A stretch of DNA of 64,000 bases from Candidatus Poribacteria bacterium (GCA_022827625.1 JAJEIE010000027.1:62001-126000); one strand, 5' to 3'; positions 1 to 64,000 are shown, counted from the stretch's first letter. The notes: generated by a model not told the origin, from the sequence alone. A program made the numbers and translations.

Positions 1-649
1 TTTCCGTATCGCCGTTGATCTCTTCAACAACAGTGTCCCAGATGAACTTGATTTTGTCGTTTTTGAAGGCACGTTCCTGCATAATCTGGCTTGCCCGAAG
101 TTGATCGCGCCGATGGACGATGTATACCTCCGAAGCGTATTTGGTAAGAAAGATGCCTTCTTCTAACGCTGCATCACCACCGCCGACGACGATAAGCCGT
201 TGGTCTTGAAAGAAAAACCCGTCGCACGTAGCGCAGTAGGAGACACCGCGTCCGCCGTATGCCTCTTCACCGGGAACATTGAGGGTCCGGGGAGAAGCAC
301 CTGTGGCTATAATCACAGACTTGGCGCGGTATTCTTTCTCGTAGGTCGTAAGGGTAAACGGGTGTTGCGAAAAATCAACGGCTGTTACGGTATCGAATTT
401 GACTTCGGTGCCGAACCGTTCTGCCTGTTCTTGCATGCCTTGTATGAATATACCGGCTTCGTTGCCGAAGAAACCGGGATAGTTTTCCAAATCAAGGGTT
501 AGAGAGAGTTGACCGCCGAGCGCATCGCCTGTGATGAGAACAGGTTCAAGCATTGCGCGGGAGGTATAGATACCCGCAGCAAAACCGGCGGTGCCACCGC
601 CAATAATCACGATATTTCGATCTTCTATGTTGTTTGTGTTGGTTTCCAT
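1..649 (-). CDS. trxB: Thioredoxin reductase, C-terminal part beyond window
   Basis: Flavoprotein that uses NADPH to reduce thioredoxin in the cytoplasm. Read on the minus strand from ATG at 649, it opens with a short polar N-terminus and an FAD-binding Rossmann motif VIIGGGTAG near residues 14-22. Threonine replaces the usual proline of GGGPAG. An IIATGA segment follows near residues 113-118, then the redox-active CATC at about residues 139-142. The start of the NADPH-binding GGGDAALEEG motif is visible. The reading frame stays open to base 1, so the gene continues outside the window and about a third is missing. It is separated by about 50 bp from the methyltransferase pair, so it may be transcribed alone or end that operon. 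Confidence 0.95.
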   Translation of the reverse strand, partial: METNTNNIEDRNIVIIGGGTAGFAAGIYTSRAMLEPVLITGDALGGQLSLTLDLENYPGFFGNEAGIFIQGMQEQAERFGTEVKFDTVTAVDFSQHPFTLTTYEKEYRAKSVIIATGASPRTLNVPGEEAYGGRGVSYCATCDGFFFQDQRLIVVGGGDAALEEGIFLTKYASEVYIVHRRDQLRASQIMQERAFKNDKIKFIWDTVVEEINGDTE

Positions 650-700
650 TCTATTTTTTTAATTTCCTTTAGAAAGCTTTGAAGATAGCACCGATGGCAT

Positions 701-1522
701 TTATAAACACAACCGAGGAATCCCGTCGATAATTGGGTAACATCGCTTGCACATTTTGCAGTAGAGACTTTGCTCTTCACTTATGATTTCGCCTTTACAC
801 TGCGGACAGACGAGAATTTCCTGTAGCGTTTTTCTCTGACGGGTTCGGTTTCCTCTTGCTAAGAGCGATTTGGTGCGGGAAACGATGCTCCGTGGCACTG
901 TGCTTTTAAGCAACGGTAGCCATTGACTTTGTGCCGAAGTTTCTCTGCCTGCTGCGATAAACTTCTCAAGTGTCTCTGGACATTCCAGCTTCAACGGAGA
1001 TTTTTGTTCTTGTCGTATCTCGTAATCTATTGCGCCTTCCCATTCATATTGGACGAGGAAGAGGCTATGATGCGTAATGTGAAACCGCTTCCAGTACTTG
1101 TCTTTCGCCGCCAATATGTGAAAGAGTTGTCCAAATTGGGGACTCGTGTTGTTCTTTTGTAGTATCAAACGGTTGTCGATTAGGTTGATGATCCAGTTGT
1201 GATAGTGCCATCCGTAAATCCGCTCACCGATTTCAGACGGCGTTTCAATATAGCCGCGGTTCGCTACGCGCATCAATTCGGCGATGAGTTGTCTCGGATC
1301 TTCAACGTGTTCCAAGACATGCGAGCAGATAACATAGTCGAATGCGTTGTCTGCAAAAGGGAGAAACTGTCCATCGGCTTCTACCATCGGGCGATCGGCG
1401 ATGATTTTCCCGCCGCGTTGCTCATCGTCTTCTATGAATTTGTCGCACAAGACATCGGAACGTGTTTTTGGATTGTGACCGCTTCCTATCTCTAAGACAA
1501 AATCGTCGGTGCGAATGTTCAT
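701..1522 (-). CDS. SAM methyltransferase with C-terminal zinc ribbon
   Basis: Class I SAM-dependent methyltransferase of the type-11 family, 273 aa. The SAM-binding motif VLEIGSGHNP sits at about residues 9-18, and the post-II motif CSHVLEHVEDP near 66-76. The last 40 residues form a Trm112/YbaR-like zinc ribbon with two Cys pairs (CPQC and CKMC), followed by YPIIDGIPRL. That ribbon is typical of methyltransferases acting on sugars or surface polymers. Its start overlaps the stop of the upstream methyltransferase by 4 bp (ATGA), so the two are translationally coupled and probably act on the same substrate. The substrate is not evident. Confidence 0.85.
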   Translation of the reverse strand: MNIRTDDFVLEIGSGHNPKTRSDVLCDKFIEDDEQRGGKIIADRPMVEADGQFLPFADNAFDYVICSHVLEHVEDPRQLIAELMRVANRGYIETPSEIGERIYGWHYHNWIINLIDNRLILQKNNTSPQFGQLFHILAAKDKYWKRFHITHHSLFLVQYEWEGAIDYEIRQEQKSPLKLECPETLEKFIAAGRETSAQSQWLPLLKSTVPRSIVSRTKSLLARGNRTRQRKTLQEILVCPQCKGEIISEEQSLYCKMCKRCYPIIDGIPRLCL

Positions 1523-2385
1523 TTTTGGACGACCATAGTGATATAAGGACTCAGATACGGGAAAGCACCGGCGATGATTCTGCCTTTTATACCGAACCCG
1601 ACAGCCTTCTTGACGACGGTGAACCCGTTCAATCGGAAAAATTGGGAAAGATCAATAGGATTGGCGTAATACGCGCTGTCAGCGTCGCCGCCGATGGCAT
1701 CTGCCTGCAAATCGGGTTCACGGTAAATAAAGTTCGGTGATTTCGTGAAGAATCGCTTCCTTATGTGAAGCCTACAGTTCCGTATAAATTGTTTCAGTGC
1801 TTGCTGCTTTGTTTCACCCCAAACGGGTCTGCCGGATTTGCCAGACATCAAAGATAGCCAATCAAATAGCGGGATTAAGGGGGAACAGAGATTCGGTCCA
1901 GAGAGCACGATCCTTCCACCCTTGCGAACGACCCGTATCATTTCCGTTAGTGCTGTTTCTACGTCGGGCAGGTGTTCAATCAGTTCGTTAGAACAGATAA
2001 CATCGAACGACTCGCTTTCAAAGGGAAGTTCCATCACATCACAAACATGGTATCGGAGCCGTGGGTTTTCCCATTCCTGTGCTTCTGCAAGGAAGAGCGG
2101 GGAAATATCCGTGCCGACGACCTCGAAGTCCGCCTGATTGAGCAGCCGCGCAGAGATGCCGTTCCCACATCCCAAGTCGAGTATCTTGGACTGAGGGGGT
2201 GCATGACAGATGACGAGTTCTACATAATGTCGAAGATAGTCCTCGTCGTGCGCGTCTAAGAGTCTCTTGTAGGTCTCCGAGGTCTCATAGAATTCGCGCA
2301 TCCGTTCTTTTAAACTATTAATTCTGGGCACTGTTCCACTACGTTTCACAGTGGTTCTCGGTGAAGTCGTCTGGGTCTGGGTCAT
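1519..2385 (-). CDS. Class I SAM-dependent methyltransferase
   Basis: 288 aa methyltransferase. Motif I ILDLGCGNGISARLL is near residue 70, the acidic VVGTDISP follows, and the motif CSNELIEHLPDVE is near 130. The N-terminal region is long and polar; the C-terminal part lacks the zinc ribbon found in its downstream partner. The pair overlaps by 4 bp and reads as one operon. The domain order resembles UbiE/Coq5-like small-molecule or glycan methyltransferases. The exact substrate cannot be named. No strong Shine-Dalgarno is visible before the ATG. Confidence 0.85.
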   Translation of the reverse strand: MTQTQTTSPRTTVKRSGTVPRINSLKERMREFYETSETYKRLLDAHDEDYLRHYVELVICHAPPQSKILDLGCGNGISARLLNQADFEVVGTDISPLFLAEAQEWENPRLRYHVCDVMELPFESESFDVICSNELIEHLPDVETALTEMIRVVRKGGRIVLSGPNLCSPLIPLFDWLSLMSGKSGRPVWGETKQQALKQFIRNCRLHIRKRFFTKSPNFIYREPDLQADAIGGDADSAYYANPIDLSQFFRLNGFTVVKKAVGFGIKGRIIAGAFPYLSPYITMVVQK

Positions 2386-2423
2386 GAAAGGTGTTCCAAT
2401 AACTTAGAGTCTGTACTCTCATT

Positions 2424-2442
2424 GCGAAGTAAAGGACTTCGC
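2424..2442. other. Short perfect hairpin between cupin and methyltransferase genes
   Basis: GCGAAGT and ACTTCGC can form a 7-bp stem around a 5-nt loop directly after the cupin stop. There is no T-run on either side, so it is not a classical intrinsic terminator. It could be an RNA-stabilising 3' end or a remnant of the dispersed palindromes seen elsewhere in this window. Confidence 0.5.
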
Positions 2443-2844
2443 TTAGGAGCGGAGCGTGTTCCACGGTGCCTCATCATAGACATTGATGAGTTGGTATCCC
2501 TCCGTCCCTTTAGATGGACTTAGCGTTACAAACAGCTTCGCGGGCTGCTCGGAAACGTTAAAAGATGCATGAACCATATCCGCAGGAATGAATACAGAGT
2601 CGCCTGCGTTTAGGACCTGTTTCTTGTCTTCAAGCCACTGTTCCACACTGCCCTCTATGACGTAAATGACCTCTTCTTGCTCGGGATGTTTGTGGAAGTC
2701 GTGTCCGTATCCGGGGGAGAGGCTAACCTCCATCGCGACGATGTCTTTCGCGTTTGTGCTTTCTGGGCGGCTCAGCCACCCAATTGTTCCCCAGTCGAGT
2801 TCGTCTCGCTCTACGTCTGCAGACGCAATAAATTTTCCGTTCAT
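2443..2844 (-). CDS. Cupin-domain protein
   Basis: Small single-domain cupin, about 133 aa from the ATG at 2844; the reading frame is open 19 codons further upstream, but that part overlaps a palindromic repeat. Cupin motif 1 is seen as GYGHDFHKHPEQEEVIYVIEG (positions of the two His and the Glu fit metal ligands). Motif 2 is seen as GDSVFIPADMVHASFN. Such proteins are often isomerases, dioxygenases or sugar-binding regulators; nothing here picks one. It sits between a LamG gene and the methyltransferase pair on the same strand. Confidence 0.8.
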   Translation of the reverse strand: MNGKFIASADVERDELDWGTIGWLSRPESTNAKDIVAMEVSLSPGYGHDFHKHPEQEEVIYVIEGSVEQWLEDKKQVLNAGDSVFIPADMVHASFNVSEQPAKLFVTLSPSKGTEGYQLINVYDEAPWNTLRS

Positions 2845-2880
2845 AATGTAGTGCGTTCTCCTTGTCACGAATAAAGAGAT

Positions 2881-2903
2881 AGGTGCGGTTTTAAACCACA
2901 CCT
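2881..2903. repeat. Small palindromic repeat, family A
   Basis: AGGTGCGGTTTTAAACCACACCT-type palindrome (one arm mismatch) just upstream of the cupin gene. Related copies, all of the form G-rich arm, short A/T centre, C-rich arm, often ending in CCTAC, lie at 8039, 16736, 20166, 36863, 38688, 44986 and 45070. They are intergenic and resemble REP-like elements. Confidence 0.7.
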
Positions 2904-2921
2904 GATTGCCAAATGTTTACT

Positions 2922-3686
2922 TTACCTTTGAGATTTTAATGTTGCCCAGGTTGTGGATAATTTCCCAAGCGGATCGACCGGTGTCAGCACACCACTGTCC
3001 ATCTCAGCGAGAATTTCTGCTTCGGTGAGGGCACGGTTCCAGATGCGGACTTCGTCGATGAGTCCGAGGAATTCGCGGTTGCCTTCGTGTGTTTTCCCGA
3101 CGAGGACATCGGCGGTATCAGCCGTTCCCGGCAAAGGGTTTTGACCATCGAATTCGCCAACATTTTCACCGTTTAGCCAGTACCGATGTGTACCGTTATC
3201 TACGTGAGCGACAACATGCTGCCATTCATTGAGTGCAATTACTCCATCGCAAACACTACCGCTACCCCCGGCACTGAGGTGGAGGCATTCGCTCGGGAAT
3301 TCGGTGTAGAAGCTGTAGGAGCGTGGACCGTTGCCTTTTGCGACGATACCTTGCCACCGTTGGGCGTTAGGACCTTGATGGCGTTCGGCATTAATCCAAG
3401 CCATGACAGTGACAGCCTCATCGACAGTGAGAATATCGGCGTGTGGTACTGTGACCCAATCGCTTTCACCGTTCAGTTTAAGTGCGTTGCCGAATTTTCC
3501 AGCGACTAACTCAGGGGCACCCGCAAGCGTGCCATCGTTTCCGTACTGCGAATGATCGGAGACTGTGTCGCCGTCAAGTTCATCGAAAGAGAAATAGAGG
3601 ATAAGCGAATCATCCGACGGATCTGCAGCATAAACAAAAGATACCGCGAGTACCATAATGGCTAATGTAGACAGAAATATCTTCAT
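2922..3686 (-). CDS. Secreted LamG-domain protein with C-terminal TTWxxLK tag
   Basis: About 254 aa from the ATG at 3686, chosen because AAGGAG lies 6-7 bp upstream and it begins a clean signal peptide (MKIFLSTLAIMVLAVSFVYA). The mature protein is a single laminin-G/concanavalin-like jelly roll, from LILYFSFDELDGD to the closing motif LIDEVRIWNRALTEAEI. The last 20 residues are a separate conserved tail, PVDPLGKLSTTWATLK. The tail recurs in seven other secreted proteins of this window. LamG domains bind glycans or proteins; the ligand is unknown. It is a close paralogue of the next gene upstream (3762-4535). Confidence 0.9.
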   Translation of the reverse strand: MKIFLSTLAIMVLAVSFVYAADPSDDSLILYFSFDELDGDTVSDHSQYGNDGTLAGAPELVAGKFGNALKLNGESDWVTVPHADILTVDEAVTVMAWINAERHQGPNAQRWQGIVAKGNGPRSYSFYTEFPSECLHLSAGGSGSVCDGVIALNEWQHVVAHVDNGTHRYWLNGENVGEFDGQNPLPGTADTADVLVGKTHEGNREFLGLIDEVRIWNRALTEAEILAEMDSGVLTPVDPLGKLSTTWATLKSQR

Positions 3687-3761
3687 CTTTGCTCCTTTTT
3701 TCATGACAGAAGGTGCACGCTGAGAACCCAACCTGCGAGTCCAAAGCGCGCACGACAGGTT

Positions 3762-4535
3762 TTATCGTTCTGATGTTTTCAGATGTCCCCACGTCGTAGT
3801 GAGTTTCTGATGTGGATCAACGGCGAAGATCTCGAAGAAGCCCATATCCATCTGTTCAATGACTTCTTCTTCACTCAAGGCGCGGTTCCAGATACGGACT
3901 TCGTCGATGAGTCCGAGGAATTCGCGGTTACCTTCGTGTGTTTTTCCAACGAGGACGTTGGCGGTATCGGCTTTACCGGGCGGGGGTGGGTTTCCGGGGA
4001 AATCCCCTACATTTTCACCGTTTATCCAATACCGGTGTGTGCCATCATCGACTTGTGCGACGACGTGTTGCCACTCATCCAGTTCGACTTTTCCGTTGCA
4101 AACGGTTCCGCCGCCTCCCACACTCAGGTGGAGACATTCGCTCGGAAATTCAGTATAGAAACTATAGGAGCGGGGTCCGTTGCTTTTCGCGACGATACCT
4201 TGCCACCGCTGTGCAGCGGGACCTTGATGGCGTTCCGTGTTAATCCACGCCATAACAGTGACGCTCTCATCAACGGTCAGGATTTCGTCGTGTGGGACTT
4301 CGACCCAGTCGCTCTCACCGTTGAATTGCAATGCTTTGCCGAATTTTCCGTCAGCAAGTTTCGGATCGCCCATCATTTCGCCATCATTCTCATACAGTGA
4401 ATGGTCGATGGTGGTGTCACCGTCGACTTCATCGAATGAGAAGTAGAGGATCAGGGACTCCTCTGGCTCATTTAGCCCGTAGGCAAAAGATGCCGTAAAC
4501 GCGATGAGCGTTAGGATAATAAATAGGTTTCTCAT
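3762..4535 (-). CDS. Secreted LamG-domain protein with C-terminal TTWGxLK tag
   Basis: 257 aa. The start at 4535 follows a strong GGAGG. The signal peptide (to about residue 20, ending FAYG) is followed by one LamG fold with the same landmarks as its neighbour: LILYFSFDEVDGD, RWQGIVAKSNGPRSYSFYTE and LIDEVRIWNRALSEEE. The end is AVDPHQKLTTTWGHLK. The two proteins are so alike over most of their length that a tandem duplication is the simplest explanation. Only about 75 bp separates them, with a new Shine-Dalgarno, so they may be co-transcribed. Confidence 0.9.
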   Translation of the reverse strand: MRNLFIILTLIAFTASFAYGLNEPEESLILYFSFDEVDGDTTIDHSLYENDGEMMGDPKLADGKFGKALQFNGESDWVEVPHDEILTVDESVTVMAWINTERHQGPAAQRWQGIVAKSNGPRSYSFYTEFPSECLHLSVGGGGTVCNGKVELDEWQHVVAQVDDGTHRYWINGENVGDFPGNPPPPGKADTANVLVGKTHEGNREFLGLIDEVRIWNRALSEEEVIEQMDMGFFEIFAVDPHQKLTTTWGHLKTSER

Positions 4536-4612
4536 TTTGCCTCCATAAGTAATTCTCGGCTTTCGGACTCAAGGCGTTTGTAAAGGTTAAGTATTACATA
4601 ACTGCCACAGAA

Positions 4613-4648
4613 GTGAGCCGACTGCTGACAGCCGACACCCGATAGCCG
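4613..4648. repeat. Dispersed intergenic repeat, GTCGG/CAGC-type
   Basis: Contains the string that reads on the minus strand as CGGCTATCGGGTGTCGGC followed by TGTCAGCAG. Similar strings rich in TCAGT/GTCGGTTATCGG units occur at 7988-8023, 22408-22441 and 60818-60908. All are between genes. No mobile gene is attached. Confidence 0.5.
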
Positions 4649-4660
4649 TTTTCAATAGAA

Positions 4661-6361
4661 CTAATCTATCGGAACGATCTTTTGCCCTTCGACCACGATG
4701 AACCGTCGATTGACGGGGAGAGATGTCTCCGTATCAATATGTCCGCTAGTCCAGCGAATTTCGAGGCGTTCAATCTGTTCCGATGTGCCAACGCCAAAAT
4801 GGGCGCGCAGGTCGTGGAAAGAGAGGTAACTCCCGCCACTCTGCACCTCCCGATATTGGACGTGCGTTTCGGTGACGACCTTAATTCTCGCACCGATTCC
4901 AGAGCGGTTGCTTTTTTGTCCCACGGCTTGGATTTGTATCCAATTGTTTTGGTTGCCGACGACATTTTGGAGCAGGTCTGGACGTTGATTGCAGTTTGTA
5001 ACGAGAATGTCAAGGTCTCCATCGTTGTCGTAATCACCGATAGCAGCACCACGACTGACTTTTTTCAGAGCTAAACCGTCTGTCTCTGACGTAACGTTCA
5101 CGAACGTGCCGTCGCCTATGTTCTTGAACAGCAGATTTTTCTGCGGATAACTGACGTGCTTCTCAAGGGCAGTAATGTTATCCATCAGGTGTCCATTGGC
5201 GACGAAGATGTCTTGATGTCCGTCGTTGTCGTAGTCAAAGAATCTGATGCCCCATCCCAAGTAGCCGTGTGTTACCTCTGCTATGCCTGAGGTGATCGTA
5301 TTGTCGGTAAAAAAGGTGCCGTCATGGTTGCGGTAGACGGTGTTGGTTTCGGTCTGATAGTTGCTGACGGTCAGATCAAGTCTTCCGTCGTTATCGTAGT
5401 CACCGAAATCCGTTCCCATTCCGGCTTCCTCTTTACCCATATCATTATAGCATACGCCTGAAATTAATGCAACCTCTAAAAAGGGGTCTCCGTTCCCACT
5501 GTTTTGAAATAGGAAGTTTGGATCCTGATCGTTTGCGACGTAGAGGTCTATATCGCCGTCGTTGTCGTAATCCCCGAATGTTACACCTAACCCGTGCTGC
5601 GGATACAAGTTTGGGGGTTGATATAGATGTGAGGCATCGGTGAATGTGCCGTCACCGTTGTTTTTGTAAAAAGTATCGTGAGCTGCTGGATACGCGTGCG
5701 GGCCACAATAGACGTGAACCCCTCGCTCTTCACATCGGATGTCGTTCTCTGGCGTGTATACGGCATAGTTGGCTACATAAAGGTCAAGGTCTCCGTCGTT
5801 ATCGACATCGGCGAAAGCGGCGCTGGTTCCCCAATTCGGGTTGCCGACCCCCGCATAAGTGGTTATGTCTGAGAATGTACCGTCGCCGTTGTTTCGGTAG
5901 AGTTGGTCTTCACCGAAGTTGGTGACGTACAGATCGAGGTCTCCATCGTTATCGTAATCCCCGACGGTAGCACCTGTGCCGTAGGCAGTGCTGCCCACGC
6001 CTGTTTCTTGCGTGACATCGGTAAAGGTGCCGTCGCCGTTGTTTCGATAAAGCGTGTTGGGTTGTGCTTGATTTGAGGGACTATCTGCCTGAATTGCGCC
6101 GTTGACGAGGTAGATGTCGAGATCACCATCGTTATCATAATCGAAGAATCCACCCCCGGATCCGAGAAATTCGTTAAAGAGCCGCAAGCCGCTCCTGCCA
6201 TCGGTATGCACGAACGTCAGTCTCGCCGATTCGGTGACATCCACGAAAATTTGTTCTGCCGACACGGGTGCGCAATATTGGAAACTTATGAATAGCGTTG
6301 TAATTATTGATGCGAAAAAGCGATACGGATGTCTGATGTGATTAGGGTTGTTTTTTTGCAT
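4661..6361 (-). CDS. CRTAC1-family secreted FG-GAP repeat protein with ASPIC/UnbV domain
   Basis: About 566 aa from the ATG at 6361; the frame is open a little further, to a TTG inside the preceding gene. An N-terminal hydrophobic segment (residues about 17-35) looks like a signal peptide. The body carries at least seven FG-GAP/VCBS repeats with the calcium-binding loop DYDNDGDLDLYV, spaced 50-70 residues, which would build a beta-propeller. A conserved cysteine insert ends in VYCGPHAYP. The C-terminal ASPIC/UnbV domain includes SGIGARIKV and the ending FGVGTSEQIERLEIRW. It directly follows a TPR gene, a pairing also seen for CRTAC1 proteins in other bacteria. Adhesion or surface binding is likely; the ligand is unknown. 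Confidence 0.92.
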   Translation of the reverse strand: MQKNNPNHIRHPYRFFASIITTLFISFQYCAPVSAEQIFVDVTESARLTFVHTDGRSGLRLFNEFLGSGGGFFDYDNDGDLDIYLVNGAIQADSPSNQAQPNTLYRNNGDGTFTDVTQETGVGSTAYGTGATVGDYDNDGDLDLYVTNFGEDQLYRNNGDGTFSDITTYAGVGNPNWGTSAAFADVDNDGDLDLYVANYAVYTPENDIRCEERGVHVYCGPHAYPAAHDTFYKNNGDGTFTDASHLYQPPNLYPQHGLGVTFGDYDNDGDIDLYVANDQDPNFLFQNSGNGDPFLEVALISGVCYNDMGKEEAGMGTDFGDYDNDGRLDLTVSNYQTETNTVYRNHDGTFFTDNTITSGIAEVTHGYLGWGIRFFDYDNDGHQDIFVANGHLMDNITALEKHVSYPQKNLLFKNIGDGTFVNVTSETDGLALKKVSRGAAIGDYDNDGDLDILVTNCNQRPDLLQNVVGNQNNWIQIQAVGQKSNRSGIGARIKVVTETHVQYREVQSGGSYLSFHDLRAHFGVGTSEQIERLEIRWTSGHIDTETSLPVNRRFIVVEGQKIVPID

Positions 6362-6393
6362 AAGGGTAGGTTCAGTGCCGTGTTTGTGCGTCT

Positions 6394-7644
6394 TCACTTT
6401 GAACGTTCCAAGTTCTGCAATGCCTCCCAAGCGTCGCTATCATTTGGGTCAATCTGTGTAATGTGCCGGTAGAGATCTATCGCCTTCTGAAACTGCCCCT
6501 GTTTTGTGTAAATTTCGGCTAACCCGTGATACGCCAACGTGAGTTGTGGCATCTTCTCTATTGCGGTCTGTAGATGTGCTTCTGCTTTGTCAAAAGACGT
6601 TAGCTGGGTATAGAGCCAACCGAGTCGGACGTGTGCTTCTACAGCATCAGGATTGAGTTCAAGAACTTTCTCAAAAAGCCGAATCGCATGCTCAGGCATA
6701 TTGCGACTCATGTAGAGTCGTGCCAACTTGTCATATCCGACTGTAGACTTTGGGTTCAACTGAATCAGTGCCTGATAGGTCGTAATTGCAGCAGCAGTGT
6801 GCTTGTGTGCGAGGTGTATCTCTGCTAATTTCAGTCGGAGGGTGGTGTTCGTAGGGTCTTCCGCAAGGGCACCTTCGATCGCATAGGTCCGGTCGTAGTA
6901 GGTTTTCATCTGCTCGAATAATTTGAGGTGTGTTGTTGCTGCTGCTGTATCTCCGAGGAGTCGATAGGCTTTGGCGAGGTTATAGTAGTTGCTCTGGGCA
7001 TACGGTTTTTTCTGGATGGCTTTCTGATAGTGTTCGACGGCTTGCTGCGGTTTGTGCTGCATGAGAGCAATCAAACCGAGCCATTCGTAAACTTCAGCGA
7101 AATCGGGGTTGCGTGCGAGGGTGTGTTTGAAGGCGGCGTGTGCCTCATCAAACTTCGCTTGATGTGTATGGATGTAACCGAGGCGATAATGTGTGTCTGC
7201 CTCGGTTGGACATCTCTGGACGGCTTCTTTGGCGTGCTGTTCTGCGATGTCCAGTTTGCTCTGTTTACAATAGATTTCGGAAAGCGAGAGGTGCGTTAGT
7301 CCGTAAAGTCTGCTGTGTGTCGGTGAGTCTTCTGGGTCTGTAATTGTCAAAATTTTGTTGAACGTCTCGACCGCTAATGCTAATTCGTCTTGCAGTTTAT
7401 AGACGTTCGCCAGTTGGAAAAGGACATTTACATCTGTGGGATGTTGCGATAACATCGACTTAAAAGTATCTACTGCCTGTGGGTAGAGTCGCAACCTGAC
7501 ATATTCCATGCCCACCTGAAGTTTTGATGCCCTTTTTGTTCTGCTGACGGAGAGCGGCGCATACAACAAAGTGGTGGTCAGGATCAGAACCACACAAATA
7601 CACTTTTCAAGTCTCCAGTGATGGTATTTGTGACGTGCTTCCAT
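6394..7644 (-). CDS. Tetratricopeptide repeat protein, membrane-anchored or secreted
   Basis: About 416 aa from the ATG at 7644, which has AGGA 8 bp upstream; an in-frame start 14 codons earlier is possible. The N-terminus has basic residues and then a hydrophobic helix (CICVVLILTTTLLYAPLSV), so it is a signal peptide or anchor. The rest is about ten TPR units, for example YYNLAKAYRLLGDTAAATTH, AYHGLAEIYTKQGQFQKAI and a final DSDAWEALQNLER. TPRs mediate protein contacts. It ends 32 bp before the CRTAC1 gene, so the two probably form an operon and may form a complex at the surface. Confidence 0.9.
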   Translation of the reverse strand: MEARHKYHHWRLEKCICVVLILTTTLLYAPLSVSRTKRASKLQVGMEYVRLRLYPQAVDTFKSMLSQHPTDVNVLFQLANVYKLQDELALAVETFNKILTITDPEDSPTHSRLYGLTHLSLSEIYCKQSKLDIAEQHAKEAVQRCPTEADTHYRLGYIHTHQAKFDEAHAAFKHTLARNPDFAEVYEWLGLIALMQHKPQQAVEHYQKAIQKKPYAQSNYYNLAKAYRLLGDTAAATTHLKLFEQMKTYYDRTYAIEGALAEDPTNTTLRLKLAEIHLAHKHTAAAITTYQALIQLNPKSTVGYDKLARLYMSRNMPEHAIRLFEKVLELNPDAVEAHVRLGWLYTQLTSFDKAEAHLQTAIEKMPQLTLAYHGLAEIYTKQGQFQKAIDLYRHITQIDPNDSDAWEALQNLERSK

Positions 7645-7663
7645 GCCGATTTTCCTGGGCAGA

Positions 7664-7984
7664 CTAAGATTGTTTATCCACGACATCTTGAATCCAAGAC
7701 AAGGCAGCCATGCTCGAGGACCAGCCGATAGAAGTTATTGCGAGGAGTGCGACCTGTTGTATTTCTTCTTTCGTAATACCTTCTCGGAGGGCGCGGCGGG
7801 TGTGCGAATGTACGGCACCTTCAGACTTTGCCCCGATAGCGAGTGCGAGTTTGACGAGCCTCGCCGTCTTTGGTTCAATAGGACCGGCGGTGCCGCAGGC
7901 TTCACCCAATGCCTGATACGTTTTCCAAACTTCGGGGTATTCTTCAATGACGTTCTGAAGAAAATCGGGTAATTTATCTCTCAT
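7664..7984 (-). CDS. Carboxymuconolactone decarboxylase/AhpD-like protein lacking the CxxC
   Basis: 106 aa, one CMD domain: a helical fold including TARLVKLALAIGAKSEGAVHSHTRRALREGIT and a C-terminal EEIQQVALLAITSIG. The AhpD family usually carries a redox CxxC before the conserved His, but here that position reads GAVHSH, with no cysteine. Peroxidase-partner activity is therefore unlikely, and a decarboxylase-like or purely structural role is possible. It is followed within 20 bp by the TPR/CRTAC1 pair on the same strand. Confidence 0.8.
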   Translation of the reverse strand: MRDKLPDFLQNVIEEYPEVWKTYQALGEACGTAGPIEPKTARLVKLALAIGAKSEGAVHSHTRRALREGITKEEIQQVALLAITSIGWSSSMAALSWIQDVVDKQS

Positions 7985-7987
7985 TTT

Positions 7988-8023
7988 TAGTTGTTGGTTA
8001 TTAGTTGTTGGTTATCAGTTAAA
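7988..8023. repeat. Dispersed intergenic repeat (GTTGGTTATNAGTT units)
   Basis: Two to three imperfect copies of a unit like TTAGTTGTTGGTTATCAGTT in tandem, upstream of the CMD gene. Related to 22408-22441, where the units read GTCAGTTGTCGGTTATCGG, and more distantly to 60818-60908. Confidence 0.5.
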
Positions 8024-8038
8024 GGTAATATTCTGTTC

Positions 8039-8062
8039 GGTGCGGTTCCAAACCGCACCTAC
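8039..8062. repeat. Small palindromic repeat, family A
   Basis: Perfect-arm palindrome GGTGCGGTT CC AAACCGCACC followed by TAC. It is nearly identical to the copy at 2881 and lies between the CMD and tatA genes. Confidence 0.7.
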
Positions 8063-8103
8063 AAAATTAAAGTGAGGACAGCGATAGTGGAATCGATGCG
8101 TTT

Positions 8104-8316
8104 CTATCCGGTTTTCTCTTTTGGGGGTGTTCCATTCTCTCGTTGTGCTTGTGTTGTCGTTTCGGTTTCTTCTGACTGATTTTCATTGAGTCCCGCCTTG
8201 AAGTTGGTGATACTTTGACCGAGTCCTTTCGCCAAGTCGGGAAGTCGCTTTGCGCCAAAAAGAAGAAAAACGATAGCCAAGATTATTATGAGTTCTGTAA
8301 TTCCAGGCATACCCAT
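8104..8316 (-). CDS. tatA: Sec-independent translocase TatA/TatE-family protein
   Basis: About 70 aa from the ATG at 8316, with GGAGGT about 10 bp upstream. It has the canonical TatA layout: short N-terminus, membrane helix (GITELIIILAIVFLLFGA), hinge KRLPDLAKGLGQSI, amphipathic helix, and a Glu/Thr/Gln-rich tail. The FGAKRLPDLAKGLG hinge is diagnostic for TatA/TatB-like proteins. No tatC is seen nearby. It would oligomerise in the inner membrane to export folded proteins, possibly including Rieske-type cofactor proteins. Confidence 0.93.
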   Translation of the reverse strand: MGMPGITELIIILAIVFLLFGAKRLPDLAKGLGQSITNFKAGLNENQSEETETTTQAQRENGTPPKEKTG

Positions 8317-8468
8317 GATGTGTGTACCTCCATTAACATAGTTCGCGAATCCGCTTATACGCGGTGATGTTGTAGAATATGTTACCACATAAAAAAAAAT
8401 GTGTCATGTAAAATTAGTATTGAGACAAAGGAAAAACTGAGTGGTCCCTATAATCGTAAAAAATCGTG

Positions 8469-8497
8469 TTGACACTCGGGGCAAGGCGTGCTATAAT
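8469..8497 (+). promoter_or_regulatory. Consensus sigma-70 promoter of serA
   Basis: Perfect TTGACA at 8469-8474 and perfect TATAAT at 8492-8497, with an optimal 17-bp spacer. Transcription would begin near 8504 and leave a leader of about 36 nt containing the GGAGG of serA. It is one of the two best promoter matches in the window. Confidence 0.88.
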
Positions 8498-8539
8498 TGA
8501 GAGGTAGTTTGCGACAGCGAAGTGTGGAGGAGCTTGGTT

Positions 8540-10126
8540 ATGAACAAGGTGCTGGTCAGCGATCTGCTGTCACAGCAAGGTTTGGATGTTTTAAGGGAGA
8601 GCGGCGATTTTGAGGTGGATGTTATCCTCAATCTCTCACAGGAAGAATTGCTGGACCGGATTGCTGACTACGATGCGCTACTGATCAGAAGTGCGACGAA
8701 GGTAACGAAGGATATTATTGATGCGGCGCCACGGTTGAAAGTCATCGGACGTGCGGGTGTTGGTGTGGATAACATTGATGTGCAGGCGGCGACACGGAAC
8801 GGTATTTTGGTCGTTAACACGCCGACAGGGAATACAATTGCGGCGGCGGAGCATACGATTGCGATGCTGTTGGCATTGGCACGCAATATAGTGCCTGCCG
8901 GAATTTCGCTGAAAAACAGGAGTTGGCACCGGAACGATTTCATTGGTGTTGAGTTATACGGAAAGGTTTTCGGTACTGTTGGACTCGGTAGGATTGGACG
9001 GGAAGTGGCGTACCGCGCACAAGCTTTCGAGATGCACGTCATCGCTTATGATCCATATCTCTCAACGAGCGCAGCGGAAAGAATGGGCATTCGGCTTGTG
9101 GATCGAGAAACGCTGTTTCGGGAGTCGGATTATATTTCTGTTCATACGCACTTGAACGCCGAAACCTATCATAGTATCGGTGCATCAGAGTTTGCACTGA
9201 TGAAACCGAGCGGTCGCTTGATTAACTGTGCGCGCGGGGGTATCATTGATGAAGATGCGCTTTACTGTGCGCTGAAGACAGGCGAGCTTGCGGGTGCTGC
9301 GCTGGATGTTTTTGAAGACGAACCCGCAACCGATACACCTCTATTGGACTTAGAGAATTTCCTCGCCGTTCCCCACCTTGGCGCATCGACCTCTGAGGCA
9401 CAAGAGCATGTCGCTGTTGAGGTTGCACAGCAGGTAATCAACGCGCTCCGTGGACTGCCCGTTGCGAATCCTGTGAATCAACCGAAGATTGACCCACGCG
9501 CGCTTGATATTTTAGGTCCCTATCTGGAACTTGCCGAAAAGATTGGCAGTTTTCATACGCAGATTGTTGAGGGACGAATGTCGGCGATTAAAATCCATTA
9601 TAGCGGTACCCTTTTCCAACAAGAGGATGTTACACCCGTGACCGTTGCTTTGCAGAAAGGGCTTTTGGCACCGGTCCTCAGAGACGTTAACTATGTAAAC
9701 GCGCCTTTTCTGGTGAAACAACGCGGTATCTCTGTTACAGAAACGAAGAGCGAGACGGAGGCGGATTTTGCGAACTCGCTGGCTATTACAGTCACGACAG
9801 ACAAAGGTGAGGCGGTAATTGAGGGGACGGCTTTCGGCAGAAAAGATATCCGTATCGTTCGCATTGATCGGCTTCATATAAATGTGAGACCGTCTGGGTA
9901 TATTCTCCTGATCTATAACCGCGACCAGCCTGGGATGATAGGTTTAATGGGGACAATCTTAGGGGAGCACGGTATCAATATTGCGGACATGACAGTCGGA
10001 CGTTCACGCTTGTGGGAGCGTGCTGTGACCCTTATTAATGTGGATAGTCCTGTGCCTCGGCACGTTTTACAAACTATCGCTTCACAAAAGCAGATTGACT
10101 TTGTTAAGCAGGTCTTCCTCGATTAA
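8540..10126 (+). CDS. serA: D-3-phosphoglycerate dehydrogenase, long form with ACT domain
   Basis: First enzyme of phosphorylated serine biosynthesis: oxidises 3-phosphoglycerate with NAD. It is 528 aa from the ATG at 8540, which has GGAGG 9 bp upstream; an earlier GTG at 8522 is less likely. The substrate-binding domain includes IRSATKVT and GRAGVGVDNID. The NAD-binding motif is VGLGRIGREVA. Catalytic elements are NCARGGIIDE (Arg) and PHLGASTSEAQ (His). After the long-form intervening domain comes a C-terminal ACT domain, ILLIYNRDQPGMIGLMG, which usually confers serine feedback. The length is right for this class. A perfect promoter precedes it. Confidence 0.95.
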   Translation: MNKVLVSDLLSQQGLDVLRESGDFEVDVILNLSQEELLDRIADYDALLIRSATKVTKDIIDAAPRLKVIGRAGVGVDNIDVQAATRNGILVVNTPTGNTIAAAEHTIAMLLALARNIVPAGISLKNRSWHRNDFIGVELYGKVFGTVGLGRIGREVAYRAQAFEMHVIAYDPYLSTSAAERMGIRLVDRETLFRESDYISVHTHLNAETYHSIGASEFALMKPSGRLINCARGGIIDEDALYCALKTGELAGAALDVFEDEPATDTPLLDLENFLAVPHLGASTSEAQEHVAVEVAQQVINALRGLPVANPVNQPKIDPRALDILGPYLELAEKIGSFHTQIVEGRMSAIKIHYSGTLFQQEDVTPVTVALQKGLLAPVLRDVNYVNAPFLVKQRGISVTETKSETEADFANSLAITVTTDKGEAVIEGTAFGRKDIRIVRIDRLHINVRPSGYILLIYNRDQPGMIGLMGTILGEHGINIADMTVGRSRLWERAVTLINVDSPVPRHVLQTIASQKQIDFVKQVFLD

Positions 10127-10162
10127 CATTATCCTAACCGAACCGCAAGGAATAATTAAAAA

Positions 10163-11569
10163 TTGGATGCCAAACAGAAATGTCTATTTATTAATGACGA
10201 AATTCCGAAGGCAAAGTTATTTGAGAGCGAGAAACGGGAGGTCCATCCGGATTGCAATACTTCGTGGCGTATCTCGCCAGAACCGTTTTGGATTTCTGAA
10301 TCGGACTTGAAATGGTTTGAGGAACTCGGTTCGCATCTTTTAAACTTTTATCGTGCATGCAACCTGCTCTATTCACAGAGTGTTCGCGGGATTCAACCGG
10401 CATGGGTGGCTGAATACTTGGAATTCGGTAAGCCTGAAATGGTTATCCAGTATGGACGGATGAACCGTTTTAAGAGCCAACTGCCCGGCGTACTACGTCC
10501 AGATATTCTCCCGACGGGCGATCGGATGGTGATTACAGAACTTGATTCGATACCGGGTTTCATTGGTGGGACAGGCTGTCTGGCACGGCTGTATGCGCAG
10601 CTCGGCTATGCTATCATTGGCGGTAGCGACGGCATGGTGAATGGATATGCTGAGATGATTCGGGCATTGGCGAAGAAAGATGATCCGACACTCGCGATCG
10701 TTGTTTCAGATGAATCCGAAGATTATTGGGCGGAGATGGTGTGGTTGGCTTCGGCACTTTGTGAGGCGGGATTACAAACTTTCGCTTGTAGACCACAAGA
10801 AATAATTTTTACTGAAGATGGATTGTTGGTTGACAGTGGAACGGATAGGGTAGCAATTGATGTGTTATACCGTTTCTATGAATTGTTTGATCTGCTGAAT
10901 ATCCCGAAAGCCGAGTTAATGCTATATAGTGCGAAAAAACGCACCGTCATGATGACACCACCACCGAAATCCTACCTGGAAGAGAAATTGTGTCTTGCGC
11001 TTTTCCACCATCCCGCACTTCAACCCTTCTGGAAACGTCAACTCGGCAAAAGAAGTTATCCGTTCTTACAAGAAACAATTCCAGAGACATGGATTGTCGA
11101 TGCCCGTCCGTTGCCCCCACATGCTGTGATTCCTAATTTGGAGGTTGATGGAAACGCTTTAACGGATTGGCGGCAACTCGGTTCCCTGACGCAGAAACAA
11201 CGGGAATTGGTTATCAAACCGTCCGGTTTTTCGGAGTTTGCGTGGGGTAGCCGCGGCGTGGCGATTGGACACGATATCCCGACGGAAGCGTGGGAAGCCG
11301 TTATTGAGAACAGTCTTGGGAATTTTGAGAAGAGTCCGCACGTCCTGCAGAAGTTCCATACAGCCGAACGCGTGCGGATGCAGTATTACGACTTCGATCA
11401 TCAAGAGGTTCAAGAGATGGCGTGCCGTCCGTTGCTTCGTCCGTACTATTTTGTGACGGGAAATACGGTGAAACTCGGCGGTATACAAGCAGCCGTTTGT
11501 CCTGCGGATAAGAAAATTTTACACGGTATGGTGGATTCGATTATCGTGCCGTGTGCACAGAGGCGATAG
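10163..11569 (+). CDS. Uncharacterised ATP-grasp-like protein
   Basis: 468 aa from a TTG at 10163, with AAGGA about 12 bp upstream. I do not recognise a named family. The segment RPDILPTGDRMVITELDSIPGFIGGTGC resembles the substrate/metal part of circularly permuted ATP-grasp enzymes (glutathionylspermidine-synthase-like). LVIKPSGFSE...GSRGV near residue 355 resembles the ATP-binding strand and glycine loop. A conserved-looking GGSDGMVNGYAEMIRAL follows the first motif. No signal peptide is present, so it should be cytoplasmic. It lies 36 bp after serA on the same strand and may be co-transcribed with it. Amide- or peptide-ligase activity is a guess. Confidence 0.6.
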   Translation: MDAKQKCLFINDEIPKAKLFESEKREVHPDCNTSWRISPEPFWISESDLKWFEELGSHLLNFYRACNLLYSQSVRGIQPAWVAEYLEFGKPEMVIQYGRMNRFKSQLPGVLRPDILPTGDRMVITELDSIPGFIGGTGCLARLYAQLGYAIIGGSDGMVNGYAEMIRALAKKDDPTLAIVVSDESEDYWAEMVWLASALCEAGLQTFACRPQEIIFTEDGLLVDSGTDRVAIDVLYRFYELFDLLNIPKAELMLYSAKKRTVMMTPPPKSYLEEKLCLALFHHPALQPFWKRQLGKRSYPFLQETIPETWIVDARPLPPHAVIPNLEVDGNALTDWRQLGSLTQKQRELVIKPSGFSEFAWGSRGVAIGHDIPTEAWEAVIENSLGNFEKSPHVLQKFHTAERVRMQYYDFDHQEVQEMACRPLLRPYYFVTGNTVKLGGIQAAVCPADKKILHGMVDSIIVPCAQRR

Positions 11570-11608
11570 AATAGTAAGTGCGGTTTGATGAAGTTTCAGA
11601 AAATATTT

Positions 11609-11691
11609 CGGTAATTGACGGGCAATGAATTGCCCTACTACGAACCAACCCGTTAGTAGTAGTGCGATTTATCGCACGTTTGAAAATTACC
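11609..11691. repeat. Composite inverted repeat (MITE-like)
   Basis: An 83-bp unit bounded by CGGTAATT and its complement AATTACCG. Inside are two small palindromes, GGGCAATGAATTGCCC (11620-11635) and GTGCGATTTATCGCAC (about 11662-11677), and an inverted CTACTAC / GTAGTAG pair between them. The whole could fold as a cruciform. It lies between the ATP-grasp-like gene and phyH. No transposase is near. Confidence 0.65.
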
Positions 11692-11757
11692 GAATTAATA
11701 AATTAATCTTCATGTAACCGCACGGGAATCACGAAGGATCAGGAGGGTAATTCAGTA

Positions 11758-12585
11758 ATGCAATTGAGTGAGAAGCAGTTAGCGCAGTTCCGAAATGACG
11801 GTTATCTTACGATTGAGGGATTTTTCGATCCGATTGAGGCGAAAGCCCTCCGATTGGAGCTGGAACGGATTTACGATACGGAACTCAAAAATGGCACAGG
11901 CATTAATTGTGCGGTGCAAACGGACGGGACCAAACGGGACAACGCAGGTGAGCGACAAAACCTTCAGGTAATCCCGCTCAACAACCGTAGCGATTTGCAC
12001 AAAGCGTTGCCGTTTCATCCAAAGGTCGTTTCTGCTGTTCAACAGTTGGTTGGCGATGAATTTATGTTGGAACTGGATCAGGCGTTCTGGAAACCGCCAA
12101 AGGTGGGTATCGGGACGAGTTGGCACCAGGATAACGCCTATTTCAAAATTGCCGATCCGCTGCGCGGCACGGCGATGTGGATTGCTATCCACGATGCGAA
12201 TGTTAAAAACGGGTGCATGCACGTTATTCCGGGGAGCCATCGGGAGATGTATGAACACTATCGTGACCCGTTGAGCGACCATCACATTCGGTGTGATCCG
12301 CCTGAAGAACGTGCCGTGCCGATTGAATTGAAAGCGGGGGGTGTGTTGTTCTTTTGCTACGGTGTGGCGCACTGCACGAAGTCGAACCTCTCTGATAAAG
12401 AACGCGCCGGGGTTGCCCTCCACTTCCTCCACAACGATTTCGGGGGTAGGGAGCTCTGGGAGAAGGGAAACACAACGAAACCGATGCTCCGCGGTCCGCT
12501 TGCAACGGGTGGAGAAACCGAATTTGGCGAGAAATTTGAAGGTAGATGGGAAGAACTTATGAATGCTGTGCTTGTCTCTGATTAA
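11758..12585 (+). CDS. Phytanoyl-CoA dioxygenase (PhyH) family protein
   Basis: Fe(II)/2-oxoglutarate-dependent oxygenase, 275 aa. It starts at an ATG preceded by AGGAGGG. The metal triad is visible: WHQDNAYF gives His-x-Asp near residues 121-123, and a distal His occurs in GVAHCTKSNLSDKERAG. That segment also carries the Arg expected to hold 2-oxoglutarate. NGCMHVIPGSHR is the typical PhyH strand before the distal site. Members hydroxylate lipids, amino acids or natural products; the substrate here is unknown. The gene stands alone, with a MITE-like repeat upstream and a conserved intergenic element downstream. Confidence 0.92.
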   Translation: MQLSEKQLAQFRNDGYLTIEGFFDPIEAKALRLELERIYDTELKNGTGINCAVQTDGTKRDNAGERQNLQVIPLNNRSDLHKALPFHPKVVSAVQQLVGDEFMLELDQAFWKPPKVGIGTSWHQDNAYFKIADPLRGTAMWIAIHDANVKNGCMHVIPGSHREMYEHYRDPLSDHHIRCDPPEERAVPIELKAGGVLFFCYGVAHCTKSNLSDKERAGVALHFLHNDFGGRELWEKGNTTKPMLRGPLATGGETEFGEKFEGRWEELMNAVLVSD

Positions 12586-12595
12586 CGTGGGTTCG

Positions 12596-12677
12596 GGATA
12601 TTTACTTTTTTGAAATTATGCACCCTTTCTGTCCCAAAGGTGCCTCTTTAATTGTGAGAGGATTTTTCTGTTTTACA
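12596..12677 (+). promoter_or_regulatory. Conserved intergenic element, copy 1
   Basis: About 80 bp that recurs at 57966-58046, 45 kb away. Shared blocks in the same order are GGATATTT, AAATTATGCACC, TTTCT, CC, a TG-TCTTTAA block, and GGATTTTTCTG followed by TTTACA. Both copies lie 80-100 bp upstream of a gene for an exported or membrane-anchored protein and point the same way. It could be a regulator-binding region, a 5' UTR element or a small RNA. Confidence 0.6.
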
Positions 12678-12777
12678 TTAAAAGTTTACACCTCTTACAT
12701 CGAACGTGTGTTAATTATGTCCAAACGGACACGCGTATATTTTCGGTATAAGAGAAGCCCACGGAGGGACGGACGAA

Positions 12778-13575
12778 ATGAGACATTTACTGAGTTATGC
12801 GGCATGCCTCTTCCTGATGTTTGGAATCGTAAGTTATGCTATGGCAAATCTCGCTGACGACCTCGTCGTTTATTTTTCTTTTGACAATATCGAAGGTAAG
12901 CGAGTTCTTGATGAATCTGGCAACGGTCTGGATGCTGAGGTTATCAAGAATACCAAATTTGTGGAGGGCAAACATGGGAACGCTGTTCATATCACTGGTG
13001 AGACTGAAGATTGTGTGAATGTGCTCACTGCTGATAAACTGGAGCTTGACGGTGCGATTACGATGATGGCGTGGGTATATCATGAGGATTGGACAGGGCG
13101 TACTTTTCAATGGTTTGATAAGGGAAGTTATAGTGCCGAGACCAAACATGGGTACGGTATGGCGGTCTTTGATATAGAAGAGCATGGTTCTGGTATTGGA
13201 GTTATCGTAGGCGGTGCCGTCCGGACACACCTGATAACTCTGAAAAGTTTGGAAGATGAAACATGGCATCACATTGTCGGAACTTGCGAAGACAAGCGGG
13301 TCAAAATCTATCTCAACGGGGAAACCTTAACTGAGCATGAAGTCGGATTTAACTTCATTGGTACAAATGAGGAGAATTTGCGGATTGGGTGCGCTAAGGG
13401 TAAACCCGAATATGCATTTGAGGATGGTATTATTGACGAAGTCGCGATATGGAGTCGTGCGCTTGGTGAAGATGAAATCAGAACTGCGATGCAAGGTCCG
13501 CTGTTTGATGTTACACCGAAGGATAAGGTTGCTACGACGTGGGGAGATATTAAGCAGGAGGCGTTTCAGCCTTAG
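12778..13575 (+). CDS. Secreted LamG-domain protein with C-terminal TTWGDIK tag
   Basis: 265 aa. ATG follows GGAGGGAC. The signal peptide covers about residues 1-22 (ends SYAMA). One LamG jelly roll runs from LVVYFSFDNIEGK through DESGNGLDAEV, WHHIVGTCEDKRVKIYLNG and IIDEVAIWSRALGEDEI. The tail VTPKDKVATTWGDIK is the window-wide C-terminal tag. It is the first of three paralogues on this strand, and its DNA shares exact blocks of 44 and 58 nt with the next gene, showing a recent duplication or gene conversion. The glycan or protein ligand is unknown. Confidence 0.9.
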   Translation: MRHLLSYAACLFLMFGIVSYAMANLADDLVVYFSFDNIEGKRVLDESGNGLDAEVIKNTKFVEGKHGNAVHITGETEDCVNVLTADKLELDGAITMMAWVYHEDWTGRTFQWFDKGSYSAETKHGYGMAVFDIEEHGSGIGVIVGGAVRTHLITLKSLEDETWHHIVGTCEDKRVKIYLNGETLTEHEVGFNFIGTNEENLRIGCAKGKPEYAFEDGIIDEVAIWSRALGEDEIRTAMQGPLFDVTPKDKVATTWGDIKQEAFQP

Positions 13576-13597
13576 CGGAAATCTGGGTATTGCATTT

Positions 13598-13679
13598 TTC
13601 TCGATTTCGTGACACACTCCCATCACTTCCGAACAAGTTTGTGTCTTTGGTATAAAAACCTCATAAGAGGAGAGACAAA
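13598..13679 (+). promoter_or_regulatory. Duplicated leader of LamG genes, copy 1
   Basis: The 80 bp before the LamG gene at 13680 match the 75 bp before the LamG gene at 16918: TTTCGTGA-ACACTC, ATCACT, AACAAGTTTGTGTCTTT, GGTATAAAAACCTCATA and GAGGAGAGA. The region before 12778 keeps only a GGTATAA-type core. The leader was copied with the coding region, so it probably contains the promoter and ribosome site. CCTC and GAGG could pair over a 4-nt loop and mask the Shine-Dalgarno. Confidence 0.6.
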
Positions 13680-14498
13680 ATGAAACAGTTATTTGGTTAC
13701 ATTTTCCTATTCTACGCCTTGCTGTTTATAGTGACCGGATACACTCAGGCAAATCTCGCTGACGACCTCGTCGTTTATTTTTCTTTTGACACTATCAAAG
13801 GCAAGCGGATTCTTGATGAATCTGGCAACGGTCTGGATGCCGAGGTTATCGAAAATACCAAATTTGTTGAGGGGAAATACGGAAACGCTGTTCACATCAC
13901 GCGTAGGACTGAAGATTGTGTAAATGTACCCACTGCTGATAAACTGGAGATTGACGGTGCGATTACAATGATGGCGTGGGTGTATCACGAGGATTGGACA
14001 GGAAGTTCTTCCCAATGGTTTGATAAGGGAACTTATAGCAATGACTTTAATAGTAGTTACGGTATGGTGGTCTTTGGTGAAGGTCATCCTGCTGTTATTG
14101 GATGGCTTGACAAGGGTTCTGGTATTGGACTTATCTTAGGCGGTGAAAACAAGGTGCTGTTCACAATTCAGAATAGGATGAAAAATAAAACGTGGCATCA
14201 CATGGTAGCGACCTGCCAGGATAAGAGCGTCAAAATCTATCTTGATGGAAAAATCCTGATGACGAGTGCAATGCCGTTTGGCTTCACTGGTGTAAATGAC
14301 CAGGATTTGCGGATTGGGTGTGCTAAGGGTGAACCGCGGTATGCATTTGAAAATGGCTTTATTGACGAAGTCGCGATATGGAGTCGTGCGCTTGGTGAAG
14401 ATGAAATCAGAACTGCTGCACAAGGTCCGCTGTTCCCTGTTTCGCCGAAAGATAAGATCGCTACGATGTGGGGCGATATTAAACGAGACGCGTTTTAG
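13680..14498 (+). CDS. Secreted LamG-domain protein with C-terminal WGDIK tag
   Basis: 272 aa with a signal peptide ending near VTGYTQA. A single LamG domain has the same landmarks as the preceding paralogue, plus a 10-residue insertion around FGEGHPAVIGWLDKG. Conserved strands are WHHMVATCQDKSVKIYLDG and FIDEVAIWSRALGEDEI. The tail is VSPKDKIATMWGDIKRDAF, where Met replaces one Thr of the usual TTWG. AAGAGGAGAG lies just before the ATG. Very similar DNA blocks to the upstream gene point to a recent duplication. Confidence 0.9.
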   Translation: MKQLFGYIFLFYALLFIVTGYTQANLADDLVVYFSFDTIKGKRILDESGNGLDAEVIENTKFVEGKYGNAVHITRRTEDCVNVPTADKLEIDGAITMMAWVYHEDWTGSSSQWFDKGTYSNDFNSSYGMVVFGEGHPAVIGWLDKGSGIGLILGGENKVLFTIQNRMKNKTWHHMVATCQDKSVKIYLDGKILMTSAMPFGFTGVNDQDLRIGCAKGEPRYAFENGFIDEVAIWSRALGEDEIRTAAQGPLFPVSPKDKIATMWGDIKRDAF

Positions 14499-14964
14499 TA
14501 ATAGGCTTGATGTATCTTGCTTTGCACGCTTCAATTCAATGATTCAATTTGCCTTTCGTTTTTTAATGAACTCTATGATTTACGCGAGTTCAATAAAGAG
14601 GGCTTGTACCGTAAACTGTTAGTTTGCGATGCTTCTGAGGTCACTTTGCGCGTCACATACCAGAACCTAATGACCCGGATAACCAATAATTGGTGGATCA
14701 TTTCCACTGTCCTGCTAACTTCTAATCCTTGTGTTGAACGCGCGTAAGTTGTAAATTACCTTCCGATAAAATCCTTTCTATTTATTGCTAAAATCTCTGA
14801 AGAAAATTACGTCGTGTGTGTTAAACCATTTGGCAAGGGAGAACAGCTGTGTTAAAAGTCTTTCATCGTTTCCGTTGCTGCTTCATTTGCGGCGTGCATC
14901 AGATTGAGGTTTAGTTGACCGCTCCACCCTAAAATAATAAAATGGTATCAAGGGAGGTTTCTAC
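14499..14964. other. 466-bp gene-free stretch between LamG and propeller-like genes
   Basis: No coding sequence with family features was found; the short open frames look random. It holds one small palindromic repeat (14606-14631), and a good Shine-Dalgarno (AAGGGAGGT) at its right end serves the next gene. No clear promoter is seen. Confidence 0.5.
14606..14631. repeat. Small palindromic repeat, GTAAACTGTTAGTTTGC type
   Basis: GTACCGTAAACTGTTAGTTTGC matches, in reverse complement, the string at 22514-22537 (GTACCGCAAACTGTTAGTTTGC). The core GCAAACT GTT AGTTTGC is a perfect 7-bp hairpin in the second copy. Both copies are intergenic. Confidence 0.65.
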
Positions 14965-16719
14965 GTGAAATCATTGTGTTTTCTGCTAATTTTCGCCATT
15001 GCCGTTGGAAATTATGTGTCTATCGCTGAAACACCCAATGGGCTTGGCGTCCCACCGTGGCATCCCATAGGACAATACATACATCCCGCTATTCGTGAAA
15101 GTTCAGGCATCGTTGCAAGCCACCAGTTTGAGGGAGTTTATTGGACCCTCAATGACTCTGGCAACCCCGCAGCACTCTACGCAACAAAACTGAACGGCGA
15201 GTTCATTCAAGAGATCTCGATACAGGGTTCCCAAAACTTCGATTGGGAGGCACTCGGCATTGACGATAAAAACCAGCTCTGGATCGGTGAAATTGGCAAT
15301 AACAGCCGGCTACGAACAGACTTGAAGGTAGTCGTCGTTGCTGAGCCAAACCCGTTTGAGGATACAACAGCGGAGGTTATTGAAAGTTATCCGTATCGGT
15401 ACCCGAACGAAAATGTAGATGCCGAGGGGTTGTTCGTTGCCGATGGTGTTCCTTACATTGTTTCCAAGGAGCAGGCGCGCGCAGTGCTGTATCGCTTTCC
15501 AGCACTGGAAGTGGGGGCACAACAGGTTTTAGAACGCGTGGGGGAGTTCACCGGAGCGAAGTGGGTTACGGGGGCAGGATTGTCAGCCGATGGAACGCGG
15601 CTCGCCGTCTGTACCTACGACGCGCTTTGGGTCTATCTGGGTACAGTGGACAATTTCGCACAGATGATTCAGGGCGAACCGCGGCATCTCTCGCATAACT
15701 TTTTCGGAGAGGCGGTCTGCTTTGATGGCTACGATCTTGTCTTAACCAACGAAGCGCGCGATCTATACCGTCTGCCACAATTTTGGTATGAAAAAGAGTG
15801 GGAATTGCCTCCAAAAAACACACAAACAGCGGCTGCCTTATTAACAGAAGCAGATGAATTTCAGGTGGAAAGTTATCGTACGGCGGGCATTGCGATTGAT
15901 GGCGGACATGTTGCTTTGAACGTCAAAGCCCCGGGCGCAGCGCTGAACCAACGAGTTGAAACGGATTATAGAAGTCTATACGAAGTTGGTGCTATTCTGA
16001 CGCGTGGACCAGAATATGGACAGGTGGAGTTAAGCGTTAACGGCACGGTGTTAGGTTCACCGTATGATTGCTACAATCCAGAACTAATGGTTGGGACACT
16101 GGTAACATTCGGCACAACCCCGCTGAATGCCGAAAATAATCAAGTTGTGCTCAGCGTGGTCGGAAAGGCACCCGAAGCCACTGGCTACAAAATCGGCGTT
16201 GATTCCTATCAAATACGACATGTCTCACCTTATATTGACAGTTACCTTGTTCTGGGTCCATTTCCAAAGGCGGCGGGCAACACTATTGATGAACCTTCCC
16301 ATCCTGAAATTGAACTCGATCTTGAGAGAATTTTTGAGGGAATTGACGGCGAAACTATTCGTTGGCAGAAAGCAGCGACTGAACCAGACGGCTTTCTCGA
16401 TTTGAACAAAAACATCGGTGCTGGTGACATAGCCTTTGGGTATACGCTTACCCATGTCTATGCTCCGAAAGCGATGGAGTTTATGCTCTTACTCGGCAGT
16501 GACGACGTAATTACGCTCTGGTTAAACGACACAGAGATTCACCGAAATGAGGTCATTCTTCCGACCATTCCAGATCAACATGCTATTCCCTGCCAACTGA
16601 AAGCGGGGTGGAATACGGTTTTATCCAAAACGAGTCGAAATGGCGGGTACTGGGGATTCTATTTGCGATTTGCAGATGCCGATGGGGTTCTCAGGTATAG
16701 CCCTTATTCCATGAAATAA
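14965..16719 (+). CDS. Secreted propeller-like protein with C-terminal carbohydrate-binding-like domain
   Basis: 584 aa from a GTG with AAGGGAGGT upstream. The signal peptide covers about residues 1-22 (ends VSIAE). Residues 30-290 look like a beta-propeller: repeated strands such as GVYWTLNDSGNPAALYATKLNG, FDWEALGIDDKNQLWIGEIGNN and YRFPALEVGAQ. The last 150 residues include SDDVITLWLNDTEIHRNE and LKAGWNTVLSKTSRNGGYWGFYLRF, which read like the jelly-roll domain found at the ends of glycoside hydrolases. No catalytic motif is recognised. It lacks the TTWG tag of its LamG neighbours. Extracellular binding or phosphatase/esterase-like roles are possible but unproven. Confidence 0.7.
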   Translation: MKSLCFLLIFAIAVGNYVSIAETPNGLGVPPWHPIGQYIHPAIRESSGIVASHQFEGVYWTLNDSGNPAALYATKLNGEFIQEISIQGSQNFDWEALGIDDKNQLWIGEIGNNSRLRTDLKVVVVAEPNPFEDTTAEVIESYPYRYPNENVDAEGLFVADGVPYIVSKEQARAVLYRFPALEVGAQQVLERVGEFTGAKWVTGAGLSADGTRLAVCTYDALWVYLGTVDNFAQMIQGEPRHLSHNFFGEAVCFDGYDLVLTNEARDLYRLPQFWYEKEWELPPKNTQTAAALLTEADEFQVESYRTAGIAIDGGHVALNVKAPGAALNQRVETDYRSLYEVGAILTRGPEYGQVELSVNGTVLGSPYDCYNPELMVGTLVTFGTTPLNAENNQVVLSVVGKAPEATGYKIGVDSYQIRHVSPYIDSYLVLGPFPKAAGNTIDEPSHPEIELDLERIFEGIDGETIRWQKAATEPDGFLDLNKNIGAGDIAFGYTLTHVYAPKAMEFMLLLGSDDVITLWLNDTEIHRNEVILPTIPDQHAIPCQLKAGWNTVLSKTSRNGGYWGFYLRFADADGVLRYSPYSMK

Positions 16720-16735
16720 CAGATGTATCCGAAAA

Positions 16736-16760
16736 GGGCGGGGTTAGAAACCCCGCCTAC
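16736..16760. repeat. Small palindromic repeat, family A
   Basis: GGGCGGGGTTAGAAACCCCGCC followed by TAC. It sits 17 bp after the stop of the propeller-like gene, so it may also act as a 3' hairpin of that transcript, but no T-run follows. Confidence 0.7.
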
Positions 16761-16845
16761 AAGTTACTGAAATGCCTACTTATTTCTACAATTCACCATA
16801 AATGACCCTATTGATAAAGAAAATATGTTGCCTTCTTCTCAGTTT

Positions 16846-16917
16846 CGTGATACACTCTAATCACTCCAAACAAGTTTGTGTCTTTCGGTATAAAAACCTC
16901 ATAGGAGGAGAGATAGC
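16846..16917 (+). promoter_or_regulatory. Duplicated leader of LamG genes, copy 2
   Basis: Second copy of the leader described at 13598-13679, with the same order of blocks and a slightly better AGGAGGAGAG. The match covers the whole region up to the start codon. Confidence 0.6.
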
Positions 16918-17709
16918 ATGAAACAATTATTTGGTTACATCTCCCTGCTCTGCGCGTTGCTGTTTATAATGGTGGGATACGTTCAGGCAGATCTGGCGGA
17001 AGGGCTTGTTGTCTATTTCACGTTTGATAATGTGAAGGGTAAGGCGATTGTTGACGATTCCGGCAATGGGTTGGACGCCGATATCATCGCCAATACCGAA
17101 ATTGTGAAAGGTAAATACGGGGACGCGATTCGCATTACAAACGTAGGAGCGGATTGTGTTAACGTGCCAGCCTCGGATGACCTGAAAATCACGGGTGAAA
17201 TCACGATGGCGGCTTGGATCAATCAGGACTCTTGGGCCACTGACGCGCAGTGGTTCGACAAAAACTGCCATAACGGAGGTGAACATTCCTCCTACGGCAT
17301 CGGTGCTTTTAACGGCGGCGCGAATTTCAATATGTTCTTGGGAACCGGCAACAGTAGACCGACACTGAGCCAGCCGCATGCCCTGGATACGAAGACATGG
17401 CATCACGTCGTTGGAACGTACGATGGCTCAACCATGAAGGTTTATGTTGATGGAGAAGTCGCCGCGGAGAAAGACGAAAAGTTTGATTTCAAAGGCACCA
17501 ACGATCAGGACTTACGGATCGGGTGTTCTAAGGACAGACCGAATTATACGTTCGAGAACGGTTCTATCGACGAAGCGGCAGTCTGGCGGCGTGCACTCAG
17601 CGAAGGCGAAATCCAAGAGATAATGAACGAGGGGTTCCTCGCAGTGTCCCCGCTTGATAAGGCTGCAACAACGTGGGGCAATATTAAACGAACAACTGGC
17701 ACACGCTAA
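16918..17709 (+). CDS. Secreted LamG-domain protein with C-terminal TTWGNIK tag
   Basis: 263 aa, third LamG paralogue on this strand and the most diverged. The signal peptide ends near VGYVQA. LamG landmarks are LVVYFTFDNVKGK, DSGNGLDADI, WHHVVGTYDGSTMKVYVDG and SIDEAAVWRRALSEGEI. The tail reads AVSPLDKAATTWGNIK, then a few residues. It starts almost like the 13680 gene (MKQLFGYI), including the leader, so the pair shares an ancestor, with the propeller-like gene placed between them. Confidence 0.9.
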   Translation: MKQLFGYISLLCALLFIMVGYVQADLAEGLVVYFTFDNVKGKAIVDDSGNGLDADIIANTEIVKGKYGDAIRITNVGADCVNVPASDDLKITGEITMAAWINQDSWATDAQWFDKNCHNGGEHSSYGIGAFNGGANFNMFLGTGNSRPTLSQPHALDTKTWHHVVGTYDGSTMKVYVDGEVAAEKDEKFDFKGTNDQDLRIGCSKDRPNYTFENGSIDEAAVWRRALSEGEIQEIMNEGFLAVSPLDKAATTWGNIKRTTGTR

Positions 17710-17796
17710 ATACGGACTTTCGTAAACATTAAATGGCACAGGTGTTAGCCTTAAAGATGGGAAATACCTGTGCCTTTCTATAGGGACGGAGAAAAA

Positions 17797-18876
17797 ATGG
17801 TAAAAATCGGAATTATTGGTATCGGATTCATGGGTATGATTCACTACTATGGAATTCAGCGCGCCACGGGTGCTGAAGTGGTTGCTATTTGCACACGAGA
17901 TCCAAAAAAACTTTCTGGTGATTGGACGGGTATTCAGGGCAATTTTGGACCCCGCGGCGGTATGGAGGACCTCTCAAACGTCCGGAAATATAGTGAAATA
18001 GACGAGTTCCTCGCCGATGAGGAGATTGATCTGGTCGATATTTGTCTACCGACACACCTCCACAAATCTGTCAGCACGGCATCTCTTGCGGCTGGGAAAC
18101 ACACACTCGTTGAGAAACCGATCTCTATTGGTATTGATGATGCGAATGAACTCGTTGACCTGGCGGAAAAGATAGGGGCAGAACGGAAGGCTGCCCTTCA
18201 GGGTCCATGTTTTCTGATGGTGGCGCATGTGTTGCCTTTCTTTGCCGAATATGCGTATGCAAAACGGATAGTGGAAGAAGGAAAGTACGGTGAATTGCTC
18301 GGTGCGCATTTCAAACGTATCACCTCCAGACCTGGGCGACCCCGAAATATTGATGACCTCGAAAAGAGTGGCGGTCCGGGGATCGACTTGCACATCCACG
18401 ACACGCATTTTATTCAATTGCTCTGTGGCGTTCCGGATGCTGTGTTTTCTCAAGGGAAACTCGCAGGCGGCAACTATGTAGAGTATTTGACGACACAGTA
18501 CATCTACAACGATAAAAATATCTCCGTGAGTTGTTCATCTGGCGGGGCAACCCAGCGTGGACGTGCGTTCTCACACGGGTTTGAAATCTATCTTGAAAGA
18601 GCCACGCTCCTTTACGACTTCTCAACATTAGCGGGTGAAGCGTCTACTGCGGTGCCGTTGACACTTCTGAATGACGAGGGTGAAGTCGAAGAGGTGGATT
18701 TGGGGGATGTTGATCCGATTGATGCTTTTACTGCTGAGCTTCAATACGCAGTTGATGCGATTGATTGGGAAAACGAACCAGCGGCACTCTCAGGGGTTGG
18801 GGCAAGAGATGCGCTGCTGCTCTGTTACAAAGAGGCGGAATCGATTAGAACGGGTGAGATTGTTCCGATTCGTTAG
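17797..18876 (+). CDS. Gfo/Idh/MocA-family NAD(P)-dependent oxidoreductase
   Basis: 359 aa from the ATG at 17797, preceded by GGGACGGAG; the frame is open 9 codons further. The Rossmann motif is GIIGIGFMGMIHYYG. The family signature EKPISIG near residue 106 supplies the catalytic lysine. A second conserved patch, GGPGIDLHIHDTHFIQLLCG, holds the Asp/His pair of this family. Members oxidise or dehydrate sugars, inositols and related polyols. The substrate is not clear. It follows the LamG gene by 87 bp and is probably transcribed separately. Confidence 0.92.
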   Translation: MVKIGIIGIGFMGMIHYYGIQRATGAEVVAICTRDPKKLSGDWTGIQGNFGPRGGMEDLSNVRKYSEIDEFLADEEIDLVDICLPTHLHKSVSTASLAAGKHTLVEKPISIGIDDANELVDLAEKIGAERKAALQGPCFLMVAHVLPFFAEYAYAKRIVEEGKYGELLGAHFKRITSRPGRPRNIDDLEKSGGPGIDLHIHDTHFIQLLCGVPDAVFSQGKLAGGNYVEYLTTQYIYNDKNISVSCSSGGATQRGRAFSHGFEIYLERATLLYDFSTLAGEASTAVPLTLLNDEGEVEEVDLGDVDPIDAFTAELQYAVDAIDWENEPAALSGVGARDALLLCYKEAESIRTGEIVPIR

Positions 18877-18895
18877 GGTATGCGTGTGTTGTTAC

Positions 18896-18923
18896 GGCGC
18901 GTCGGCGCGTGCCTACTACTTTG
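18896..18923. repeat. Small palindromic repeat, family B
   Basis: GGCGCGTCGGCGCGTGCC followed by TACTACTTT. A second copy (GGCACGTCGGCGCGTGCC TACTACTTT) lies at 18962-18988, and a diverged one (GGCACACGGCGTGTGCC TACTACTTT) at 32210-32236. The constant right end TACTACTTTGT and the variable palindrome suggest one mobile family. Confidence 0.7.
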
Positions 18924-18961
18924 TTGTAGCATAGCCTGTTAGGCTGTGCAAACGTTATTAC

Positions 18962-18988
18962 GGCACGTCGGCGCGTGCCTACTACTTT
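18962..18988. repeat. Small palindromic repeat, family B, second copy
   Basis: Direct repeat of 18896-18923, 66 bp apart. Between the two is a small AGCCTGTTAGGCT hairpin. The copy ends 4 bp before the start codon of the following methyltransferase, so it forms that gene's whole leader. Confidence 0.7.
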
Positions 18989-18992
18989 TATA

Positions 18993-20120
18993 ATGACTTC
19001 CTTTTATTCCGTTAGCAATATTGGTGAACTCTATGTCCCCGTTGAATGTCGAGACGCTGTTTTCGCGCGGGCGCGCGTCAAGTTGTTCGCGCATCAGGAC
19101 TTAAGACATCTCAATCGGATCTTCACGCATATCCGGCACGGTGGCGTTGCTGTTGTGGAGGGACGGTGGGAGCAGGTTACGGATGTTATGGACTATATCC
19201 AACGCCACAAACAGGAGTTAGTCCAACATTCGCAGCGCGAGACCAAACCACGTGATCGAAGGGAATCGCGCGGACGATCCACAAGCCGTGCTTTGCAAGA
19301 AGCCTTGGCGAAACTCATGTGTTGGGCAGATGCGGATGGAGTATTGCAAGTTGAACCAGCACCTGCTCTTCCCTATCTATTAGAACTTGCGGGTGAACCG
19401 CCCGGCGCGAATGAAGGGAAGCCTTTTCTCCTATCCCTGACAAAAATCCAGCAGATTCAGAACGCGCTGGCGGATACATATCCTGTTCATGCGCTTGATG
19501 CTTCGCTTGTCGCTTCTGAAAATGTTCTTGCACCGCGCTCGCAGGAGACGATTGAATGTTTTCAGGAGGCGTTACAACACATCCGTGAACGGAACCCGAC
19601 TGTAGTTGCTGATATTGGATGTGGGAGTGGATGTTTGACCTTGTTGGCGAGGCAGGAATTGGGGGAACAGGCTCAGATATATGCCTCCGATCTGCTGCCA
19701 GAAGCCGTTGCAACGACGAAATTGAACCTTCAACGCCTGCTCTCGGATCCGGACGCTGTCCATGTTATGCCGCCGGGTGATCTCTTTGATCCTTTTCCTT
19801 CACGTCAATTTGATGTGGTTATCTTCAATGCACCGTGGGTTGTTGCCCGCGTCCGCAACCGAGCGGAACTTGCCATTCACGATGAGAAACAGGAGACGGT
19901 GAAACGCTTTTTTGCCCAAGTCTCGGATTTCCTGAAACCTGATGGCACGATTTTGTTGGGTTACGCTGATGCTTCGGGACCTAAGGCGATTCGGAATTTG
20001 GAGACGCTGATTGCGGAAGCCGGTTTTCAGATGGAAACTCTCTTTAAAAGGCGAGTCGCGACGCATCGTTCTAAACGGAAGTGGGAACAGATTCGGGTGT
20101 ATGTGTTGCGTAGGGTGTAG
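18993..20120 (+). CDS. HemK/PrmC-like SAM-dependent methyltransferase
   Basis: 375 aa from the ATG at 18993. Residues about 1-85 include a positively charged linker (RETKPRDRRESRGR), and residues 200-375 hold a class I methyltransferase fold. Motif I is VADIGCGSGCLTLLA, followed by YASDLLPEA. The catalytic motif reads FNAPWV where N-P-P-Y is normal for PrmC/RlmG-type enzymes, so Pro-Pro is replaced by Ala-Pro and Tyr by Trp. The enzyme may act on a protein, RNA or small-molecule amide or amine, but the altered motif leaves activity open. No Shine-Dalgarno is seen, because a family B repeat occupies the leader. Confidence 0.75.
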   Translation: MTSFYSVSNIGELYVPVECRDAVFARARVKLFAHQDLRHLNRIFTHIRHGGVAVVEGRWEQVTDVMDYIQRHKQELVQHSQRETKPRDRRESRGRSTSRALQEALAKLMCWADADGVLQVEPAPALPYLLELAGEPPGANEGKPFLLSLTKIQQIQNALADTYPVHALDASLVASENVLAPRSQETIECFQEALQHIRERNPTVVADIGCGSGCLTLLARQELGEQAQIYASDLLPEAVATTKLNLQRLLSDPDAVHVMPPGDLFDPFPSRQFDVVIFNAPWVVARVRNRAELAIHDEKQETVKRFFAQVSDFLKPDGTILLGYADASGPKAIRNLETLIAEAGFQMETLFKRRVATHRSKRKWEQIRVYVLRRV

Positions 20121-20165
20121 TGATTAAGGCTCGGAAATCTCGCAATTGCTAATGTGACGATGAAC

Positions 20166-20192
20166 GGGCGAGGTTGGGAAACCTCGCCTACC
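20166..20192. repeat. Small palindromic repeat, family A
   Basis: GGGCGAGGTTGGGAAACCTCGCC followed by TACC, between two convergent genes. It is the clearest member of the family. Confidence 0.75.
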
Positions 20193-20245
20193 TATTTTAA
20201 GGGACGTACTACAGAGTAGACACAGAACCTACCCCTATGGTGAAT

Positions 20246-21823
20246 TTATTCGCGAACAATGGACACCGGTGTTCCTTCCTGTAACCGATGTTGTTCACTC
20301 ACAATCACTTGTGTTCCATTGATGAGCCGCGAGATAATCTCTATTTCGCTCCCGTAGATACCGCCGACGTTTATCTGTTCTCGGTGCGCTGCATTTTCCC
20401 TAACAGTAAAGATAGTCCCGCTTCCATTCTGAATATGTAAGACTGCCTGTAAAGGGAGCAATTGTACGTTTTTCCGTTCACCTGTTTTGATGGAAACTGT
20501 GATTGTACCCCCAGGTTTCAGACTGCTATTGTGAGAAAGGGATCCGGCGGCATTCGGCACGGTTGCATGGACTATCACCGTGTTATTTTCACGGTCAACC
20601 GTTGGACTGATAAAATCAATCGTGCCGACAATATTCCGAATGCCGGCGTCCGTAGAAATCAAGGTGAGTTCGCCGTTGTTAATGCGGCGCGCGTCCCCGA
20701 CAGGCATGCGCCAGACGGCTTTGAGGTTATCAACCCCGATTATTGTAAATATCGGTTTCGCTGCAGGCGATGTGGCGGATAATGCGTGATCGCCGACATT
20801 TGCGTGGCGTGTTGCGATAATGCCGTTAATCGGGGATTTAATGGTAGTGTCATCTAATTGTTCTTGGGCGATTTTGAGCTGCTTTTCAGCTTGGCTCACC
20901 CCAGCTCTCGCGTTTTCAATCTCGTGTTCCCACGATTTCGCTTCCACAAGTTTCTGTGCCGCACTGAAATCGGCTTGGGCTTGTGTGACCTTTGATTCTG
21001 CCAAAGCGATCTCACGTTCCCACGCGCGGATTTCCACGAGTTTCTGTGCAACATCTAATTCTGCTTTTGCTCTTTCCACGGAAGGATGCCTCGCTCCCTC
21101 CTGAAATTGACCTGCTGTAACGACGGCTTCTTCGTAGCGGGTTTGTGCGACTTTCAAGCGGTTTTCTGCTGCTTCAAAATCGCTGTCGCTGACGTGCTGT
21201 TTTTCATGCAGGGACTTTGTTCGTTCAAAATCTAACTGCGCTTTGTCGAGTTCCACTTTTGCCCGTGTCAGCGACTGCTCTGCATTTGTTTCCGATTTTT
21301 CGATTGTTTCTTTAGCTGCTTGGTACGCCACTTCTGCCTGCACGAGTTGATTCCGAATACGCATCTCAGCAAGTGACTTCGTTTCCGTGAGCTGCGACTG
21401 CGCCGTCATGAGTGTTTCCTGTGAGACGGCTAACTGAGACTCAACGCGTGCTTGGGCGTTTGCTTGTGTTGATGTGAGTTGAGATTGTGCCCTGCTCAAT
21501 GCTGATTCTGCGCGTATCACGGCGAGTGTTGCCTCGCTCGAATCGGTCTCTACGAGTACATCGCCTTTCGCTACATTTTGTCCGACTGTTGCACCCAATG
21601 CGACAATTTTTCCTGAAACATTGGCGAATGCTTGGACTTCTGCTTGTGGTTCTAAGTGTCCGCTGTACTGCTGCGTGGAAACAATCGTACCGCGTCTCGC
21701 TGTTGTAACCGATACGGCTACCGGCGATGTCGCTTCTTGGGCAGTTACATTGCCAACACTTAAACAACAGATAACAGCAAGGAGTTTTATCAGGTCGGTT
21801 TTCAAAACGTGTTTATTGGTCAT
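20246..21823 (-). CDS. HlyD-family periplasmic adaptor of an efflux pump
   Basis: 525 aa membrane-fusion protein. The signal peptide is about 28 residues (ends NVTAQ). It is followed by a lipoyl half-motif GKIVALGATVGQNVAKGDVL. A long coiled-coil hairpin covers about residues 100-310. The returning half reads IKSPINGIIATRHANVGD, and beta-barrel strands follow. The hairpin is unusually long and contains a tandem copy of a unit near AQKLVEIRAWEREI / AQKLVEAKSWEHEI, about 32 residues each. No inner-membrane pump or outer-membrane channel gene is nearby. It overlaps the end of msrA by 11 bp, so the pair is one transcript. Confidence 0.9.
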   Translation of the reverse strand: MTNKHVLKTDLIKLLAVICCLSVGNVTAQEATSPVAVSVTTARRGTIVSTQQYSGHLEPQAEVQAFANVSGKIVALGATVGQNVAKGDVLVETDSSEATLAVIRAESALSRAQSQLTSTQANAQARVESQLAVSQETLMTAQSQLTETKSLAEMRIRNQLVQAEVAYQAAKETIEKSETNAEQSLTRAKVELDKAQLDFERTKSLHEKQHVSDSDFEAAENRLKVAQTRYEEAVVTAGQFQEGARHPSVERAKAELDVAQKLVEIRAWEREIALAESKVTQAQADFSAAQKLVEAKSWEHEIENARAGVSQAEKQLKIAQEQLDDTTIKSPINGIIATRHANVGDHALSATSPAAKPIFTIIGVDNLKAVWRMPVGDARRINNGELTLISTDAGIRNIVGTIDFISPTVDRENNTVIVHATVPNAAGSLSHNSSLKPGGTITVSIKTGERKNVQLLPLQAVLHIQNGSGTIFTVRENAAHREQINVGGIYGSEIEIISRLINGTQVIVSEQHRLQEGTPVSIVRE

Positions 21824-22355
21824 TTTTGAGTTTATCCTTGAAATCCTTTGTGAACTTTTTCATTTTCGGGTAGATTACGAATTGGCAGTAAGGCTGCCTT
21901 GGGTTCAGTTCAAAATAGTTTTGGTGGTAATCTTCAGCAGGATAGAAGGCATCTATTGGCGTAATTTCCGTAACAATTGGGGCTTCCCACAGATCGGAAG
22001 CGTCCGTCTCTGCTTTAGATTTTTCAGCGATGCGTTGTTGTTCTTCCGTGTGATAAAAGATCGCCGATCGGTATTGGGTGCCGACATCAGCACCTTGGCG
22101 ATTTAACGTTGTTGGGTCGTGTGTGCACCAGAAAACTTCCAGTAATTCTTCATAAGAGATAACGCTCGGATCGAATTGAATCTGAATCACTTCAGCGTGG
22201 CCCGTCATTCCCATACACACCGCTTGATAAGTCGGGTTGACGGTCGTTCCACCGGTGTATCCTGAGACGACCTCATGAACGCCTTTCAGTTGTAGAAAGA
22301 CTGCCTCGACACACCAAAAGCAACCTGCTCCAAACGTCGCTGTTTCCAATTGCAT
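21813..22355 (-). CDS. msrA: Peptide methionine sulfoxide reductase MsrA
   Basis: 180 aa enzyme that repairs S-methionine sulfoxide with thioredoxin as electron donor. The catalytic motif FGAGCFWCVEAVF (Cys near residue 12) opens the protein, and SGYTGG and HAEVIQIQFDP follow in the expected order. The C-terminal residues DFKDKLK are charged. The start overlaps no other gene; the last 11 bp overlap the HlyD adaptor. No signal peptide, so cytoplasmic. Confidence 0.95.
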   Translation of the reverse strand: MQLETATFGAGCFWCVEAVFLQLKGVHEVVSGYTGGTTVNPTYQAVCMGMTGHAEVIQIQFDPSVISYEELLEVFWCTHDPTTLNRQGADVGTQYRSAIFYHTEEQQRIAEKSKAETDASDLWEAPIVTEITPIDAFYPAEDYHQNYFELNPRQPYCQFVIYPKMKKFTKDFKDKLKNDQ

Positions 22356-22407
22356 TTTTTCTAGACGGCTTTCGCGTCGTGGCGAAGTCCGCGCCTCTCC
22401 TTTTAAT

Positions 22408-22441
22408 AGTTGTCAGTCGTCAGTTGTCGGTTATCGGTTAA
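22408..22441. repeat. Dispersed intergenic repeat (GTCAGTTGTCGGTTATCGG units)
   Basis: Tandem imperfect units AGTTGTCAGTC, GTCAGTTGTCGG and TTATCGGTTAA upstream of msrA. Related copies lie at 7988-8023 and 60818-60908. Some translate as short spurious peptides, which are not genes. Confidence 0.5.
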
Positions 22442-22513
22442 GAGACACTCTGGTAACAAACGTCGGTTCGGTAAAGATATTGTAGCACAAATTGTGAGTT
22501 TGTGGCATGTACA

Positions 22514-22537
22514 GTGCAAACTAACAGTTTGCGGTAC
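22514..22537. repeat. Small palindromic repeat, GCAAACTAACAGTTTGC type
   Basis: Perfect hairpin GCAAACT AAC AGTTTGC with flanking GT and GGTAC. It is a reverse-complement match to 14606-14631. Confidence 0.65.
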
Positions 22538-22593
22538 GCGTAGAAATCTTTTATCGAGCTCACGTTTAACTGCTTCAGCTGCGTATGCCGAAC

Positions 22594-22622
22594 TTGCAAA
22601 AAGTCAAAAACTGTGCTATACT
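22594..22622 (+). promoter_or_regulatory. Promoter placing transcription start at the ATG of the HEAT lipoprotein
   Basis: TTGCAA at 22594-22599 and TATACT at 22617-22622 with a 17-bp spacer. The start codon is at 22631, only 8 bp after the -10 box, which is where transcription itself would begin. No Shine-Dalgarno is visible. The mRNA is therefore predicted to be leaderless or nearly so. Confidence 0.65.
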
Positions 22623-22630
22623 CCTGAACT

Positions 22631-23302
22631 ATGAAACGCTTTTTCTTACTCTCCATATTTCTATGCTTGATGGCGTGTCAATCAGAGGATCAACGGGCAA
22701 AAGCACTTGTCAACCAACTGGGTGACACAGAAGTGTTTCGTCGCACTGAGGCGGGTGAAGCCTTAGTCGAGATGGGACCCGCGGCGATTGATGCCCTGAT
22801 TCACGGGGTGTCCGATGAAAATCCTCAGATTCGTGAGATGTCAATATGGACACTCAGCGAGATCAAGACGCCGACGGCTCGCGTTGTGCCTGCCATTATC
22901 ACCTCCCTTGCCGATCCAGAGGAGACGGTTCGCGTTGTCGGCTCAGTTGCGCTTCAGAATATAGGTGAACTCGCTGTGCCGTATCTTATAGATGCCTTAA
23001 CCGCACCGTCGGCAGACATTCGACTGAATGCCGCCTATGCGTTAGGTGAAATCGGCAAGCCGCTGGATACTATTATGCCTGCGCTTATTAAGGCACTCAC
23101 AGATACGGAGTGGAACGTCCGTCGGCTTGTTGTCCGTGCTTTGATTAGGATAGGCACTCCAGCCGTTGATCCGTTGATTCAGGCACTGCATTCACCCGAT
23201 CAAGATCTCCGTCGCATGGCAGAACGGGCTTTGAACGACATGGGCACTGTACAGGCACTTCGGGCGATTACAGCAGCAAAACGACGGTCGCTTGACCGCT
23301 GA
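22631..23302 (+). CDS. HEAT-repeat lipoprotein
   Basis: 223 aa. The N-terminus MKRFFLLSIFLCLMACQSED is a lipoprotein signal; cleavage would fall before Cys-16 (lipobox LMAC). The rest is four to five HEAT/PBS-lyase-type repeats, such as DTEVFRRTEAGEALVEMGPAAIDALIHG, PEETVRVVGSVALQNIGE and DTEWNVRRLVVRALIRIGT. It probably sits in a membrane leaflet as a scaffold. It is divergent from msrA and convergent with the following gene. A promoter for a near-leaderless transcript precedes it. Confidence 0.88.
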   Translation: MKRFFLLSIFLCLMACQSEDQRAKALVNQLGDTEVFRRTEAGEALVEMGPAAIDALIHGVSDENPQIREMSIWTLSEIKTPTARVVPAIITSLADPEETVRVVGSVALQNIGELAVPYLIDALTAPSADIRLNAAYALGEIGKPLDTIMPALIKALTDTEWNVRRLVVRALIRIGTPAVDPLIQALHSPDQDLRRMAERALNDMGTVQALRAITAAKRRSLDR

Positions 23303-23304
23303 AT

Positions 23305-24297
23305 CTATTCAGGCGAAATTCTTTGCCCCTCAGTCCGGAGGCAGTCGTCCCAATAGGAGACAGTGTACGTCCTTACAGCATCGGGTTGATGTGATTGTTC
23401 GAGGTACTGCGAGATCCACTCGAACAACTGTTGTCGGAGCGACGGTCGAATTTCACCCTCAACGTAAGCCAGTTCGTGGAAGTCCTGCCGCGTATCTGCA
23501 TCTAACTGGAAATCAATTTGACGATACAGCACAAGGTTGACTATCAATCCAAGTGTGAGCTGCTCAATGGGATTCGGAAAAATGCTAAGCGGTGGATCGA
23601 GCGCGAATAGATTTTTCTGTGGTAAGGCGTGAACGTAGTGGCATCGGTTCTCGATGCACGCCAGTTGTCGGTCAATCGTATCAACCTCAGCCAAGTGGAT
23701 AAATGCTCTTGGAAAATCTGCCTCTCTGATTGTTACCTGAAGCGTCCGAATCGTCGTCCTATAGGTTAGCAACGCCTTTAGAAATTCGAGTTCCGTCTGT
23801 GTATAAATTTGGATGCTTTCGGTCTCCATATCCGTGTAGTTTGCCCCGAGAATCCGTTCTTCATCCGATGTGGGTGGTAAAATTGCCCCGTTGTCTAAAA
23901 GGTGTCGTGCTCTTTCTAACAATTTTTCTGTGAGCGTATTGCCGATTTGGAAGAACTTGACGACACGGTTTTTGCAGAGAAGGCGAACTGCTTTATCAAG
24001 ATCGCCTTTGCTGCCGTATTCTAATCCGAGACTGGTAAGCGTAAATGCGGTTTGAATGTGCGTTCGGAGTGCCGACTCATCGGAGAGATCTCTCGTCTTC
24101 ATTGTAATGAGTTTGTGGGCAATCGCGGCGATGTTCTGGTAAAGCGTATCCGCTTGTTCACGCGGAATGCCGTCAAGGGTATCTCCGTGTGCGAGTGCTT
24201 GTGCGAGAAAGAGCCGGCTGTCAAGCGTTGCATCCGCTACAAGGGAAAACCTATTCGTTTTTGTCGTCGAGTGCATCGTCGTCATCATCCTCATCAA
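23305..24297 (-). CDS. Hypothetical protein, C-terminal half of a DUF6178-like pair
   Basis: About 330 aa, entirely helical in appearance, with no signal peptide. I recognise no catalytic motif. Segments such as LDSRLFLAQALAHGDTLDGI and EQLTLGLIVNLVLYRQIDFQ are compatible with the second half of long DUF6178-type proteins. It overlaps the upstream gene's acidic tail by 47 bp in another frame. Several alternative ATGs exist (24297, 24288, 24285, 24276), and the last is the least repetitive choice. The overlap suggests that one ancestral gene was split or that the two products interact. Confidence 0.6.
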   Translation of the reverse strand: MMRMMTTMHSTTKTNRFSLVADATLDSRLFLAQALAHGDTLDGIPREQADTLYQNIAAIAHKLITMKTRDLSDESALRTHIQTAFTLTSLGLEYGSKGDLDKAVRLLCKNRVVKFFQIGNTLTEKLLERARHLLDNGAILPPTSDEERILGANYTDMETESIQIYTQTELEFLKALLTYRTTIRTLQVTIREADFPRAFIHLAEVDTIDRQLACIENRCHYVHALPQKNLFALDPPLSIFPNPIEQLTLGLIVNLVLYRQIDFQLDADTRQDFHELAYVEGEIRPSLRQQLFEWISQYLEQSHQPDAVRTYTVSYWDDCLRTEGQRISPE

Positions 24298-25066
24298 GTG
24301 TAAGTGATTCTAAATCGACCTTTTCCATGAGATCGGCTTCGGTGACATCAATACCGGTTTCCTTATCCCGCGTCTGGACGCGTTCCGCTCTATCTGCTTT
24401 TGCGGCATCGAAAACAGCAGCGAGTTCAGCCTCGACGTTGCCCTCGGTGTCAATCGCGAAGAGTTCGCTGATGAGCAGACCAAATATCTCATGGTCTGCT
24501 TCCCAGATAGCATCGCAAATTGCTCGTGCGCGTTCGTCAACGTAGTCAATCGCAGGTGAGCCGGGGTCCATGAATTCGTTTTCAAGGAGCATCGCGGTAT
24601 GCTGATCTTTGACGACGATGCGGCCGTGGAGGAGTGCTGCCAAGAGTCGGATGTCGAGTTCTCTGAGGAATCGCCCGAGATCGTTCCGTTCGCATTCAGA
24701 AAGTTCAAAAAGCCAGAGGTCCAACGACTCTTCATCAAGTTTTCCGTCTTGCCAAACGGCGACGTCGAGAAGTTCCTCAAATTGTTCGTTTGAGAGGCAC
24801 GGCAATAGTATCGAGGCGAGTCCTGTACCGAGCATTGTGTCAAGGACTTGGAGTACATCCTCGGTAGGACTTTCCTGAATCAGTTCGGTACAGTCGGGTA
24901 CGAGATAATACAGCTGCTCCCGTGATTTTGGGTTACGGGTTGCAGAGAGTATCTCTAATTGCTGATGCTTTTCGTAGCTTTGAAAGAGGAGTTCTGCTTC
25001 GCGCGTGGGTAGAGACAGCAGTTTCTTACTTTCGGAGCGTAGCGCTATTGTTTTCGGACTGTTCAT
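24251..25066 (-). CDS. DUF6178-like protein with acidic tail
   Basis: 271 aa; GGAG lies 7 bp before the ATG. Helical repeats including VLDTMLGTGLASILLPCLSNEQFEELLDVAVWQDGKL and LDLWLFELSECERNDLGRFL recall the N-terminal part of DUF6178 proteins, whose function is not known. The last 15 residues are almost all Asp/Glu (DEDDDDDALDD). It continues straight into the overlapping downstream gene. The family name is from memory of its layout, so treat it as a hint. Confidence 0.55.
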   Translation of the reverse strand: MNSPKTIALRSESKKLLSLPTREAELLFQSYEKHQQLEILSATRNPKSREQLYYLVPDCTELIQESPTEDVLQVLDTMLGTGLASILLPCLSNEQFEELLDVAVWQDGKLDEESLDLWLFELSECERNDLGRFLRELDIRLLAALLHGRIVVKDQHTAMLLENEFMDPGSPAIDYVDERARAICDAIWEADHEIFGLLISELFAIDTEGNVEAELAAVFDAAKADRAERVQTRDKETGIDVTEADLMEKVDLESLTLDEDDDDDALDDKNE

Positions 25067-25116
25067 GCCGACTTCTCCATTATGAAACGGGTTCGGATAC
25101 CGAGTAGTGCCTTACT

Positions 25117-25881
25117 TTAAAAGTTATGCCGCACGAAATCGAGGTTTTTCGCTGCGGATGCCACTGGGTCATCCTTTCCGGGCGTTTCCAGTACGAACCA
25201 ACTGTCGTATCCGATAGCGTGTGTAGCGTCAAAGACGGCGGGAAAATCGACATCGCCTTCACCAGCATGATTGCCACCTGTATCCTTGATGTGCATCTGT
25301 GAGATAGCGGCACCGAGACTCCGAATCTCGGTTGGCGAGTCGTAACCGAATCCGGTGGCGTTACCCATATCATAGTAGACGCCAACGGCTGATGAACCGA
25401 CGTTATCAATAATTCTTTGGTGCTTTTCTGCGCTTAACGTTGATTCGACTGCCAGAGAGACCCCATATTTTTCGGCGGTTTCGGCAGCGGCTTTCAACCC
25501 GTCTATGAAACGTGATGCGTCGATGTGATCATCCTCAATCATACCGTTCCCAAAAAACGGCACCAGAATCACCTTGGCACCCAGTTGTGGGGCAGTCTCT
25601 GCCAGATATTGCAACTTCGCGATGCCTTCGCTGCGTGCGCTGTCGGTCGGGTGCATAAACGAATAAGCGGTGAACCCACCGGGTGATAGTGAGGGAACTT
25701 CGACCCCCGCCGCTTCTGCTAAACTGTTCACTTTATCAATGCCGCCGTCCTGCCAGAGCAGATGCTCGCGGTAGTTGACTCCCATACAAACCTCGACACC
25801 GTCGAACCCGATTTCTTTTGCTTTCTGAAACGATTCTTCAAAGGAAACGGGCAACATTCCGTCTCGAATACCTACTTTCAT
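25117..25881 (-). CDS. Sugar phosphate isomerase/epimerase-type TIM-barrel protein
   Basis: 254 aa AP-endonuclease-2 fold. AGGAGGAGACT precedes the ATG. Metal-site landmarks are SLAVESTL (Glu), VGVYYDMGNATG (Asp), MHIKDTGG (His) and FVLETPG (Glu), the usual order for xylose-isomerase-like enzymes. Members act on keto/aldo sugars, hydroxypyruvate or inositol derivatives. The specific substrate is unknown. It runs in the same direction as the DUF6178-like pair, 50 bp away. Confidence 0.9.
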   Translation of the reverse strand: MKVGIRDGMLPVSFEESFQKAKEIGFDGVEVCMGVNYREHLLWQDGGIDKVNSLAEAAGVEVPSLSPGGFTAYSFMHPTDSARSEGIAKLQYLAETAPQLGAKVILVPFFGNGMIEDDHIDASRFIDGLKAAAETAEKYGVSLAVESTLSAEKHQRIIDNVGSSAVGVYYDMGNATGFGYDSPTEIRSLGAAISQMHIKDTGGNHAGEGDVDFPAVFDATHAIGYDSWFVLETPGKDDPVASAAKNLDFVRHNF

Positions 25882-26162
25882 AGTCTCCTCCTAAAGGATA
25901 TACACTACAATTCAGACTGAATTTTGCATTAATTTTGAATTTTAACATAGTCTTAACCCGAATTGCAAGGAGATCGGCAAATTTTTTAGATTTGTTTCGT
26001 TAATTTAGGAAACTATGGAAAATCCAGTTGATTTTTTTCAGTTGATGTGTTAGCATATTTTCAAATTATCCGTACGGACGAGGCGAAGGTCATCTGAGAG
26101 AAGAAAACTTCCTTAGAAACCGATAAATATCGTCCGGTACGAAAAAATAGAAAGGATATGTC

Positions 26163-26936
26163 ATGAAACAGATTACTTGCATAGTTGCAATACTACTTCT
26201 GTCTGTATGTCTCATCCCTGGTGTTTTTGCCCAGAACTTGATGAGCGATGAATTCCATGGGACGGGTCAAGACCTGCAGTCCTTCTGGCAGGTCAAGGAT
26301 GGGGATAAGAGTCCTTGGGAGCTGCAAGATGGATTGCTGGTTGCCGAAGCGGGTTTCGATCAAAATTTGTGGGGGGCTGACACGTCTACACGTTTCTACC
26401 AAGTTACAGATCAAGACCAGTTTGACATCGAAACGTCAATGGTTGTTGACTACGGTGATGCTTGTACTGTGGCTGGTATTGTTGTGTATTCTGCCACCAC
26501 AAAAGATAGCCAAAATCGCGATGGCGAGTGGGTGACGCTGAAGTTGTGGGGACGCGGTGCTGCACAGGACAACAACGCCGTGCTTCAGTACCAGCGTCGG
26601 GAGAATGATGCTGCGCCTTATGTCGGTGTACAACCCGACTACATGCCAGATCAAGGTGTTATTCCGCTTGAGTTGCGTATCAAACGCGATGGCGACGAGT
26701 ATGAATCGTGGTTTAAACCGAATGCGGAAGGCGATTGGGTCTCGGTGAGTACAGTGACGAACGCACTCGAAGAACCGCTTGAAGTCGGCATCTACGTCGG
26801 CATCTGCGAAGGCGAAAGTGCTGATGGTAGGATGACAGTCACTTTTGACTATTTCCGCGAGGCATCAAGCCCGGCGACACCGGTTGACCCGCGCGACAGA
26901 CTCGCTGTTACGTGGGGTGAACTCAAAGGACAGTAG
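26163..26936 (+). CDS. Secreted DUF1349/concanavalin-like protein with TTWG-type tag
   Basis: 257 aa; the signal peptide runs to about residue 23 (ends VFAQ). The fold is not LamG but a DUF1349/beta-xylosidase-C-terminal-like sandwich: DQFDIETSMVVDYGDACTVAGIVVYS, WVTLKLWGRG and EVGIYVGICEGES. The tail VDPRDRLAVTWGELK is nonetheless the same C-terminal tag as in the LamG proteins. The next gene is a paralogue. A good terminator-like hairpin follows the stop. Confidence 0.85.
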   Translation: MKQITCIVAILLLSVCLIPGVFAQNLMSDEFHGTGQDLQSFWQVKDGDKSPWELQDGLLVAEAGFDQNLWGADTSTRFYQVTDQDQFDIETSMVVDYGDACTVAGIVVYSATTKDSQNRDGEWVTLKLWGRGAAQDNNAVLQYQRRENDAAPYVGVQPDYMPDQGVIPLELRIKRDGDEYESWFKPNAEGDWVSVSTVTNALEEPLEVGIYVGICEGESADGRMTVTFDYFREASSPATPVDPRDRLAVTWGELKGQ

Positions 26937-26964
26937 TCGTAACTGTTTGTAGTTTTTTGAAGTG

Positions 26965-26993
26965 CTGGCGGCTCTCATGCCGCCAGTTCTTTT
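26965..26993 (+). terminator. Intrinsic terminator between two DUF1349-like genes
   Basis: CTGGCGGC / GCCGCCAG perfect 8-bp stem, 6-nt loop TCTCAT, then TTCTTTT. It ends the 26163-26936 transcript just before the Shine-Dalgarno of the next gene. Confidence 0.8.
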
Positions 26994-27006
26994 AAGGAGA
27001 TGCGCT

Positions 27007-27807
27007 TTGAACCAAGTAGTTATTTTATTTTTTATCAGTTTTGTGATGTTTTATAGCATCTCTGCTGCCGGAGCTGAGTCTCTCGGCGATCCTTTTGATG
27101 GAAACGCTTTGAAGAATCCGAATTGGAAATGGAAAACCTCTGATGCGGAAGGCGTTGAACCAAAAACGTGGGATCTGGGGAAAACGAAAGCCGGATGGCT
27201 TCACGTCACAGGTGAACTGAACCGTAATCTCTGGCCCTCGGACACAACGAATCGGCTTTATCAAGAACATGAAGGGGATTTTGACATAGAAACGCATCTT
27301 TACATGGACTATGGGGATGCCTGTGTTGTTGCGGGGGTCGTTGCTTACTCGCCAACAACGAAAGATCATCAAGGTCGTGAGGGCGAATGGGTGACAATTA
27401 AACTCTGGGGTCGCGGTCCCGCGAACGGCAACAATGCCGTCATCCAGTATCAGAAACGGCAGTTCGATAATGCTGAAGGGCTTGTCGGAGTCGTCCCTGG
27501 CTTCCAGGACCCCGCAGGGGAGATGGCACTCTACATGCGACTCCGGCGTGAAAAAGATACTTTTACGGCATGGTGGAAACGGAAAGCCAACGACACTTGG
27601 ATTGACATCGGCGAGACCGAACAGGAGTTTGATGAGCCGCTTGAAGTGGGTATCTACGTCGGCATCTGTGATGGTAAAGGTGAACAAATTGCCCAGTTTG
27701 AATACTTTGAGGACCTTCTTGTGCCATTTGATATTTCGCCGCGTGCAAAGCTGCCGATTGCTTGGGGAGACTTAAAACGTAGACACAATCTATCGAATAA
27801 TCGTTAA
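27007..27807 (+). CDS. Secreted DUF1349-like protein with WGDLK tag
   Basis: 266 aa from a TTG at 27007, with AAGGAG about 7 bp upstream. A longer frame from 26962 overlaps the terminator and adds a non-signal N-terminus. The signal peptide is VVILFFISFVMFYSISAAGA. Core strands match the upstream paralogue: DFDIETHLYMDYGDACVVAGVVAYS, WVTIKLWGRG and EVGIYVGICDG. The tail ISPRAKLPIAWGDLK is a diverged form of the tag, keeping W-G-x-L-K. Confidence 0.85.
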   Translation: MNQVVILFFISFVMFYSISAAGAESLGDPFDGNALKNPNWKWKTSDAEGVEPKTWDLGKTKAGWLHVTGELNRNLWPSDTTNRLYQEHEGDFDIETHLYMDYGDACVVAGVVAYSPTTKDHQGREGEWVTIKLWGRGPANGNNAVIQYQKRQFDNAEGLVGVVPGFQDPAGEMALYMRLRREKDTFTAWWKRKANDTWIDIGETEQEFDEPLEVGIYVGICDGKGEQIAQFEYFEDLLVPFDISPRAKLPIAWGDLKRRHNLSNNR

Positions 27808-27848
27808 GCGTTGCTAAGTTCGGAGTAGCACAAAAAATTTTGCTGGAA

Positions 27849-28730
27849 ATGAAGTCCATCTGTTTTAATATCTTCGTACTCGTCTTTATGAGCAGTACTG
27901 GTGTTGCTGGTGCAGAGGTTGGTAGTGCTGCTCAACAAGTCCTCACTACTATAGAATGGGTCTCCATTCCAGAAGGCACCTTTCTGATGGGCTCGACCCC
28001 TGAGGAAGCGGAAGCTGCTTACGAAGATGCGAAGTTGCGGAGTTCGATGCTTGAACGGCACACCTTTGATGCGGAACTGCCGAAACATCAGGTCTATTTA
28101 AGTGCTTATGAAATCTCGCGGTATGAAATCACAAACGCGCAATACCGTGCCTTTATTGAGGCAACAAACCGCCCGACACCGCGCGGACATAACGGCGAGG
28201 AAATTTGGGCAGATGAAACCCTCAGCGGTGACACGCAACCTGTTGTCGGCGTGACGTGGTTTGACGCGCAAGCGTTCGCGGAGTGGATTGGTGGCAGCCT
28301 TCCAACCGAAGCGCAGTGGGAGCGCGCTGCACGCGGTACAACGGCACGCACGTATCCGTGGGGGGACACACCACCTAAGGCACGACAACATGCGAACTTC
28401 GCGCGTCGCTACAATCGTCCGGTGTCGGTCGGACAGTTCCCGAAAGGTGAATCACCGGATGGCATCGCGGACCTTGCTGGAAATGTGTGGGAGTGGTGTC
28501 TTGATGAACACAGTCCGACAGCCTATCAGCGAAGCAGTAGCGATGTACCCCGAAATCCGCTCAACCTCCGCTTTCGAGATGTGCTTCGGGCAAGGGTGAT
28601 TCGTGGGGGCGCGTGGGATGTCGGTCGCGCGTTTCTCCGTTCAGGTTTGCGATTCAAATTCTATCCTTTGGATTCAACGCATACGATTGGGTTTCGGGTC
28701 GTCCGCCCGCGCCCAGAAATAGAGGAATAA
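27849..28730 (+). CDS. SUMF1/formylglycine-generating-enzyme-like secreted protein
   Basis: 293 aa from the ATG at 27849, with a signal peptide of about 22 residues (ends VAGAEV). The SUMF1/EgtB-type fold is clear: FLMGSTPEEA, YEISRYEITNAQYRAFIEAT, LPTEAQWERAARG and NVWEWCLDE, then RGGAWDVGRAFLRSGLRF and IGFRVVRP. Only one Cys (WEWC) lies in the catalytic area, so formylglycine synthesis is doubtful. Such proteins often bind metals or cap sulfatase-like enzymes. It lies 13 bp before the CRTAC1 gene and is probably co-transcribed. Confidence 0.88.
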   Translation: MKSICFNIFVLVFMSSTGVAGAEVGSAAQQVLTTIEWVSIPEGTFLMGSTPEEAEAAYEDAKLRSSMLERHTFDAELPKHQVYLSAYEISRYEITNAQYRAFIEATNRPTPRGHNGEEIWADETLSGDTQPVVGVTWFDAQAFAEWIGGSLPTEAQWERAARGTTARTYPWGDTPPKARQHANFARRYNRPVSVGQFPKGESPDGIADLAGNVWEWCLDEHSPTAYQRSSSDVPRNPLNLRFRDVLRARVIRGGAWDVGRAFLRSGLRFKFYPLDSTHTIGFRVVRPRPEIEE

Positions 28731-28743
28731 TTTTCCTGCCACT

Positions 28744-30414
28744 ATGTTCCAACACAAGTACTATCCGTCTCGTTTTTTGATATCCATACTAACGCCTTTT
28801 CTCCTTTTTATATTTTTACACCTCAGCAATGCTGATCCGTATTTTCGCGATGTAACCGATGTGATGAAACTCGATTTTCGGCATGTCAATGGGTTTTCTG
28901 CGGAACGTCGACTCGTTGAGACGATGGGCAGTGGTGGGGCACTCCTTGACTTCGATAACGATGATGACTTAGATCTCTATCTCGTTCAAGGTAATTCACT
29001 CTCTCCGCCAGCAGGACGGATGCCTGAGAACCGTCTCTGTCGAAACGACGCCGGTATTTTCGTTGATATTACAGCGTCTGCAAACGTTGGCGATACCGGC
29101 TATGGACTTGGTGCTGTTGCTGCGGATTACAATTCTGATGGGTATCGCGACCTATATGTGACAAACTTAGGGAAAAACGTGTTATACCGCAACAATGGAG
29201 ATGGCACGTTTACCGATGTAACCGAGCAAGCACAAGTCGGTTGTCCATTGTTGAGTGCGAGTGCGGCGTTTGCTGACATCGACCGAGATGGTGATCTTGA
29301 TCTCTATGTGTGCAACTACGTTGAATATGCTTTGGAAACTGACATTCCATGTTATTACAAAAATAGCCTGCGTATCTATTGCGGTCCTAACGAATATCAA
29401 GGTATTGCCGATGTGCTGTACCGCAACAACGGAGATGGTACGTTCACGGATATTACAAGGCAGGCGGGTGTTTATGAACCGACGACGCGAGGGCTTGGCG
29501 TTGTTTTTACGGATGTAGACAACGATGGTTGGATAGACATCTACGTCGCGAACGATATGTCTCCAAATACACTTTTTATGAATCAAGGCAACGGAGTTTT
29601 TCAAGAAGAAGGCGTGCTTCGCGGTGTTGCATATAACGGAGACGGGCTCGCAAACGGTTCGATGGGTGTAGATGCTGGTGATTATGATAACGACGGTGAT
29701 GTTGATCTTTGGGTGACGAATTTCGCGTTGGAAGCGAACTGTCTCATGCAGAACGATGGCGAGGGTTACTTTGAGGACGTAACATTTGACACAGACCTCG
29801 CCGATCCGTCCTTCTACGCACTCGGTTTCGGTACTCGCTTTATTGATTTTGATAACGACGGTTGGTTAGATATACTCGTTGGGAATGGGCATATCTGGGA
29901 CAATGTGAGACAGATTGACGCGAAGCAGCGTTACGCGCAGCCTGTACAACTCTTTCGTAATCGGGGCGGGATTTCACAAGACGGTGCTGGTTTTACTGAG
30001 ATAACCGCTGAGGCTGGTTTGGATAAAATACCTTACGTCGTCCGTGGGATGCTTTTTGGGGATATAGATACGGACGGCGATGTGGACGTTGTGCTATGTC
30101 AATCGAACCGTCCAGCGGTTATTCTCAGCAATGAGGTTGGCAATGTGAACGCGTGGCTAAGGGTGCGATTGGTAGGGACAGATGGCAACACGGACGCAAT
30201 TGGCGCGCAGGTTCAAGTGGAAACGGACGGAACGACGCTTCTGCGCGAGGTTATCTGTGGTGCGAGTTATCTCTCAGGGAACGATCTCTGTCTCACCTTT
30301 GGATTGGGAAGTGCCACGCGGGTAGACACCCTCCAGATTCGTTGGCACGACGGGCGTATTCAGCAATTAGGTGAAATGCCTATCCGACAGACGATAACAC
30401 TCTCGCAGGATTGA
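28744..30414 (+). CDS. CRTAC1-family FG-GAP/ASPIC-UnbV protein
   Basis: 556 aa; the N-terminal hydrophobic segment (FLISILTPFLLFIFLHLSNA) is a signal peptide. FG-GAP calcium loops occur as DFDNDDDLDLYL, DIDRDGDLDLYV, DVDNDGWIDIYV, DYDNDGDVDLWV and DFDNDGWLDILV. The cysteine insert ending in IYCGPNEYQG matches the copy at 4661-6361. The ASPIC/UnbV domain includes DAIGAQVQVETDG and FGLGSATRVDTLQIRW. The two CRTAC1 proteins differ in partner: TPR for the first, SUMF1-like for this one. Confidence 0.92.
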   Translation: MFQHKYYPSRFLISILTPFLLFIFLHLSNADPYFRDVTDVMKLDFRHVNGFSAERRLVETMGSGGALLDFDNDDDLDLYLVQGNSLSPPAGRMPENRLCRNDAGIFVDITASANVGDTGYGLGAVAADYNSDGYRDLYVTNLGKNVLYRNNGDGTFTDVTEQAQVGCPLLSASAAFADIDRDGDLDLYVCNYVEYALETDIPCYYKNSLRIYCGPNEYQGIADVLYRNNGDGTFTDITRQAGVYEPTTRGLGVVFTDVDNDGWIDIYVANDMSPNTLFMNQGNGVFQEEGVLRGVAYNGDGLANGSMGVDAGDYDNDGDVDLWVTNFALEANCLMQNDGEGYFEDVTFDTDLADPSFYALGFGTRFIDFDNDGWLDILVGNGHIWDNVRQIDAKQRYAQPVQLFRNRGGISQDGAGFTEITAEAGLDKIPYVVRGMLFGDIDTDGDVDVVLCQSNRPAVILSNEVGNVNAWLRVRLVGTDGNTDAIGAQVQVETDGTTLLREVICGASYLSGNDLCLTFGLGSATRVDTLQIRWHDGRIQQLGEMPIRQTITLSQD

Positions 30415-30439
30415 CACTTTTGGCTGTTGATGTTACAAT
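30411..30439 (+). promoter_or_regulatory. Promoter for a near-leaderless hypothetical gene
   Basis: TTGACA at 30411-30416, overlapping the TGA stop of the previous gene, and TACAAT at 30434-30439, with a 17-bp spacer. The next ATG is at 30448, only 8 bp downstream, so the transcript should begin at or next to the start codon. Confidence 0.65.
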
Positions 30440-30447
30440 ACCTTATT

Positions 30448-30804
30448 ATGAGAATTGTTGAAGAAAGGGAAGCGTGGATTCACACGCACTTCATCCTTGA
30501 TAGTTTTTACGTTACAGAGCAAGAACGCCGACAGATTTCTATCAGTGTCGAGCCGGAGTTAATGCAGCTTGGACTCCAGTACGGGTTAACATATAACATC
30601 GCGCCATCGAAACATCGCGCCATCATTGTGCTTGAATGTATCCCATTTGACTCGGTTAAAGAGGTTATCAAAAGATTGATTAATGATGTGATTGCAGATT
30701 TTCCTGTTCGGCTTCCTGAACAGCGGAATGTCGTCACTAATATCACGGTTACCGGTCCAGAAACGAAGCAGGCGGATGTTAGTGTCCAAGCCCCGATGCG
30801 GTAA
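30448..30804 (+). CDS. Small hypothetical protein, leaderless transcript likely
   Basis: 118 aa from ATG 30448, chosen because the only good promoter puts the transcript start there; a longer frame begins at 30427. No known family. Sequence MRIVEEREAWIHTHFILDSF, a middle part LTYNIAPSKHRAIIVLECIPF, and a Val-rich end suggest a small alpha/beta protein without a signal peptide. Its 3' end overlaps the convergent enolase-superfamily gene by 26 bp. Confidence 0.55.
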   Translation: MRIVEEREAWIHTHFILDSFYVTEQERRQISISVEPELMQLGLQYGLTYNIAPSKHRAIIVLECIPFDSVKEVIKRLINDVIADFPVRLPEQRNVVTNITVTGPETKQADVSVQAPMR

Positions 30805-32131
30805 GGACATGCGTTCCCACAGTGCCGTCGGTGATGTTGAAAATTGATGGAAATTCATCGCGCCACCCGTCGTTGGCACCTGGACAGAACTGGCGTGAAT
30901 TGCCTTCAATAGCCGTTACACCGGGAATGCGCGCAGCGAGTCCAGCGGAATGCAAAAAAGATGCCCCCGGACACGTCAAGTCCTGAACAGCGAGGAACAT
31001 ACTGTATTCCGCAGCGGCGGCACCCATCAGCAACGCTTGAGATTGCCCCTTACATGCCTTGAGCGCGACCCCGGAATACCCTTGCTCACGTGCCAATAAA
31101 AAAGTCTCAAGGTCGGTCAGCGATTCGTCTATCACCACCGGTTTTATCTCGGCAGCTTTGTGCATTTTATTTTCGGGATGCGCTTTCAGATTCCGATCGG
31201 TCGGTTGCTCGATGTAAGCGAGGCGTTGGAAGGCAGCGGGCCTCATCTCCTGAATCTGGTTGAGAAACGCCAACAGATATTCTACGTTTTGACAGGTTTC
31301 GTTGAAATCAGCGGAGTAGTGCCACGTGTCAACACCACGTTTTGCCTGTGTTGCTGCGGTGACTTTATCAATCGCGAGAACGCGCGCGACATCCCACTGG
31401 AGGTCGTCGCCGTTGAGTTTGATTTTTAAATGCGTCAATCCATCAGCGACGATCCATTCCGGGAGCGTCTCCGGTAAGCCGTCGTTGAGGCGTTCTGCAA
31501 TATCGGCATCGGTAAGCGGATCGAGTGCGCCGACGAGATGATAAAGCGGCATGTTGGGCTTGGGTTGGCGTGAAGTATACTGGTCGAGATATTTTCCGAC
31601 GAACCGTTTATTCAAAAAGTGCGACAGATCCGCTTCAATGAAATCTTCACCTAATCCGTTGTAACTGTTAATGCCGTTTACTTTCCCGAATCCATCGTGA
31701 ATCGCTGCGTCAATGGGACTTGTTGTAACAACGGTGCAGAGTTTTGGTATCGAGGCTGCGAGTTGCAGGGTATCGGACAGTTCATCGGCAATGCGTAGAA
31801 ATTCGGGTTCAAGTACTTCGGAGAGTTCGAGCGGATGCGCGCATAACGTGCAATCCTGTGTTGCTTCGACCGCTAATTCGGCGAGTTTTTTCATCGCTGC
31901 GAGACTTTGGTCAAAAGGGGCGTAGCGCGGTGGAAATGCCCAGACGTTCCCGAGGGGCATCGAGCCTTTGCCCTCTGCCTCTTTACCGTCGCGCGTCTGA
32001 ACTCGCATGCGGACGTTAAACAGGACACAGTGATCTGTTGGCACGCCACCGAATTTAAGGGGTGTACGGTATTGATGTTCTTCAAAGTCGTAATGAACGT
32101 CAAGGATGCGGATATCTGTCGGTTTTGGCAT
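30779..32131 (-). CDS. Enolase-superfamily (mandelate racemase/muconate-like) enzyme
   Basis: 450 aa. The capping domain precedes a barrel with the expected acidic ligands: SADFNE, YIEQPTD and VVIDES. Candidate catalytic lysines lie in LKIKLNGDD and VALKACKGQS. Members abstract an alpha proton from a carboxylate, giving racemases, dehydratases and cycloisomerases. It is longer than typical (about 380 aa), with an extended N-terminus and an insertion around SHFLNKRFVGKYL. It runs opposite to its neighbours and overlaps the 30448 gene at the 3' ends. Substrate unknown. Confidence 0.88.
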   Translation of the reverse strand: MPKPTDIRILDVHYDFEEHQYRTPLKFGGVPTDHCVLFNVRMRVQTRDGKEAEGKGSMPLGNVWAFPPRYAPFDQSLAAMKKLAELAVEATQDCTLCAHPLELSEVLEPEFLRIADELSDTLQLAASIPKLCTVVTTSPIDAAIHDGFGKVNGINSYNGLGEDFIEADLSHFLNKRFVGKYLDQYTSRQPKPNMPLYHLVGALDPLTDADIAERLNDGLPETLPEWIVADGLTHLKIKLNGDDLQWDVARVLAIDKVTAATQAKRGVDTWHYSADFNETCQNVEYLLAFLNQIQEMRPAAFQRLAYIEQPTDRNLKAHPENKMHKAAEIKPVVIDESLTDLETFLLAREQGYSGVALKACKGQSQALLMGAAAAEYSMFLAVQDLTCPGASFLHSAGLAARIPGVTAIEGNSRQFCPGANDGWRDEFPSIFNITDGTVGTHVLTASGLGH

Positions 32132-32209
32132 AATTTCCTCGTTGCAGTGTGTTTTCTTTCATCGTAACTGATTTTCTACGGCACGTCAAGCAATTTTTGC
32201 TTTCTCGAC

Positions 32210-32236
32210 GGCACACGGCGTGTGCCTACTACTTTG
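32210..32236. repeat. Small palindromic repeat, family B, third copy
   Basis: GGCACACGGCGTGTGCC followed by TACTACTTTGTC. It lies just upstream of the Shine-Dalgarno of the SHMT-like gene. A partial GGCACGTCAAGCAATTTTTGC lies 30 bp before it. Confidence 0.65.
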
Positions 32237-32256
32237 TCAACGGAGGCTTTTTCTCA

Positions 32257-33495
32257 ATGACGCATAACCCAAAAATCCGAAAACTGACTTCACTTCTTGA
32301 TAAACACGAGATGTATCGGGATACCTGCCTGAATCTCATCGCTTCAGAGAACACGCCTTCGCCGTTGGTAGAAGCACTTTTCGACGAACGGTTGGCGCGG
32401 CGGTATGGGAATTATTCTGGCACGGACCTTTACCGGCGGAATTACAAAGGCAACCGTTATATTGCTGAAATAGAGGCGTACACACAAGCGTTAGCGAAGG
32501 ATCTCTTTGGCGCAGCGTATGTCGATTTCCGCCCATTATCGGGGAACATTGCGGGGATTGGAACAACGTTCGCGTTGGCGAAACCGGGTGATACAGCGTT
32601 AGAGGTCCATAACGGACACCACTATGCCGAAAAACTGCTTTCCTCACCGCTTAAAGTGGAACTCCGATCCATTCCGATTCCCTGGGATGGACAACGTTCA
32701 AACATCAATCTTGATGCAACACTTGCGCTGATTGCGGAATACAAGCCGAGTATCGTGAACGTCGGTTCCGGTGTATTTCTCTTCCCACAACCTGTACGAG
32801 AACTGAAGCAGGCGATGCGCGAAGCGAACCCAGATGCCTACCTCATCTACGATGCCTCGCATGTTATTGGACTTATTGCGGGTAGACGGTTTCAGTCGCC
32901 GTTCAATGAAGGAGCGGATGTTATCATCTCCAGCACCCACAAAACACTCGCGGGACCGCAGGGTGGAATGATTCTAACCAACGATGCGTCTATTGCTGAG
33001 CGGGTTGCGAAGGGACTTTACCCTTTGTTAATGAGCAATCACCATCTGAACAGGCTTCCGGCGTTAGCGGGGACATTTATAGAGTGGATGGCATGCGGTG
33101 AGGCGCAAGCGGATGCGATTGTTACGAACGCGAAGGCACTCGGAAGTGCGTTAGCGGAACGCGGTGTGCCGATATTGGGTGCGGATCTCGGTTTCACGGA
33201 ATCGCATACATTGATATTGATTGTAGATAAGTATGGCGAAGGTGGCGCGCTCGCGAATCATTTGGAAGCGTGTCATATTATCGCAGGTGCAGCAGGGTTG
33301 GCACCGGAAGTCGGCACATCTGGATTGCGTATGGGGGTTCAAGAGGTTACGCGGTGGGGGATGACACCGGCGGATGCGCCGGACATTGCGGATTGTATTG
33401 TTGCTGCGCTTTCTGGTGAGAGTCCTGAAAACCTCAAACCAGAGGTTGCAAAAGTGGCGCGCCGTTTTGATACAATCCAGTTCACTGTGGATTGA
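32257..33495 (+). CDS. Serine hydroxymethyltransferase-like PLP enzyme
   Basis: 412 aa from ATG 32257, with CGGAGG 10 bp upstream; the open frame extends 36 codons further but crosses a repeat. Typical fold-type I motifs are CLNLIASENTPS near residue 24, FRPLSGNIAG, YDASHVIGL and the PLP lysine in SSTHKTLAGPQGGMI. The gene resembles glyA but is diverged and slightly short. Possible products are SHMT or an aldolase acting on threonine-like substrates. It is convergent with nothing and followed by a strong terminator. Confidence 0.85.
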   Translation: MTHNPKIRKLTSLLDKHEMYRDTCLNLIASENTPSPLVEALFDERLARRYGNYSGTDLYRRNYKGNRYIAEIEAYTQALAKDLFGAAYVDFRPLSGNIAGIGTTFALAKPGDTALEVHNGHHYAEKLLSSPLKVELRSIPIPWDGQRSNINLDATLALIAEYKPSIVNVGSGVFLFPQPVRELKQAMREANPDAYLIYDASHVIGLIAGRRFQSPFNEGADVIISSTHKTLAGPQGGMILTNDASIAERVAKGLYPLLMSNHHLNRLPALAGTFIEWMACGEAQADAIVTNAKALGSALAERGVPILGADLGFTESHTLILIVDKYGEGGALANHLEACHIIAGAAGLAPEVGTSGLRMGVQEVTRWGMTPADAPDIADCIVAALSGESPENLKPEVAKVARRFDTIQFTVD

Positions 33496-33536
33496 GGTAA
33501 AGCCTAAAGCGCATACAAACGAGATAGGTCTTGACC

Positions 33537-33565
33537 CACTTCACCGCTGGTGGGGTGTTTTTGCT
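33537..33565 (+). terminator. Intrinsic terminator after SHMT-like gene
   Basis: CACTTCACC pairs with GGTGGGGTG (two G-T wobbles) around a GCT loop, followed by a T-run TTTTTG. This separates the SHMT-like gene from the ankyrin gene. Confidence 0.75.
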
Positions 33566-33597
33566 TGCGTATTTTGCTATAAATGTTTATTTTTAAC

Positions 33598-33627
33598 TTG
33601 ACATTTAATAACTTTATATGATATAAT
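33598..33627 (+). promoter_or_regulatory. Promoter of the ankyrin gene
   Basis: TTGACA at 33598-33603 and TATAAT at 33622-33627 with an 18-bp spacer. The -10 lies inside the right-hand edge of a 33-bp palindrome (33612-33644), which should let a repressor block it. Confidence 0.8.
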
Positions 33628-33644
33628 AGTTGTATCATATAAAG
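33612..33644. promoter_or_regulatory. Palindromic operator over the ankyrin gene promoter
   Basis: Perfect 12-bp arms CTTTATATGATA (33612-33623) and TATCATATAAAG (33633-33644) flank 9 bp that carries the end of the -10 box. Arm length and position fit a dimeric repressor site. A regulator gene was not identified in the window. Confidence 0.7.
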
Positions 33645-33673
33645 CAAAACACGCGCAAAAGAAGGAAACACTC

Positions 33674-34936
33674 GTGATAAATAAGCAGGCCTTTATTACG
33701 GCAATTGAAAACGGTGGCATAGAGACAGTCAAAAACCTATTAGCAAGTGACCAGAGGCTCGCGGCACAAGTCGATGCCCCATGGTTCAATTTCGATGCGC
33801 CAGCGATTGTGTTTGCTGCTGCCTCCGGCAACCGCGAACTTATTGATATTTTACTGGATGCTGGGTCTGATATTGATGCCAAGAGTAGTTGGTGGGCAGG
33901 TGGCACCTCGGCGTTACATCACGCTACCGGTTCTATGCTGAATTACGACAGAGAACTGGCTGAATACTTAATTGAACGGGGCGCAACAATGGATGCCCAC
34001 GCCGCCGCGGGCCTGGATATGTCCGAGCAACTTGCTGAGTTGATTCGTGAAGACCCTGAAGTCGTCAACGCACCGGGAAGTGACGGCATGTCCCCACTCC
34101 ATTTTGCCGCAACACCCCGAATCGCTGAACTGCTACTTGCACACGGCGCGGATATAAACCTCCGCGACCGTGACCATAACGGCACACCCGCACAGTGGAC
34201 AATGGGGAGTCGTCCCGAAGTCTGTCAATACCTCCTTAAACAAGGGGCGGAAGGTGATATTGTCCTCTATTGTGTGACTGGAGATGTTGAACGGGCGAGC
34301 GCGGCATTACAAAAGAATCCTGCTCTTCTGAATCTACGGATAGATCATAAAGTCCGAGAAGGTTATACCGTGGGGTCCCACCACTCCGAAGAAATAGACG
34401 AGGTTCCGGGAGGTCATGTCTATGTCTATAAAGTCGGGCCAACCATGCCGCTCCTTGAGGTTGCGTTACAGGCAAAGCAGGCAACAATCGTCGAAATGTT
34501 GATGGAATGCGGTTATCAAATCAAACTCCGAGAGTGGTATATGATTGCTGGACAAGGTCCACGCAATATGGACAGACTTGTAAAGATGTTTCTCGAAAGC
34601 GGTTTGGATATCAATGCCCGTCAGAAGCATCGACATGGGATGTGGGCACCCTTGCACTGGTTAGCGCAGCGCGGTCTGACGCATGGCATCTCGTGTCTAT
34701 TGCAGAACGGTGCTAATCCGAATATAATTGACGACCAAGGACGTACGCCGATGCATATCATCGCACAAAAAGGAATAGGGAAGAACCAGATCCAGTTACT
34801 CATGGAACACGGCGGCGATGTTAGCATACGCGATGGAGGGGGTAAAACACCGCTTGACTATGCACAGAAGGCAAAGAGAAAAGGTCTTGCGAATTTCCTC
34901 ACAGCACAGGCAAAGCGCACACAGAAACTGACTTAA
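33674..34936 (+). CDS. Ankyrin-repeat protein
   Basis: 420 aa from a GTG at 33674, with GAAGGAA just upstream. No signal peptide. It has at least eight ankyrin repeats, for example SGNRELIDILLDAGSDIDAK, GMSPLHFAATPRIAELLLAH, HWLAQRGLTHGISCLLQNGA, GRTPMHIIAQKGIG and GGKTPLDYAQKAKRKGLANF. The middle, around residues 215-270, is poorly matched to the repeat and may be a separate fold. Ankyrin proteins mediate protein contacts, often with host or surface partners. Its expression seems tightly controlled: strong promoter, overlapping palindromic operator, isolated position. Confidence 0.9.
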   Translation: MINKQAFITAIENGGIETVKNLLASDQRLAAQVDAPWFNFDAPAIVFAAASGNRELIDILLDAGSDIDAKSSWWAGGTSALHHATGSMLNYDRELAEYLIERGATMDAHAAAGLDMSEQLAELIREDPEVVNAPGSDGMSPLHFAATPRIAELLLAHGADINLRDRDHNGTPAQWTMGSRPEVCQYLLKQGAEGDIVLYCVTGDVERASAALQKNPALLNLRIDHKVREGYTVGSHHSEEIDEVPGGHVYVYKVGPTMPLLEVALQAKQATIVEMLMECGYQIKLREWYMIAGQGPRNMDRLVKMFLESGLDINARQKHRHGMWAPLHWLAQRGLTHGISCLLQNGANPNIIDDQGRTPMHIIAQKGIGKNQIQLLMEHGGDVSIRDGGGKTPLDYAQKAKRKGLANFLTAQAKRTQKLT

Positions 34937-35009
34937 TTATGGCGAGAAAATTTGAAACACATATCAAATTTTTATCGTGAATTGTCAGTGAAATATTTTT
35001 ATTTTACGG

Positions 35010-35039
35010 TTGACATTTTTCTTTTTACTATGGTATAAT
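35010..35039 (+). promoter_or_regulatory. Sigma-70 promoter of the Rieske operon
   Basis: TTGACA at 35010-35015 and TATAAT at 35034-35039, 18-bp spacer, about 87 bp before the first Rieske gene. The intervening leader contains AT-rich DNA and the GGAGG Shine-Dalgarno. Confidence 0.78.
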
Positions 35040-35126
35040 AATAAGTGTTAGTTAAGTTTTAGAAATTGGCATAGAGGTTCAGTTTTCGTTATAGTGTGAA
35101 ATACAATTTGGAGGAACAATAAAATC

Positions 35127-36863
35127 ATGGAGCATCAAACGCAAAACTGGGTGAAAGTCGCCGAGTTAAGTGAGGTTCCTGAGGGGAAACCGAAAGCGAT
35201 TCGGATGGGAGAGGGGCGCAGTATTGCGCTCTTCAACGTTGATGGACGGATTTATGCGACGGATAATCAGTGCCCACACATGGGATATCCGCTAACCCGA
35301 GGCACAGTGCGAAATGGCATCCTCACATGTGATTGGCACCGCCGCAGTTTCGATTTGGAAGGTGGTGGCTGCTTCCATGTTGAGTGCGACGACTTACGTA
35401 CTTTTCGGGTTGATGTCCGCGGGAGCGAGATTTGGATAGAACCCGGGGATATGATCTATCGGCGCGCAGAAGAACATAAACAGTTACTCCGAGAAGGGCT
35501 TTTAAGCGAAGATCGATGGACGATGTCTAAGGCGATTTCACTTTTACTAAAAGGGGGGGTGCCGGAAGAAGAAGTGATGGGTTCAATCTTGGAACACGTT
35601 AGTCGACACATTGCCAGTTCGCATGGCGCGGAAGGCGGGAGCGATGTTTCCCGACTTATCAATGGACTGAAAGTTGGGCGTAGATACACAGATGCAGATA
35701 GACTCATCGCCGTTACAACTGCGGCTTGTTCGGCTGCGGGACCGGCATCGGAACGACTTGAGGTTGTGCCTTTACCAGAACCTGTCACGTGGGAAAAAAT
35801 CAGTCGCTGGGTTCGTAATTTCTCGTATGAAGGGCAATCCGGACGTATTGAGCGGTGTTTATTCACAGCGTATCATAAAGGCGATGCCGATAAGTTGCGT
35901 CCTTTATTGTTTGCGTGTGCCGTTGAACCGCATTTTATCGATCTACCCCATATTCCACTTTATGTCAGCTATCTCTCAGAAGTGGTTGATGAATTTGGGT
36001 GGGAGTATGCCTCGGAATTGTTTTTCTATCTCGGTGCAAGACTTGTCGGACATCGTCCAGATGAACCAGAACGGTACCGTCGGGATGCCATCCGAATTAT
36101 GCGACAAATGCTTCCGAGTGTTGAAAGTGCTAATTTGGAGCAAACTGTTGAATTTGATGAAGATACTTTTGTTGAGGCATTGACGAGTGTCAATCTCCAG
36201 CGGGCATTTGAAGCGGTACAAACCGTTTTGGTTGATGGTGTTAAGTTGGAGCGGCTCATAACAACATTGGTGCTTCTCGCGGCAGATAGGATGGCACATA
36301 CACCGGTAAACGTAGATGCGGGTTGGGAGAACTTAACGACGGAACTCAACCTTGCAGCGTCTTTGCGGAGTGCGCAACGGGTGGGTGGAAATAGTGTCGC
36401 GGCGAAGGGATTGTTCCATGCTGCGTGGCAAATCTTCGCGAATCGTTGGATCAATATTCCCGCACGCCCTCTCAGCCAACCCTTGCGCCAAGAAAAATTG
36501 GACGTTCCGAATCAAGCCGAGGGTATCAAATCTATCCTTCGTACAATTCAGACACTTAATGTCCAGGAAGTCGGACCGCAAGTACTCGGCTACCTGAACG
36601 CCGGTTATTGTGCGGATCGCTTGCTTGAAGAGATTGGACATACGGTCCTCTGGGATGATACTGGAAGTCAGATTCTTCCGACATTGCGTACCGTATTTGA
36701 AGAATGGAAGTACGCCGAGGGACATCCGGCTCAGGCGCAACTTTTGGTCGGCTTGGCGCGCTATGTCACAGATATCCGAACAAACAAGGATAATAGGTCT
36801 GCGGCTACAACAGCGATGCGTTTTGCTGAAGGTAGAACAACAATTGAGGTGTTTGAGGAATAG
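35127..36863 (+). CDS. Rieske [2Fe-2S] protein with long helical C-terminal domain, copy 1
   Basis: 578 aa. N-terminal Rieske domain with C-x-H at CPHMGYPL near residue 50 and C-x-x-H at CDWHRRSFD near residue 71, the four cluster ligands of a ferredoxin-type Rieske. The remaining 470 residues are mostly helical, with no TM segment. Motifs include LLFACAVEPHFIDL, VLLAADRMAHTPVN, LFHAAWQIFANRWINIP and a repeated LNAGYCADRLLEE. I do not know this C-terminal domain. Electron transfer to a partner or a catalytic iron site formed by the conserved His is possible. A paralogue of exactly equal length follows 79 bp downstream. Confidence 0.85.
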   Translation: MEHQTQNWVKVAELSEVPEGKPKAIRMGEGRSIALFNVDGRIYATDNQCPHMGYPLTRGTVRNGILTCDWHRRSFDLEGGGCFHVECDDLRTFRVDVRGSEIWIEPGDMIYRRAEEHKQLLREGLLSEDRWTMSKAISLLLKGGVPEEEVMGSILEHVSRHIASSHGAEGGSDVSRLINGLKVGRRYTDADRLIAVTTAACSAAGPASERLEVVPLPEPVTWEKISRWVRNFSYEGQSGRIERCLFTAYHKGDADKLRPLLFACAVEPHFIDLPHIPLYVSYLSEVVDEFGWEYASELFFYLGARLVGHRPDEPERYRRDAIRIMRQMLPSVESANLEQTVEFDEDTFVEALTSVNLQRAFEAVQTVLVDGVKLERLITTLVLLAADRMAHTPVNVDAGWENLTTELNLAASLRSAQRVGGNSVAAKGLFHAAWQIFANRWINIPARPLSQPLRQEKLDVPNQAEGIKSILRTIQTLNVQEVGPQVLGYLNAGYCADRLLEEIGHTVLWDDTGSQILPTLRTVFEEWKYAEGHPAQAQLLVGLARYVTDIRTNKDNRSAATTAMRFAEGRTTIEVFEE

Positions 36864-36888
36864 GGGCTGGGGTTACAAACCCCTCCCC
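36863..36888. repeat. Small palindromic repeat, family A, between Rieske genes
   Basis: GGGGCTGGGGTTACAAACCCCTCCCC, an imperfect palindrome starting at the stop codon of the first Rieske gene. It may act as a 3' hairpin. Confidence 0.6.
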
Positions 36889-36942
36889 AAGAGATAGCGT
36901 GAACAATCGCGACGGATTCTATTACAAAAGGAGAGGAAGACA

Positions 36943-38679
36943 GTGTTAGCAGAGAATACCAATTTTGTTAAGGTTGCTGCCCGCAGCGATATAGCGGAGG
37001 GGAAACCGAGGGCAGTTAGAGTTGAAGGACATAGCATTGCCCTGTTTCAGCATGAAGGTGCTATCTATGCGACGGATAATCAGTGCCCACACATGGGATA
37101 TCCGTTGGTGCGAGGACGTGTCAGGAGAGGCGTTTTGTCGTGTGATTGGCACGGTTGGAGTTACGACATGGAGGGTGGTGGATGCTTTACGGGGGGTTGT
37201 GATGACCTCGCCACGTTCCCTGTTGAGGTGCGGAATGGCGATATCTATGTGGATGTCGCCAGTGGTGGTCGGAAACGCGACGATGCCCATTTTTTACTTC
37301 TGACGGAAGGCTTATTAACGACGGACAACTGGACGCTTTCTAAAGCGATTGCGATTATGTTAGCGAAAGGTGTTTCGGAAGAAGAGACGTTGGAATTGAT
37401 GGTGAAGCACATGGGTGGGCATGTCTCTACGGATGAGGAGGCCTTCAATGGCGGCAGAAAATTGGCGATGCTGATGAACGGCGTAAAGGTCGCCCGTATG
37501 TATGAACCCGAAGATCGGCTTATCCCGTTGATGTTGGCGGCAGGGGGTGCAGCGGGTAGGTTGGGAGATAGACCGGATCGCCGCCCACTTCCGCCGCCGA
37601 TGGATTGGCAGAAACTGGAAGACTGGATTCGGGTATTCACTGCTGATAAAGAGTGGGAGGGTATCGAAAAATGCCTTATCACCGCACGACGGTTAGGCGG
37701 ACATGATGAAAAAATTGTTCCACTCTTATTTGAATGCGCCGTTCAACCTTTTTTCATCAATCATTCCAGAAATCTCATTAATCTTGGGCACTTGGCTGAG
37801 TTGCTGGAGCGGTTTGGATGGGAGTTGACTGAGGAGTTAGTCTGTAACCTCGGCGCAAAGATTCTTGGTGAGGGGCGCGGCAGACCGAGTGAACTTCATC
37901 GGGAAGCGATCCAAAAACTGGAAGAGATCAGTCCTCTCTTTGATGAGCTTCCACAGGATACATCTGTTGATTATGACGAAGATAAATTCTCGGCAGCACT
38001 GGTGAGCGGTGATCTCGACGAGGTTTTTGATACACTCACGGAAATGCTTACTGCGGGTGTCCCGATTAACGACCTTGCTACAACTATGGTCATGATGGCA
38101 GGTGATCGGATGGCGCGTACGCCGGTGAATATGAGTCCGGGTTGGTGGGACCTACAAGAAGAGATGGAGTTGGGCACGACTGTGAGAAAGGTACTTCGGT
38201 ATGGTGGAACGAAAGTCGCCGCGAAGGCACTTTATCATGCAGCGTGGCGGTTTTTCGAGAACCGGTGGCTTAACATTCGCTATCAACCCATCACAGTGCC
38301 GAGAACATCTACAAATCTTGTTATTCTTGATGAGGATGCAGTGCTCTCCGAGATTTTAGATGGGATTGAGTCTGTCCGTATTCAGGAAATCGGGCGGCGT
38401 ACCCGCGAGTATCTTAATGCAGGATGTTCAGCGGAGCGGTTGATGGCTGAAATGGGGCTGAGTATTCTCAAAGATGATAATGGTCACCATCTTCTGAGTT
38501 CAATTTATATGGTGTCTGAGGAGTGGAAGACCTGCGAATCGCATCCTGCGAGAAATCAGCTGATAGTTGGATTGGCACGATGGGCAACCGATATTCGCAG
38601 AAACGCCGGAAATGATTCCGCCGTTCAGACGGCTCACCGTTTCGCGCGCGGCGAAACCGCGACGGAACTCTATGAGTAG
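36943..38679 (+). CDS. Rieske [2Fe-2S] protein with long helical C-terminal domain, copy 2
   Basis: 578 aa from a GTG with AAAGGAGAGG upstream. Rieske ligands are CPHMGYPL and CDWHGWSYD; here a Gly-Trp follows the His, as in canonical Rieske proteins, unlike the first copy. The C-terminal helical domain shares MAGDRMARTPVNMS, LYHAAWRFFENRWLNI and REYLNAGCSAERLMAE with copy 1. A 39-nt block over the first Cys/His loop is identical in both genes, although the remainder has diverged. Probably one operon with copy 1. Confidence 0.85.
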   Translation: MLAENTNFVKVAARSDIAEGKPRAVRVEGHSIALFQHEGAIYATDNQCPHMGYPLVRGRVRRGVLSCDWHGWSYDMEGGGCFTGGCDDLATFPVEVRNGDIYVDVASGGRKRDDAHFLLLTEGLLTTDNWTLSKAIAIMLAKGVSEEETLELMVKHMGGHVSTDEEAFNGGRKLAMLMNGVKVARMYEPEDRLIPLMLAAGGAAGRLGDRPDRRPLPPPMDWQKLEDWIRVFTADKEWEGIEKCLITARRLGGHDEKIVPLLFECAVQPFFINHSRNLINLGHLAELLERFGWELTEELVCNLGAKILGEGRGRPSELHREAIQKLEEISPLFDELPQDTSVDYDEDKFSAALVSGDLDEVFDTLTEMLTAGVPINDLATTMVMMAGDRMARTPVNMSPGWWDLQEEMELGTTVRKVLRYGGTKVAAKALYHAAWRFFENRWLNIRYQPITVPRTSTNLVILDEDAVLSEILDGIESVRIQEIGRRTREYLNAGCSAERLMAEMGLSILKDDNGHHLLSSIYMVSEEWKTCESHPARNQLIVGLARWATDIRRNAGNDSAVQTAHRFARGETATELYE

Positions 38680-38687
38680 CACATATA

Positions 38688-38727
38688 GTAGGGCGAGGTT
38701 CCAATGCCTCAGCCCTACTTTTTTTAA
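38688..38727 (+). terminator. Palindrome with T-run after the Rieske genes
   Basis: GTAGGGCGAGGTTCC and GCCTCAGCCCTAC can pair with mismatches (a family A repeat) and are followed by eight T residues. The repeat thus doubles as an intrinsic terminator for the Rieske operon. It lies just before the WD40 start codon at 38732. Confidence 0.65.
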
Positions 38728-38731
38728 TATT

Positions 38732-39772
38732 ATGAAGAATTTACTTGCACTTTTTTTCTTTAACGTGTTATGCCTATCAGGGCAAGGTGCGACGTTGGAA
38801 TTTGCTTTTCAACTTGGTGAGAAGCAGGAGCCGCGACTTGATAGACTCCTTCCGGATGTCGCGCAACAGATGGCGTTTAACAAAGATGACACGAAATTGA
38901 TTGTCAAACAGATGGGCGGTACTGTGGTGATATGGGATGTCCAGACACGAGAAAATCGAATTGTTTGTAGTATTCCAGAAAAGCGGTGGTTCGCCTATGC
39001 TGTTGATACGGATCAACTTCTCGTCAAGGCAGCAGATGAGAGCATCGCTATCTTTCATCTTGCATCCAGCACCGAGGTCACACTGACAAAGGGTGTTTAT
39101 GAGAGTGGTAGCCTGTCATCTGATGGCGCATTGACGGTATTATCGGAAGGCGATGAACAGATTGAGGTGTGGGGGATAAAACCCTCGGATACCATAGAAG
39201 CACCTGAGGGAGAACAGGTCCTTCCGCAGAAATTAAAGACTTTGGAGACAACGATGCCCATTCGGAACGGTCTCACGCTTTCTGATGATGGTCGGTTCAT
39301 TGCGGCGGCGGGAGGGAGTTACCGAGATGGTGAGGGACATCGAACGGCTATTGAGATTTGGAGCACTGTCAGTGAGCATCAGATACGTATTTTCGACACT
39401 GGTGAGATTTTGGGTGTTTGGAATGTCCTGTTTTCGCCGGACGCAAAGTTATTAGCCGTTGACACGCAAAAGAATGCTCAGTCTGGGATCCGCGTTTGGG
39501 AAATTGAGACCGGTAGGAAACTTCTCGCGAAATCCGGGTTTGAAGCGTATTGGACCCGAGCACTTGCCTTTTCACCCAGTGGTGAATATCTTGCTTCGGG
39601 TGATGAAGCTGCCAATCTTCGGGTGTGGGACATCTCCAAAGGTGAATCGGTAATTTGGGAAACCTATCCGACCGGTATCCAATCGTTAGCCTTCTCACCT
39701 AAGGGCAACTATTTGGCAGTAGCACTTTGGGATGCCACAGTTCAGATTCTACATTGGGAGGACAAACAGTGA
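38732..39772 (+). CDS. Exported WD40-repeat protein
   Basis: 346 aa from ATG 38732; an upstream in-frame ATG overlaps the Rieske gene and gives no signal peptide. The chosen start makes the signal MKNLLALFFFNVLCLSGQGA. About seven WD40/YVTN-type blades follow, including KLIVKQMGGTVVIWDVQTREN, LLAVDTQKNAQSGIRVWEIETG, GEYLASGDEAANLRVWDISKG and a last AVALWDATVQILHW. It may act as a scaffold in the periplasm. Its stop overlaps the GTG start of the HhH gene, so the two are coupled. Confidence 0.85.
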   Translation: MKNLLALFFFNVLCLSGQGATLEFAFQLGEKQEPRLDRLLPDVAQQMAFNKDDTKLIVKQMGGTVVIWDVQTRENRIVCSIPEKRWFAYAVDTDQLLVKAADESIAIFHLASSTEVTLTKGVYESGSLSSDGALTVLSEGDEQIEVWGIKPSDTIEAPEGEQVLPQKLKTLETTMPIRNGLTLSDDGRFIAAAGGSYRDGEGHRTAIEIWSTVSEHQIRIFDTGEILGVWNVLFSPDAKLLAVDTQKNAQSGIRVWEIETGRKLLAKSGFEAYWTRALAFSPSGEYLASGDEAANLRVWDISKGESVIWETYPTGIQSLAFSPKGNYLAVALWDATVQILHWEDKQ

Positions 39773-40287
39773 AAGGTGAGAAAAATTTAGAAGACGACTC
39801 TTACACTGATGCCAAGGGACGGACACGTTGGCATGAAAACGATGAAATCGCGCTAAGGCTCTTGGAACTCCATACCTTCCTAATAATTGCCGACTATCCA
39901 GAAGACCACGCATCACGGTATCCGCGCCTATCGCATGCCATCTCCCGCTTTCCAGAGCCGGTGTCGGATTTAATCGCACAGGAACGGTTGATAGAGGAGA
40001 TTGGAGGGGTTGGGGAAATCATCGCGGAAATTATCAAGGAATTCGTGGAAACTGGCACGAGTGGAAAATTGGAAGAGTTCGCCGGTGATACACCACGGAC
40101 GGTTGTCGAGCTTGTGCCTATACCCGGACTCGGTGCTAAAACGATTAAGCGACTCTATGAAGAAGTCGGTGTAGAGAGTCTTGTTTCGCTACGAGCGGCG
40201 ATTGATGAAGGAAAACTCAAGGGTTTTCGGGGGATCGGTAAGAAAACGTTGGAAAAGATTGAAGCATATCTTGATGAAGCGTTGTAA
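39769..40287 (+). CDS. Orphan PolX-type helix-hairpin-helix protein
   Basis: 172 aa from the GTG at 39769, overlapping the WD40 stop (GTGA). Residues 14-90 resemble the 8-kDa lyase-like domain of DNA polymerase beta/PolX (LIAQERLIEEIGGVGEIIAEII). Residues 95-172 contain two HhH motifs, PIPGLGAKTIKRLYEE and GFRGIGKKTLEKIEAYL. The polymerase palm and PHP domain of real PolX are absent, so this is a stand-alone DNA-binding fragment. A structural role in DNA repair or a domesticated domain is possible. Confidence 0.75.
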   Translation: MKGEKNLEDDSYTDAKGRTRWHENDEIALRLLELHTFLIIADYPEDHASRYPRLSHAISRFPEPVSDLIAQERLIEEIGGVGEIIAEIIKEFVETGTSGKLEEFAGDTPRTVVELVPIPGLGAKTIKRLYEEVGVESLVSLRAAIDEGKLKGFRGIGKKTLEKIEAYLDEAL

Positions 40288-40372
40288 GTTTGTGAGTTAT
40301 TGAAGGAATAATCGACATTGGTTAGGTTACCTCAACGGGGGTGCGCAGCGGTTGCCTGTGGAGTTAGGATAG

Positions 40373-41341
40373 ATGCCGGATAACGATGTCCAGTTTGCAG
40401 TCGTCAGAGAAGATCCGATGGTGGAGGCGGCGTTGGTTCGTTTAGCAAATGCCAGCAACGTCCTGTTGATTGCTTCTGGGGGGTGTACTGCCTTAACGTT
40501 GCAAGCGTTGTTCCCGGATTTGCATATCACATTGGTCGATTTTAATCCGGCACAGTTAGAACGGGTTCGGGAAAAAATAAGTGCGCTGCACGATATAGAT
40601 AGCGAAACGCGGCATCGGAAATTTAATATCGGGACCAGCGATCCAAGCGGACTCAATCAGTCTGGTAACTTTGAGTCCCTGTTTCGAGGTCTCAGGGAGT
40701 TCATCTTTGATCTGGTTGCTGATGAGACAGAAATCCGGGGTTTATTTGAAAAGAAAGGTCGGCTTGCCGATGTCTCAGAGATTCTCTTCTCGAACAGGTA
40801 TTGGTCAGTAGCGTTTGATCTGTACTTTAGCGACCCACTTCTGAATGCGATGTTTGGTCCAGATGCGACGCAGCATGCCGAAACTGGAAGTTATCCGCGT
40901 TACTTTCAGGCGTTATTTGAAAAGGGCTTGACATCTGCGGGGGCGTTTGATAATTACTTTCTTCACCACGTATTCCTCGGATACTATCTCCAACGTCCGG
41001 CAAGTCTGCCTTATTACCTCTCAGCACCTCCCACCGATTATCGTTTTCAGATGGTTGAAGGCACACTGGACCAAGTCCCCGAGCTGCAGCGTTTTGATCT
41101 TATCTCTTTATCCAATATTATGGATTGGATGCCGTTAGCTGAGAGTGCCTCCCTTATTGGTTATCTCCGAAACGAGATGAAATCTGGTGCGACGGTTCTG
41201 TATCGCCAACTCAATAATTACACGGATCTTTCAACCTATTTTGGCGATTCATTTGAATTCAATACGGGCTTGGGAGTCCGATTCCAAAAAAGCGAACGCA
41301 GCTTATTTTATGCCAGCACTCATGTGGGAAAAAGGAGGTGA
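40373..41341 (+). CDS. DUF3419/BtaA-like aminocarboxypropyltransferase
   Basis: 322 aa. LLIASGGCTALTLQALFP and LVDFNPAQLERVREK are the SAM-site motifs of the DUF3419 family, whose known member BtaA moves the 3-amino-3-carboxypropyl group of SAM onto a diacylglycerol. Later strands (DLISLSNIMDWMPLAESASL) match the methyltransferase-like core. No BtaB methyltransferase is nearby. Instead, the stop TGA sits next to the start of a diiron oxidase gene, followed by a GNAT. A new aminocarboxypropyl-derived compound or lipid headgroup is therefore likely. AGGA precedes the ATG. Confidence 0.82.
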   Translation: MPDNDVQFAVVREDPMVEAALVRLANASNVLLIASGGCTALTLQALFPDLHITLVDFNPAQLERVREKISALHDIDSETRHRKFNIGTSDPSGLNQSGNFESLFRGLREFIFDLVADETEIRGLFEKKGRLADVSEILFSNRYWSVAFDLYFSDPLLNAMFGPDATQHAETGSYPRYFQALFEKGLTSAGAFDNYFLHHVFLGYYLQRPASLPYYLSAPPTDYRFQMVEGTLDQVPELQRFDLISLSNIMDWMPLAESASLIGYLRNEMKSGATVLYRQLNNYTDLSTYFGDSFEFNTGLGVRFQKSERSLFYASTHVGKRR

Positions 41342-41347
41342 ATGCGA

Positions 41348-42061
41348 ATGAACAAGAGCATTGACAACATCTTGAAAGAGACGAATGTGTGGATGAACCC
41401 ATACTTTCAAGCTTTGCGCGACGACCCTTTTGATTTCGATGATTTTGTCGAAACGCAAATCCAATTCTATTTTGCCGTCGTGTTCTTCAACCGTCCAATG
41501 GCGGCACTTGCTGCAAAAATTCCGACATCGGAATTGCGCTTGGAGGTCATTCGCAATGTTTGGGAGGAACACGGTGAGGGCAATACGTCTCTGATGCACG
41601 AGAAAACATTTCTCGCCTTTCTTGACCGGTTAGCTGGAATTAAACCCGAAGATATTGCGAAACGTGCGATGTGGCCTGAAGTTCGTGCCTTTAATACGGT
41701 ACTTGTCGGTGCTTGCGTGATGGATGAATACTTGATTGGTGCGGGTGTCATGGGGATCATTGAGCGGATGTTCTCGGACATTGCAGGGTGGATCGGAGAA
41801 CAGGTTGTGAGTCATGGCTGGCTCTCTGCGGAAAAACTGATTCACTATAACCTCCATGAAGACCTTGATATTAAACATGCAGACGATTTCTTTGATGTCC
41901 TGCGTCCTGCATGGGAGGCTGATGTCGAACATAGATACTACATTGAACAGGGACTGCGTCTTGGCGCGTGCGTCTTCAATTCGCTTTATGAAGGACTTTA
42001 CAAGGCACGAAAACGTCGCGTCTATCGCGATGTACGCGGACCCCATACACGGGCATCATAG
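41348..42061 (+). CDS. Haem-oxygenase-like diiron oxidase (HDO/TenA-like)
   Basis: 237 aa from ATG 41348, 6 bp after AAAGGAGGTGA; an ATG at 41342 directly abuts the previous stop. The helical core carries a complete set of candidate iron ligands: Glu-35, Glu-74 and His-84 (ten apart), Glu-139, and H-E-D-L-D-I-K-H giving His-170, Asp-174 and His-177 (H-x3-D-x2-H). This is the ligand pattern of diiron oxidases such as SznF. Such enzymes N-oxidise amines or cleave C-C bonds. It lies between a DUF3419 transferase and a GNAT in a tight operon. The exact product is unknown. Confidence 0.8.
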   Translation: MNKSIDNILKETNVWMNPYFQALRDDPFDFDDFVETQIQFYFAVVFFNRPMAALAAKIPTSELRLEVIRNVWEEHGEGNTSLMHEKTFLAFLDRLAGIKPEDIAKRAMWPEVRAFNTVLVGACVMDEYLIGAGVMGIIERMFSDIAGWIGEQVVSHGWLSAEKLIHYNLHEDLDIKHADDFFDVLRPAWEADVEHRYYIEQGLRLGACVFNSLYEGLYKARKRRVYRDVRGPHTRAS

Positions 42062-42078
42062 CAGTGTTGAGGTATCAG

Positions 42079-42900
42079 ATGCGGATGAATCGTTCTTTGG
42101 ACATCAGGGAATTGCACGATAAGGAGTGGAAAACTTTCCACTCCCGGATCGCTGACTTAGAGAAAGGAACGAGCTACCCGTTGGGTGAGGATCGGTTTGA
42201 GATTGATCATGGTGAGGATTATTTTGCTTTCTTCACGCGTCTGGGTCAGTTCCGCTACTATGTAGTGCTTGATGGAGATCGGGTGGTAGCTGTAGCTGCT
42301 GCGGTCTTACGCGCTGTACCGCCAGCGGTCGATAAAAAACCGAAGCCGGTGTGGTATCTTTGTGACTTGAAAGTTCATCCTGAATATCGCGGACGCTATC
42401 TCCCTGTCTCAATATTCAGGTACGCCTTTCCCAAATTGTATCCTGTCTGCTCTCGCGCGTATGCCGTTTCTATGGATGCGGGCAGAAAGCACCCGAACCG
42501 CGTTGCACGCATGCTAAAACGTTTTCCGCTCGCGCCGATGTCAATCGCGACACAGTTAGGGATCGTTTCCTTGGATGCCGAGCGGATGCGAAAAGTCGAG
42601 CCGGTTTTACGAGATTACTTTGGCAATGTTTCTTATCTGTCGTTAGCGGGCAAAAAGGACATCATTTTGCAGAGTACTCGCTCACGGATGCCACTGTTAC
42701 ACGTTCAGTTCGGACCCTGTGCAGAGCAGGGGCTAACCGAACCACTTGATGATTATGTCCACATGTTCTGTGTTTCGATGGATCACCCGCTGCTTGAAAT
42801 GTTGAAGGATCAAGGGATTGATCTGTCAGCTACAGCCACAGTCATTCATCATCGTATGGAGGGGTGGGATTGGGAGTTCATCCTCACCAGTGACATCTAA
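42079..42900 (+). CDS. GNAT-family N-acetyltransferase-like protein
   Basis: 273 aa from ATG 42079, with GAGG 6 bp upstream, 17 bp after the diiron oxidase stop. Residues about 50-130 hold a GNAT-type fold: YYVVLDGDRVVAVAAAVLRA and WYLCDLKVHPEYRGRYLP, which is the acetyl-CoA pyrophosphate loop R-G-R-Y. The C-terminal half, FGPCAEQGLTEPLDDYVHMF, has no recognised motif. It would transfer an acyl group to an amine, and could cap an aminocarboxypropyl product in this operon. Confidence 0.8.
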   Translation: MRMNRSLDIRELHDKEWKTFHSRIADLEKGTSYPLGEDRFEIDHGEDYFAFFTRLGQFRYYVVLDGDRVVAVAAAVLRAVPPAVDKKPKPVWYLCDLKVHPEYRGRYLPVSIFRYAFPKLYPVCSRAYAVSMDAGRKHPNRVARMLKRFPLAPMSIATQLGIVSLDAERMRKVEPVLRDYFGNVSYLSLAGKKDIILQSTRSRMPLLHVQFGPCAEQGLTEPLDDYVHMFCVSMDHPLLEMLKDQGIDLSATATVIHHRMEGWDWEFILTSDI

Positions 42901-42912
42901 GCAAAAATCAAG

Positions 42913-42978
42913 AGGAGGAAATAGGGACGCATTGTTATAAGTATTGCTTGCAAGCACATACTGGACATATTGCGCTCC
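42913..42978 (+). promoter_or_regulatory. Structured leader of MORN gene 1
   Basis: AGGAGG at 42913-42918, GGGACGC at 42924-42930, a TGCTTGCAAGCA palindrome at 42945-42956 and GCGCTCC at 42972-42978. The same layout precedes the second MORN gene, where GGGACGCG (44305-44312) pairs perfectly with CGCGTCCC (44351-44358). The Shine-Dalgarno-like AGGAGG lies more than 70 nt before the start codon in both, so the fold may bring it close. Confidence 0.5.
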
Positions 42979-42989
42979 TGAATACAATT

Positions 42990-43457
42990 ATGGCAAGATC
43001 ACTGACCGATGGTGAAATGGTAGATGGAAAGAAGCACGGGTATTGGGTCACCTACTATGCGAACGGACATAAGCGGAGCGAAGGTGAATATGTGCATGGC
43101 AAAAAGGAAGGACCTTGGATCAATTACCACAAAAATGGGAACGTAGCGGGTGAAGCGACCTTCCGCGATGGAAAATACGAAGGTCTGTGTGTCACCTATC
43201 ATGAAAATGGAAATCTTAGATCCAGAGGCACTTTTCCCAAACACGTGGGTAAATCCTATGATGGCAAAAAGGAAGGCCCCTTTTACAGTTATGAAGATGA
43301 CGGCGAGACGGTGTGGTTAATCGTAACCTACAAAAAGGGAGGCAGTCGTGCGAAACCGGATGAGTACCCGTTGGGGGTCTGTGATGTTTGTGGTGAGGGA
43401 AGACGTTTAAAGTGGGGAAATATTTGTCCACGATGCGGTAATAAACTGGATGCATAA
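42990..43457 (+). CDS. MORN-repeat protein with C-terminal zinc ribbon, copy 1
   Basis: 155 aa from the ATG that starts MARSLTDGEM; an upstream TTG is possible. At least four MORN-type units, such as GKKHGYWVTYYANGHKRSEG, GKKEGPWINYHKNGN and GKYEGLCVTYHENGN. The C-terminus is a zinc ribbon, VCDVCGEGRR...CPRCGNKLDA, with two CxxC pairs. YwqK-family antitoxin-like proteins share the MORN pattern, but no toxin is seen. A twin gene lies at 44371, with a LamG gene between. Confidence 0.82.
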   Translation: MARSLTDGEMVDGKKHGYWVTYYANGHKRSEGEYVHGKKEGPWINYHKNGNVAGEATFRDGKYEGLCVTYHENGNLRSRGTFPKHVGKSYDGKKEGPFYSYEDDGETVWLIVTYKKGGSRAKPDEYPLGVCDVCGEGRRLKWGNICPRCGNKLDA

Positions 43458-43481
43458 TTTAAAAAAGGGAGGCTGAAAGCG

Positions 43482-44255
43482 ATGAGAGTCTTAATTATTT
43501 TGGCTGCTATGCTGGTTCTCTTCATTTCAGGGACGTGGGTTCAGGAAAGCACATCAGAAATTGATCCAGAATCCGTTATGGGAATCTGGAATTTTGATCA
43601 GGAAAAAGGAGGCACGGTTAAAGATACGTCTGGCAATGGGAACGATGGAAAAATTGTTGATGCCGAGCGGGTTGAAGGAAAAGAGGGCATGGGAATCGAA
43701 TTTGATGGGACCAATCACGTGGTTATTCCAGCGAGCGAAACTGTCAATGATTTCCTCGACGGATTTACGTATCTGCTCTGGGTCAAACCGCTTGGTAACC
43801 CTTCTGGTCCACACGTTCGTCTCATAGAGAGAGACTGGCACAATCCAAATATTCTCATCGGTCCAACCGATTTTTATGGTAGTTTCATCTTCAACGGCGG
43901 GATAGACAATAGTGCCGTTCGAGGTGGGGCTTGGGAGATGGATGAGTGGAGTTTTGTTGCCTTAACGCACGACGGTAAGACGCTCATCCTCTATGTTGAT
44001 GGCGAAGCCGTCGCGGATTTAGACGTTGGGGAGCCGGATTTCACCGAACAACACGACGGTGGTTCGATTTGGTTAACGCGTTGGAAAGGTGGACCGGGTT
44101 GGGATTTTAGCGGCGTTCTTGACGAAGTTGCTATTTTCAATGCTGCCCTCAGTGAAGACGATCTGAATGTTATTATGACGGAAGGACTTGAAAAAGCCCT
44201 TGCTGTTTCACCTATTGACAGATTAACAACGACTTGGGCGCATATCAAACGGTAG
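43482..44255 (+). CDS. Secreted LamG-domain protein with TTWAHIK tag
   Basis: 257 aa; signal peptide MRVLIILAAMLVLFISGTW. The LamG fold is a second subtype: VMGIWNFDQEKGGTVKDTSG, NDGKIVDAERVEGKEGMGIE, FDGTNHVVIPASE and VLDEVAIFNAALSEDDL. The tail AVSPIDRLTTTWAHIKR is the window tag. AGGGAGGC lies upstream. The gene sits between two nearly identical MORN genes, as if inserted during their duplication. Confidence 0.88.
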   Translation: MRVLIILAAMLVLFISGTWVQESTSEIDPESVMGIWNFDQEKGGTVKDTSGNGNDGKIVDAERVEGKEGMGIEFDGTNHVVIPASETVNDFLDGFTYLLWVKPLGNPSGPHVRLIERDWHNPNILIGPTDFYGSFIFNGGIDNSAVRGGAWEMDEWSFVALTHDGKTLILYVDGEAVADLDVGEPDFTEQHDGGSIWLTRWKGGPGWDFSGVLDEVAIFNAALSEDDLNVIMTEGLEKALAVSPIDRLTTTWAHIKR

Positions 44256-44304
44256 GAGCGATCTCCGAATCGCAACTTAATCGTGAGATTGATAGGAGGA
44301 AATC

Positions 44305-44358
44305 GGGACGCGTCATCGCCGTGTGGGTTGTACCTGCATACGTAATGGGTCGCGTCCC
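44305..44358 (+). promoter_or_regulatory. Structured leader of MORN gene 2
   Basis: Perfect 8-bp stem GGGACGCG / CGCGTCCC with a 38-nt loop; AGGAGG lies at 44294-44299 just before it. The start codon is 13 bp after the stem. It matches the leader at 42913-42978. Confidence 0.55.
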
Positions 44359-44370
44359 GCGAATTTAATT

Positions 44371-44841
44371 ATGGCAAAATCACTTACTGATGGCGAGATG
44401 CGCAACGGCAAAAAACACGGTTATTGGGTCACCTATTACGCGAATGGACATAAGCGGAGCGAAGGTCGCTACATTGAAGGAAAAAAAGAGGGGCTTTGGA
44501 TCCAGTACCACAAAAATGGAAACAAAGCGAGCGAAGCTACTTTCCGCGACGGGAAGAACGAAGGCGACTATATATGCTATTACGAGAACGGCAATCGTAA
44601 ATGGGGCGGTCCTTATCGGAAACATGATGGTGGTTCCGCTGACGGCAGAAAAGAAGGCGTCTGGCTCTGCTATGAGGAAGATGGTGAGACGGTGTGGCGT
44701 ATCATCACCTACAAGAAGGGTGGCAGTCGTGCGAAACCGGATGAATATCCGTTGGGTGTCTGTGGTGTTTGCGGTGAAGGCAGACGCTCAACGTGGAAGG
44801 ATACTTGTCCGCAGTGCGGTGCAGAGATTGGTGAATGGTGA
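44371..44841 (+). CDS. MORN-repeat protein with C-terminal zinc ribbon, copy 2
   Basis: 156 aa starting MAKSLTDGEMRNGKKHGYWV. MORN units are GKKEGLWIQYHKNGNKASE, GKNEGDYICYYENGN and GRKEGVWLCYEEDGE. The C-terminus VCGVCGEGRRS...CPQCGAEIGEW has two CxxC. The twin at 42990 has the same domain order and leader. Function unknown; protein-binding or metal-sensing is possible. Confidence 0.82.
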   Translation: MAKSLTDGEMRNGKKHGYWVTYYANGHKRSEGRYIEGKKEGLWIQYHKNGNKASEATFRDGKNEGDYICYYENGNRKWGGPYRKHDGGSADGRKEGVWLCYEEDGETVWRIITYKKGGSRAKPDEYPLGVCGVCGEGRRSTWKDTCPQCGAEIGEW

Positions 44842-44985
44842 GCGGAAATTTTGAAGTTTTCTGTCCGAATTGGGTTTCAATAGATAATAGACGAGTCTGT
44901 AAAAAGCTGAGATGGAACACGTGAAAATTATAGTAAAACCGGAAAGTATGCGAACATACGGAATGTAGGGACCTCCCTTTCTGCT

Positions 44986-45007
44986 GGCGAGGTTTCCTAA
45001 CCTCACT
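44986..45007. repeat. Small palindromic repeat, family A
   Basis: GGCGAGGTTTCCTAACCTCACT, an imperfect palindrome in the 290-bp gap before the kinase gene. Confidence 0.55.
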
Positions 45008-45069
45008 AACTCTCGTGTAATTAGGGTCTTTGCTATAAGTGAAACTCGAACGAAACCAATTTTATTATT

Positions 45070-45094
45070 CGGCGAGGTCCGTGAGCCTCGCCCG
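45070..45094. repeat. Small palindromic repeat, family A
   Basis: CGGCGAGGTCCGTGAGCCTCGCCCG, an imperfect palindrome 40 bp before the kinase start and 65 bp after the previous copy. Confidence 0.55.
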
Positions 45095-45132
45095 TTCATT
45101 TTCAAAGCTTACTATAAATTTTGCAAAAAACC

Positions 45133-46239
45133 ATGAAAAATGATTTAAAGACCAGAATAGATAAATACTATAAACTCAATACACATTTCATATACCTTGA
45201 TAACGAACGGCTGAATTCTCTCTTTGATGATAAAGGGGACACGCGCGGCTGGGGTGAAAATCACATAATCAAGGTAGGGAAATCAAAAGTATTCGTTAAG
45301 AAGATTCCAGTCACAGACCTTGAATACAAGCACATGTTCTCCACCAAAAATTTGTACGATTTGCCGACCTACTATAACTACCGTGTTGATTCCGCTGGTT
45401 TCGGGGTTTTTCGCGAACTTCTGATGCACATCAAAACAACGAATTGGGTGCTGCAAGGTGCTATTGAGAATTTCCCCTTGATGTATCACTACCGAATCAT
45501 GCCGCGTTCTGGAAGAAAGGCGGACTTAGACACGAAGTGGTATAACGGATATGTTAAATATTGGAATAGCAACGAGAACATTGGAAGGTACATCGTTGAG
45601 AGATTAAACGCGAAATATGAGATGGTACTGTTTTTGGAGTATATGCCTTACACATTTTCAGAATGGTTTGGGAAAAACATGGACGAATTGCCCTCATTCA
45701 TCAGCGAGACATCTGACACTATAGCGTTTCTTCGGGAAAACGGAATTATCCATTTCGATGTTCATTTCGGTAATATCCTCACCGATGGGAATAGACCGTT
45801 CCTAACAGATTTTGGATTGGTACTTGACAAGCGTTTTGATTTAGGCGAAACTGAGCGGGCATTTTTCAGAAAGCATACATGCTTCGATTATGGAGTATTT
45901 CTGTCCTGTTTTGGAGGATATATCATGTCAGTTTACCAAAGCCTTGCGAAGACAAAAAAGAAGAAAGTCACGCAGAAATATGCCCTCAAAGATGACATGC
46001 CATATTCAGAGACTCGCGGTATCCTGATGGAAAATATCAACGAGATCTACACTGACGGTCTCATGAGGTTACACAAAAACTATGTTGAAACTGCCAGTAA
46101 ATATCGCGCCATTATTGTACTGATGTTCGAGTTTTTTGTAGATATGAGGCAAAACGATAGGAAGGACACGAAATACAACAATGCCAAATTAAGACGTTTA
46201 CTTATTGAGACAGAGGTCCTTCAGGGCAGAACTCTTTAG
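45133..46239 (+). CDS. Protein-kinase-fold protein (LPS kinase-like)
   Basis: 368 aa from ATG 45133; no Shine-Dalgarno is seen. Kinase catalytic elements are IIHFDVHFGNILTD (HxDxxxxN catalytic loop near residue 215) and FLTDFGLVLD (metal-binding DFG). VLFLEYMPYTFSEWF is the hinge. The N-terminal 115 residues recur as a truncated copy at 54231-54623. Length and motif style resemble lipopolysaccharide or small-molecule kinases rather than Ser/Thr regulators. It heads a group of outer-membrane DUF5916 genes, so a surface sugar substrate is plausible but not shown. Confidence 0.78.
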   Translation: MKNDLKTRIDKYYKLNTHFIYLDNERLNSLFDDKGDTRGWGENHIIKVGKSKVFVKKIPVTDLEYKHMFSTKNLYDLPTYYNYRVDSAGFGVFRELLMHIKTTNWVLQGAIENFPLMYHYRIMPRSGRKADLDTKWYNGYVKYWNSNENIGRYIVERLNAKYEMVLFLEYMPYTFSEWFGKNMDELPSFISETSDTIAFLRENGIIHFDVHFGNILTDGNRPFLTDFGLVLDKRFDLGETERAFFRKHTCFDYGVFLSCFGGYIMSVYQSLAKTKKKKVTQKYALKDDMPYSETRGILMENINEIYTDGLMRLHKNYVETASKYRAIIVLMFEFFVDMRQNDRKDTKYNNAKLRRLLIETEVLQGRTL

Positions 46240-46300
46240 TCTACCAGAATTACATTTAGTACGCGCAACGAATCCACTTTGTACTAAGGAGATAAAGTAT

Positions 46301-47392
46301 ATGTCTTATCTCATCACTGACTTAAATCAGCTCACCCCCAGACACCTCACCGAGATACTTCGCAAAAACGGAGCACTTGAGCGCGGCGATGTTACACGGA
46401 TAACATACACACTGCATCCACGGACAACCGATGTCAACGTTGATGGATATATTCTGGCGCATCTCTCCATAACCTACTCTGCCGATGCGTCGCTTCAAAC
46501 CCCCAAACGCCTATTCTTTAAACTTAAAAGGGTCGTAAATAGGTGCGTCGGGAAAGAAGTCTATTTCTACAAAACAATCACTGCCAACATTAGGGATTTA
46601 CCGGTTTTACAATGCTATGACGCTGTCATAAATGACGATACTGGACACTGTCATTTGTTGCTCGAAGATGTTTCCGAAACCTACTTCACACCTCTGCCCC
46701 CAACGCAATGGCAGCCAGAATTTGATCGTTCGTCGGCAGAACAGATTATTGATGGCTATGCCAAAATCCATGCATACTATTGGAATAATGAAGAAAAATG
46801 GGAGGAACTTAGCAACGCCATCAGCGGCGAATTTTACGTGTCGGAGGCGTATATTCGCACCTACTCCAGCACGCCAGCCGAAGAACTCACTGAATTTTTT
46901 AACTACCGAAAAAATGAACTGAATACACAGCAAAAGCGATGGTTTGAACAGGCAGCCAAACGATTACCAGATTTGCTCATCGAACGACTTCGTAATCGCA
47001 AGCACCTAACGATTGGACATCAAGATGCAAACACTTGGAATATTCTGAGACCACGTAATCCTTCTGATAATGTGCGAATTATAGACTGGGAAGGGTATCA
47101 TCTCTGGTTTGGTGTAGACGACATCACGGCACCATTTGTACGCTTTCAGCCTCCTGAACTAAGGCAGGCATGGGAGATTGCCCTGCTTCAGCGTTATCAC
47201 AAACGTTTGCTTGAATACGGGGTCGAAGGTTACAATTGGGACGATTTGTGGTATGATTACAGATTATCAACGCTGTACTGGTTTTGTGGGCGAATCGGTG
47301 TACCCGATGAGACGAGGATACCAATTGCGGATTGGGTGCTTGCCAACAACTTGCGCGCATTTGAAGAATTACATTGCGAAGAACTGCTTTAG
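46301..47392 (+). CDS. Aminoglycoside/choline-kinase-like phosphotransferase
   Basis: 363 aa; AAGGAGATAAAG is well placed before the ATG. The Brenner motif IGHQDANTWNILRP (HxDxxxxN) and the metal-binding IIDWEGYHLWFG mark the APH/ecdysteroid-kinase fold. Adjacent kinase-like genes differ in fold but are in the same direction, 61 bp apart. The open frame continues upstream into the kinase gene, which is a chance overlap. Substrate unknown. Confidence 0.82.
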   Translation: MSYLITDLNQLTPRHLTEILRKNGALERGDVTRITYTLHPRTTDVNVDGYILAHLSITYSADASLQTPKRLFFKLKRVVNRCVGKEVYFYKTITANIRDLPVLQCYDAVINDDTGHCHLLLEDVSETYFTPLPPTQWQPEFDRSSAEQIIDGYAKIHAYYWNNEEKWEELSNAISGEFYVSEAYIRTYSSTPAEELTEFFNYRKNELNTQQKRWFEQAAKRLPDLLIERLRNRKHLTIGHQDANTWNILRPRNPSDNVRIIDWEGYHLWFGVDDITAPFVRFQPPELRQAWEIALLQRYHKRLLEYGVEGYNWDDLWYDYRLSTLYWFCGRIGVPDETRIPIADWVLANNLRAFEELHCEELL

Positions 47393-47411
47393 AGCAATGC
47401 GACCGAAAAAA

Positions 47412-47474
47412 TCTGATTTTTTCTCGAAAACAGGATTTAATTGGGTAAATCATTCTGAAAAGAGGGGAAGGTCA
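47412..47474 (+). promoter_or_regulatory. Conserved leader of DUF5916 genes, copy 1
   Basis: AATCTGATTTTTTCTCG and a string like AAAACAGGATTTAATTGGGT, then AAATCATTCTG, recur at 51243-51311 before the second DUF5916 gene. They stop at the third gene, whose upstream DNA is a kinase fragment. The leader probably holds shared regulation. Confidence 0.5.
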
Positions 47475-49916
47475 GTGAAAATTGAATCGAACTTTCAGAA
47501 CACCTTGGTATTTCTCGTCGTTTTTTCTCTTGTACAATTCTCAGGTGATGTAAAGGCTGAAAGTGAGGTAAAATCACCTCATAGAACTGCAACCGCAATT
47601 CGTATTAAAGGTGCACCGCCGAAATTAGATGGCACCTTGGACGACGACATCTGGAAAACCGCGCCCCGCCACGGCGACTTTCGTCAGCGTGATCCCGACG
47701 AGGGCAAACCCGCAACCGAACGCACCACATTCCAAATTGCTTACGATGACGAGGCACTCTATTTTGGGGTGATGTGCTATGACAGTGAACCCGATAAAAT
47801 CGTTTCGCGCCTCGTCCGGCGCGACGCTCAGGTCGAATCCGATAAGATCCACTTAACGCTCGATCCACATTACAATCGGCAGAGCGCTTTCTGGTTTACC
47901 GTCTATCCCTCTGGCGCGATAACAGACGGGATCATTTCCGGTAATCGTTGGTACGACAGTACGTGGGATGGTGTCTGGGAAGTGAAAACCCAGATTCACG
48001 CAAATGGCTGGGCAGTCGAATATAAAATCCCATTTCATATATTGCGCTTCTCCCCAAAGGATGCATACGTCTGGGGACTACAAGTCACCAGGGATATCAG
48101 TCGAAAAAAAGAACAGGTCCAGTGGCGTTTGATCCGAAAAAATGAACCCGGGTGGATCGCTCACTTTGGCGACCTGATCGGTATCAAAGCGATTCGTCCG
48201 CCACATCACCTTGAACTGTTGCCGTATGCCATGGGACGTACCCGTCTCAATGATGAGACTGAATTCTGGGGCAATATAGGGGCCGACGTTCAATATGGAA
48301 TTACCACCGGGACAACCCTCAATGCGACCGTCAACCCCGATTTTGGACAGGTGGAAGCAGACCCAGCGAGTCTGAATCTCTCAGCGTATGAAGAGTACTT
48401 TGAAGAACGCCGTCCGTTTTTCGTCAAAGGGGCTTCTATTTTTGGAAGTAATGACTACGGTTTCTTTTACTCCCGTCGCATCGGACGGCAGCCGAGACAT
48501 CTTCAACTTCCCGACGGTGCCACAGAACTGCGTCGTCCTGAAGCTACAACAATCCTCAGTGCCGCCAAAATTGTGGGCAAAACTCATAACACCCATTTCG
48601 GTATCATCGAGGCAGTCACTACACCCGAATACGCCCAAATTGAAAAAGATGGGAACCGCGATGAACATCTTATTGAACCCTTAACCAACTATTTTGTCGG
48701 GCGGATCAATCAGGATGTGCTGAAAGGGAATTCCAGGGTGGGTTTGATAACAACTGCTGTGAATCGACAAGCGTCCAACGGTGCGTATGTTGCGGGGCTG
48801 GATTGGGATTTGAAGTTCGCGAAGGAACAGTATCAAATCACTGGTGCCCTCGCAGCAAGTCAGACAGGAGCCCTGGATGCACGCACATCAGGATACCTCG
48901 CACACCTCGAATTTGATAAACATGGCGGTTGGTGGAGCGGCGAGAGCCACTTTAAAATGATTTCACCCGACTTTGAAATGAACGACCTCGGCTTCCAAAG
49001 GCGCGCGAACCTGCTGGGGTGGGAGTACGCCCTCTCGGCGCAAAAGGAACAGCCGTTTAGCATCTTCCGACGCGCTTTTTTCGGACTTTATGGCTGGCAA
49101 AACTGGAATTATGACAGAGTGAATATCAGTCGCTATTTGGCACTTTATACGAATACACGTTTCAAGAATTATTGGGACGCTAACGTATGGGTTGAACACA
49201 ACTTAGAGTCGTTTAATGATGATGATGTCAGACGCGGTGGCACACTCATTAAGAATCCTGCAAACTGGCGCGTTTATACACGGCTTTCTACGGACAGTCG
49301 GAAAATGATTCGGTTGGATTTGCATCCGACCTTCGGTTGGAACGCGGATGGGGAGTCTTATGACTACAATGTACGGCTCTACTTCCGTGTTCGCCCTGCG
49401 CCCAACATTGAGTTTAGCGTTGGACCCAGTTATGGCTATCGAATGCAAAACGCACAGTGGGTGGACCAAGTTGAAGAAAACATCAACGGACAGATCCAAA
49501 AGCACTACGTCTATGGGGAACTGGAAAGCCGCACCCTGGACTTCACGACGCGCGCGAACATTAGTTTCACGCCAACCCTGAGTCTCCAATTCTACGTGCA
49601 ACCCTTCATTGCGATTGGAGATTACATAAACTTCAAAGCGTTGATCAAACCGAAGTCGTATCAGTTTGAACTGTATCCGTTGAATGAGAACCGGGATTTC
49701 CATCGGCGGTCTTTGAGAGGCAACACCGTCCTCCGCTGGGAGTTCCGACCGGGCAGCACACTGTTTCTCGTGTGGACGCAATCCCGGGAAGCCGCGTTGG
49801 AAGAAGTTGGCGTAGCAGATTTGGAATTCCGCCCGATACATCGGTTGAGGAGTAGTTTCACGGACGAAGGGAAAAACATCTTCCTGATAAAATGCCGATA
49901 TTGGTTTGGAATGTGA
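47475..49916 (+). CDS. DUF5916 outer-membrane beta-barrel protein, copy 1
   Basis: 813 aa from a GTG preceded by GGGGAAGG; a longer frame has no signal peptide. Signal peptide LVFLVVFSLVQFSGDVKA. Residues about 35-225 are a CBM9-like domain (PKLDGTLDDDIWKTAP, DDEALYFGVMCYDSEP). The rest is a membrane barrel with many alternating strands, ending in FLIKCRYWFGM, where the final aromatic residue fits outer-membrane insertion. DUF5916 proteins accompany sugar or polymer uptake in several phyla. It is one of three paralogues. Confidence 0.88.
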   Translation: MKIESNFQNTLVFLVVFSLVQFSGDVKAESEVKSPHRTATAIRIKGAPPKLDGTLDDDIWKTAPRHGDFRQRDPDEGKPATERTTFQIAYDDEALYFGVMCYDSEPDKIVSRLVRRDAQVESDKIHLTLDPHYNRQSAFWFTVYPSGAITDGIISGNRWYDSTWDGVWEVKTQIHANGWAVEYKIPFHILRFSPKDAYVWGLQVTRDISRKKEQVQWRLIRKNEPGWIAHFGDLIGIKAIRPPHHLELLPYAMGRTRLNDETEFWGNIGADVQYGITTGTTLNATVNPDFGQVEADPASLNLSAYEEYFEERRPFFVKGASIFGSNDYGFFYSRRIGRQPRHLQLPDGATELRRPEATTILSAAKIVGKTHNTHFGIIEAVTTPEYAQIEKDGNRDEHLIEPLTNYFVGRINQDVLKGNSRVGLITTAVNRQASNGAYVAGLDWDLKFAKEQYQITGALAASQTGALDARTSGYLAHLEFDKHGGWWSGESHFKMISPDFEMNDLGFQRRANLLGWEYALSAQKEQPFSIFRRAFFGLYGWQNWNYDRVNISRYLALYTNTRFKNYWDANVWVEHNLESFNDDDVRRGGTLIKNPANWRVYTRLSTDSRKMIRLDLHPTFGWNADGESYDYNVRLYFRVRPAPNIEFSVGPSYGYRMQNAQWVDQVEENINGQIQKHYVYGELESRTLDFTTRANISFTPTLSLQFYVQPFIAIGDYINFKALIKPKSYQFELYPLNENRDFHRRSLRGNTVLRWEFRPGSTLFLVWTQSREAALEEVGVADLEFRPIHRLRSSFTDEGKNIFLIKCRYWFGM

Positions 49917-49943
49917 TATTAATCCAATTCTTGGAGGAATGAA

Positions 49944-51227
49944 ATGCGTATAATCGAAGTGATATTCATCGGTATTACCGCAATTCGTTCAAACAAACTC
50001 CGTTCCTTACTAACGATGCTTGGCATTATCATCGGAATTGCTTCAGTCCTAGCAATGATAGCCATCGGTGATGGTGCGAAAACGCTCGTGCTGGATGAAG
50101 TGGAGAGATTCGGCGGAGCTAACATGTTTAAACTCTATTACACCCCGTGGAGACGCGTTGGCAACCGATGGAGACGACATCGGCACAATGAATACTTTAG
50201 GTATGAAGACGCTCTGGCAATTGAGGCGGAGTGTCCTTCAGTCAAACTCGTTGTTCCAAGACTTGCACAGTGGGAACGGATGCTTATTCAAGCTGAAGGT
50301 GGAGCCGAAACTCGAAGCGGATATTATGGCGTGACACCTGTTTATACAGAAGCAATGAATTGGAACATTCAAACAGGACGTTTCATTACCAATGAAGATG
50401 TCGCCAATGCAACAAGAGTCTGTGTCCTGGGAGTTGATACTGTTAAAGATCTATTTGGTAGAGACTCGCCATTAGGAAAAGAGATTAAAATCAGCACAGG
50501 GCAAAGGAGGGAGCGACACCAACGAAAATCAGAACGTTTTACAGTTGTCGGAACATTAATGCCTCGAGGGCACAGCCTCCGGTATGGTTACAGTTTTGAC
50601 AATGTAATCTATCTTCCTCTCACAACAGTCCAACAGCGCTTCACAGGTACTGATAAACTTGAAGTCCTCGATATTCATGCACACACGATAAAAGATGTTC
50701 CCAAAGCCATTGAAGAAGTGAAAACAGTTATAAGAAAACAGCACAAAAATCATGATAACTTCTTCCGACTCTGGGTAATGAAAGAGAGTATGGGACAGCT
50801 CGAGAAGATTAGTAAAATCATAAAAATCACCTTGGGCAGTATTGCAGGATTCTCACTACTTGTCGGCGGTATCGGTATTATGAATATGATGCTCGTCGCT
50901 GTTAATGAACGCACCCGTGAGATTGGATTACGAAAAGCAGTCGGTGCCAAGAGCCGTGATATTCTGCTGCAGTTCTTGGGTGAATCGGTTGTGATGTGTG
51001 CTACCGGCGGTGTAATTGGCGTTGGGTTAGGTATTCTCGCTGGTGAAGGGATGGCGATCCTTGCTGTCAAAATCGTTAAAATTGTTCCCGAATGGCCCGC
51101 TATTATCTCCTTGCAGTGGATACTGATTTCCGTATCGGTTGCAGCGATAATCGGTGTTTCGTTCGGCGTGTATCCCGCAATAAAAGCCTCCACGCTTCCC
51201 CCGATTGAAACATTACGCAAAGATTAA
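49944..51227 (+). CDS. MacB/FtsX-like ABC transporter permease
   Basis: 427 aa. An N-terminal TM helix (SLLTMLGIIIGIASVLAMIAIG) is followed by a periplasmic MacB-core domain of about 230 residues and three C-terminal helices: GFSLLVGGIGIMNMMLVAVNERT, MCATGGVIGVGLGILAGEG and ISVSVAAIIGVSFGVYPAIKA. The signature VNERTREIGLRKAVGA near residue 325 is typical of MacB. The ATPase partner and an adaptor protein are absent here; an HlyD adaptor sits far away at 20.2 kb. It lies between two DUF5916 genes. Substrate unknown. Confidence 0.88.
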   Translation: MRIIEVIFIGITAIRSNKLRSLLTMLGIIIGIASVLAMIAIGDGAKTLVLDEVERFGGANMFKLYYTPWRRVGNRWRRHRHNEYFRYEDALAIEAECPSVKLVVPRLAQWERMLIQAEGGAETRSGYYGVTPVYTEAMNWNIQTGRFITNEDVANATRVCVLGVDTVKDLFGRDSPLGKEIKISTGQRRERHQRKSERFTVVGTLMPRGHSLRYGYSFDNVIYLPLTTVQQRFTGTDKLEVLDIHAHTIKDVPKAIEEVKTVIRKQHKNHDNFFRLWVMKESMGQLEKISKIIKITLGSIAGFSLLVGGIGIMNMMLVAVNERTREIGLRKAVGAKSRDILLQFLGESVVMCATGGVIGVGLGILAGEGMAILAVKIVKIVPEWPAIISLQWILISVSVAAIIGVSFGVYPAIKASTLPPIETLRKD

Positions 51228-51242
51228 AATGATTCAGGATAA

Positions 51243-51311
51243 ATTCTGATTTTTTTCTCAGAAAGTGGGTTTAATTAGGTAAAGTATCCTGGAAAACTGA
51301 GGAAAAAACAA
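51243..51311 (+). promoter_or_regulatory. Conserved leader of DUF5916 genes, copy 2
   Basis: Counterpart of 47412-47474, sharing TTCTGATTTTTTTCTC, GGGTTTAATTAGGTAAA and TCCTGGAAAA blocks. The leader was duplicated with the gene. Confidence 0.5.
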
Positions 51312-53753
51312 TTGAAAATTAAAACGGGCTTTTGGCGCGTTTGGGGAGTATTCATGGTGGTTTTAGCACCACTATCTCTAAGCGCGGCTCAAGAAAAAGG
51401 AAAAATAGAATCGGCACACAGAACCGCAACAGCTGTCCGAATCAACAGCGCGCCGCCACAGTTAGACGGGGTTTTGGACGATGCTATCTGGAAAACCGCA
51501 CCCCTCCATGAAGGGTTCACACAACAAGACCCCGATGAAGGTAAACCCTCGACAGAACGCACAACGTTCCAGATCGTTTATGATGACGAGGCAATCTACT
51601 TTGCTGTGATGTGCTATGATAAAGAACCCGAAAAGATTTTCTCTCGCTTGGTTCGGCGCGACGATTATGTTACATCCGACAGAATTGATGTAATTCTCGA
51701 CCCGCATTACAGTCGGCAAAATGCATTCTGGTTTACCGTCTATCCTTCAGGCTCCGTAACAGATGGGACTATTTCTGGCGGCGGCTGGTGGGATAGTACG
51801 TGGAATGGTGTGTGGGAAGTCAAAACAAAAATACACAAGAACGGCTGGGCAGCAGAATATAAAATTCCCTATCACGTCCTACGCTTTGCGCCAAAAGAAA
51901 AATATACCTGGGGACTTCAAGTCGCACGGAGTGTTAGCAGAAAAAAAGAATATACCCTTTGGCGTTTTATAAAGAAAGACGAACCGGGTTGGGTGTCTCG
52001 TTTCGGTGATCTAACAGGTATTGAGAATATCCATCCGCCGCACCACTTAGAATTAATCCCCTACACTATGGGCAGAACAACGCTGAATAGTAAAACCGAT
52101 TTATGGGGAAATGTTGGCGGCGATATCCAGTATGGAATTACCTCCGGAATAACGCTCAACGCTACAGTCAATCCAGATTTTGGACAAGTGGAGGCGGACC
52201 CAGCGAGCTTAAATCTCTCTGCTTATGAGGAGTTTTTTGAGGAACGGCGTCCCTTCTTTGTAGAGGGTGCCTCCATCTTTGGCGGCAACGACTATAATTT
52301 CTTTTACTCCCGACGCATCGGACGAAGCCCCAATCATTTTGACATCCCAGACGGTGCTGAAGAACTCAGCCGACCGGAGGCGACAACAATTCTCGGTGCC
52401 GTCAAAATTGTCGGCAGAACCCAAAGCAAGACCTCCTTCGGTATTATGGAAGCCGTTACGTCTCCAGAGTACGCACAGATCGAAGAAGCAGGTAAAAGCG
52501 ACAAGTTCCTTGTTGAACCTCTGACGAACTATTTCGTTGGCAGAATCAAGCAGGATGTATTGAGCAATTCATACATCGGATTGATAGGAACAGCCGTCAA
52601 TCGCCGCGCTTCTAATGCCGCGTACGTGGGCGGGCTGGATTGGGATTTGAGGTTCGCGAAGGAACGGTACCAGATAAGCGGCACCCTCGCAGCCAGCCAA
52701 GCGGGAAAACTTGATGCTCGTAAATCGGGCTACCTTGCTCACATTGAGTTTGACAAACACGGTGGATGGATGCAATTGGATACCGATTTCAGAGTGCTTT
52801 CGCCTGACTTGGAAATCAACGATTTGGGCTACCGGCGGCGCGCTGATATGGTAGAGTGGAATTACGACTTCACAGTGCGAAAACAGAAGCCCTTTAGTAT
52901 CTTCCGACGCGTCATTTTCGGACTCTACGGCTGGCGAACATGGAATTATGACAGGGTCAGTATCAGCCGTTACTCCGAAATATGGACAGATGGCCGTCTG
53001 AAAAACTATTGGGACTATGACCTTTGGATCGGTCGCAACTTAGAGTCGTTTAGTGATGATGACACAATGCGCGGCGGGACGCTAATTAAGAGTCCACCCG
53101 GTTGGTGGGTCTTCACACGGCTCTCCACCGATAGCCGTAAAATGATTCAACTGCGGTTGAATCCTGTTTTCGCATGGAATGACGATAGGCGTTCGTATGA
53201 CTACGATCTGAGACTCCGGTTACGCATTCGTCTTGCATCCAATATTGAGGTGAGCTTCGGTCCCTCGTATAATTATGGAGTGCAGGATGCACAATGGGTG
53301 GATCTGGTGGAAGAAAACATTGATGGACACATCGAAAAACATTACGTCTATGGTGAACTGGAGCGCCGCACCTTGGATTTCACAACGCGCGCGAACATCA
53401 GTTTTACGCCCACGCTGAGTCTCCAATTCTACGTGCAACCCTTTGTTACTATTGGCGACTATGCCAACTTCAAAGAGTTAGTGGAGCCGAAGTCCTATCA
53501 GTTCAAACTGTATGCGTTGAACGAGAATCGGGATTTCCACCTGCGTTCGTTACGAGGGAACACGGTTTTGCGGTGGGAATTCCGTCCGGGCAGCACGCTA
53601 TTTCTCGTCTGGACACAATCCAGAGAAGTTGAGTTGGAGCAGCTTCGCACAGCAGATCTCGAATTCCGTCCATTACACCGATTGCGTAGCAGTTTCACGG
53701 ATGAAGGGAAGAATGTCTTCCTGATGAAATGTCGGTATTGGTTCGGGGTGTAA
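51312..53753 (+). CDS. DUF5916 outer-membrane beta-barrel protein, copy 2
   Basis: 813 aa from a TTG. Signal peptide VFMVVLAPLSLSAAQ. The CBM9-like domain shows PQLDGVLDDAIWKTAP and DDEAIYFAVMCYDKEP. The barrel has SAYEEFFEERRPFFVEGASI and ends in FLMKCRYWFGV. It is very similar to copy 1 over the whole length, with diverged mid-barrel loops. The gene follows the ABC permease by 84 bp with the same leader as copy 1. Confidence 0.88.
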   Translation: MKIKTGFWRVWGVFMVVLAPLSLSAAQEKGKIESAHRTATAVRINSAPPQLDGVLDDAIWKTAPLHEGFTQQDPDEGKPSTERTTFQIVYDDEAIYFAVMCYDKEPEKIFSRLVRRDDYVTSDRIDVILDPHYSRQNAFWFTVYPSGSVTDGTISGGGWWDSTWNGVWEVKTKIHKNGWAAEYKIPYHVLRFAPKEKYTWGLQVARSVSRKKEYTLWRFIKKDEPGWVSRFGDLTGIENIHPPHHLELIPYTMGRTTLNSKTDLWGNVGGDIQYGITSGITLNATVNPDFGQVEADPASLNLSAYEEFFEERRPFFVEGASIFGGNDYNFFYSRRIGRSPNHFDIPDGAEELSRPEATTILGAVKIVGRTQSKTSFGIMEAVTSPEYAQIEEAGKSDKFLVEPLTNYFVGRIKQDVLSNSYIGLIGTAVNRRASNAAYVGGLDWDLRFAKERYQISGTLAASQAGKLDARKSGYLAHIEFDKHGGWMQLDTDFRVLSPDLEINDLGYRRRADMVEWNYDFTVRKQKPFSIFRRVIFGLYGWRTWNYDRVSISRYSEIWTDGRLKNYWDYDLWIGRNLESFSDDDTMRGGTLIKSPPGWWVFTRLSTDSRKMIQLRLNPVFAWNDDRRSYDYDLRLRLRIRLASNIEVSFGPSYNYGVQDAQWVDLVEENIDGHIEKHYVYGELERRTLDFTTRANISFTPTLSLQFYVQPFVTIGDYANFKELVEPKSYQFKLYALNENRDFHLRSLRGNTVLRWEFRPGSTLFLVWTQSREVELEQLRTADLEFRPLHRLRSSFTDEGKNVFLMKCRYWFGV

Positions 53754-53837
53754 GGTACGAATGAAAAATCCTAATTTAATACTATAATTGGGAAGCACAT
53801 CTACAACACAAATTAACAGTAGCATTTGGGGGGCACT

Positions 53838-54188
53838 ATGGCAATTACTGTGTCAGAGAAAGAAGGGGTCGTTATTTTTAGACTGAGCGGGAGAGTTATC
53901 ACCCCTGGTATTGAAGAGGTCTCGGAAACCATAGAGGCTGCGCTCGCCGCGCACGCCTCGTCTCCGAGACTTCTGTTTGACTTTAAAGAGGTCACTGGAA
54001 TAGATAGTTCCGGGCTCGGCGCACTCATGAAAACCTATGCTGATATTCACCCGCATGGCGGGAAAATTGGAGTAATTAACGTGAACAAACGTGTCAAAAA
54101 TCTTATCGTTATGGCACGATTAATTACTATCTTCAAAAATTTTGAAAACGAAGACGATGCGATTGCTGCTTTGCTGGAGCACCCATAG
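53838..54188 (+). CDS. STAS-domain anti-anti-sigma-like protein
   Basis: 116 aa from ATG 53838; GGGGGGC precedes it. MAITVSEKEGVVIFRLSGR and FDFKEVTGIDSSGLGALMKTYA match SpoIIAA/RsbV, with the phosphorylatable Ser in D-S-S-G near residue 60. No partner kinase (RsbW) or phosphatase is seen. It probably modulates a sigma factor or scaffold. It sits alone between DUF5916 copy 2 and a broken kinase. Confidence 0.85.
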   Translation: MAITVSEKEGVVIFRLSGRVITPGIEEVSETIEAALAAHASSPRLLFDFKEVTGIDSSGLGALMKTYADIHPHGGKIGVINVNKRVKNLIVMARLITIFKNFENEDDAIAALLEHP

Positions 54189-54230
54189 TTGAGCGCCAGG
54201 GTAACCTGGTTCTACTATTGGGGAAAAATC

Positions 54231-54623
54231 ATGAAAAACAATTTAAAGACCAGAACAGACATCTACTATAAACTCAATACACACTTCGCATACCTTGATA
54301 ACGAAAAGTTAAATTCGCTTCTTGAAGGTGAACGGGACACACACGGCTGGGGGACAAATCATATAATCAAGGTCGGAAAGTTAAAGGTATTCGTCAAAAA
54401 AATTCCAATCACCGATCTTGAATATAATCATATATTCTCGACGAAGAATCTGTACGATTTGCCCACTTACTACAACTATGGCGTAGGTTCTGCTGGCTTT
54501 GGGGTGTTTCGCGAACTGCTGATGCACATTAAAACAACGAATTGGGTGCTGCAAGGGGCAATTGAGAACTTCCCTCCAGGAGCTGCTTCTGATATGAGCA
54601 GCGATTCGTTAGGGATTCTTTGA
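54231..54623 (+). pseudogene. N-terminal fragment of the LPS kinase-like gene
   Basis: 130 codons from ATG 54231. The first 115 residues copy the start of the kinase at 45133 (KTRTDIYYKLNTHF, FSTKNLYDLPTYYNYG, TTNWVLQGAIENFP). The reading then changes to an unrelated tail of about 15 residues and stops. The catalytic HxDxxxxN and DFG are gone. It is a remnant of a duplication; whether the fragment is expressed is unknown. It lies directly upstream of the third DUF5916 gene, whose Shine-Dalgarno starts inside the gap. Confidence 0.85.
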
Positions 54624-54654
54624 GCGATTCTTCAAAAAATCAAGGAGGAAATCA

Positions 54655-57111
54655 TTGAAAATTAAGTCGGACTTTTGGTGCACTTTGGGGTTGTTGATGG
54701 TATTTTTCATTTTACAACTCCAGAGTGCAGTACAGGCTGAAACGGAAACAGAACCCGCCCATAGAATTGCAACGGCTATCCGTATTAAAGAGACACCCCC
54801 GCAATTAGACGGTGTTTTAGATGATGACATCTGGCAGACCGCGCCACTCCATGAAGGCTTCCGTCAACGCGATCCCGATGAAGGCGAACCTGTTTCCCAA
54901 CGTACGACATTCCAAGTTGCTTATGACGATGAGGCAGTCTATTTCGCTGTCATGTGCTATGACAATGAGCCTGATAAAATTGTATCTCGGCTCGTCAGAC
55001 GTGACGATTACGTTGAATCCGATAAAATTCAGATAATCCTGGATCCACATTACAATCGACAGCGCGGTTTCTCTTTTACTGTGTATCCCTCTGGCTCTGT
55101 CATAGATGGTATTGTCACAGGTGGCGGGCGGTTTGATTGGAACAGTACATGGGACGGGGTATGGCAAGCAGGGACGTATATCCACGAAAATGGGTGGGCA
55201 GCTGAATGTAGAATCCCGTTTTATATGTTCCGCTTTTCTCCAAAAGATAAATACACGTGGGGTCTACAGGTAGAACGGGAGATTAGCCGTAGAAAAGAAC
55301 GTTCCCATTGGCGTTTGATTAAAAAAGGTGAACCGGGGTGGGTATCCCGTTTCGGTGATTTGGTGGGGATAGAGAACATCCATCCGTCTCGCCATTTGGA
55401 ATTAATCCCCTACACTATGGGCAGAACGACTTTGAACAGTGATACCGATTTGTGGGGGAATATTGGCGGTGATCTTCAATATGGCATCACCTCTGGGATT
55501 ACGCTCAATGCCACAATCAACCCTGATTTTGGGCAGGTAGAGGCGGACCCGGCTACTTTAAATCTTTCTGCGTATGAAGAGTTTTTCGAGGAGCGGAGAC
55601 CCTTTTTTGTAAAAGGTGCCTCCAATTTTAACTTCGGAGATTGGAGAAATCAGTTCTTTTATTCAAGGCGGATCGGGCGACAACCCGGGCGTTTTGAGAT
55701 CCCAGAGGGTGCCACGGAACTGAGCCGTCCGGAAACGACAACGATTCTGGGGGCCGCCAAAATCGTCGGAAGAACTAACAGTAACACCTCCTTCGGTATT
55801 ATGGAGGCTGTCACGGCACCAGAGTATGCACAGATTAAGGAAAAAGGCGAACAGAAGGAATTTCTGATCGAGCCGTTGACAAACTACTATGTCGGCCGCG
55901 TTAAGCAAGACATACTAAAAGGCAACTCTTATGTCGGATTGGTAACGACAGCGGTAAACCGACAAGCTTCTGACGCTGCTTATGTAGGGGGGCTTGATTG
56001 GGACTTGAAATTTGCGAAGGAGCGGTACGCAATAAGCGGCGTGTTAGCAGCAAGCCACGCGGAAAAACTGGACGACCGCAAATCAGGCTACTTTGCACAC
56101 CTCGCCTTTAACAAACAGGGCGGGTGGTGGAGAGGTGTTACCAATTTTCAGGTACTCTCCCCGGAATTTGAAATAAATGATATAGGCTATTCACAGCGCG
56201 GCGATATGATGAGATGGTTCTACGACTTTATTCTCAAGAAAGAACAGCCGTTTAGTATTTTTCGAGAAGTTTCTTTGGGGCTTTACGGTTGGCGGGAGTG
56301 GAATTATGATGGGGTTAGCATCGGTCGCTACTCTGAGATATGGACGGATGGTAAACTGAAAAATTACTGGGACTATGACCTATGGGTCGGTCGAAATCTG
56401 GAGTCGTTTAACGACGAGGATGTCTGGCGAGGTGGGACGCTGATTAAAAATCCTGCAGGTTGGTGGATTTTTACACAACTTAGAACTGACAGTCGTAAAA
56501 TGATTCAGCTGGAACTGAATCCGATTTTTGCCTGGGACGATGATAACAAAAGTTCTGAGAAAGAAGTTAGTCTTCGTTTGAATATTCGTCCTGCGTCGAA
56601 CATTGAGTTAAGTATTGGACCTATGTATCGTTACCGCATTTTCGATGCACAGTGGATAGAGTTAGTTGAGGAAAACGTTAACGGACACATTGAGAATCAC
56701 TACGTCTATGGGGAATTGACGAGTCAAACGCTTGATTTCACTACCCGTGCAAACATTAGTTTCACACCGACGCTCAGCCTTCAATTCTATGTGCAGCCGT
56801 TCATTACTATCGGCGATTATACAAACTTCAAAGAGTTGGTCGAACCGAGGTCGTATCAGTTCAAGTCTTATCCGCTGAAGCGAAATCCTGATTTCCATAT
56901 CCGTTCGTTGCGCGGAAATACCGTTCTTCGTTGGGAATTCCGTCCGGGAAGTACGCTGTTTTTGGTTTGGTCTCAATCGCGTGAAATCGAATTAGAGGAT
57001 GTGGGAGCAGAAGACCTTGATTTTCGACCGGTGGATCGCTTGCGAAGCAGTTTTGTGGACCCTGGGAAGAATATTTTCTTGATTAAATGTCGGTACTGGT
57101 TTAGTGTGTAA
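54655..57111 (+). CDS. DUF5916 outer-membrane beta-barrel protein, copy 3
   Basis: 818 aa from a TTG with AAGGAGGAA ahead. Signal peptide GLLMVFFILQLQSAVQAETE. CBM9-like: PQLDGVLDDDIWQTAP, DDEAVYFAVMCYDNEP. Barrel: SAYEEFFEERRPFFVKGASN, ending FLIKCRYWFSV. Slightly longer than its paralogues because of small loop insertions, such as one near FNFGDWRNQF. It lacks the shared leader of the other two. Confidence 0.88.
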   Translation: MKIKSDFWCTLGLLMVFFILQLQSAVQAETETEPAHRIATAIRIKETPPQLDGVLDDDIWQTAPLHEGFRQRDPDEGEPVSQRTTFQVAYDDEAVYFAVMCYDNEPDKIVSRLVRRDDYVESDKIQIILDPHYNRQRGFSFTVYPSGSVIDGIVTGGGRFDWNSTWDGVWQAGTYIHENGWAAECRIPFYMFRFSPKDKYTWGLQVEREISRRKERSHWRLIKKGEPGWVSRFGDLVGIENIHPSRHLELIPYTMGRTTLNSDTDLWGNIGGDLQYGITSGITLNATINPDFGQVEADPATLNLSAYEEFFEERRPFFVKGASNFNFGDWRNQFFYSRRIGRQPGRFEIPEGATELSRPETTTILGAAKIVGRTNSNTSFGIMEAVTAPEYAQIKEKGEQKEFLIEPLTNYYVGRVKQDILKGNSYVGLVTTAVNRQASDAAYVGGLDWDLKFAKERYAISGVLAASHAEKLDDRKSGYFAHLAFNKQGGWWRGVTNFQVLSPEFEINDIGYSQRGDMMRWFYDFILKKEQPFSIFREVSLGLYGWREWNYDGVSIGRYSEIWTDGKLKNYWDYDLWVGRNLESFNDEDVWRGGTLIKNPAGWWIFTQLRTDSRKMIQLELNPIFAWDDDNKSSEKEVSLRLNIRPASNIELSIGPMYRYRIFDAQWIELVEENVNGHIENHYVYGELTSQTLDFTTRANISFTPTLSLQFYVQPFITIGDYTNFKELVEPRSYQFKSYPLKRNPDFHIRSLRGNTVLRWEFRPGSTLFLVWSQSREIELEDVGAEDLDFRPVDRLRSSFVDPGKNIFLIKCRYWFSV

Positions 57112-57138
57112 TTCTCGAATCGTTTCGGAGGGAATTTG

Positions 57139-57888
57139 ATGAAAATAACACGAAAGATTGTCGCCATCGGCGGCGGAGAACTTAAGGATCTGGAAACCCT
57201 TGAGATCGACAAACGTATTATTGAGTTGACCGGTAAGACGCGACCAAAGGCACTCTTTATTCCAACTGCAAGCGGCGATGCTGTTGGCTACGTGGATACT
57301 TTTGAGGCGTGTTACGGTAAACGCTTGGGATGTCAAACACGCACCCTCAACCTAACCCAAACGCCTCCCACATTCGAGGAGATGTCGGCATTGGTATTGG
57401 ATTCAGATTTGGTTTATGTGGGTGGTGGGAACACCTACAGAATGATGAAAATATGGCGGCGGTTGGGGCTGGATACAGTGTTAGCGGAAGCTGCGTCCCG
57501 CGGTACTGTCTTATCAGGTCTTAGCGCAGGCGCGATTTGCTGGTTCAGATACGGGCACAGTGATTCTCGTTCCTTTTCCAGCAACCCAAGGTGGGATTAT
57601 ATTCGGGTCAGTGGATTAGGGTTCATCAATGCTGTATATTGTCCGCATTATCACTTTGAAAAACGAGAAGCCAGTTTTTTGGAGATGATTGCAAGACGTG
57701 GAGGCATCGGGATTGCCTGTGACAACAACGCTGCGATTGAGGTGGTTGGAGATCAGTACCGGGTGCTCACCTCTGCTCCGAATGCAAAGGCGTACAAACT
57801 TTTCAAGCGTAAGGGGCGCGCTGTTATTACGGAATTGCATCCAGACAGTGAATATACGCCTTTAGTCAACCTCTTGCAGCGGAAATAA
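57139..57888 (+). CDS. Peptidase E/cyanophycinase-like (family S51) serine peptidase
   Basis: 249 aa from ATG 57139, with GGAGGGAA upstream. Family motifs are FIPTASGD, VYVGGGNTYRM and the nucleophile elbow GLSAGAICWF with Ser near residue 134. The catalytic His is possibly in YCPHYHFEKRE. S51 enzymes cleave Asp-X dipeptides or cyanophycin. It is 27 bp after DUF5916 copy 3, likely in the same transcript. No signal peptide, so cytoplasmic; it may process imported peptides. Confidence 0.9.
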   Translation: MKITRKIVAIGGGELKDLETLEIDKRIIELTGKTRPKALFIPTASGDAVGYVDTFEACYGKRLGCQTRTLNLTQTPPTFEEMSALVLDSDLVYVGGGNTYRMMKIWRRLGLDTVLAEAASRGTVLSGLSAGAICWFRYGHSDSRSFSSNPRWDYIRVSGLGFINAVYCPHYHFEKREASFLEMIARRGGIGIACDNNAAIEVVGDQYRVLTSAPNAKAYKLFKRKGRAVITELHPDSEYTPLVNLLQRK

Positions 57889-57892
57889 AAAC

Positions 57893-57924
57893 TTGACAAA
57901 TAGTACAGGAGTTGTTAGTATAAT
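57893..57924 (+). promoter_or_regulatory. Possible promoter of the TonB-like/DUF4159 gene
   Basis: TTGACA at 57893-57898 and TATAAT at 57919-57924 are both perfect, but the 20-bp spacer is longer than ideal. The conserved 80-bp element begins about 40 bp downstream, so it would be transcribed. Confidence 0.45.
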
Positions 57925-57965
57925 GTGAATTCAACATAAGCGTTTAGAGAAATTGTCGGTTTAAT

Positions 57966-58046
57966 CGGATATTTTTTTAAATTATGCACCTTTTCTACCC
58001 TAAAATTGTGTCTTTAACGACAGAAGGGATTTTTCTGACCTTTTAC
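57966..58046 (+). promoter_or_regulatory. Conserved intergenic element, copy 2
   Basis: Counterpart of 12596-12677: GGATATTT, AAATTATGCACC, TTTTCTA-CCC, TGTGTCTTTAA and GGGATTTTTCTGACC-TTTTACA in the same order. It ends about 78 bp before the start codon of the DUF4159 gene, in the same orientation as copy 1. Confidence 0.6.
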
Positions 58047-58123
58047 AATTGAATCCGGGTAAGAAAAATAAGATGTAGCAGATGTTAGTTCCTCAACTCT
58101 TAAACACATAGGAGGTGCGTGTT

Positions 58124-58912
58124 ATGAAATCGCGCCGTACACATCTCGCATGGATGGTATCTCTTGTTGTACACGTCTGCCTTGCAGTCGTTGTCGGGTA
58201 TATAGCAATCTCGGCGAAGCAATTGAAGGCACACGATACTATTGATGTGAGTTTTTTTGTGCTTACACCACCACAAGCTCCGAAAAGAGATGTTGTTTCC
58301 AAACCGGAAGTGGTGCTTCCAACCCCTGTTCCGCCAGATTTGACGGTCGTTCCAGAAACTGAGACTACGCCACGTCGTACAACGCTTGCATGGGCAGCGA
58401 GATCGTCTGCAACGGCGGCACCAGCAACGTCTCTAACGGGTGGTGCGCCAGCTGCACCGAGAGGACAACAGGTCAAAGTTTCGAGTGCCTCTCCAGTTAT
58501 TGAGCATACCACGCAACCCTTGTCAACTGCTGCGAAACTGCCGACGACATCAGATGCACTACCTACCACTGGATTGCCCAGTGAGGGTGGCATTACGGAC
58601 GGTCTGAGTGCAGGGGTCGGGGACGGTTTAGGTAGCGGCACCGGTCGCGGTGCCTTCGGTTCGGGATCTGGTTTTGGACAAGGACGGACGCAAAACCGCG
58701 GCAAATTGAGCTCACTCGTAGAAGGCGCAGGTGCTGCGAATATCAATGCCTCATTGTCAGATGTGACAGAAAATATGGTCCTTGGTAATGGTATTCCACT
58801 GCTTCCCAAGGGGAGCCCGGGTGCTATTATTCAGGGACGCGGCAAAGAGATTTTAGGTAGACTGAATCTTGTCCGTCTTGATGATCCGTTGCATCCAAAC
58901 CTTGATATATGA
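58124..58912 (+). CDS. TonB-like membrane-anchored N-terminal part of a DUF4159 protein
   Basis: 262 aa from ATG 58124, with GGAGG 8 bp ahead. One N-terminal TM helix (WMVSLVVHVCLAVVVGYIAI) is followed by a Pro/Thr/Ala-rich linker and a Gly-rich stretch (GSGTGRGAFGSGSGFGQGR), as in TonB-like proteins. The last 50 residues, including GAIIQGRGKEILGRLNLVRL, are the usual lead-in to a DUF4159 domain. The TGA at 58910-58912 cuts it, and the same frame continues with DUF4159 sequence to 59707. Either the stop is a mutation, or it is read through, or two products are made. Confidence 0.75.
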   Translation: MKSRRTHLAWMVSLVVHVCLAVVVGYIAISAKQLKAHDTIDVSFFVLTPPQAPKRDVVSKPEVVLPTPVPPDLTVVPETETTPRRTTLAWAARSSATAAPATSLTGGAPAAPRGQQVKVSSASPVIEHTTQPLSTAAKLPTTSDALPTTGLPSEGGITDGLSAGVGDGLGSGTGRGAFGSGSGFGQGRTQNRGKLSSLVEGAGAANINASLSDVTENMVLGNGIPLLPKGSPGAIIQGRGKEILGRLNLVRLDDPLHPNLDI

Positions 58913-58954
58913 GGGAGCGGTATCGGACATCTCCGATTCGGGGCAGGTCTGCCC
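58913..58954 (+). other. Tandem hairpins right after the in-frame TGA
   Basis: ATCGGA CATC TCCGAT (58922-58937) and GGGCA GGTC TGCCC (58941-58954) can form two short hairpins starting 9 nt after the TGA. They lie inside the continuing DUF4159 frame. They could aid readthrough or be ordinary coding DNA, since small palindromes are common in this genome. Confidence 0.4.
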
Positions 58955-58999
58955 TATTTAGTCAAGTCTCTGAATACAGAAACCGGTATCCAGACCCAA

Positions 59000-59707
59000 A
59001 TGGTTGACGCAGTCCAAATTACGGATGCAGCGTTTTTTGAGTCACCGATTATCTTTATGGAACCCGTTCCCAGTTCCTCAGTGAAACTCCAAAGCAACGG
59101 GTTGCTTGGGAATGCTGTCTGGCAGGTGAGTGGGGATCGCCCTTCCTTCGGTTATACTGACCGGGAAGCGCAGCGGATTCGTGAATATGTTATCAACCGC
59201 GGTGGGTTCATCTATATGCCCACCCACGGAAATACGGAACAAGCGATGCAACCTGCGCTGCGGGTCTTACGTCAAATTCTTCCTGAGTATCATCTGGTAT
59301 CAATTCCGCAAGACCACGAAATTTACAATAGTTTCTATGAACTCAACGGACCCCTCCGTTTCCCCGTGCGGAAAATAGGGAGTACGATTCTTCATCACGG
59401 GCCCTATAGCCAGTTACAGGGCGTTTTTATTGATGATCGATTGGCGGTTCTCGTGGATACAGAAGCTATGATACATGTAATGGACGGTGCAGTGCAGAAA
59501 CCGTTCTTCGGTCACTATCAGGACCGGAATAAGATTTTGGACGAGTTCGCACCGGCTGCCGCGCGACAACTTGTTAATGTTGTCATCTACGCAGTAACAC
59601 ACGGGAGCATCTCAGATTACAGCAATTACATCCCCGCGGATGCCCTCGCTGATGGCGATATAGACAGCATGCCGAAGACGGCACCAAATGTTGCGGATCG
59701 ATTGTAA
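59000..59707 (+). CDS. DUF4159 domain, in-frame continuation after the TGA
   Basis: 235 aa from ATG 59000, but the same frame is open from 58913 and reads LRFGAGLPYLVKSLNTETG before this ATG, which is part of the usual DUF4159 fold. Conserved parts seen are FESPIIFMEPVP, REAQRIREYVINRGGFIYMP, VSIPQDHEIYNSFYELNGPL and GVFIDDRLAVLVD. DUF4159 resembles a glutamine-amidotransferase-like fold and often follows a TonB-like anchor or is periplasmic. There is no Shine-Dalgarno before 59000. An annotator who keeps the stop will have two proteins; I favour one broken or recoded gene. Confidence 0.8.
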   Translation: MVDAVQITDAAFFESPIIFMEPVPSSSVKLQSNGLLGNAVWQVSGDRPSFGYTDREAQRIREYVINRGGFIYMPTHGNTEQAMQPALRVLRQILPEYHLVSIPQDHEIYNSFYELNGPLRFPVRKIGSTILHHGPYSQLQGVFIDDRLAVLVDTEAMIHVMDGAVQKPFFGHYQDRNKILDEFAPAAARQLVNVVIYAVTHGSISDYSNYIPADALADGDIDSMPKTAPNVADRL

Positions 59708-59749
59708 CGGTTGTATAAAGCGTAACACAGAATTACCTGCGAACAAAAA

Positions 59750-59782
59750 GCCGCGTCAAGAGATTGACGCGGCTTTCTTTTT
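59750..59782 (+). terminator. Intrinsic terminator after DUF4159 gene
   Basis: GCCGCGTCAA / TTGACGCGGC perfect 10-bp stem (59750-59773) with a GAGA loop, followed by TTTCTTTTTT. Strong terminator before the rhodanese promoter. Confidence 0.88.
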
Positions 59783-59841
59783 TCCGAAAACTTACCAAAT
59801 TTCGCAAAAATAGGCAGGGCATAGCAAAATCGCGTTTCTAT

Positions 59842-59870
59842 TTGACAAACCATAGCCAGAAATGTATAAT
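59842..59870 (+). promoter_or_regulatory. Consensus sigma-70 promoter of the sulfurtransferase gene
   Basis: Perfect TTGACA (59842-59847) and TATAAT (59865-59870) with a 17-bp spacer. The leader is about 80 nt. Confidence 0.88.
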
Positions 59871-59960
59871 GTAACCAAGAAATTGCCCTATTCGGGCGCA
59901 TCTTATAGGTTTATATTGATACAGTTTTAACAGAATAGAATATGGAGGCTTAACACAGAA

Positions 59961-60809
59961 ATGACTGATTACGCAAATCCTGATGTTTTAGTGAGTACGG
60001 AATGGGTAGCTGAACACGGTGGCGATGATGGCGTTCGGTTACTTGAGGTTGATGTGGATACTGAGGCGTATGCTGAAGGGCATATCGCTGGCGCAGTGGG
60101 ACTCAATTGGGAGACGCAGTTGTGCGACCAGGTGCGACGCGATATCCTCACGAAAGAGCAGTTTGAGGCACTCTGCAATGACAGTGGTATCGCGAATGAC
60201 ACGACGATTATTTTCTATGGCGATAATAACAATTGGTTCGCGACGTATGCTTTATGGCAATTCCGCTACTACGGTCACGACGAAAGCAGACTCAAGGTGA
60301 TGAATGGTGGTCGCCAGAAATGGATTGATGAAGGTAGGGCACTTGTTACTGATGTTCCGAGTTACGCCGCGACAGGGTATCAAGCGAAGTTTCCTGATGA
60401 CAATGTTCGGGCTACAGCCGGTACCGTTCGTGAGACACTCGGACAAGGCGTTGTGAACCTTGTTGATGTTCGTTCACCTGCTGAATTTACAGGTGAGGTC
60501 ATTGCGCCGCCTGGCATGAGCGAAACCGCACAACGTGGCGGACACATCCCGGGTGCCGCGAATATTCCGTGGGCGACAGCTGTTGCTGAAGATGGGACCT
60601 TTAAGTCTCACGACGAACTGCAAGCCATTTACGGGGGGGCAGGGGTTGATGAAAGTAAGGAGACCGTTGCCTATTGCCGTATTGGCGAACGTTCATCGCA
60701 CACATGGTTTGTGTTGAAGTACCTACTCGGTTATGAAAAGGTCCGCAACTATGATGGTAGTTGGACAGAGTGGGGTAATCTCGTGGGGGCACCCATCGCA
60801 CGCGACTAA
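59961..60809 (+). CDS. Tandem-rhodanese sulfurtransferase
   Basis: 282 aa, two rhodanese domains. The first has EGHIAGAVGLNWETQL but no cysteine loop. The second carries VNLVDVRSPAEF and HIPGAANIPW, and the active loop YCRIGERSSHTW (Cys near residue 234). CRxGxR in the loop fits a thiosulfate sulfurtransferase more than a 3-mercaptopyruvate one. Transfers sulfane sulfur to cyanide or a thiol. TGGAGG lies upstream of the ATG. Stands alone behind a consensus promoter. Confidence 0.93.
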   Translation: MTDYANPDVLVSTEWVAEHGGDDGVRLLEVDVDTEAYAEGHIAGAVGLNWETQLCDQVRRDILTKEQFEALCNDSGIANDTTIIFYGDNNNWFATYALWQFRYYGHDESRLKVMNGGRQKWIDEGRALVTDVPSYAATGYQAKFPDDNVRATAGTVRETLGQGVVNLVDVRSPAEFTGEVIAPPGMSETAQRGGHIPGAANIPWATAVAEDGTFKSHDELQAIYGGAGVDESKETVAYCRIGERSSHTWFVLKYLLGYEKVRNYDGSWTEWGNLVGAPIARD

Positions 60810-60817
60810 AGGAGTGG

Positions 60818-60908
60818 CTATCAGCCTTCGGCTGTCGGTCATCAGTAACTGTCACTCGCGAGATGTGTAACTTCACTCCCTGACGGCTGAAAGCCGACGG
60901 CTGATAAC
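60818..60908. repeat. Long inverted repeat between sulfurtransferase and hypothetical gene
   Basis: The arms CTATCAGCCTTCGGCTGTCGG (60818-60845 region) and TGACGGCTGAAAGCCGACGG (60880-60908 region) are imperfect reverse complements, about 25 bp each, separated by about 35 bp. They are related to the GTCGG-type repeats at 4613 and 22408. This could form a cruciform or a 3' hairpin. Confidence 0.6.
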
Positions 60909-60918
60909 TACTAAAAAA

Positions 60919-61212
60919 ATGTCTAAATTTGTTTCTGCCCACGTCATTGCTTGTATGACACGTCAAGATGTTGCGCGATTGCTGAAGCGTTTCAAAGAAG
61001 AAGAGAATGCTGATGTGAAGAATATCCGGGTTTTGTGCGATACGCTTTCAGGACGGATGGTTTGCGAATGGGAGGCACGCGATCGTGTTACCTTAGTTGA
61101 ATGGCTTAAAAAGTGCAACGTCCAGTTGCGCGGCACCGGTGAATGGGTGATGGCAGTCCAATATGAGTCAATGGATGATGAGTTAGTGACTCCGCCCCGG
61201 TATGTTCCTTAG
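60919..61212 (+). CDS. Small conserved-looking hypothetical protein
   Basis: 97 aa, ATG directly after the inverted repeat with no clear Shine-Dalgarno. MSKFVSAHVIACMTRQDVARLL, VLCDTLSGRMVCEWEARDRV and LVEWLKKCNVQLRGTGEWVM suggest a ferredoxin-like alpha/beta fold similar to DUF4242/DUF3303-type small proteins. No signal peptide. It lies 35 bp before the tandem PTPS gene and may be in the pterin operon. Confidence 0.55.
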   Translation: MSKFVSAHVIACMTRQDVARLLKRFKEEENADVKNIRVLCDTLSGRMVCEWEARDRVTLVEWLKKCNVQLRGTGEWVMAVQYESMDDELVTPPRYVP

Positions 61213-61247
61213 AGGTTCAAGCGTACAAGATAACGGCAAAAAAACCG

Positions 61248-62075
61248 ATGTATTACTTAACCCGACAGACGGCGTTTGAAGCATCACATTACAATCGTAT
61301 TCCTGGATTGAGCGATGCCGAAAACTTTAAACTGTTCGGTGCCGCTGCGAACCCAAATAGCCACGGGCATAACTATATCCTTGAGGTAATGGTGAAAGGC
61401 GATGTCGATGCCGATGACGGAATGGTTATCAATCTTGTAACGTTGGATGCGTTGTTGAAGACAGAGGTGCTCACCAATTACGATCATAAGCACCTGAACC
61501 AGCAACATCCGGTTTTTGCAGGCAACCCGCATTTGCAACCGACATGTGAAAACATCGCTATTGAGATTTGGCAACGCCTCAAGCCTTCTCTGCCGGATGG
61601 AATGTTGCATAGGGTACGTCTCTACGAAAGTGCTACGAATTTTGCTGACTACCATGGAGAAGAACAGGTGGTTTATCTTACCAAAGTTTACGAATTCAGT
61701 TCTGCCCATCGTTTGCACAGCCATGTTCTCAGCGATGAAGAAAACCGAGATATCTTCGGAAAGTGTAACAATCCAGCAGGTCATGGACATAACTATGTTC
61801 TGGAAGTTACTGTAAAGGGTGACGTGGATCTAAGAACTGGGTTGGTTGCGGGTTTGGATTTTCTTGATGAAGTCGTTCAGAAACAGGTTTACACACGCTT
61901 CGATTATAAACACCTGAATCTTGATGCCCCTGAATTTGAAAGACTTAATCCGACTTCGGAAAACTTCGTCAAAGTGCTATGGGATGTACTGGAACCGAAT
62001 TTGCGTCCGGTCGTTTTACATCGCCTTCGTTTGCGGGAAACGCCAAAAAATCATTTCGATTACTACGGCGAGTAA
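61248..62075 (+). CDS. Tandem 6-pyruvoyl-tetrahydropterin synthase/QueD-like protein
   Basis: 275 aa, two PTPS domains in one chain. Zinc ligands are FEASHYN and NSHGHNY in the first half and FSSAHRLH and AGHGHNY in the second. The catalytic Cys is present only in the second half (FGKCNNPAGHGHNY); the first reads FGAAANPNSHGHNY, with Ala. The first domain is thus probably inactive and structural. Product of the next gene (GTP cyclohydrolase I) is the normal substrate supplier. Leads to tetrahydropterin or carboxy-tetrahydropterin (queuosine) synthesis. Confidence 0.9.
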   Translation: MYYLTRQTAFEASHYNRIPGLSDAENFKLFGAAANPNSHGHNYILEVMVKGDVDADDGMVINLVTLDALLKTEVLTNYDHKHLNQQHPVFAGNPHLQPTCENIAIEIWQRLKPSLPDGMLHRVRLYESATNFADYHGEEQVVYLTKVYEFSSAHRLHSHVLSDEENRDIFGKCNNPAGHGHNYVLEVTVKGDVDLRTGLVAGLDFLDEVVQKQVYTRFDYKHLNLDAPEFERLNPTSENFVKVLWDVLEPNLRPVVLHRLRLRETPKNHFDYYGE

Positions 62076-62096
62076 TCTGTTTTTTTAGTAGACGCA

Positions 62097-62127
62097 GTTA
62101 AAATAGTGGAATGGAGACCATTTTAAC
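62097..62127 (+). promoter_or_regulatory. Inverted repeat before folE
   Basis: GTTAAAAT (62097-62104) and ATTTTAAC (62120-62127) are perfect 8-bp arms, with the Shine-Dalgarno-like GGAATGGAG in the loop. The start codon follows 3 bp later. It could be a protein site or an RNA hairpin controlling translation of folE. Confidence 0.45.
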
Positions 62128-62130
62128 ATA

Positions 62131-62709
62131 ATGGAGCTTAAGCAGGGGGCTTCTAACCCCGAATTAGAGGAACTTTTCACCAACCTTCTTGAAAATTTAG
62201 GTGAAGACCCGAAGCGTCAAGGTCTTGTGAGGACACCGAGTCGTGCTGCCAAGGCGATGCAGTTTCTAACCAGCGGCTATCACCAAGATATTGATAAAAT
62301 TTTGAACAAGGCTATCTTTGACGAGGATTATGATGAAATGGTGATCGTCAAAGATATTGAATTTTACAGTCTCTGCGAACATCATATTCTGCCGTTCTGG
62401 GGCAGGTGTCATGTTGGGTATCTCCCACACAATCGGATTATCGGTCTGAGTAAAATTCCGCGTATCGTAGATATGTTTTCTCGGCGTTTGCAGGTACAGG
62501 AGCGGCTCACACGTGAGATCGCCGAGGCATTGGAAACCGCACTCGATCCGCGTGGTGTTGCCGTAGTGATAGAAGGGCAACATCTCTGCATGATGGCGCG
62601 CGGCGTGCAAAAACAAGCACCCCGGATGACAACAAATGTCATGTTGGGAACTTTCCGAGAGGATAGTTCAACGCGTGCAGAGTTTTTGCGATGCATCCAG
62701 ATATCCTGA
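62131..62709 (+). CDS. folE: GTP cyclohydrolase I
   Basis: 192 aa; converts GTP to dihydroneopterin triphosphate for folate or pterin synthesis. Zinc-site motifs are [12 protein letters not shown] (Cys and His) and [13 protein letters not shown] (second Cys). [20 protein letters not shown] is the family signature. Length fits single-domain FolE. It is in tandem with PTPS and an SDR gene, and the inverted repeat before it may control it. Confidence 0.95.
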
Positions 62710-62783
62710 CCTAAATCTTTTGGACCTTGTGGATACCCAAATTGAGATAAAGTTCAAATGCAAATCGAAATGTGGAGACGAGC

Positions 62784-63536
62784 ATGATTCCACCTACTCA
62801 TCCGAATCAAGCGGATATAGGGGCACTGAGCGGAAAAGTTGCAGTGATTACCGGAGGATCAAAAGGGATTGGTAAAGCGATCGCCTTTGGTTTGGCTGCA
62901 GCGGGTGCGAAAGTTGTGCTTGCTGCTCGGACCCCTGCGCCCCTTGAACAGGTGGCAGCGGGTCTTAGAGAAGGTGGTGCCGAAGCACTCGCTGTGCCAA
63001 CGGATGTAACCGACGCAGCGGCGGTACGAGGGCTTGTCCAAAAAACGCTGGATGTTTACCAACGCTTAGATATCCTGATCAACAATGCCGGGATTGGTCG
63101 TTTCGGGACGGTCGCCGATTTCACACCCAGTGATTGGGATGCGGTCCTTAACTCTAACTTAAAGGCGATTTATCTTTGCACGCAATCCGCGCTTTCACCG
63201 ATGTTAGCACAAGGCGGTGGGCAGATTATTAATGTGCTTTCAATCGCTGCGAAGGTTCCGTTTGCGGCATCAAGCGCGTATTGTGCCGCGAAGGCAGGCG
63301 CGTTGGCATTTACAAAGGTTTTAGCAGGTGAAGTCCGCCAACAGAATATTCGGGTGACTGCTATACTCCCGGGTTCGGTGCATACGCCATTTTGGGATGA
63401 TATTCCACAGCACCCAGATTTTGAACAGATGCTTAAACCCGACCATGTAGCCGATACGGTTGTCTCGGTTTGCCAACAACCCTCGGGTATGGTAACCGAA
63501 GAAATTGTCGTGATGCCACCGTTGGGAATTCTTTAA
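62784..63536 (+). CDS. Short-chain dehydrogenase/reductase (classical SDR)
   Basis: 250 aa from ATG 62784, with GGAG 6 bp upstream. Cofactor motif VITGGSKGIGKAIAFGLA; active site NNAG, catalytic Ser in VLSIAAK and Tyr/Lys in AYCAAKAG. Alternative GTG at 62772. Because it follows FolE and tandem PTPS, it could be a pteridine or sepiapterin-like reductase. Ketoacyl reductase is the alternative. Confidence 0.9.
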   Translation: MIPPTHPNQADIGALSGKVAVITGGSKGIGKAIAFGLAAAGAKVVLAARTPAPLEQVAAGLREGGAEALAVPTDVTDAAAVRGLVQKTLDVYQRLDILINNAGIGRFGTVADFTPSDWDAVLNSNLKAIYLCTQSALSPMLAQGGGQIINVLSIAAKVPFAASSAYCAAKAGALAFTKVLAGEVRQQNIRVTAILPGSVHTPFWDDIPQHPDFEQMLKPDHVADTVVSVCQQPSGMVTEEIVVMPPLGIL

Positions 63537-63627
63537 TAACCCAAGTTGCTACTAACAAATTTCAAATACTTCAATAAGGTTTCCAGACACTTTCTTCACT
63601 CCGGAGGAGTGATATGTCTATAGAAAT

Positions 63628-64000
<373 letters not shown>

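Follow-up and report, generated by a model that had tools for sequence, protein, structure and literature searches.

We report that a C-terminal tag of about 19 residues, carried by exported proteins of a Poribacteria genome, is almost certainly a selected targeting or binding signal. Its function as a C-terminal sorting signal is well supported, although the sorting itself is inferred and nothing experimental yet bears on it. Poribacteria are an uncultured phylum of bacteria living in sponges, where they are major symbionts, and the tag appears to define the phylum's exported surface proteome, comprising at least 156 proteins in a single genome if their inferred surface location is right. Most carriers have carbohydrate- or protein-binding folds and are likely host-facing.

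The tag in the window and in its host genome

All eight tails that the earlier note had attributed to genes of the window (the whole 64-kb stretch of DNA analyzed) are present as claimed. Two lie on the minus strand: VDPLGKLSTTWATLKSQR (2925..2978) closes gene 2922-3731, whose true start is probably the internal MKIFLSTLAIM, and VDPHQKLTTTWGHLKTSER (3765..3821) closes gene 3762-4535. On the plus strand, VTPKDKVATTWGDIKQEAFQP (13510..13572) follows the secreted LamG body (12778..13509; PF13385, E = 7e-20) of the gene at 12778, VSPKDKIATMWGDIKRDAF (14439..14495) ends gene 13680-14498, VSPLDKAATTWGNIKRTTGTR (17644..17706) ends the LamG gene 16918-17709, and VSPIDRLTTTWAHIKR (44205..44252) ends gene 43482-44255; both minus-strand genes, 13680-14498 and 43482-44255 each encode a Sec signal and a LamG domain. 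The remaining two, VDPRDRLAVTWGELKGQ (26883..26933, plus strand) in gene 26163-26936 and ISPRAKLPIAWGDLKRRHNLSNNR (27733..27804, plus strand) in gene 26962/27007-27807, belong to one family that is not LamG_3. These had been described as a different fold, a description that does not seem to hold: both are probably still ConA-like sandwiches, with the 26163 protein matching GH43_C2 at E = 6e-4, under the curated cut-off. When all six reading frames of the window were searched for W[AG]x[LIV]K, the only eight matches were these C-termini, each 1-9 residues upstream of a stop; mononucleotide-shuffled windows averaged 1.85 matches and never exceeded 6, counting any frame or position.

We extended the analysis to the host genome (5.02 Mb, 41 contigs), in which a profile built from the eight tails matched at least 150 places. 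About 1.5 Mb around these matches was read, giving with the window about 1.6 Mb for gene-level analysis; the tag closes at least 156 distinct ORFs there. From these 156 ORFs the pattern PxDKxxTTWGxIK proposed in the earlier note, sound in identifying a shared tail, was corrected to V[ED][PA]xGKL[TA]TTW[GA]x[LI]K followed by 1-12 mostly polar residues. The tryptophan and the final lysine are essentially invariant (all but one ORF, n = 156), in part because the counting pattern demands both; the lysine five residues before the tryptophan is kept in 86% and the leucine four before it in 81%.

Tagged proteins are overwhelmingly predicted to be secreted. Signal peptides were called with a home-made hydrophobicity scan rather than SignalP, and a strongly hydrophobic N-terminal stretch of the Sec-signal type, mostly followed by a small-x-Ala site, was found in 149 of the 156 carriers; the seven without one were mostly truncated or mis-started. 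As an unbiased sample we took 464 kb of contig sequence chosen regardless of the tag. It held 12 tagged genes, all secreted (one after start correction), and the tag was absent there from 235 genes without a signal, 12 lipoprotein-like genes and 40 membrane proteins. The tag is nevertheless not a general mark of secretion, since another 74 genes in these 464 kb, judged secreted by the crude scan, do not have it.

The domain ahead of the tag varies widely. Pfam searches of 148 carriers identified LamG_3 (74), PD40 propellers (15), the 3-keto-disaccharide hydrolase fold (8), Kelch (6-7), CBM9 (4), LTD (2) and CBM4_9 (2), and the carriers include an LTD/fibronectin-like family. Among sampled LamG ORFs, 71 of 72 carried the tag, the last having a frameshift just ahead of a recognizable tag, and none carried a T9SS CTD. 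The earlier note's statement that the main domain changes while the tail stays is thus borne out across the stretches of the genome read, as is its expectation that a profile search would hit mainly the C-termini of Sec-signal proteins of varied folds. It had also named three observations that would refute a sorting signal, and the tag passed on all three: tails in cytoplasmic proteins (none of the 235 non-secreted genes in the 464 kb), internal tails (a single locus against 156 C-terminal ones in about 1.6 Mb, with a T9SS CTD directly after the internal tag) and confinement to the LamG fold (unrelated folds carry it).

Selection, predicted structure and distribution

Selection on the tag acts at the peptide level. 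Fourfold-degenerate third positions of paralogous tails are 30.6% identical, against 26.7% expected under free codon choice; synonymous codons are therefore nearly randomized and it is the peptide that is kept, which rules out a DNA cassette or a relic of recent duplication. Across 40 LamG proteins, mean column identity is 65% in the tag and 38% in the LamG core.

An AlphaFold2 model of the protein encoded by 16918-17709 places the LamG core with confidence, scoring most of its 10-residue blocks at 83-97, and continues with a flexible linker and a detached tail of low confidence (~60-65) whose short predicted helix is the tag; the 26163 protein is predicted to have the same layout, with lower confidence. 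Two of three test peptides of the tag show an amphipathic alpha pattern, L-x3-W-x2-[LI]-K. That the tail is a piece of the LamG fold was ruled out, given that the model puts it beyond the LamG core and that other folds carry the tag.

GroEL assigns the host organism to Candidatus Poribacteria, its relatives in five Poribacteria MAGs being 83-92% identical with the window's own record excluded. The tag is phylum-wide in Poribacteria and apparently restricted to that phylum, with the reservation that not all phyla were covered. Profile matches occurred in all 85 Poribacteria genomes searched (22 genera, 10 families), with copy numbers running from 20 to at least 106, and the tag is also C-terminal in the most distant Poribacteria families read. 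These per-genome copy numbers are lower bounds from a profile trained on one genome. In a joint search of 47 named genomes, all five Poribacteria were positive, with at least 102-150 copies, and the 42 genomes of other phyla (Bacteroidota, Ignavibacteria, Marinimicrobia, Verrucomicrobia, Desulfobacterota and others) had none; nor did any of 149 Marinimicrobiota genomes. The earlier note knew of no described signal with this pattern, and our literature search likewise found no description of the poribacterial tail or of a poribacterial T9SS. The tag might serve as a simple annotation rule for surface proteins in sponge metagenomes.

The tag and T9SS-type export genes

Kamke et al. (2014) reported TIGR04183 domains in Poribacteria, did not find the Por structural genes, and left the export route open (PMC3909097). 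We found SprA_N in 79 of 85 Poribacteria genomes, once per genome in an ORF of ~2200 aa, and in none of 14 control genomes, although it exceeded the curated cut-off in only 30 of the 85. For three SprA_N proteins, the T9SS outer-membrane translocon model TIGR04189 gave E-values of 1e-42 to 9e-54, with scores of 145-182 bits that fall a little under the curated cut-off of 200. The PorV family (NF033709) was over its cut-off in all 85 genomes, with 8-24 copies and E-values down to 1e-69, and the type-A CTD (TIGR04183) was likewise universal, with 9 to at least 59 matches per genome. C25 peptidases of the PorU type (PF01364) occurred in 84 of 85 genomes, usually in 2-3 copies, and in none of the 14 controls; orthology with PorU is not established. 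The GldM/PorM motor (TIGR03517) had no match over cut-off in the 85 genomes, so the T9SS-like machine is either incomplete or diverged, and a diverged motor is not excluded. Together, the SprA-, PorV- and C25-type matches suggest an answer to Kamke's missing-machinery question and make a poribacterial T9SS route testable. A search for a co-occurring processing enzyme, which the earlier note had recommended, has a possible candidate in the C25 peptidases and none in the classical sortase PF04203, which was absent from all 85 genomes while positive in three control genomes; a signal for a classical sortase is thereby ruled out.

The LTD family offers the most direct comparison between the tag and a T9SS signal. 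In the host genome, six of six LTD-family proteins (~950 residues) have a fibronectin-like domain (LPVxLxSF...ELNNAGFNILRS...) followed by the tag. We used a 326-residue tagless piece of one of them as a query; the relatives it retrieved, up to 45% identical, come from Marinimicrobia, Ignavibacteria, Chloroherpeton and Bacteroidota. In all 13 homologues from other phyla whose C-terminus was readable, this domain precedes a T9SS type-A CTD, indicating that the tag stands where other phyla have the CTD. In addition, one poribacterial FG-GAP/ASPIC protein carries the tag and, within a few residues, a TIGR04183 domain. This tandem case apart, no T9SS CTD (NCBIfam) was detected in the eight window proteins or the other tagged proteins scanned.

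Our proposal, toward which we lean without regarding it as secure, is that a T9SS-like export route uses the tag as a compact signal and that PorV-family barrels recognize it. It rests on the phylum-wide presence of SprA-like, PorV and C25 genes and of CTDs, on the occupation of the CTD position by the tag, and on the tandem protein. The tag would then probably direct its carriers to the cell surface as a compact address label: tagged proteins would enter the periplasm via their Sec signal peptide, the tag would do the work of the T9SS CTD, in shorter form, for small extracellular beta-rich proteins, and large proteins would retain the classical type-A CTD. Recognition by PorV or SprA, surface location, and cleavage or anchoring are all inferred. 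To our knowledge, every T9SS signal described so far is a folded beta domain of some 40 residues or more, and if the T9SS reading is true the tag would be the shortest signal of this type that we know of, as well as a minimal handle on cargo reading by PorV barrels. Precedents can be found in the signal of HBP35, which is its last 22 residues and tolerates C-terminal extensions (PMC11285876), in functional CTDs of 40-51 residues (PMC11969387) and in T9SS shuttle proteins that specialize by signal class (PMC12618676).

By position, carriers and company the tag works like a CTD. As with the T9SS type-A CTD (TIGR04183 / PF18962, FlgD_ig-like), it is C-terminal, occurs many times per genome on Sec-exported carriers of many folds, and is found in genomes with SprA-, PorV- and C25-type genes; it replaces the CTD in the LTD/fibronectin-like family and adjoins it in one protein. 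Unlike the type-A CTD (~70-80 residues), it has about 19 residues, no Ig fold and no NPFNP or GxYxY motifs, and among the genomes searched it was found only in Poribacteria. The short CTDs of Prevotella intermedia, which keep motifs B, D and E and have three beta strands within 40-51 residues, are shortened signals predicted to bind PorV as the long ones do (PMC11969387); their likeness to the tag lies in their shortness, and the tag lacks both those motifs and the three strands. Type-B CTDs, which use PorP/SprF shuttles, show that a second signal class can have its own shuttle (PMC12618676), although they too differ from the tag in being folded domains with five motifs.

PEP-CTERM/exosortase, LPXTG/sortase, GlyGly-CTERM/rhombosortase and MYXO-CTERM resemble the tag as short C-terminal homologies on many unrelated exported proteins of one lineage. 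PEP-CTERM-like classes combine a motif, a transmembrane helix and a basic cluster (PMC3237569), whereas the tag has no hydrophobic run fit for a membrane, only 1-12 residues after its motif, and no PF04203 in its genomes. We file the tag in neither class because it fails both the T9SS CTD fold and the tripartite PEP-CTERM design. The earlier note had likened it to both Por and PEP-CTERM signals; the likeness to Por (T9SS) sorting is strengthened by the phylum-wide T9SS-type genes and by the tag in the CTD's place, and the PEP-CTERM logic is not supported, for want of a membrane helix and, across 85 genomes, of PF04203.

Several observations count against the T9SS reading. The tag is only ~19 residues long, is predicted as a short low-confidence helix and has no motif in common with the CTD; no motor was recognized, SprA scores lie under the curated cut-off, and the tag cannot be separated from SprA within the phylum. 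Phylogenetic profiling therefore cannot prove a link between the two, both being universal in the phylum. Gene neighborhoods are no more than suggestive: of five PorV-like ORFs, two lay within 2 kb of a tagged gene, a count that is no evidence because the sampled 20-kb stretches were picked around tagged genes, and SprA genes had tagged neighbors in two close genomes and none in three distant ones.

Alternative explanations

It remains possible, if less probable, that the tag belongs to a separate sorting or anchoring system unknown outside Poribacteria, in which a non-T9SS receptor or a transpeptidase recognizes the 19-residue tryptophan-lysine peptide; more than a hundred distinct LamG, propeller and CBM proteins would then coat the cell. 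The main rival to the T9SS reading, which we consider rather doubtful, is that the tag has nothing to do with the T9SS and serves as a surface- or matrix-docking peptide, whose carriers leave by another outer-membrane route and whose amphipathic helix binds a conserved poribacterial receptor or polymer, amounting to a new retention system. A short linear motif that is predicted to be helical and detached, with an amphipathic pattern in two of three test peptides and no resemblance to CTD motifs, would suit such a peptide, as would the preponderance of small adhesive or carbohydrate-binding folds among the carriers and the failure of the Bacteroidota model to find a T9SS motor. Docking alone, however, leaves unexplained why the tag occupies the exact CTD position in the LTD family and why SprA-, PorV- and C25-type genes are found across the phylum.

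PorU cuts ahead of the large CTD and joins the C-terminus of its cargo to LPS. The tag might by analogy be mainly a processing signal, with a transpeptidase or protease cutting in or near it and joining the new C-terminus to a surface glycan, and with export recognition residing elsewhere in the protein. PorU-type C25 peptidases in 84 of 85 genomes, usually in 2-3 copies, the flexible linker ahead of the tag in the AlphaFold2 model, and an invariant tryptophan and lysine suggestive of specific recognition are all compatible with this. We nonetheless judge it improbable, since the tag's strongest conservation falls right at its C-terminal end with only 1-12 residues beyond, unlike a PorU cut ahead of a large CTD, none of the 85 genomes has a classical sortase, and no proteomic data bear on it.

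Amphipathic C-terminal helices are typical of the peptides that load cargo into compartments, and yet a cargo-loading role in an encapsulin or microcompartment is barely credible when every carrier in the unselected 464 kb has a Sec signal and none of its 235 signal-less genes is tagged. Equally hard to credit, even with LamG paralogues making up about half of the carriers, is a functionless tail that is merely part of the LamG fold or a duplication relic: the same tail closes proteins with PD40, Kelch, CBM or LTD/fibronectin-like domains and falls beyond the LamG core of the AlphaFold2 model, its synonymous sites are near saturation, it is more strongly conserved than the body ahead of it, and its conservation reaches the deepest Poribacteria families.

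SprA/Sov-like translocon gene and PorV-family paralogues

The window's Poribacteria genome encodes a SprA/Sov-like T9SS translocon on the reverse strand (L264:10473-17243, equivalent to C31:116472-123242 in genome coordinates), and tagged LamG genes lie directly upstream of it on contig C31, at ~123.7 and ~125.4 kb. In genome G080 (stretch L267), SprA likewise has a tagged LamG gene nearby. Barrel paralogues of the PorV family are expanded to 8-24 per genome across 85 Poribacteria genomes, an expansion that could mean that cargo falls into several classes served by separate shuttles.

Tag numbers and atypical tags

Per-genome tag copy numbers are lower bounds. Seven of the eight genomes listed for family f3, which includes G017, had 20-63 recognised tags, fewer than most other Poribacteria genomes (~100 each); drift or loss of the tag in this family is possible. 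The sole internal tag found at the gene level in ~1.6 Mb of the host genome belongs to an FG-GAP/ASPIC-UnbV protein (L034:1231-3075, reverse strand), in which a T9SS type-A CTD comes straight after the tag. A LamG gene at L105:3767-4699 (forward strand) shifts frame just before its tag, which remains legible in another frame (C25:90223-90282); this reflects either a sequencing error or a recent pseudogene.

Other genes in the window

Two near-duplicate MORN-type repeat genes (42948-43457 and 44323-44841) flank the tagged LamG gene at 43482-44255, one on each side, all on the forward strand. Three related secreted proteins of ~813-912 aa, encoded within 10 kb on the same strand (47178-49916, 51312-53753 and 54655-57111), are probably outer-membrane barrels; their C-termini are near-identical (RLRSSF.D.GKN.FL.KCRYWF).
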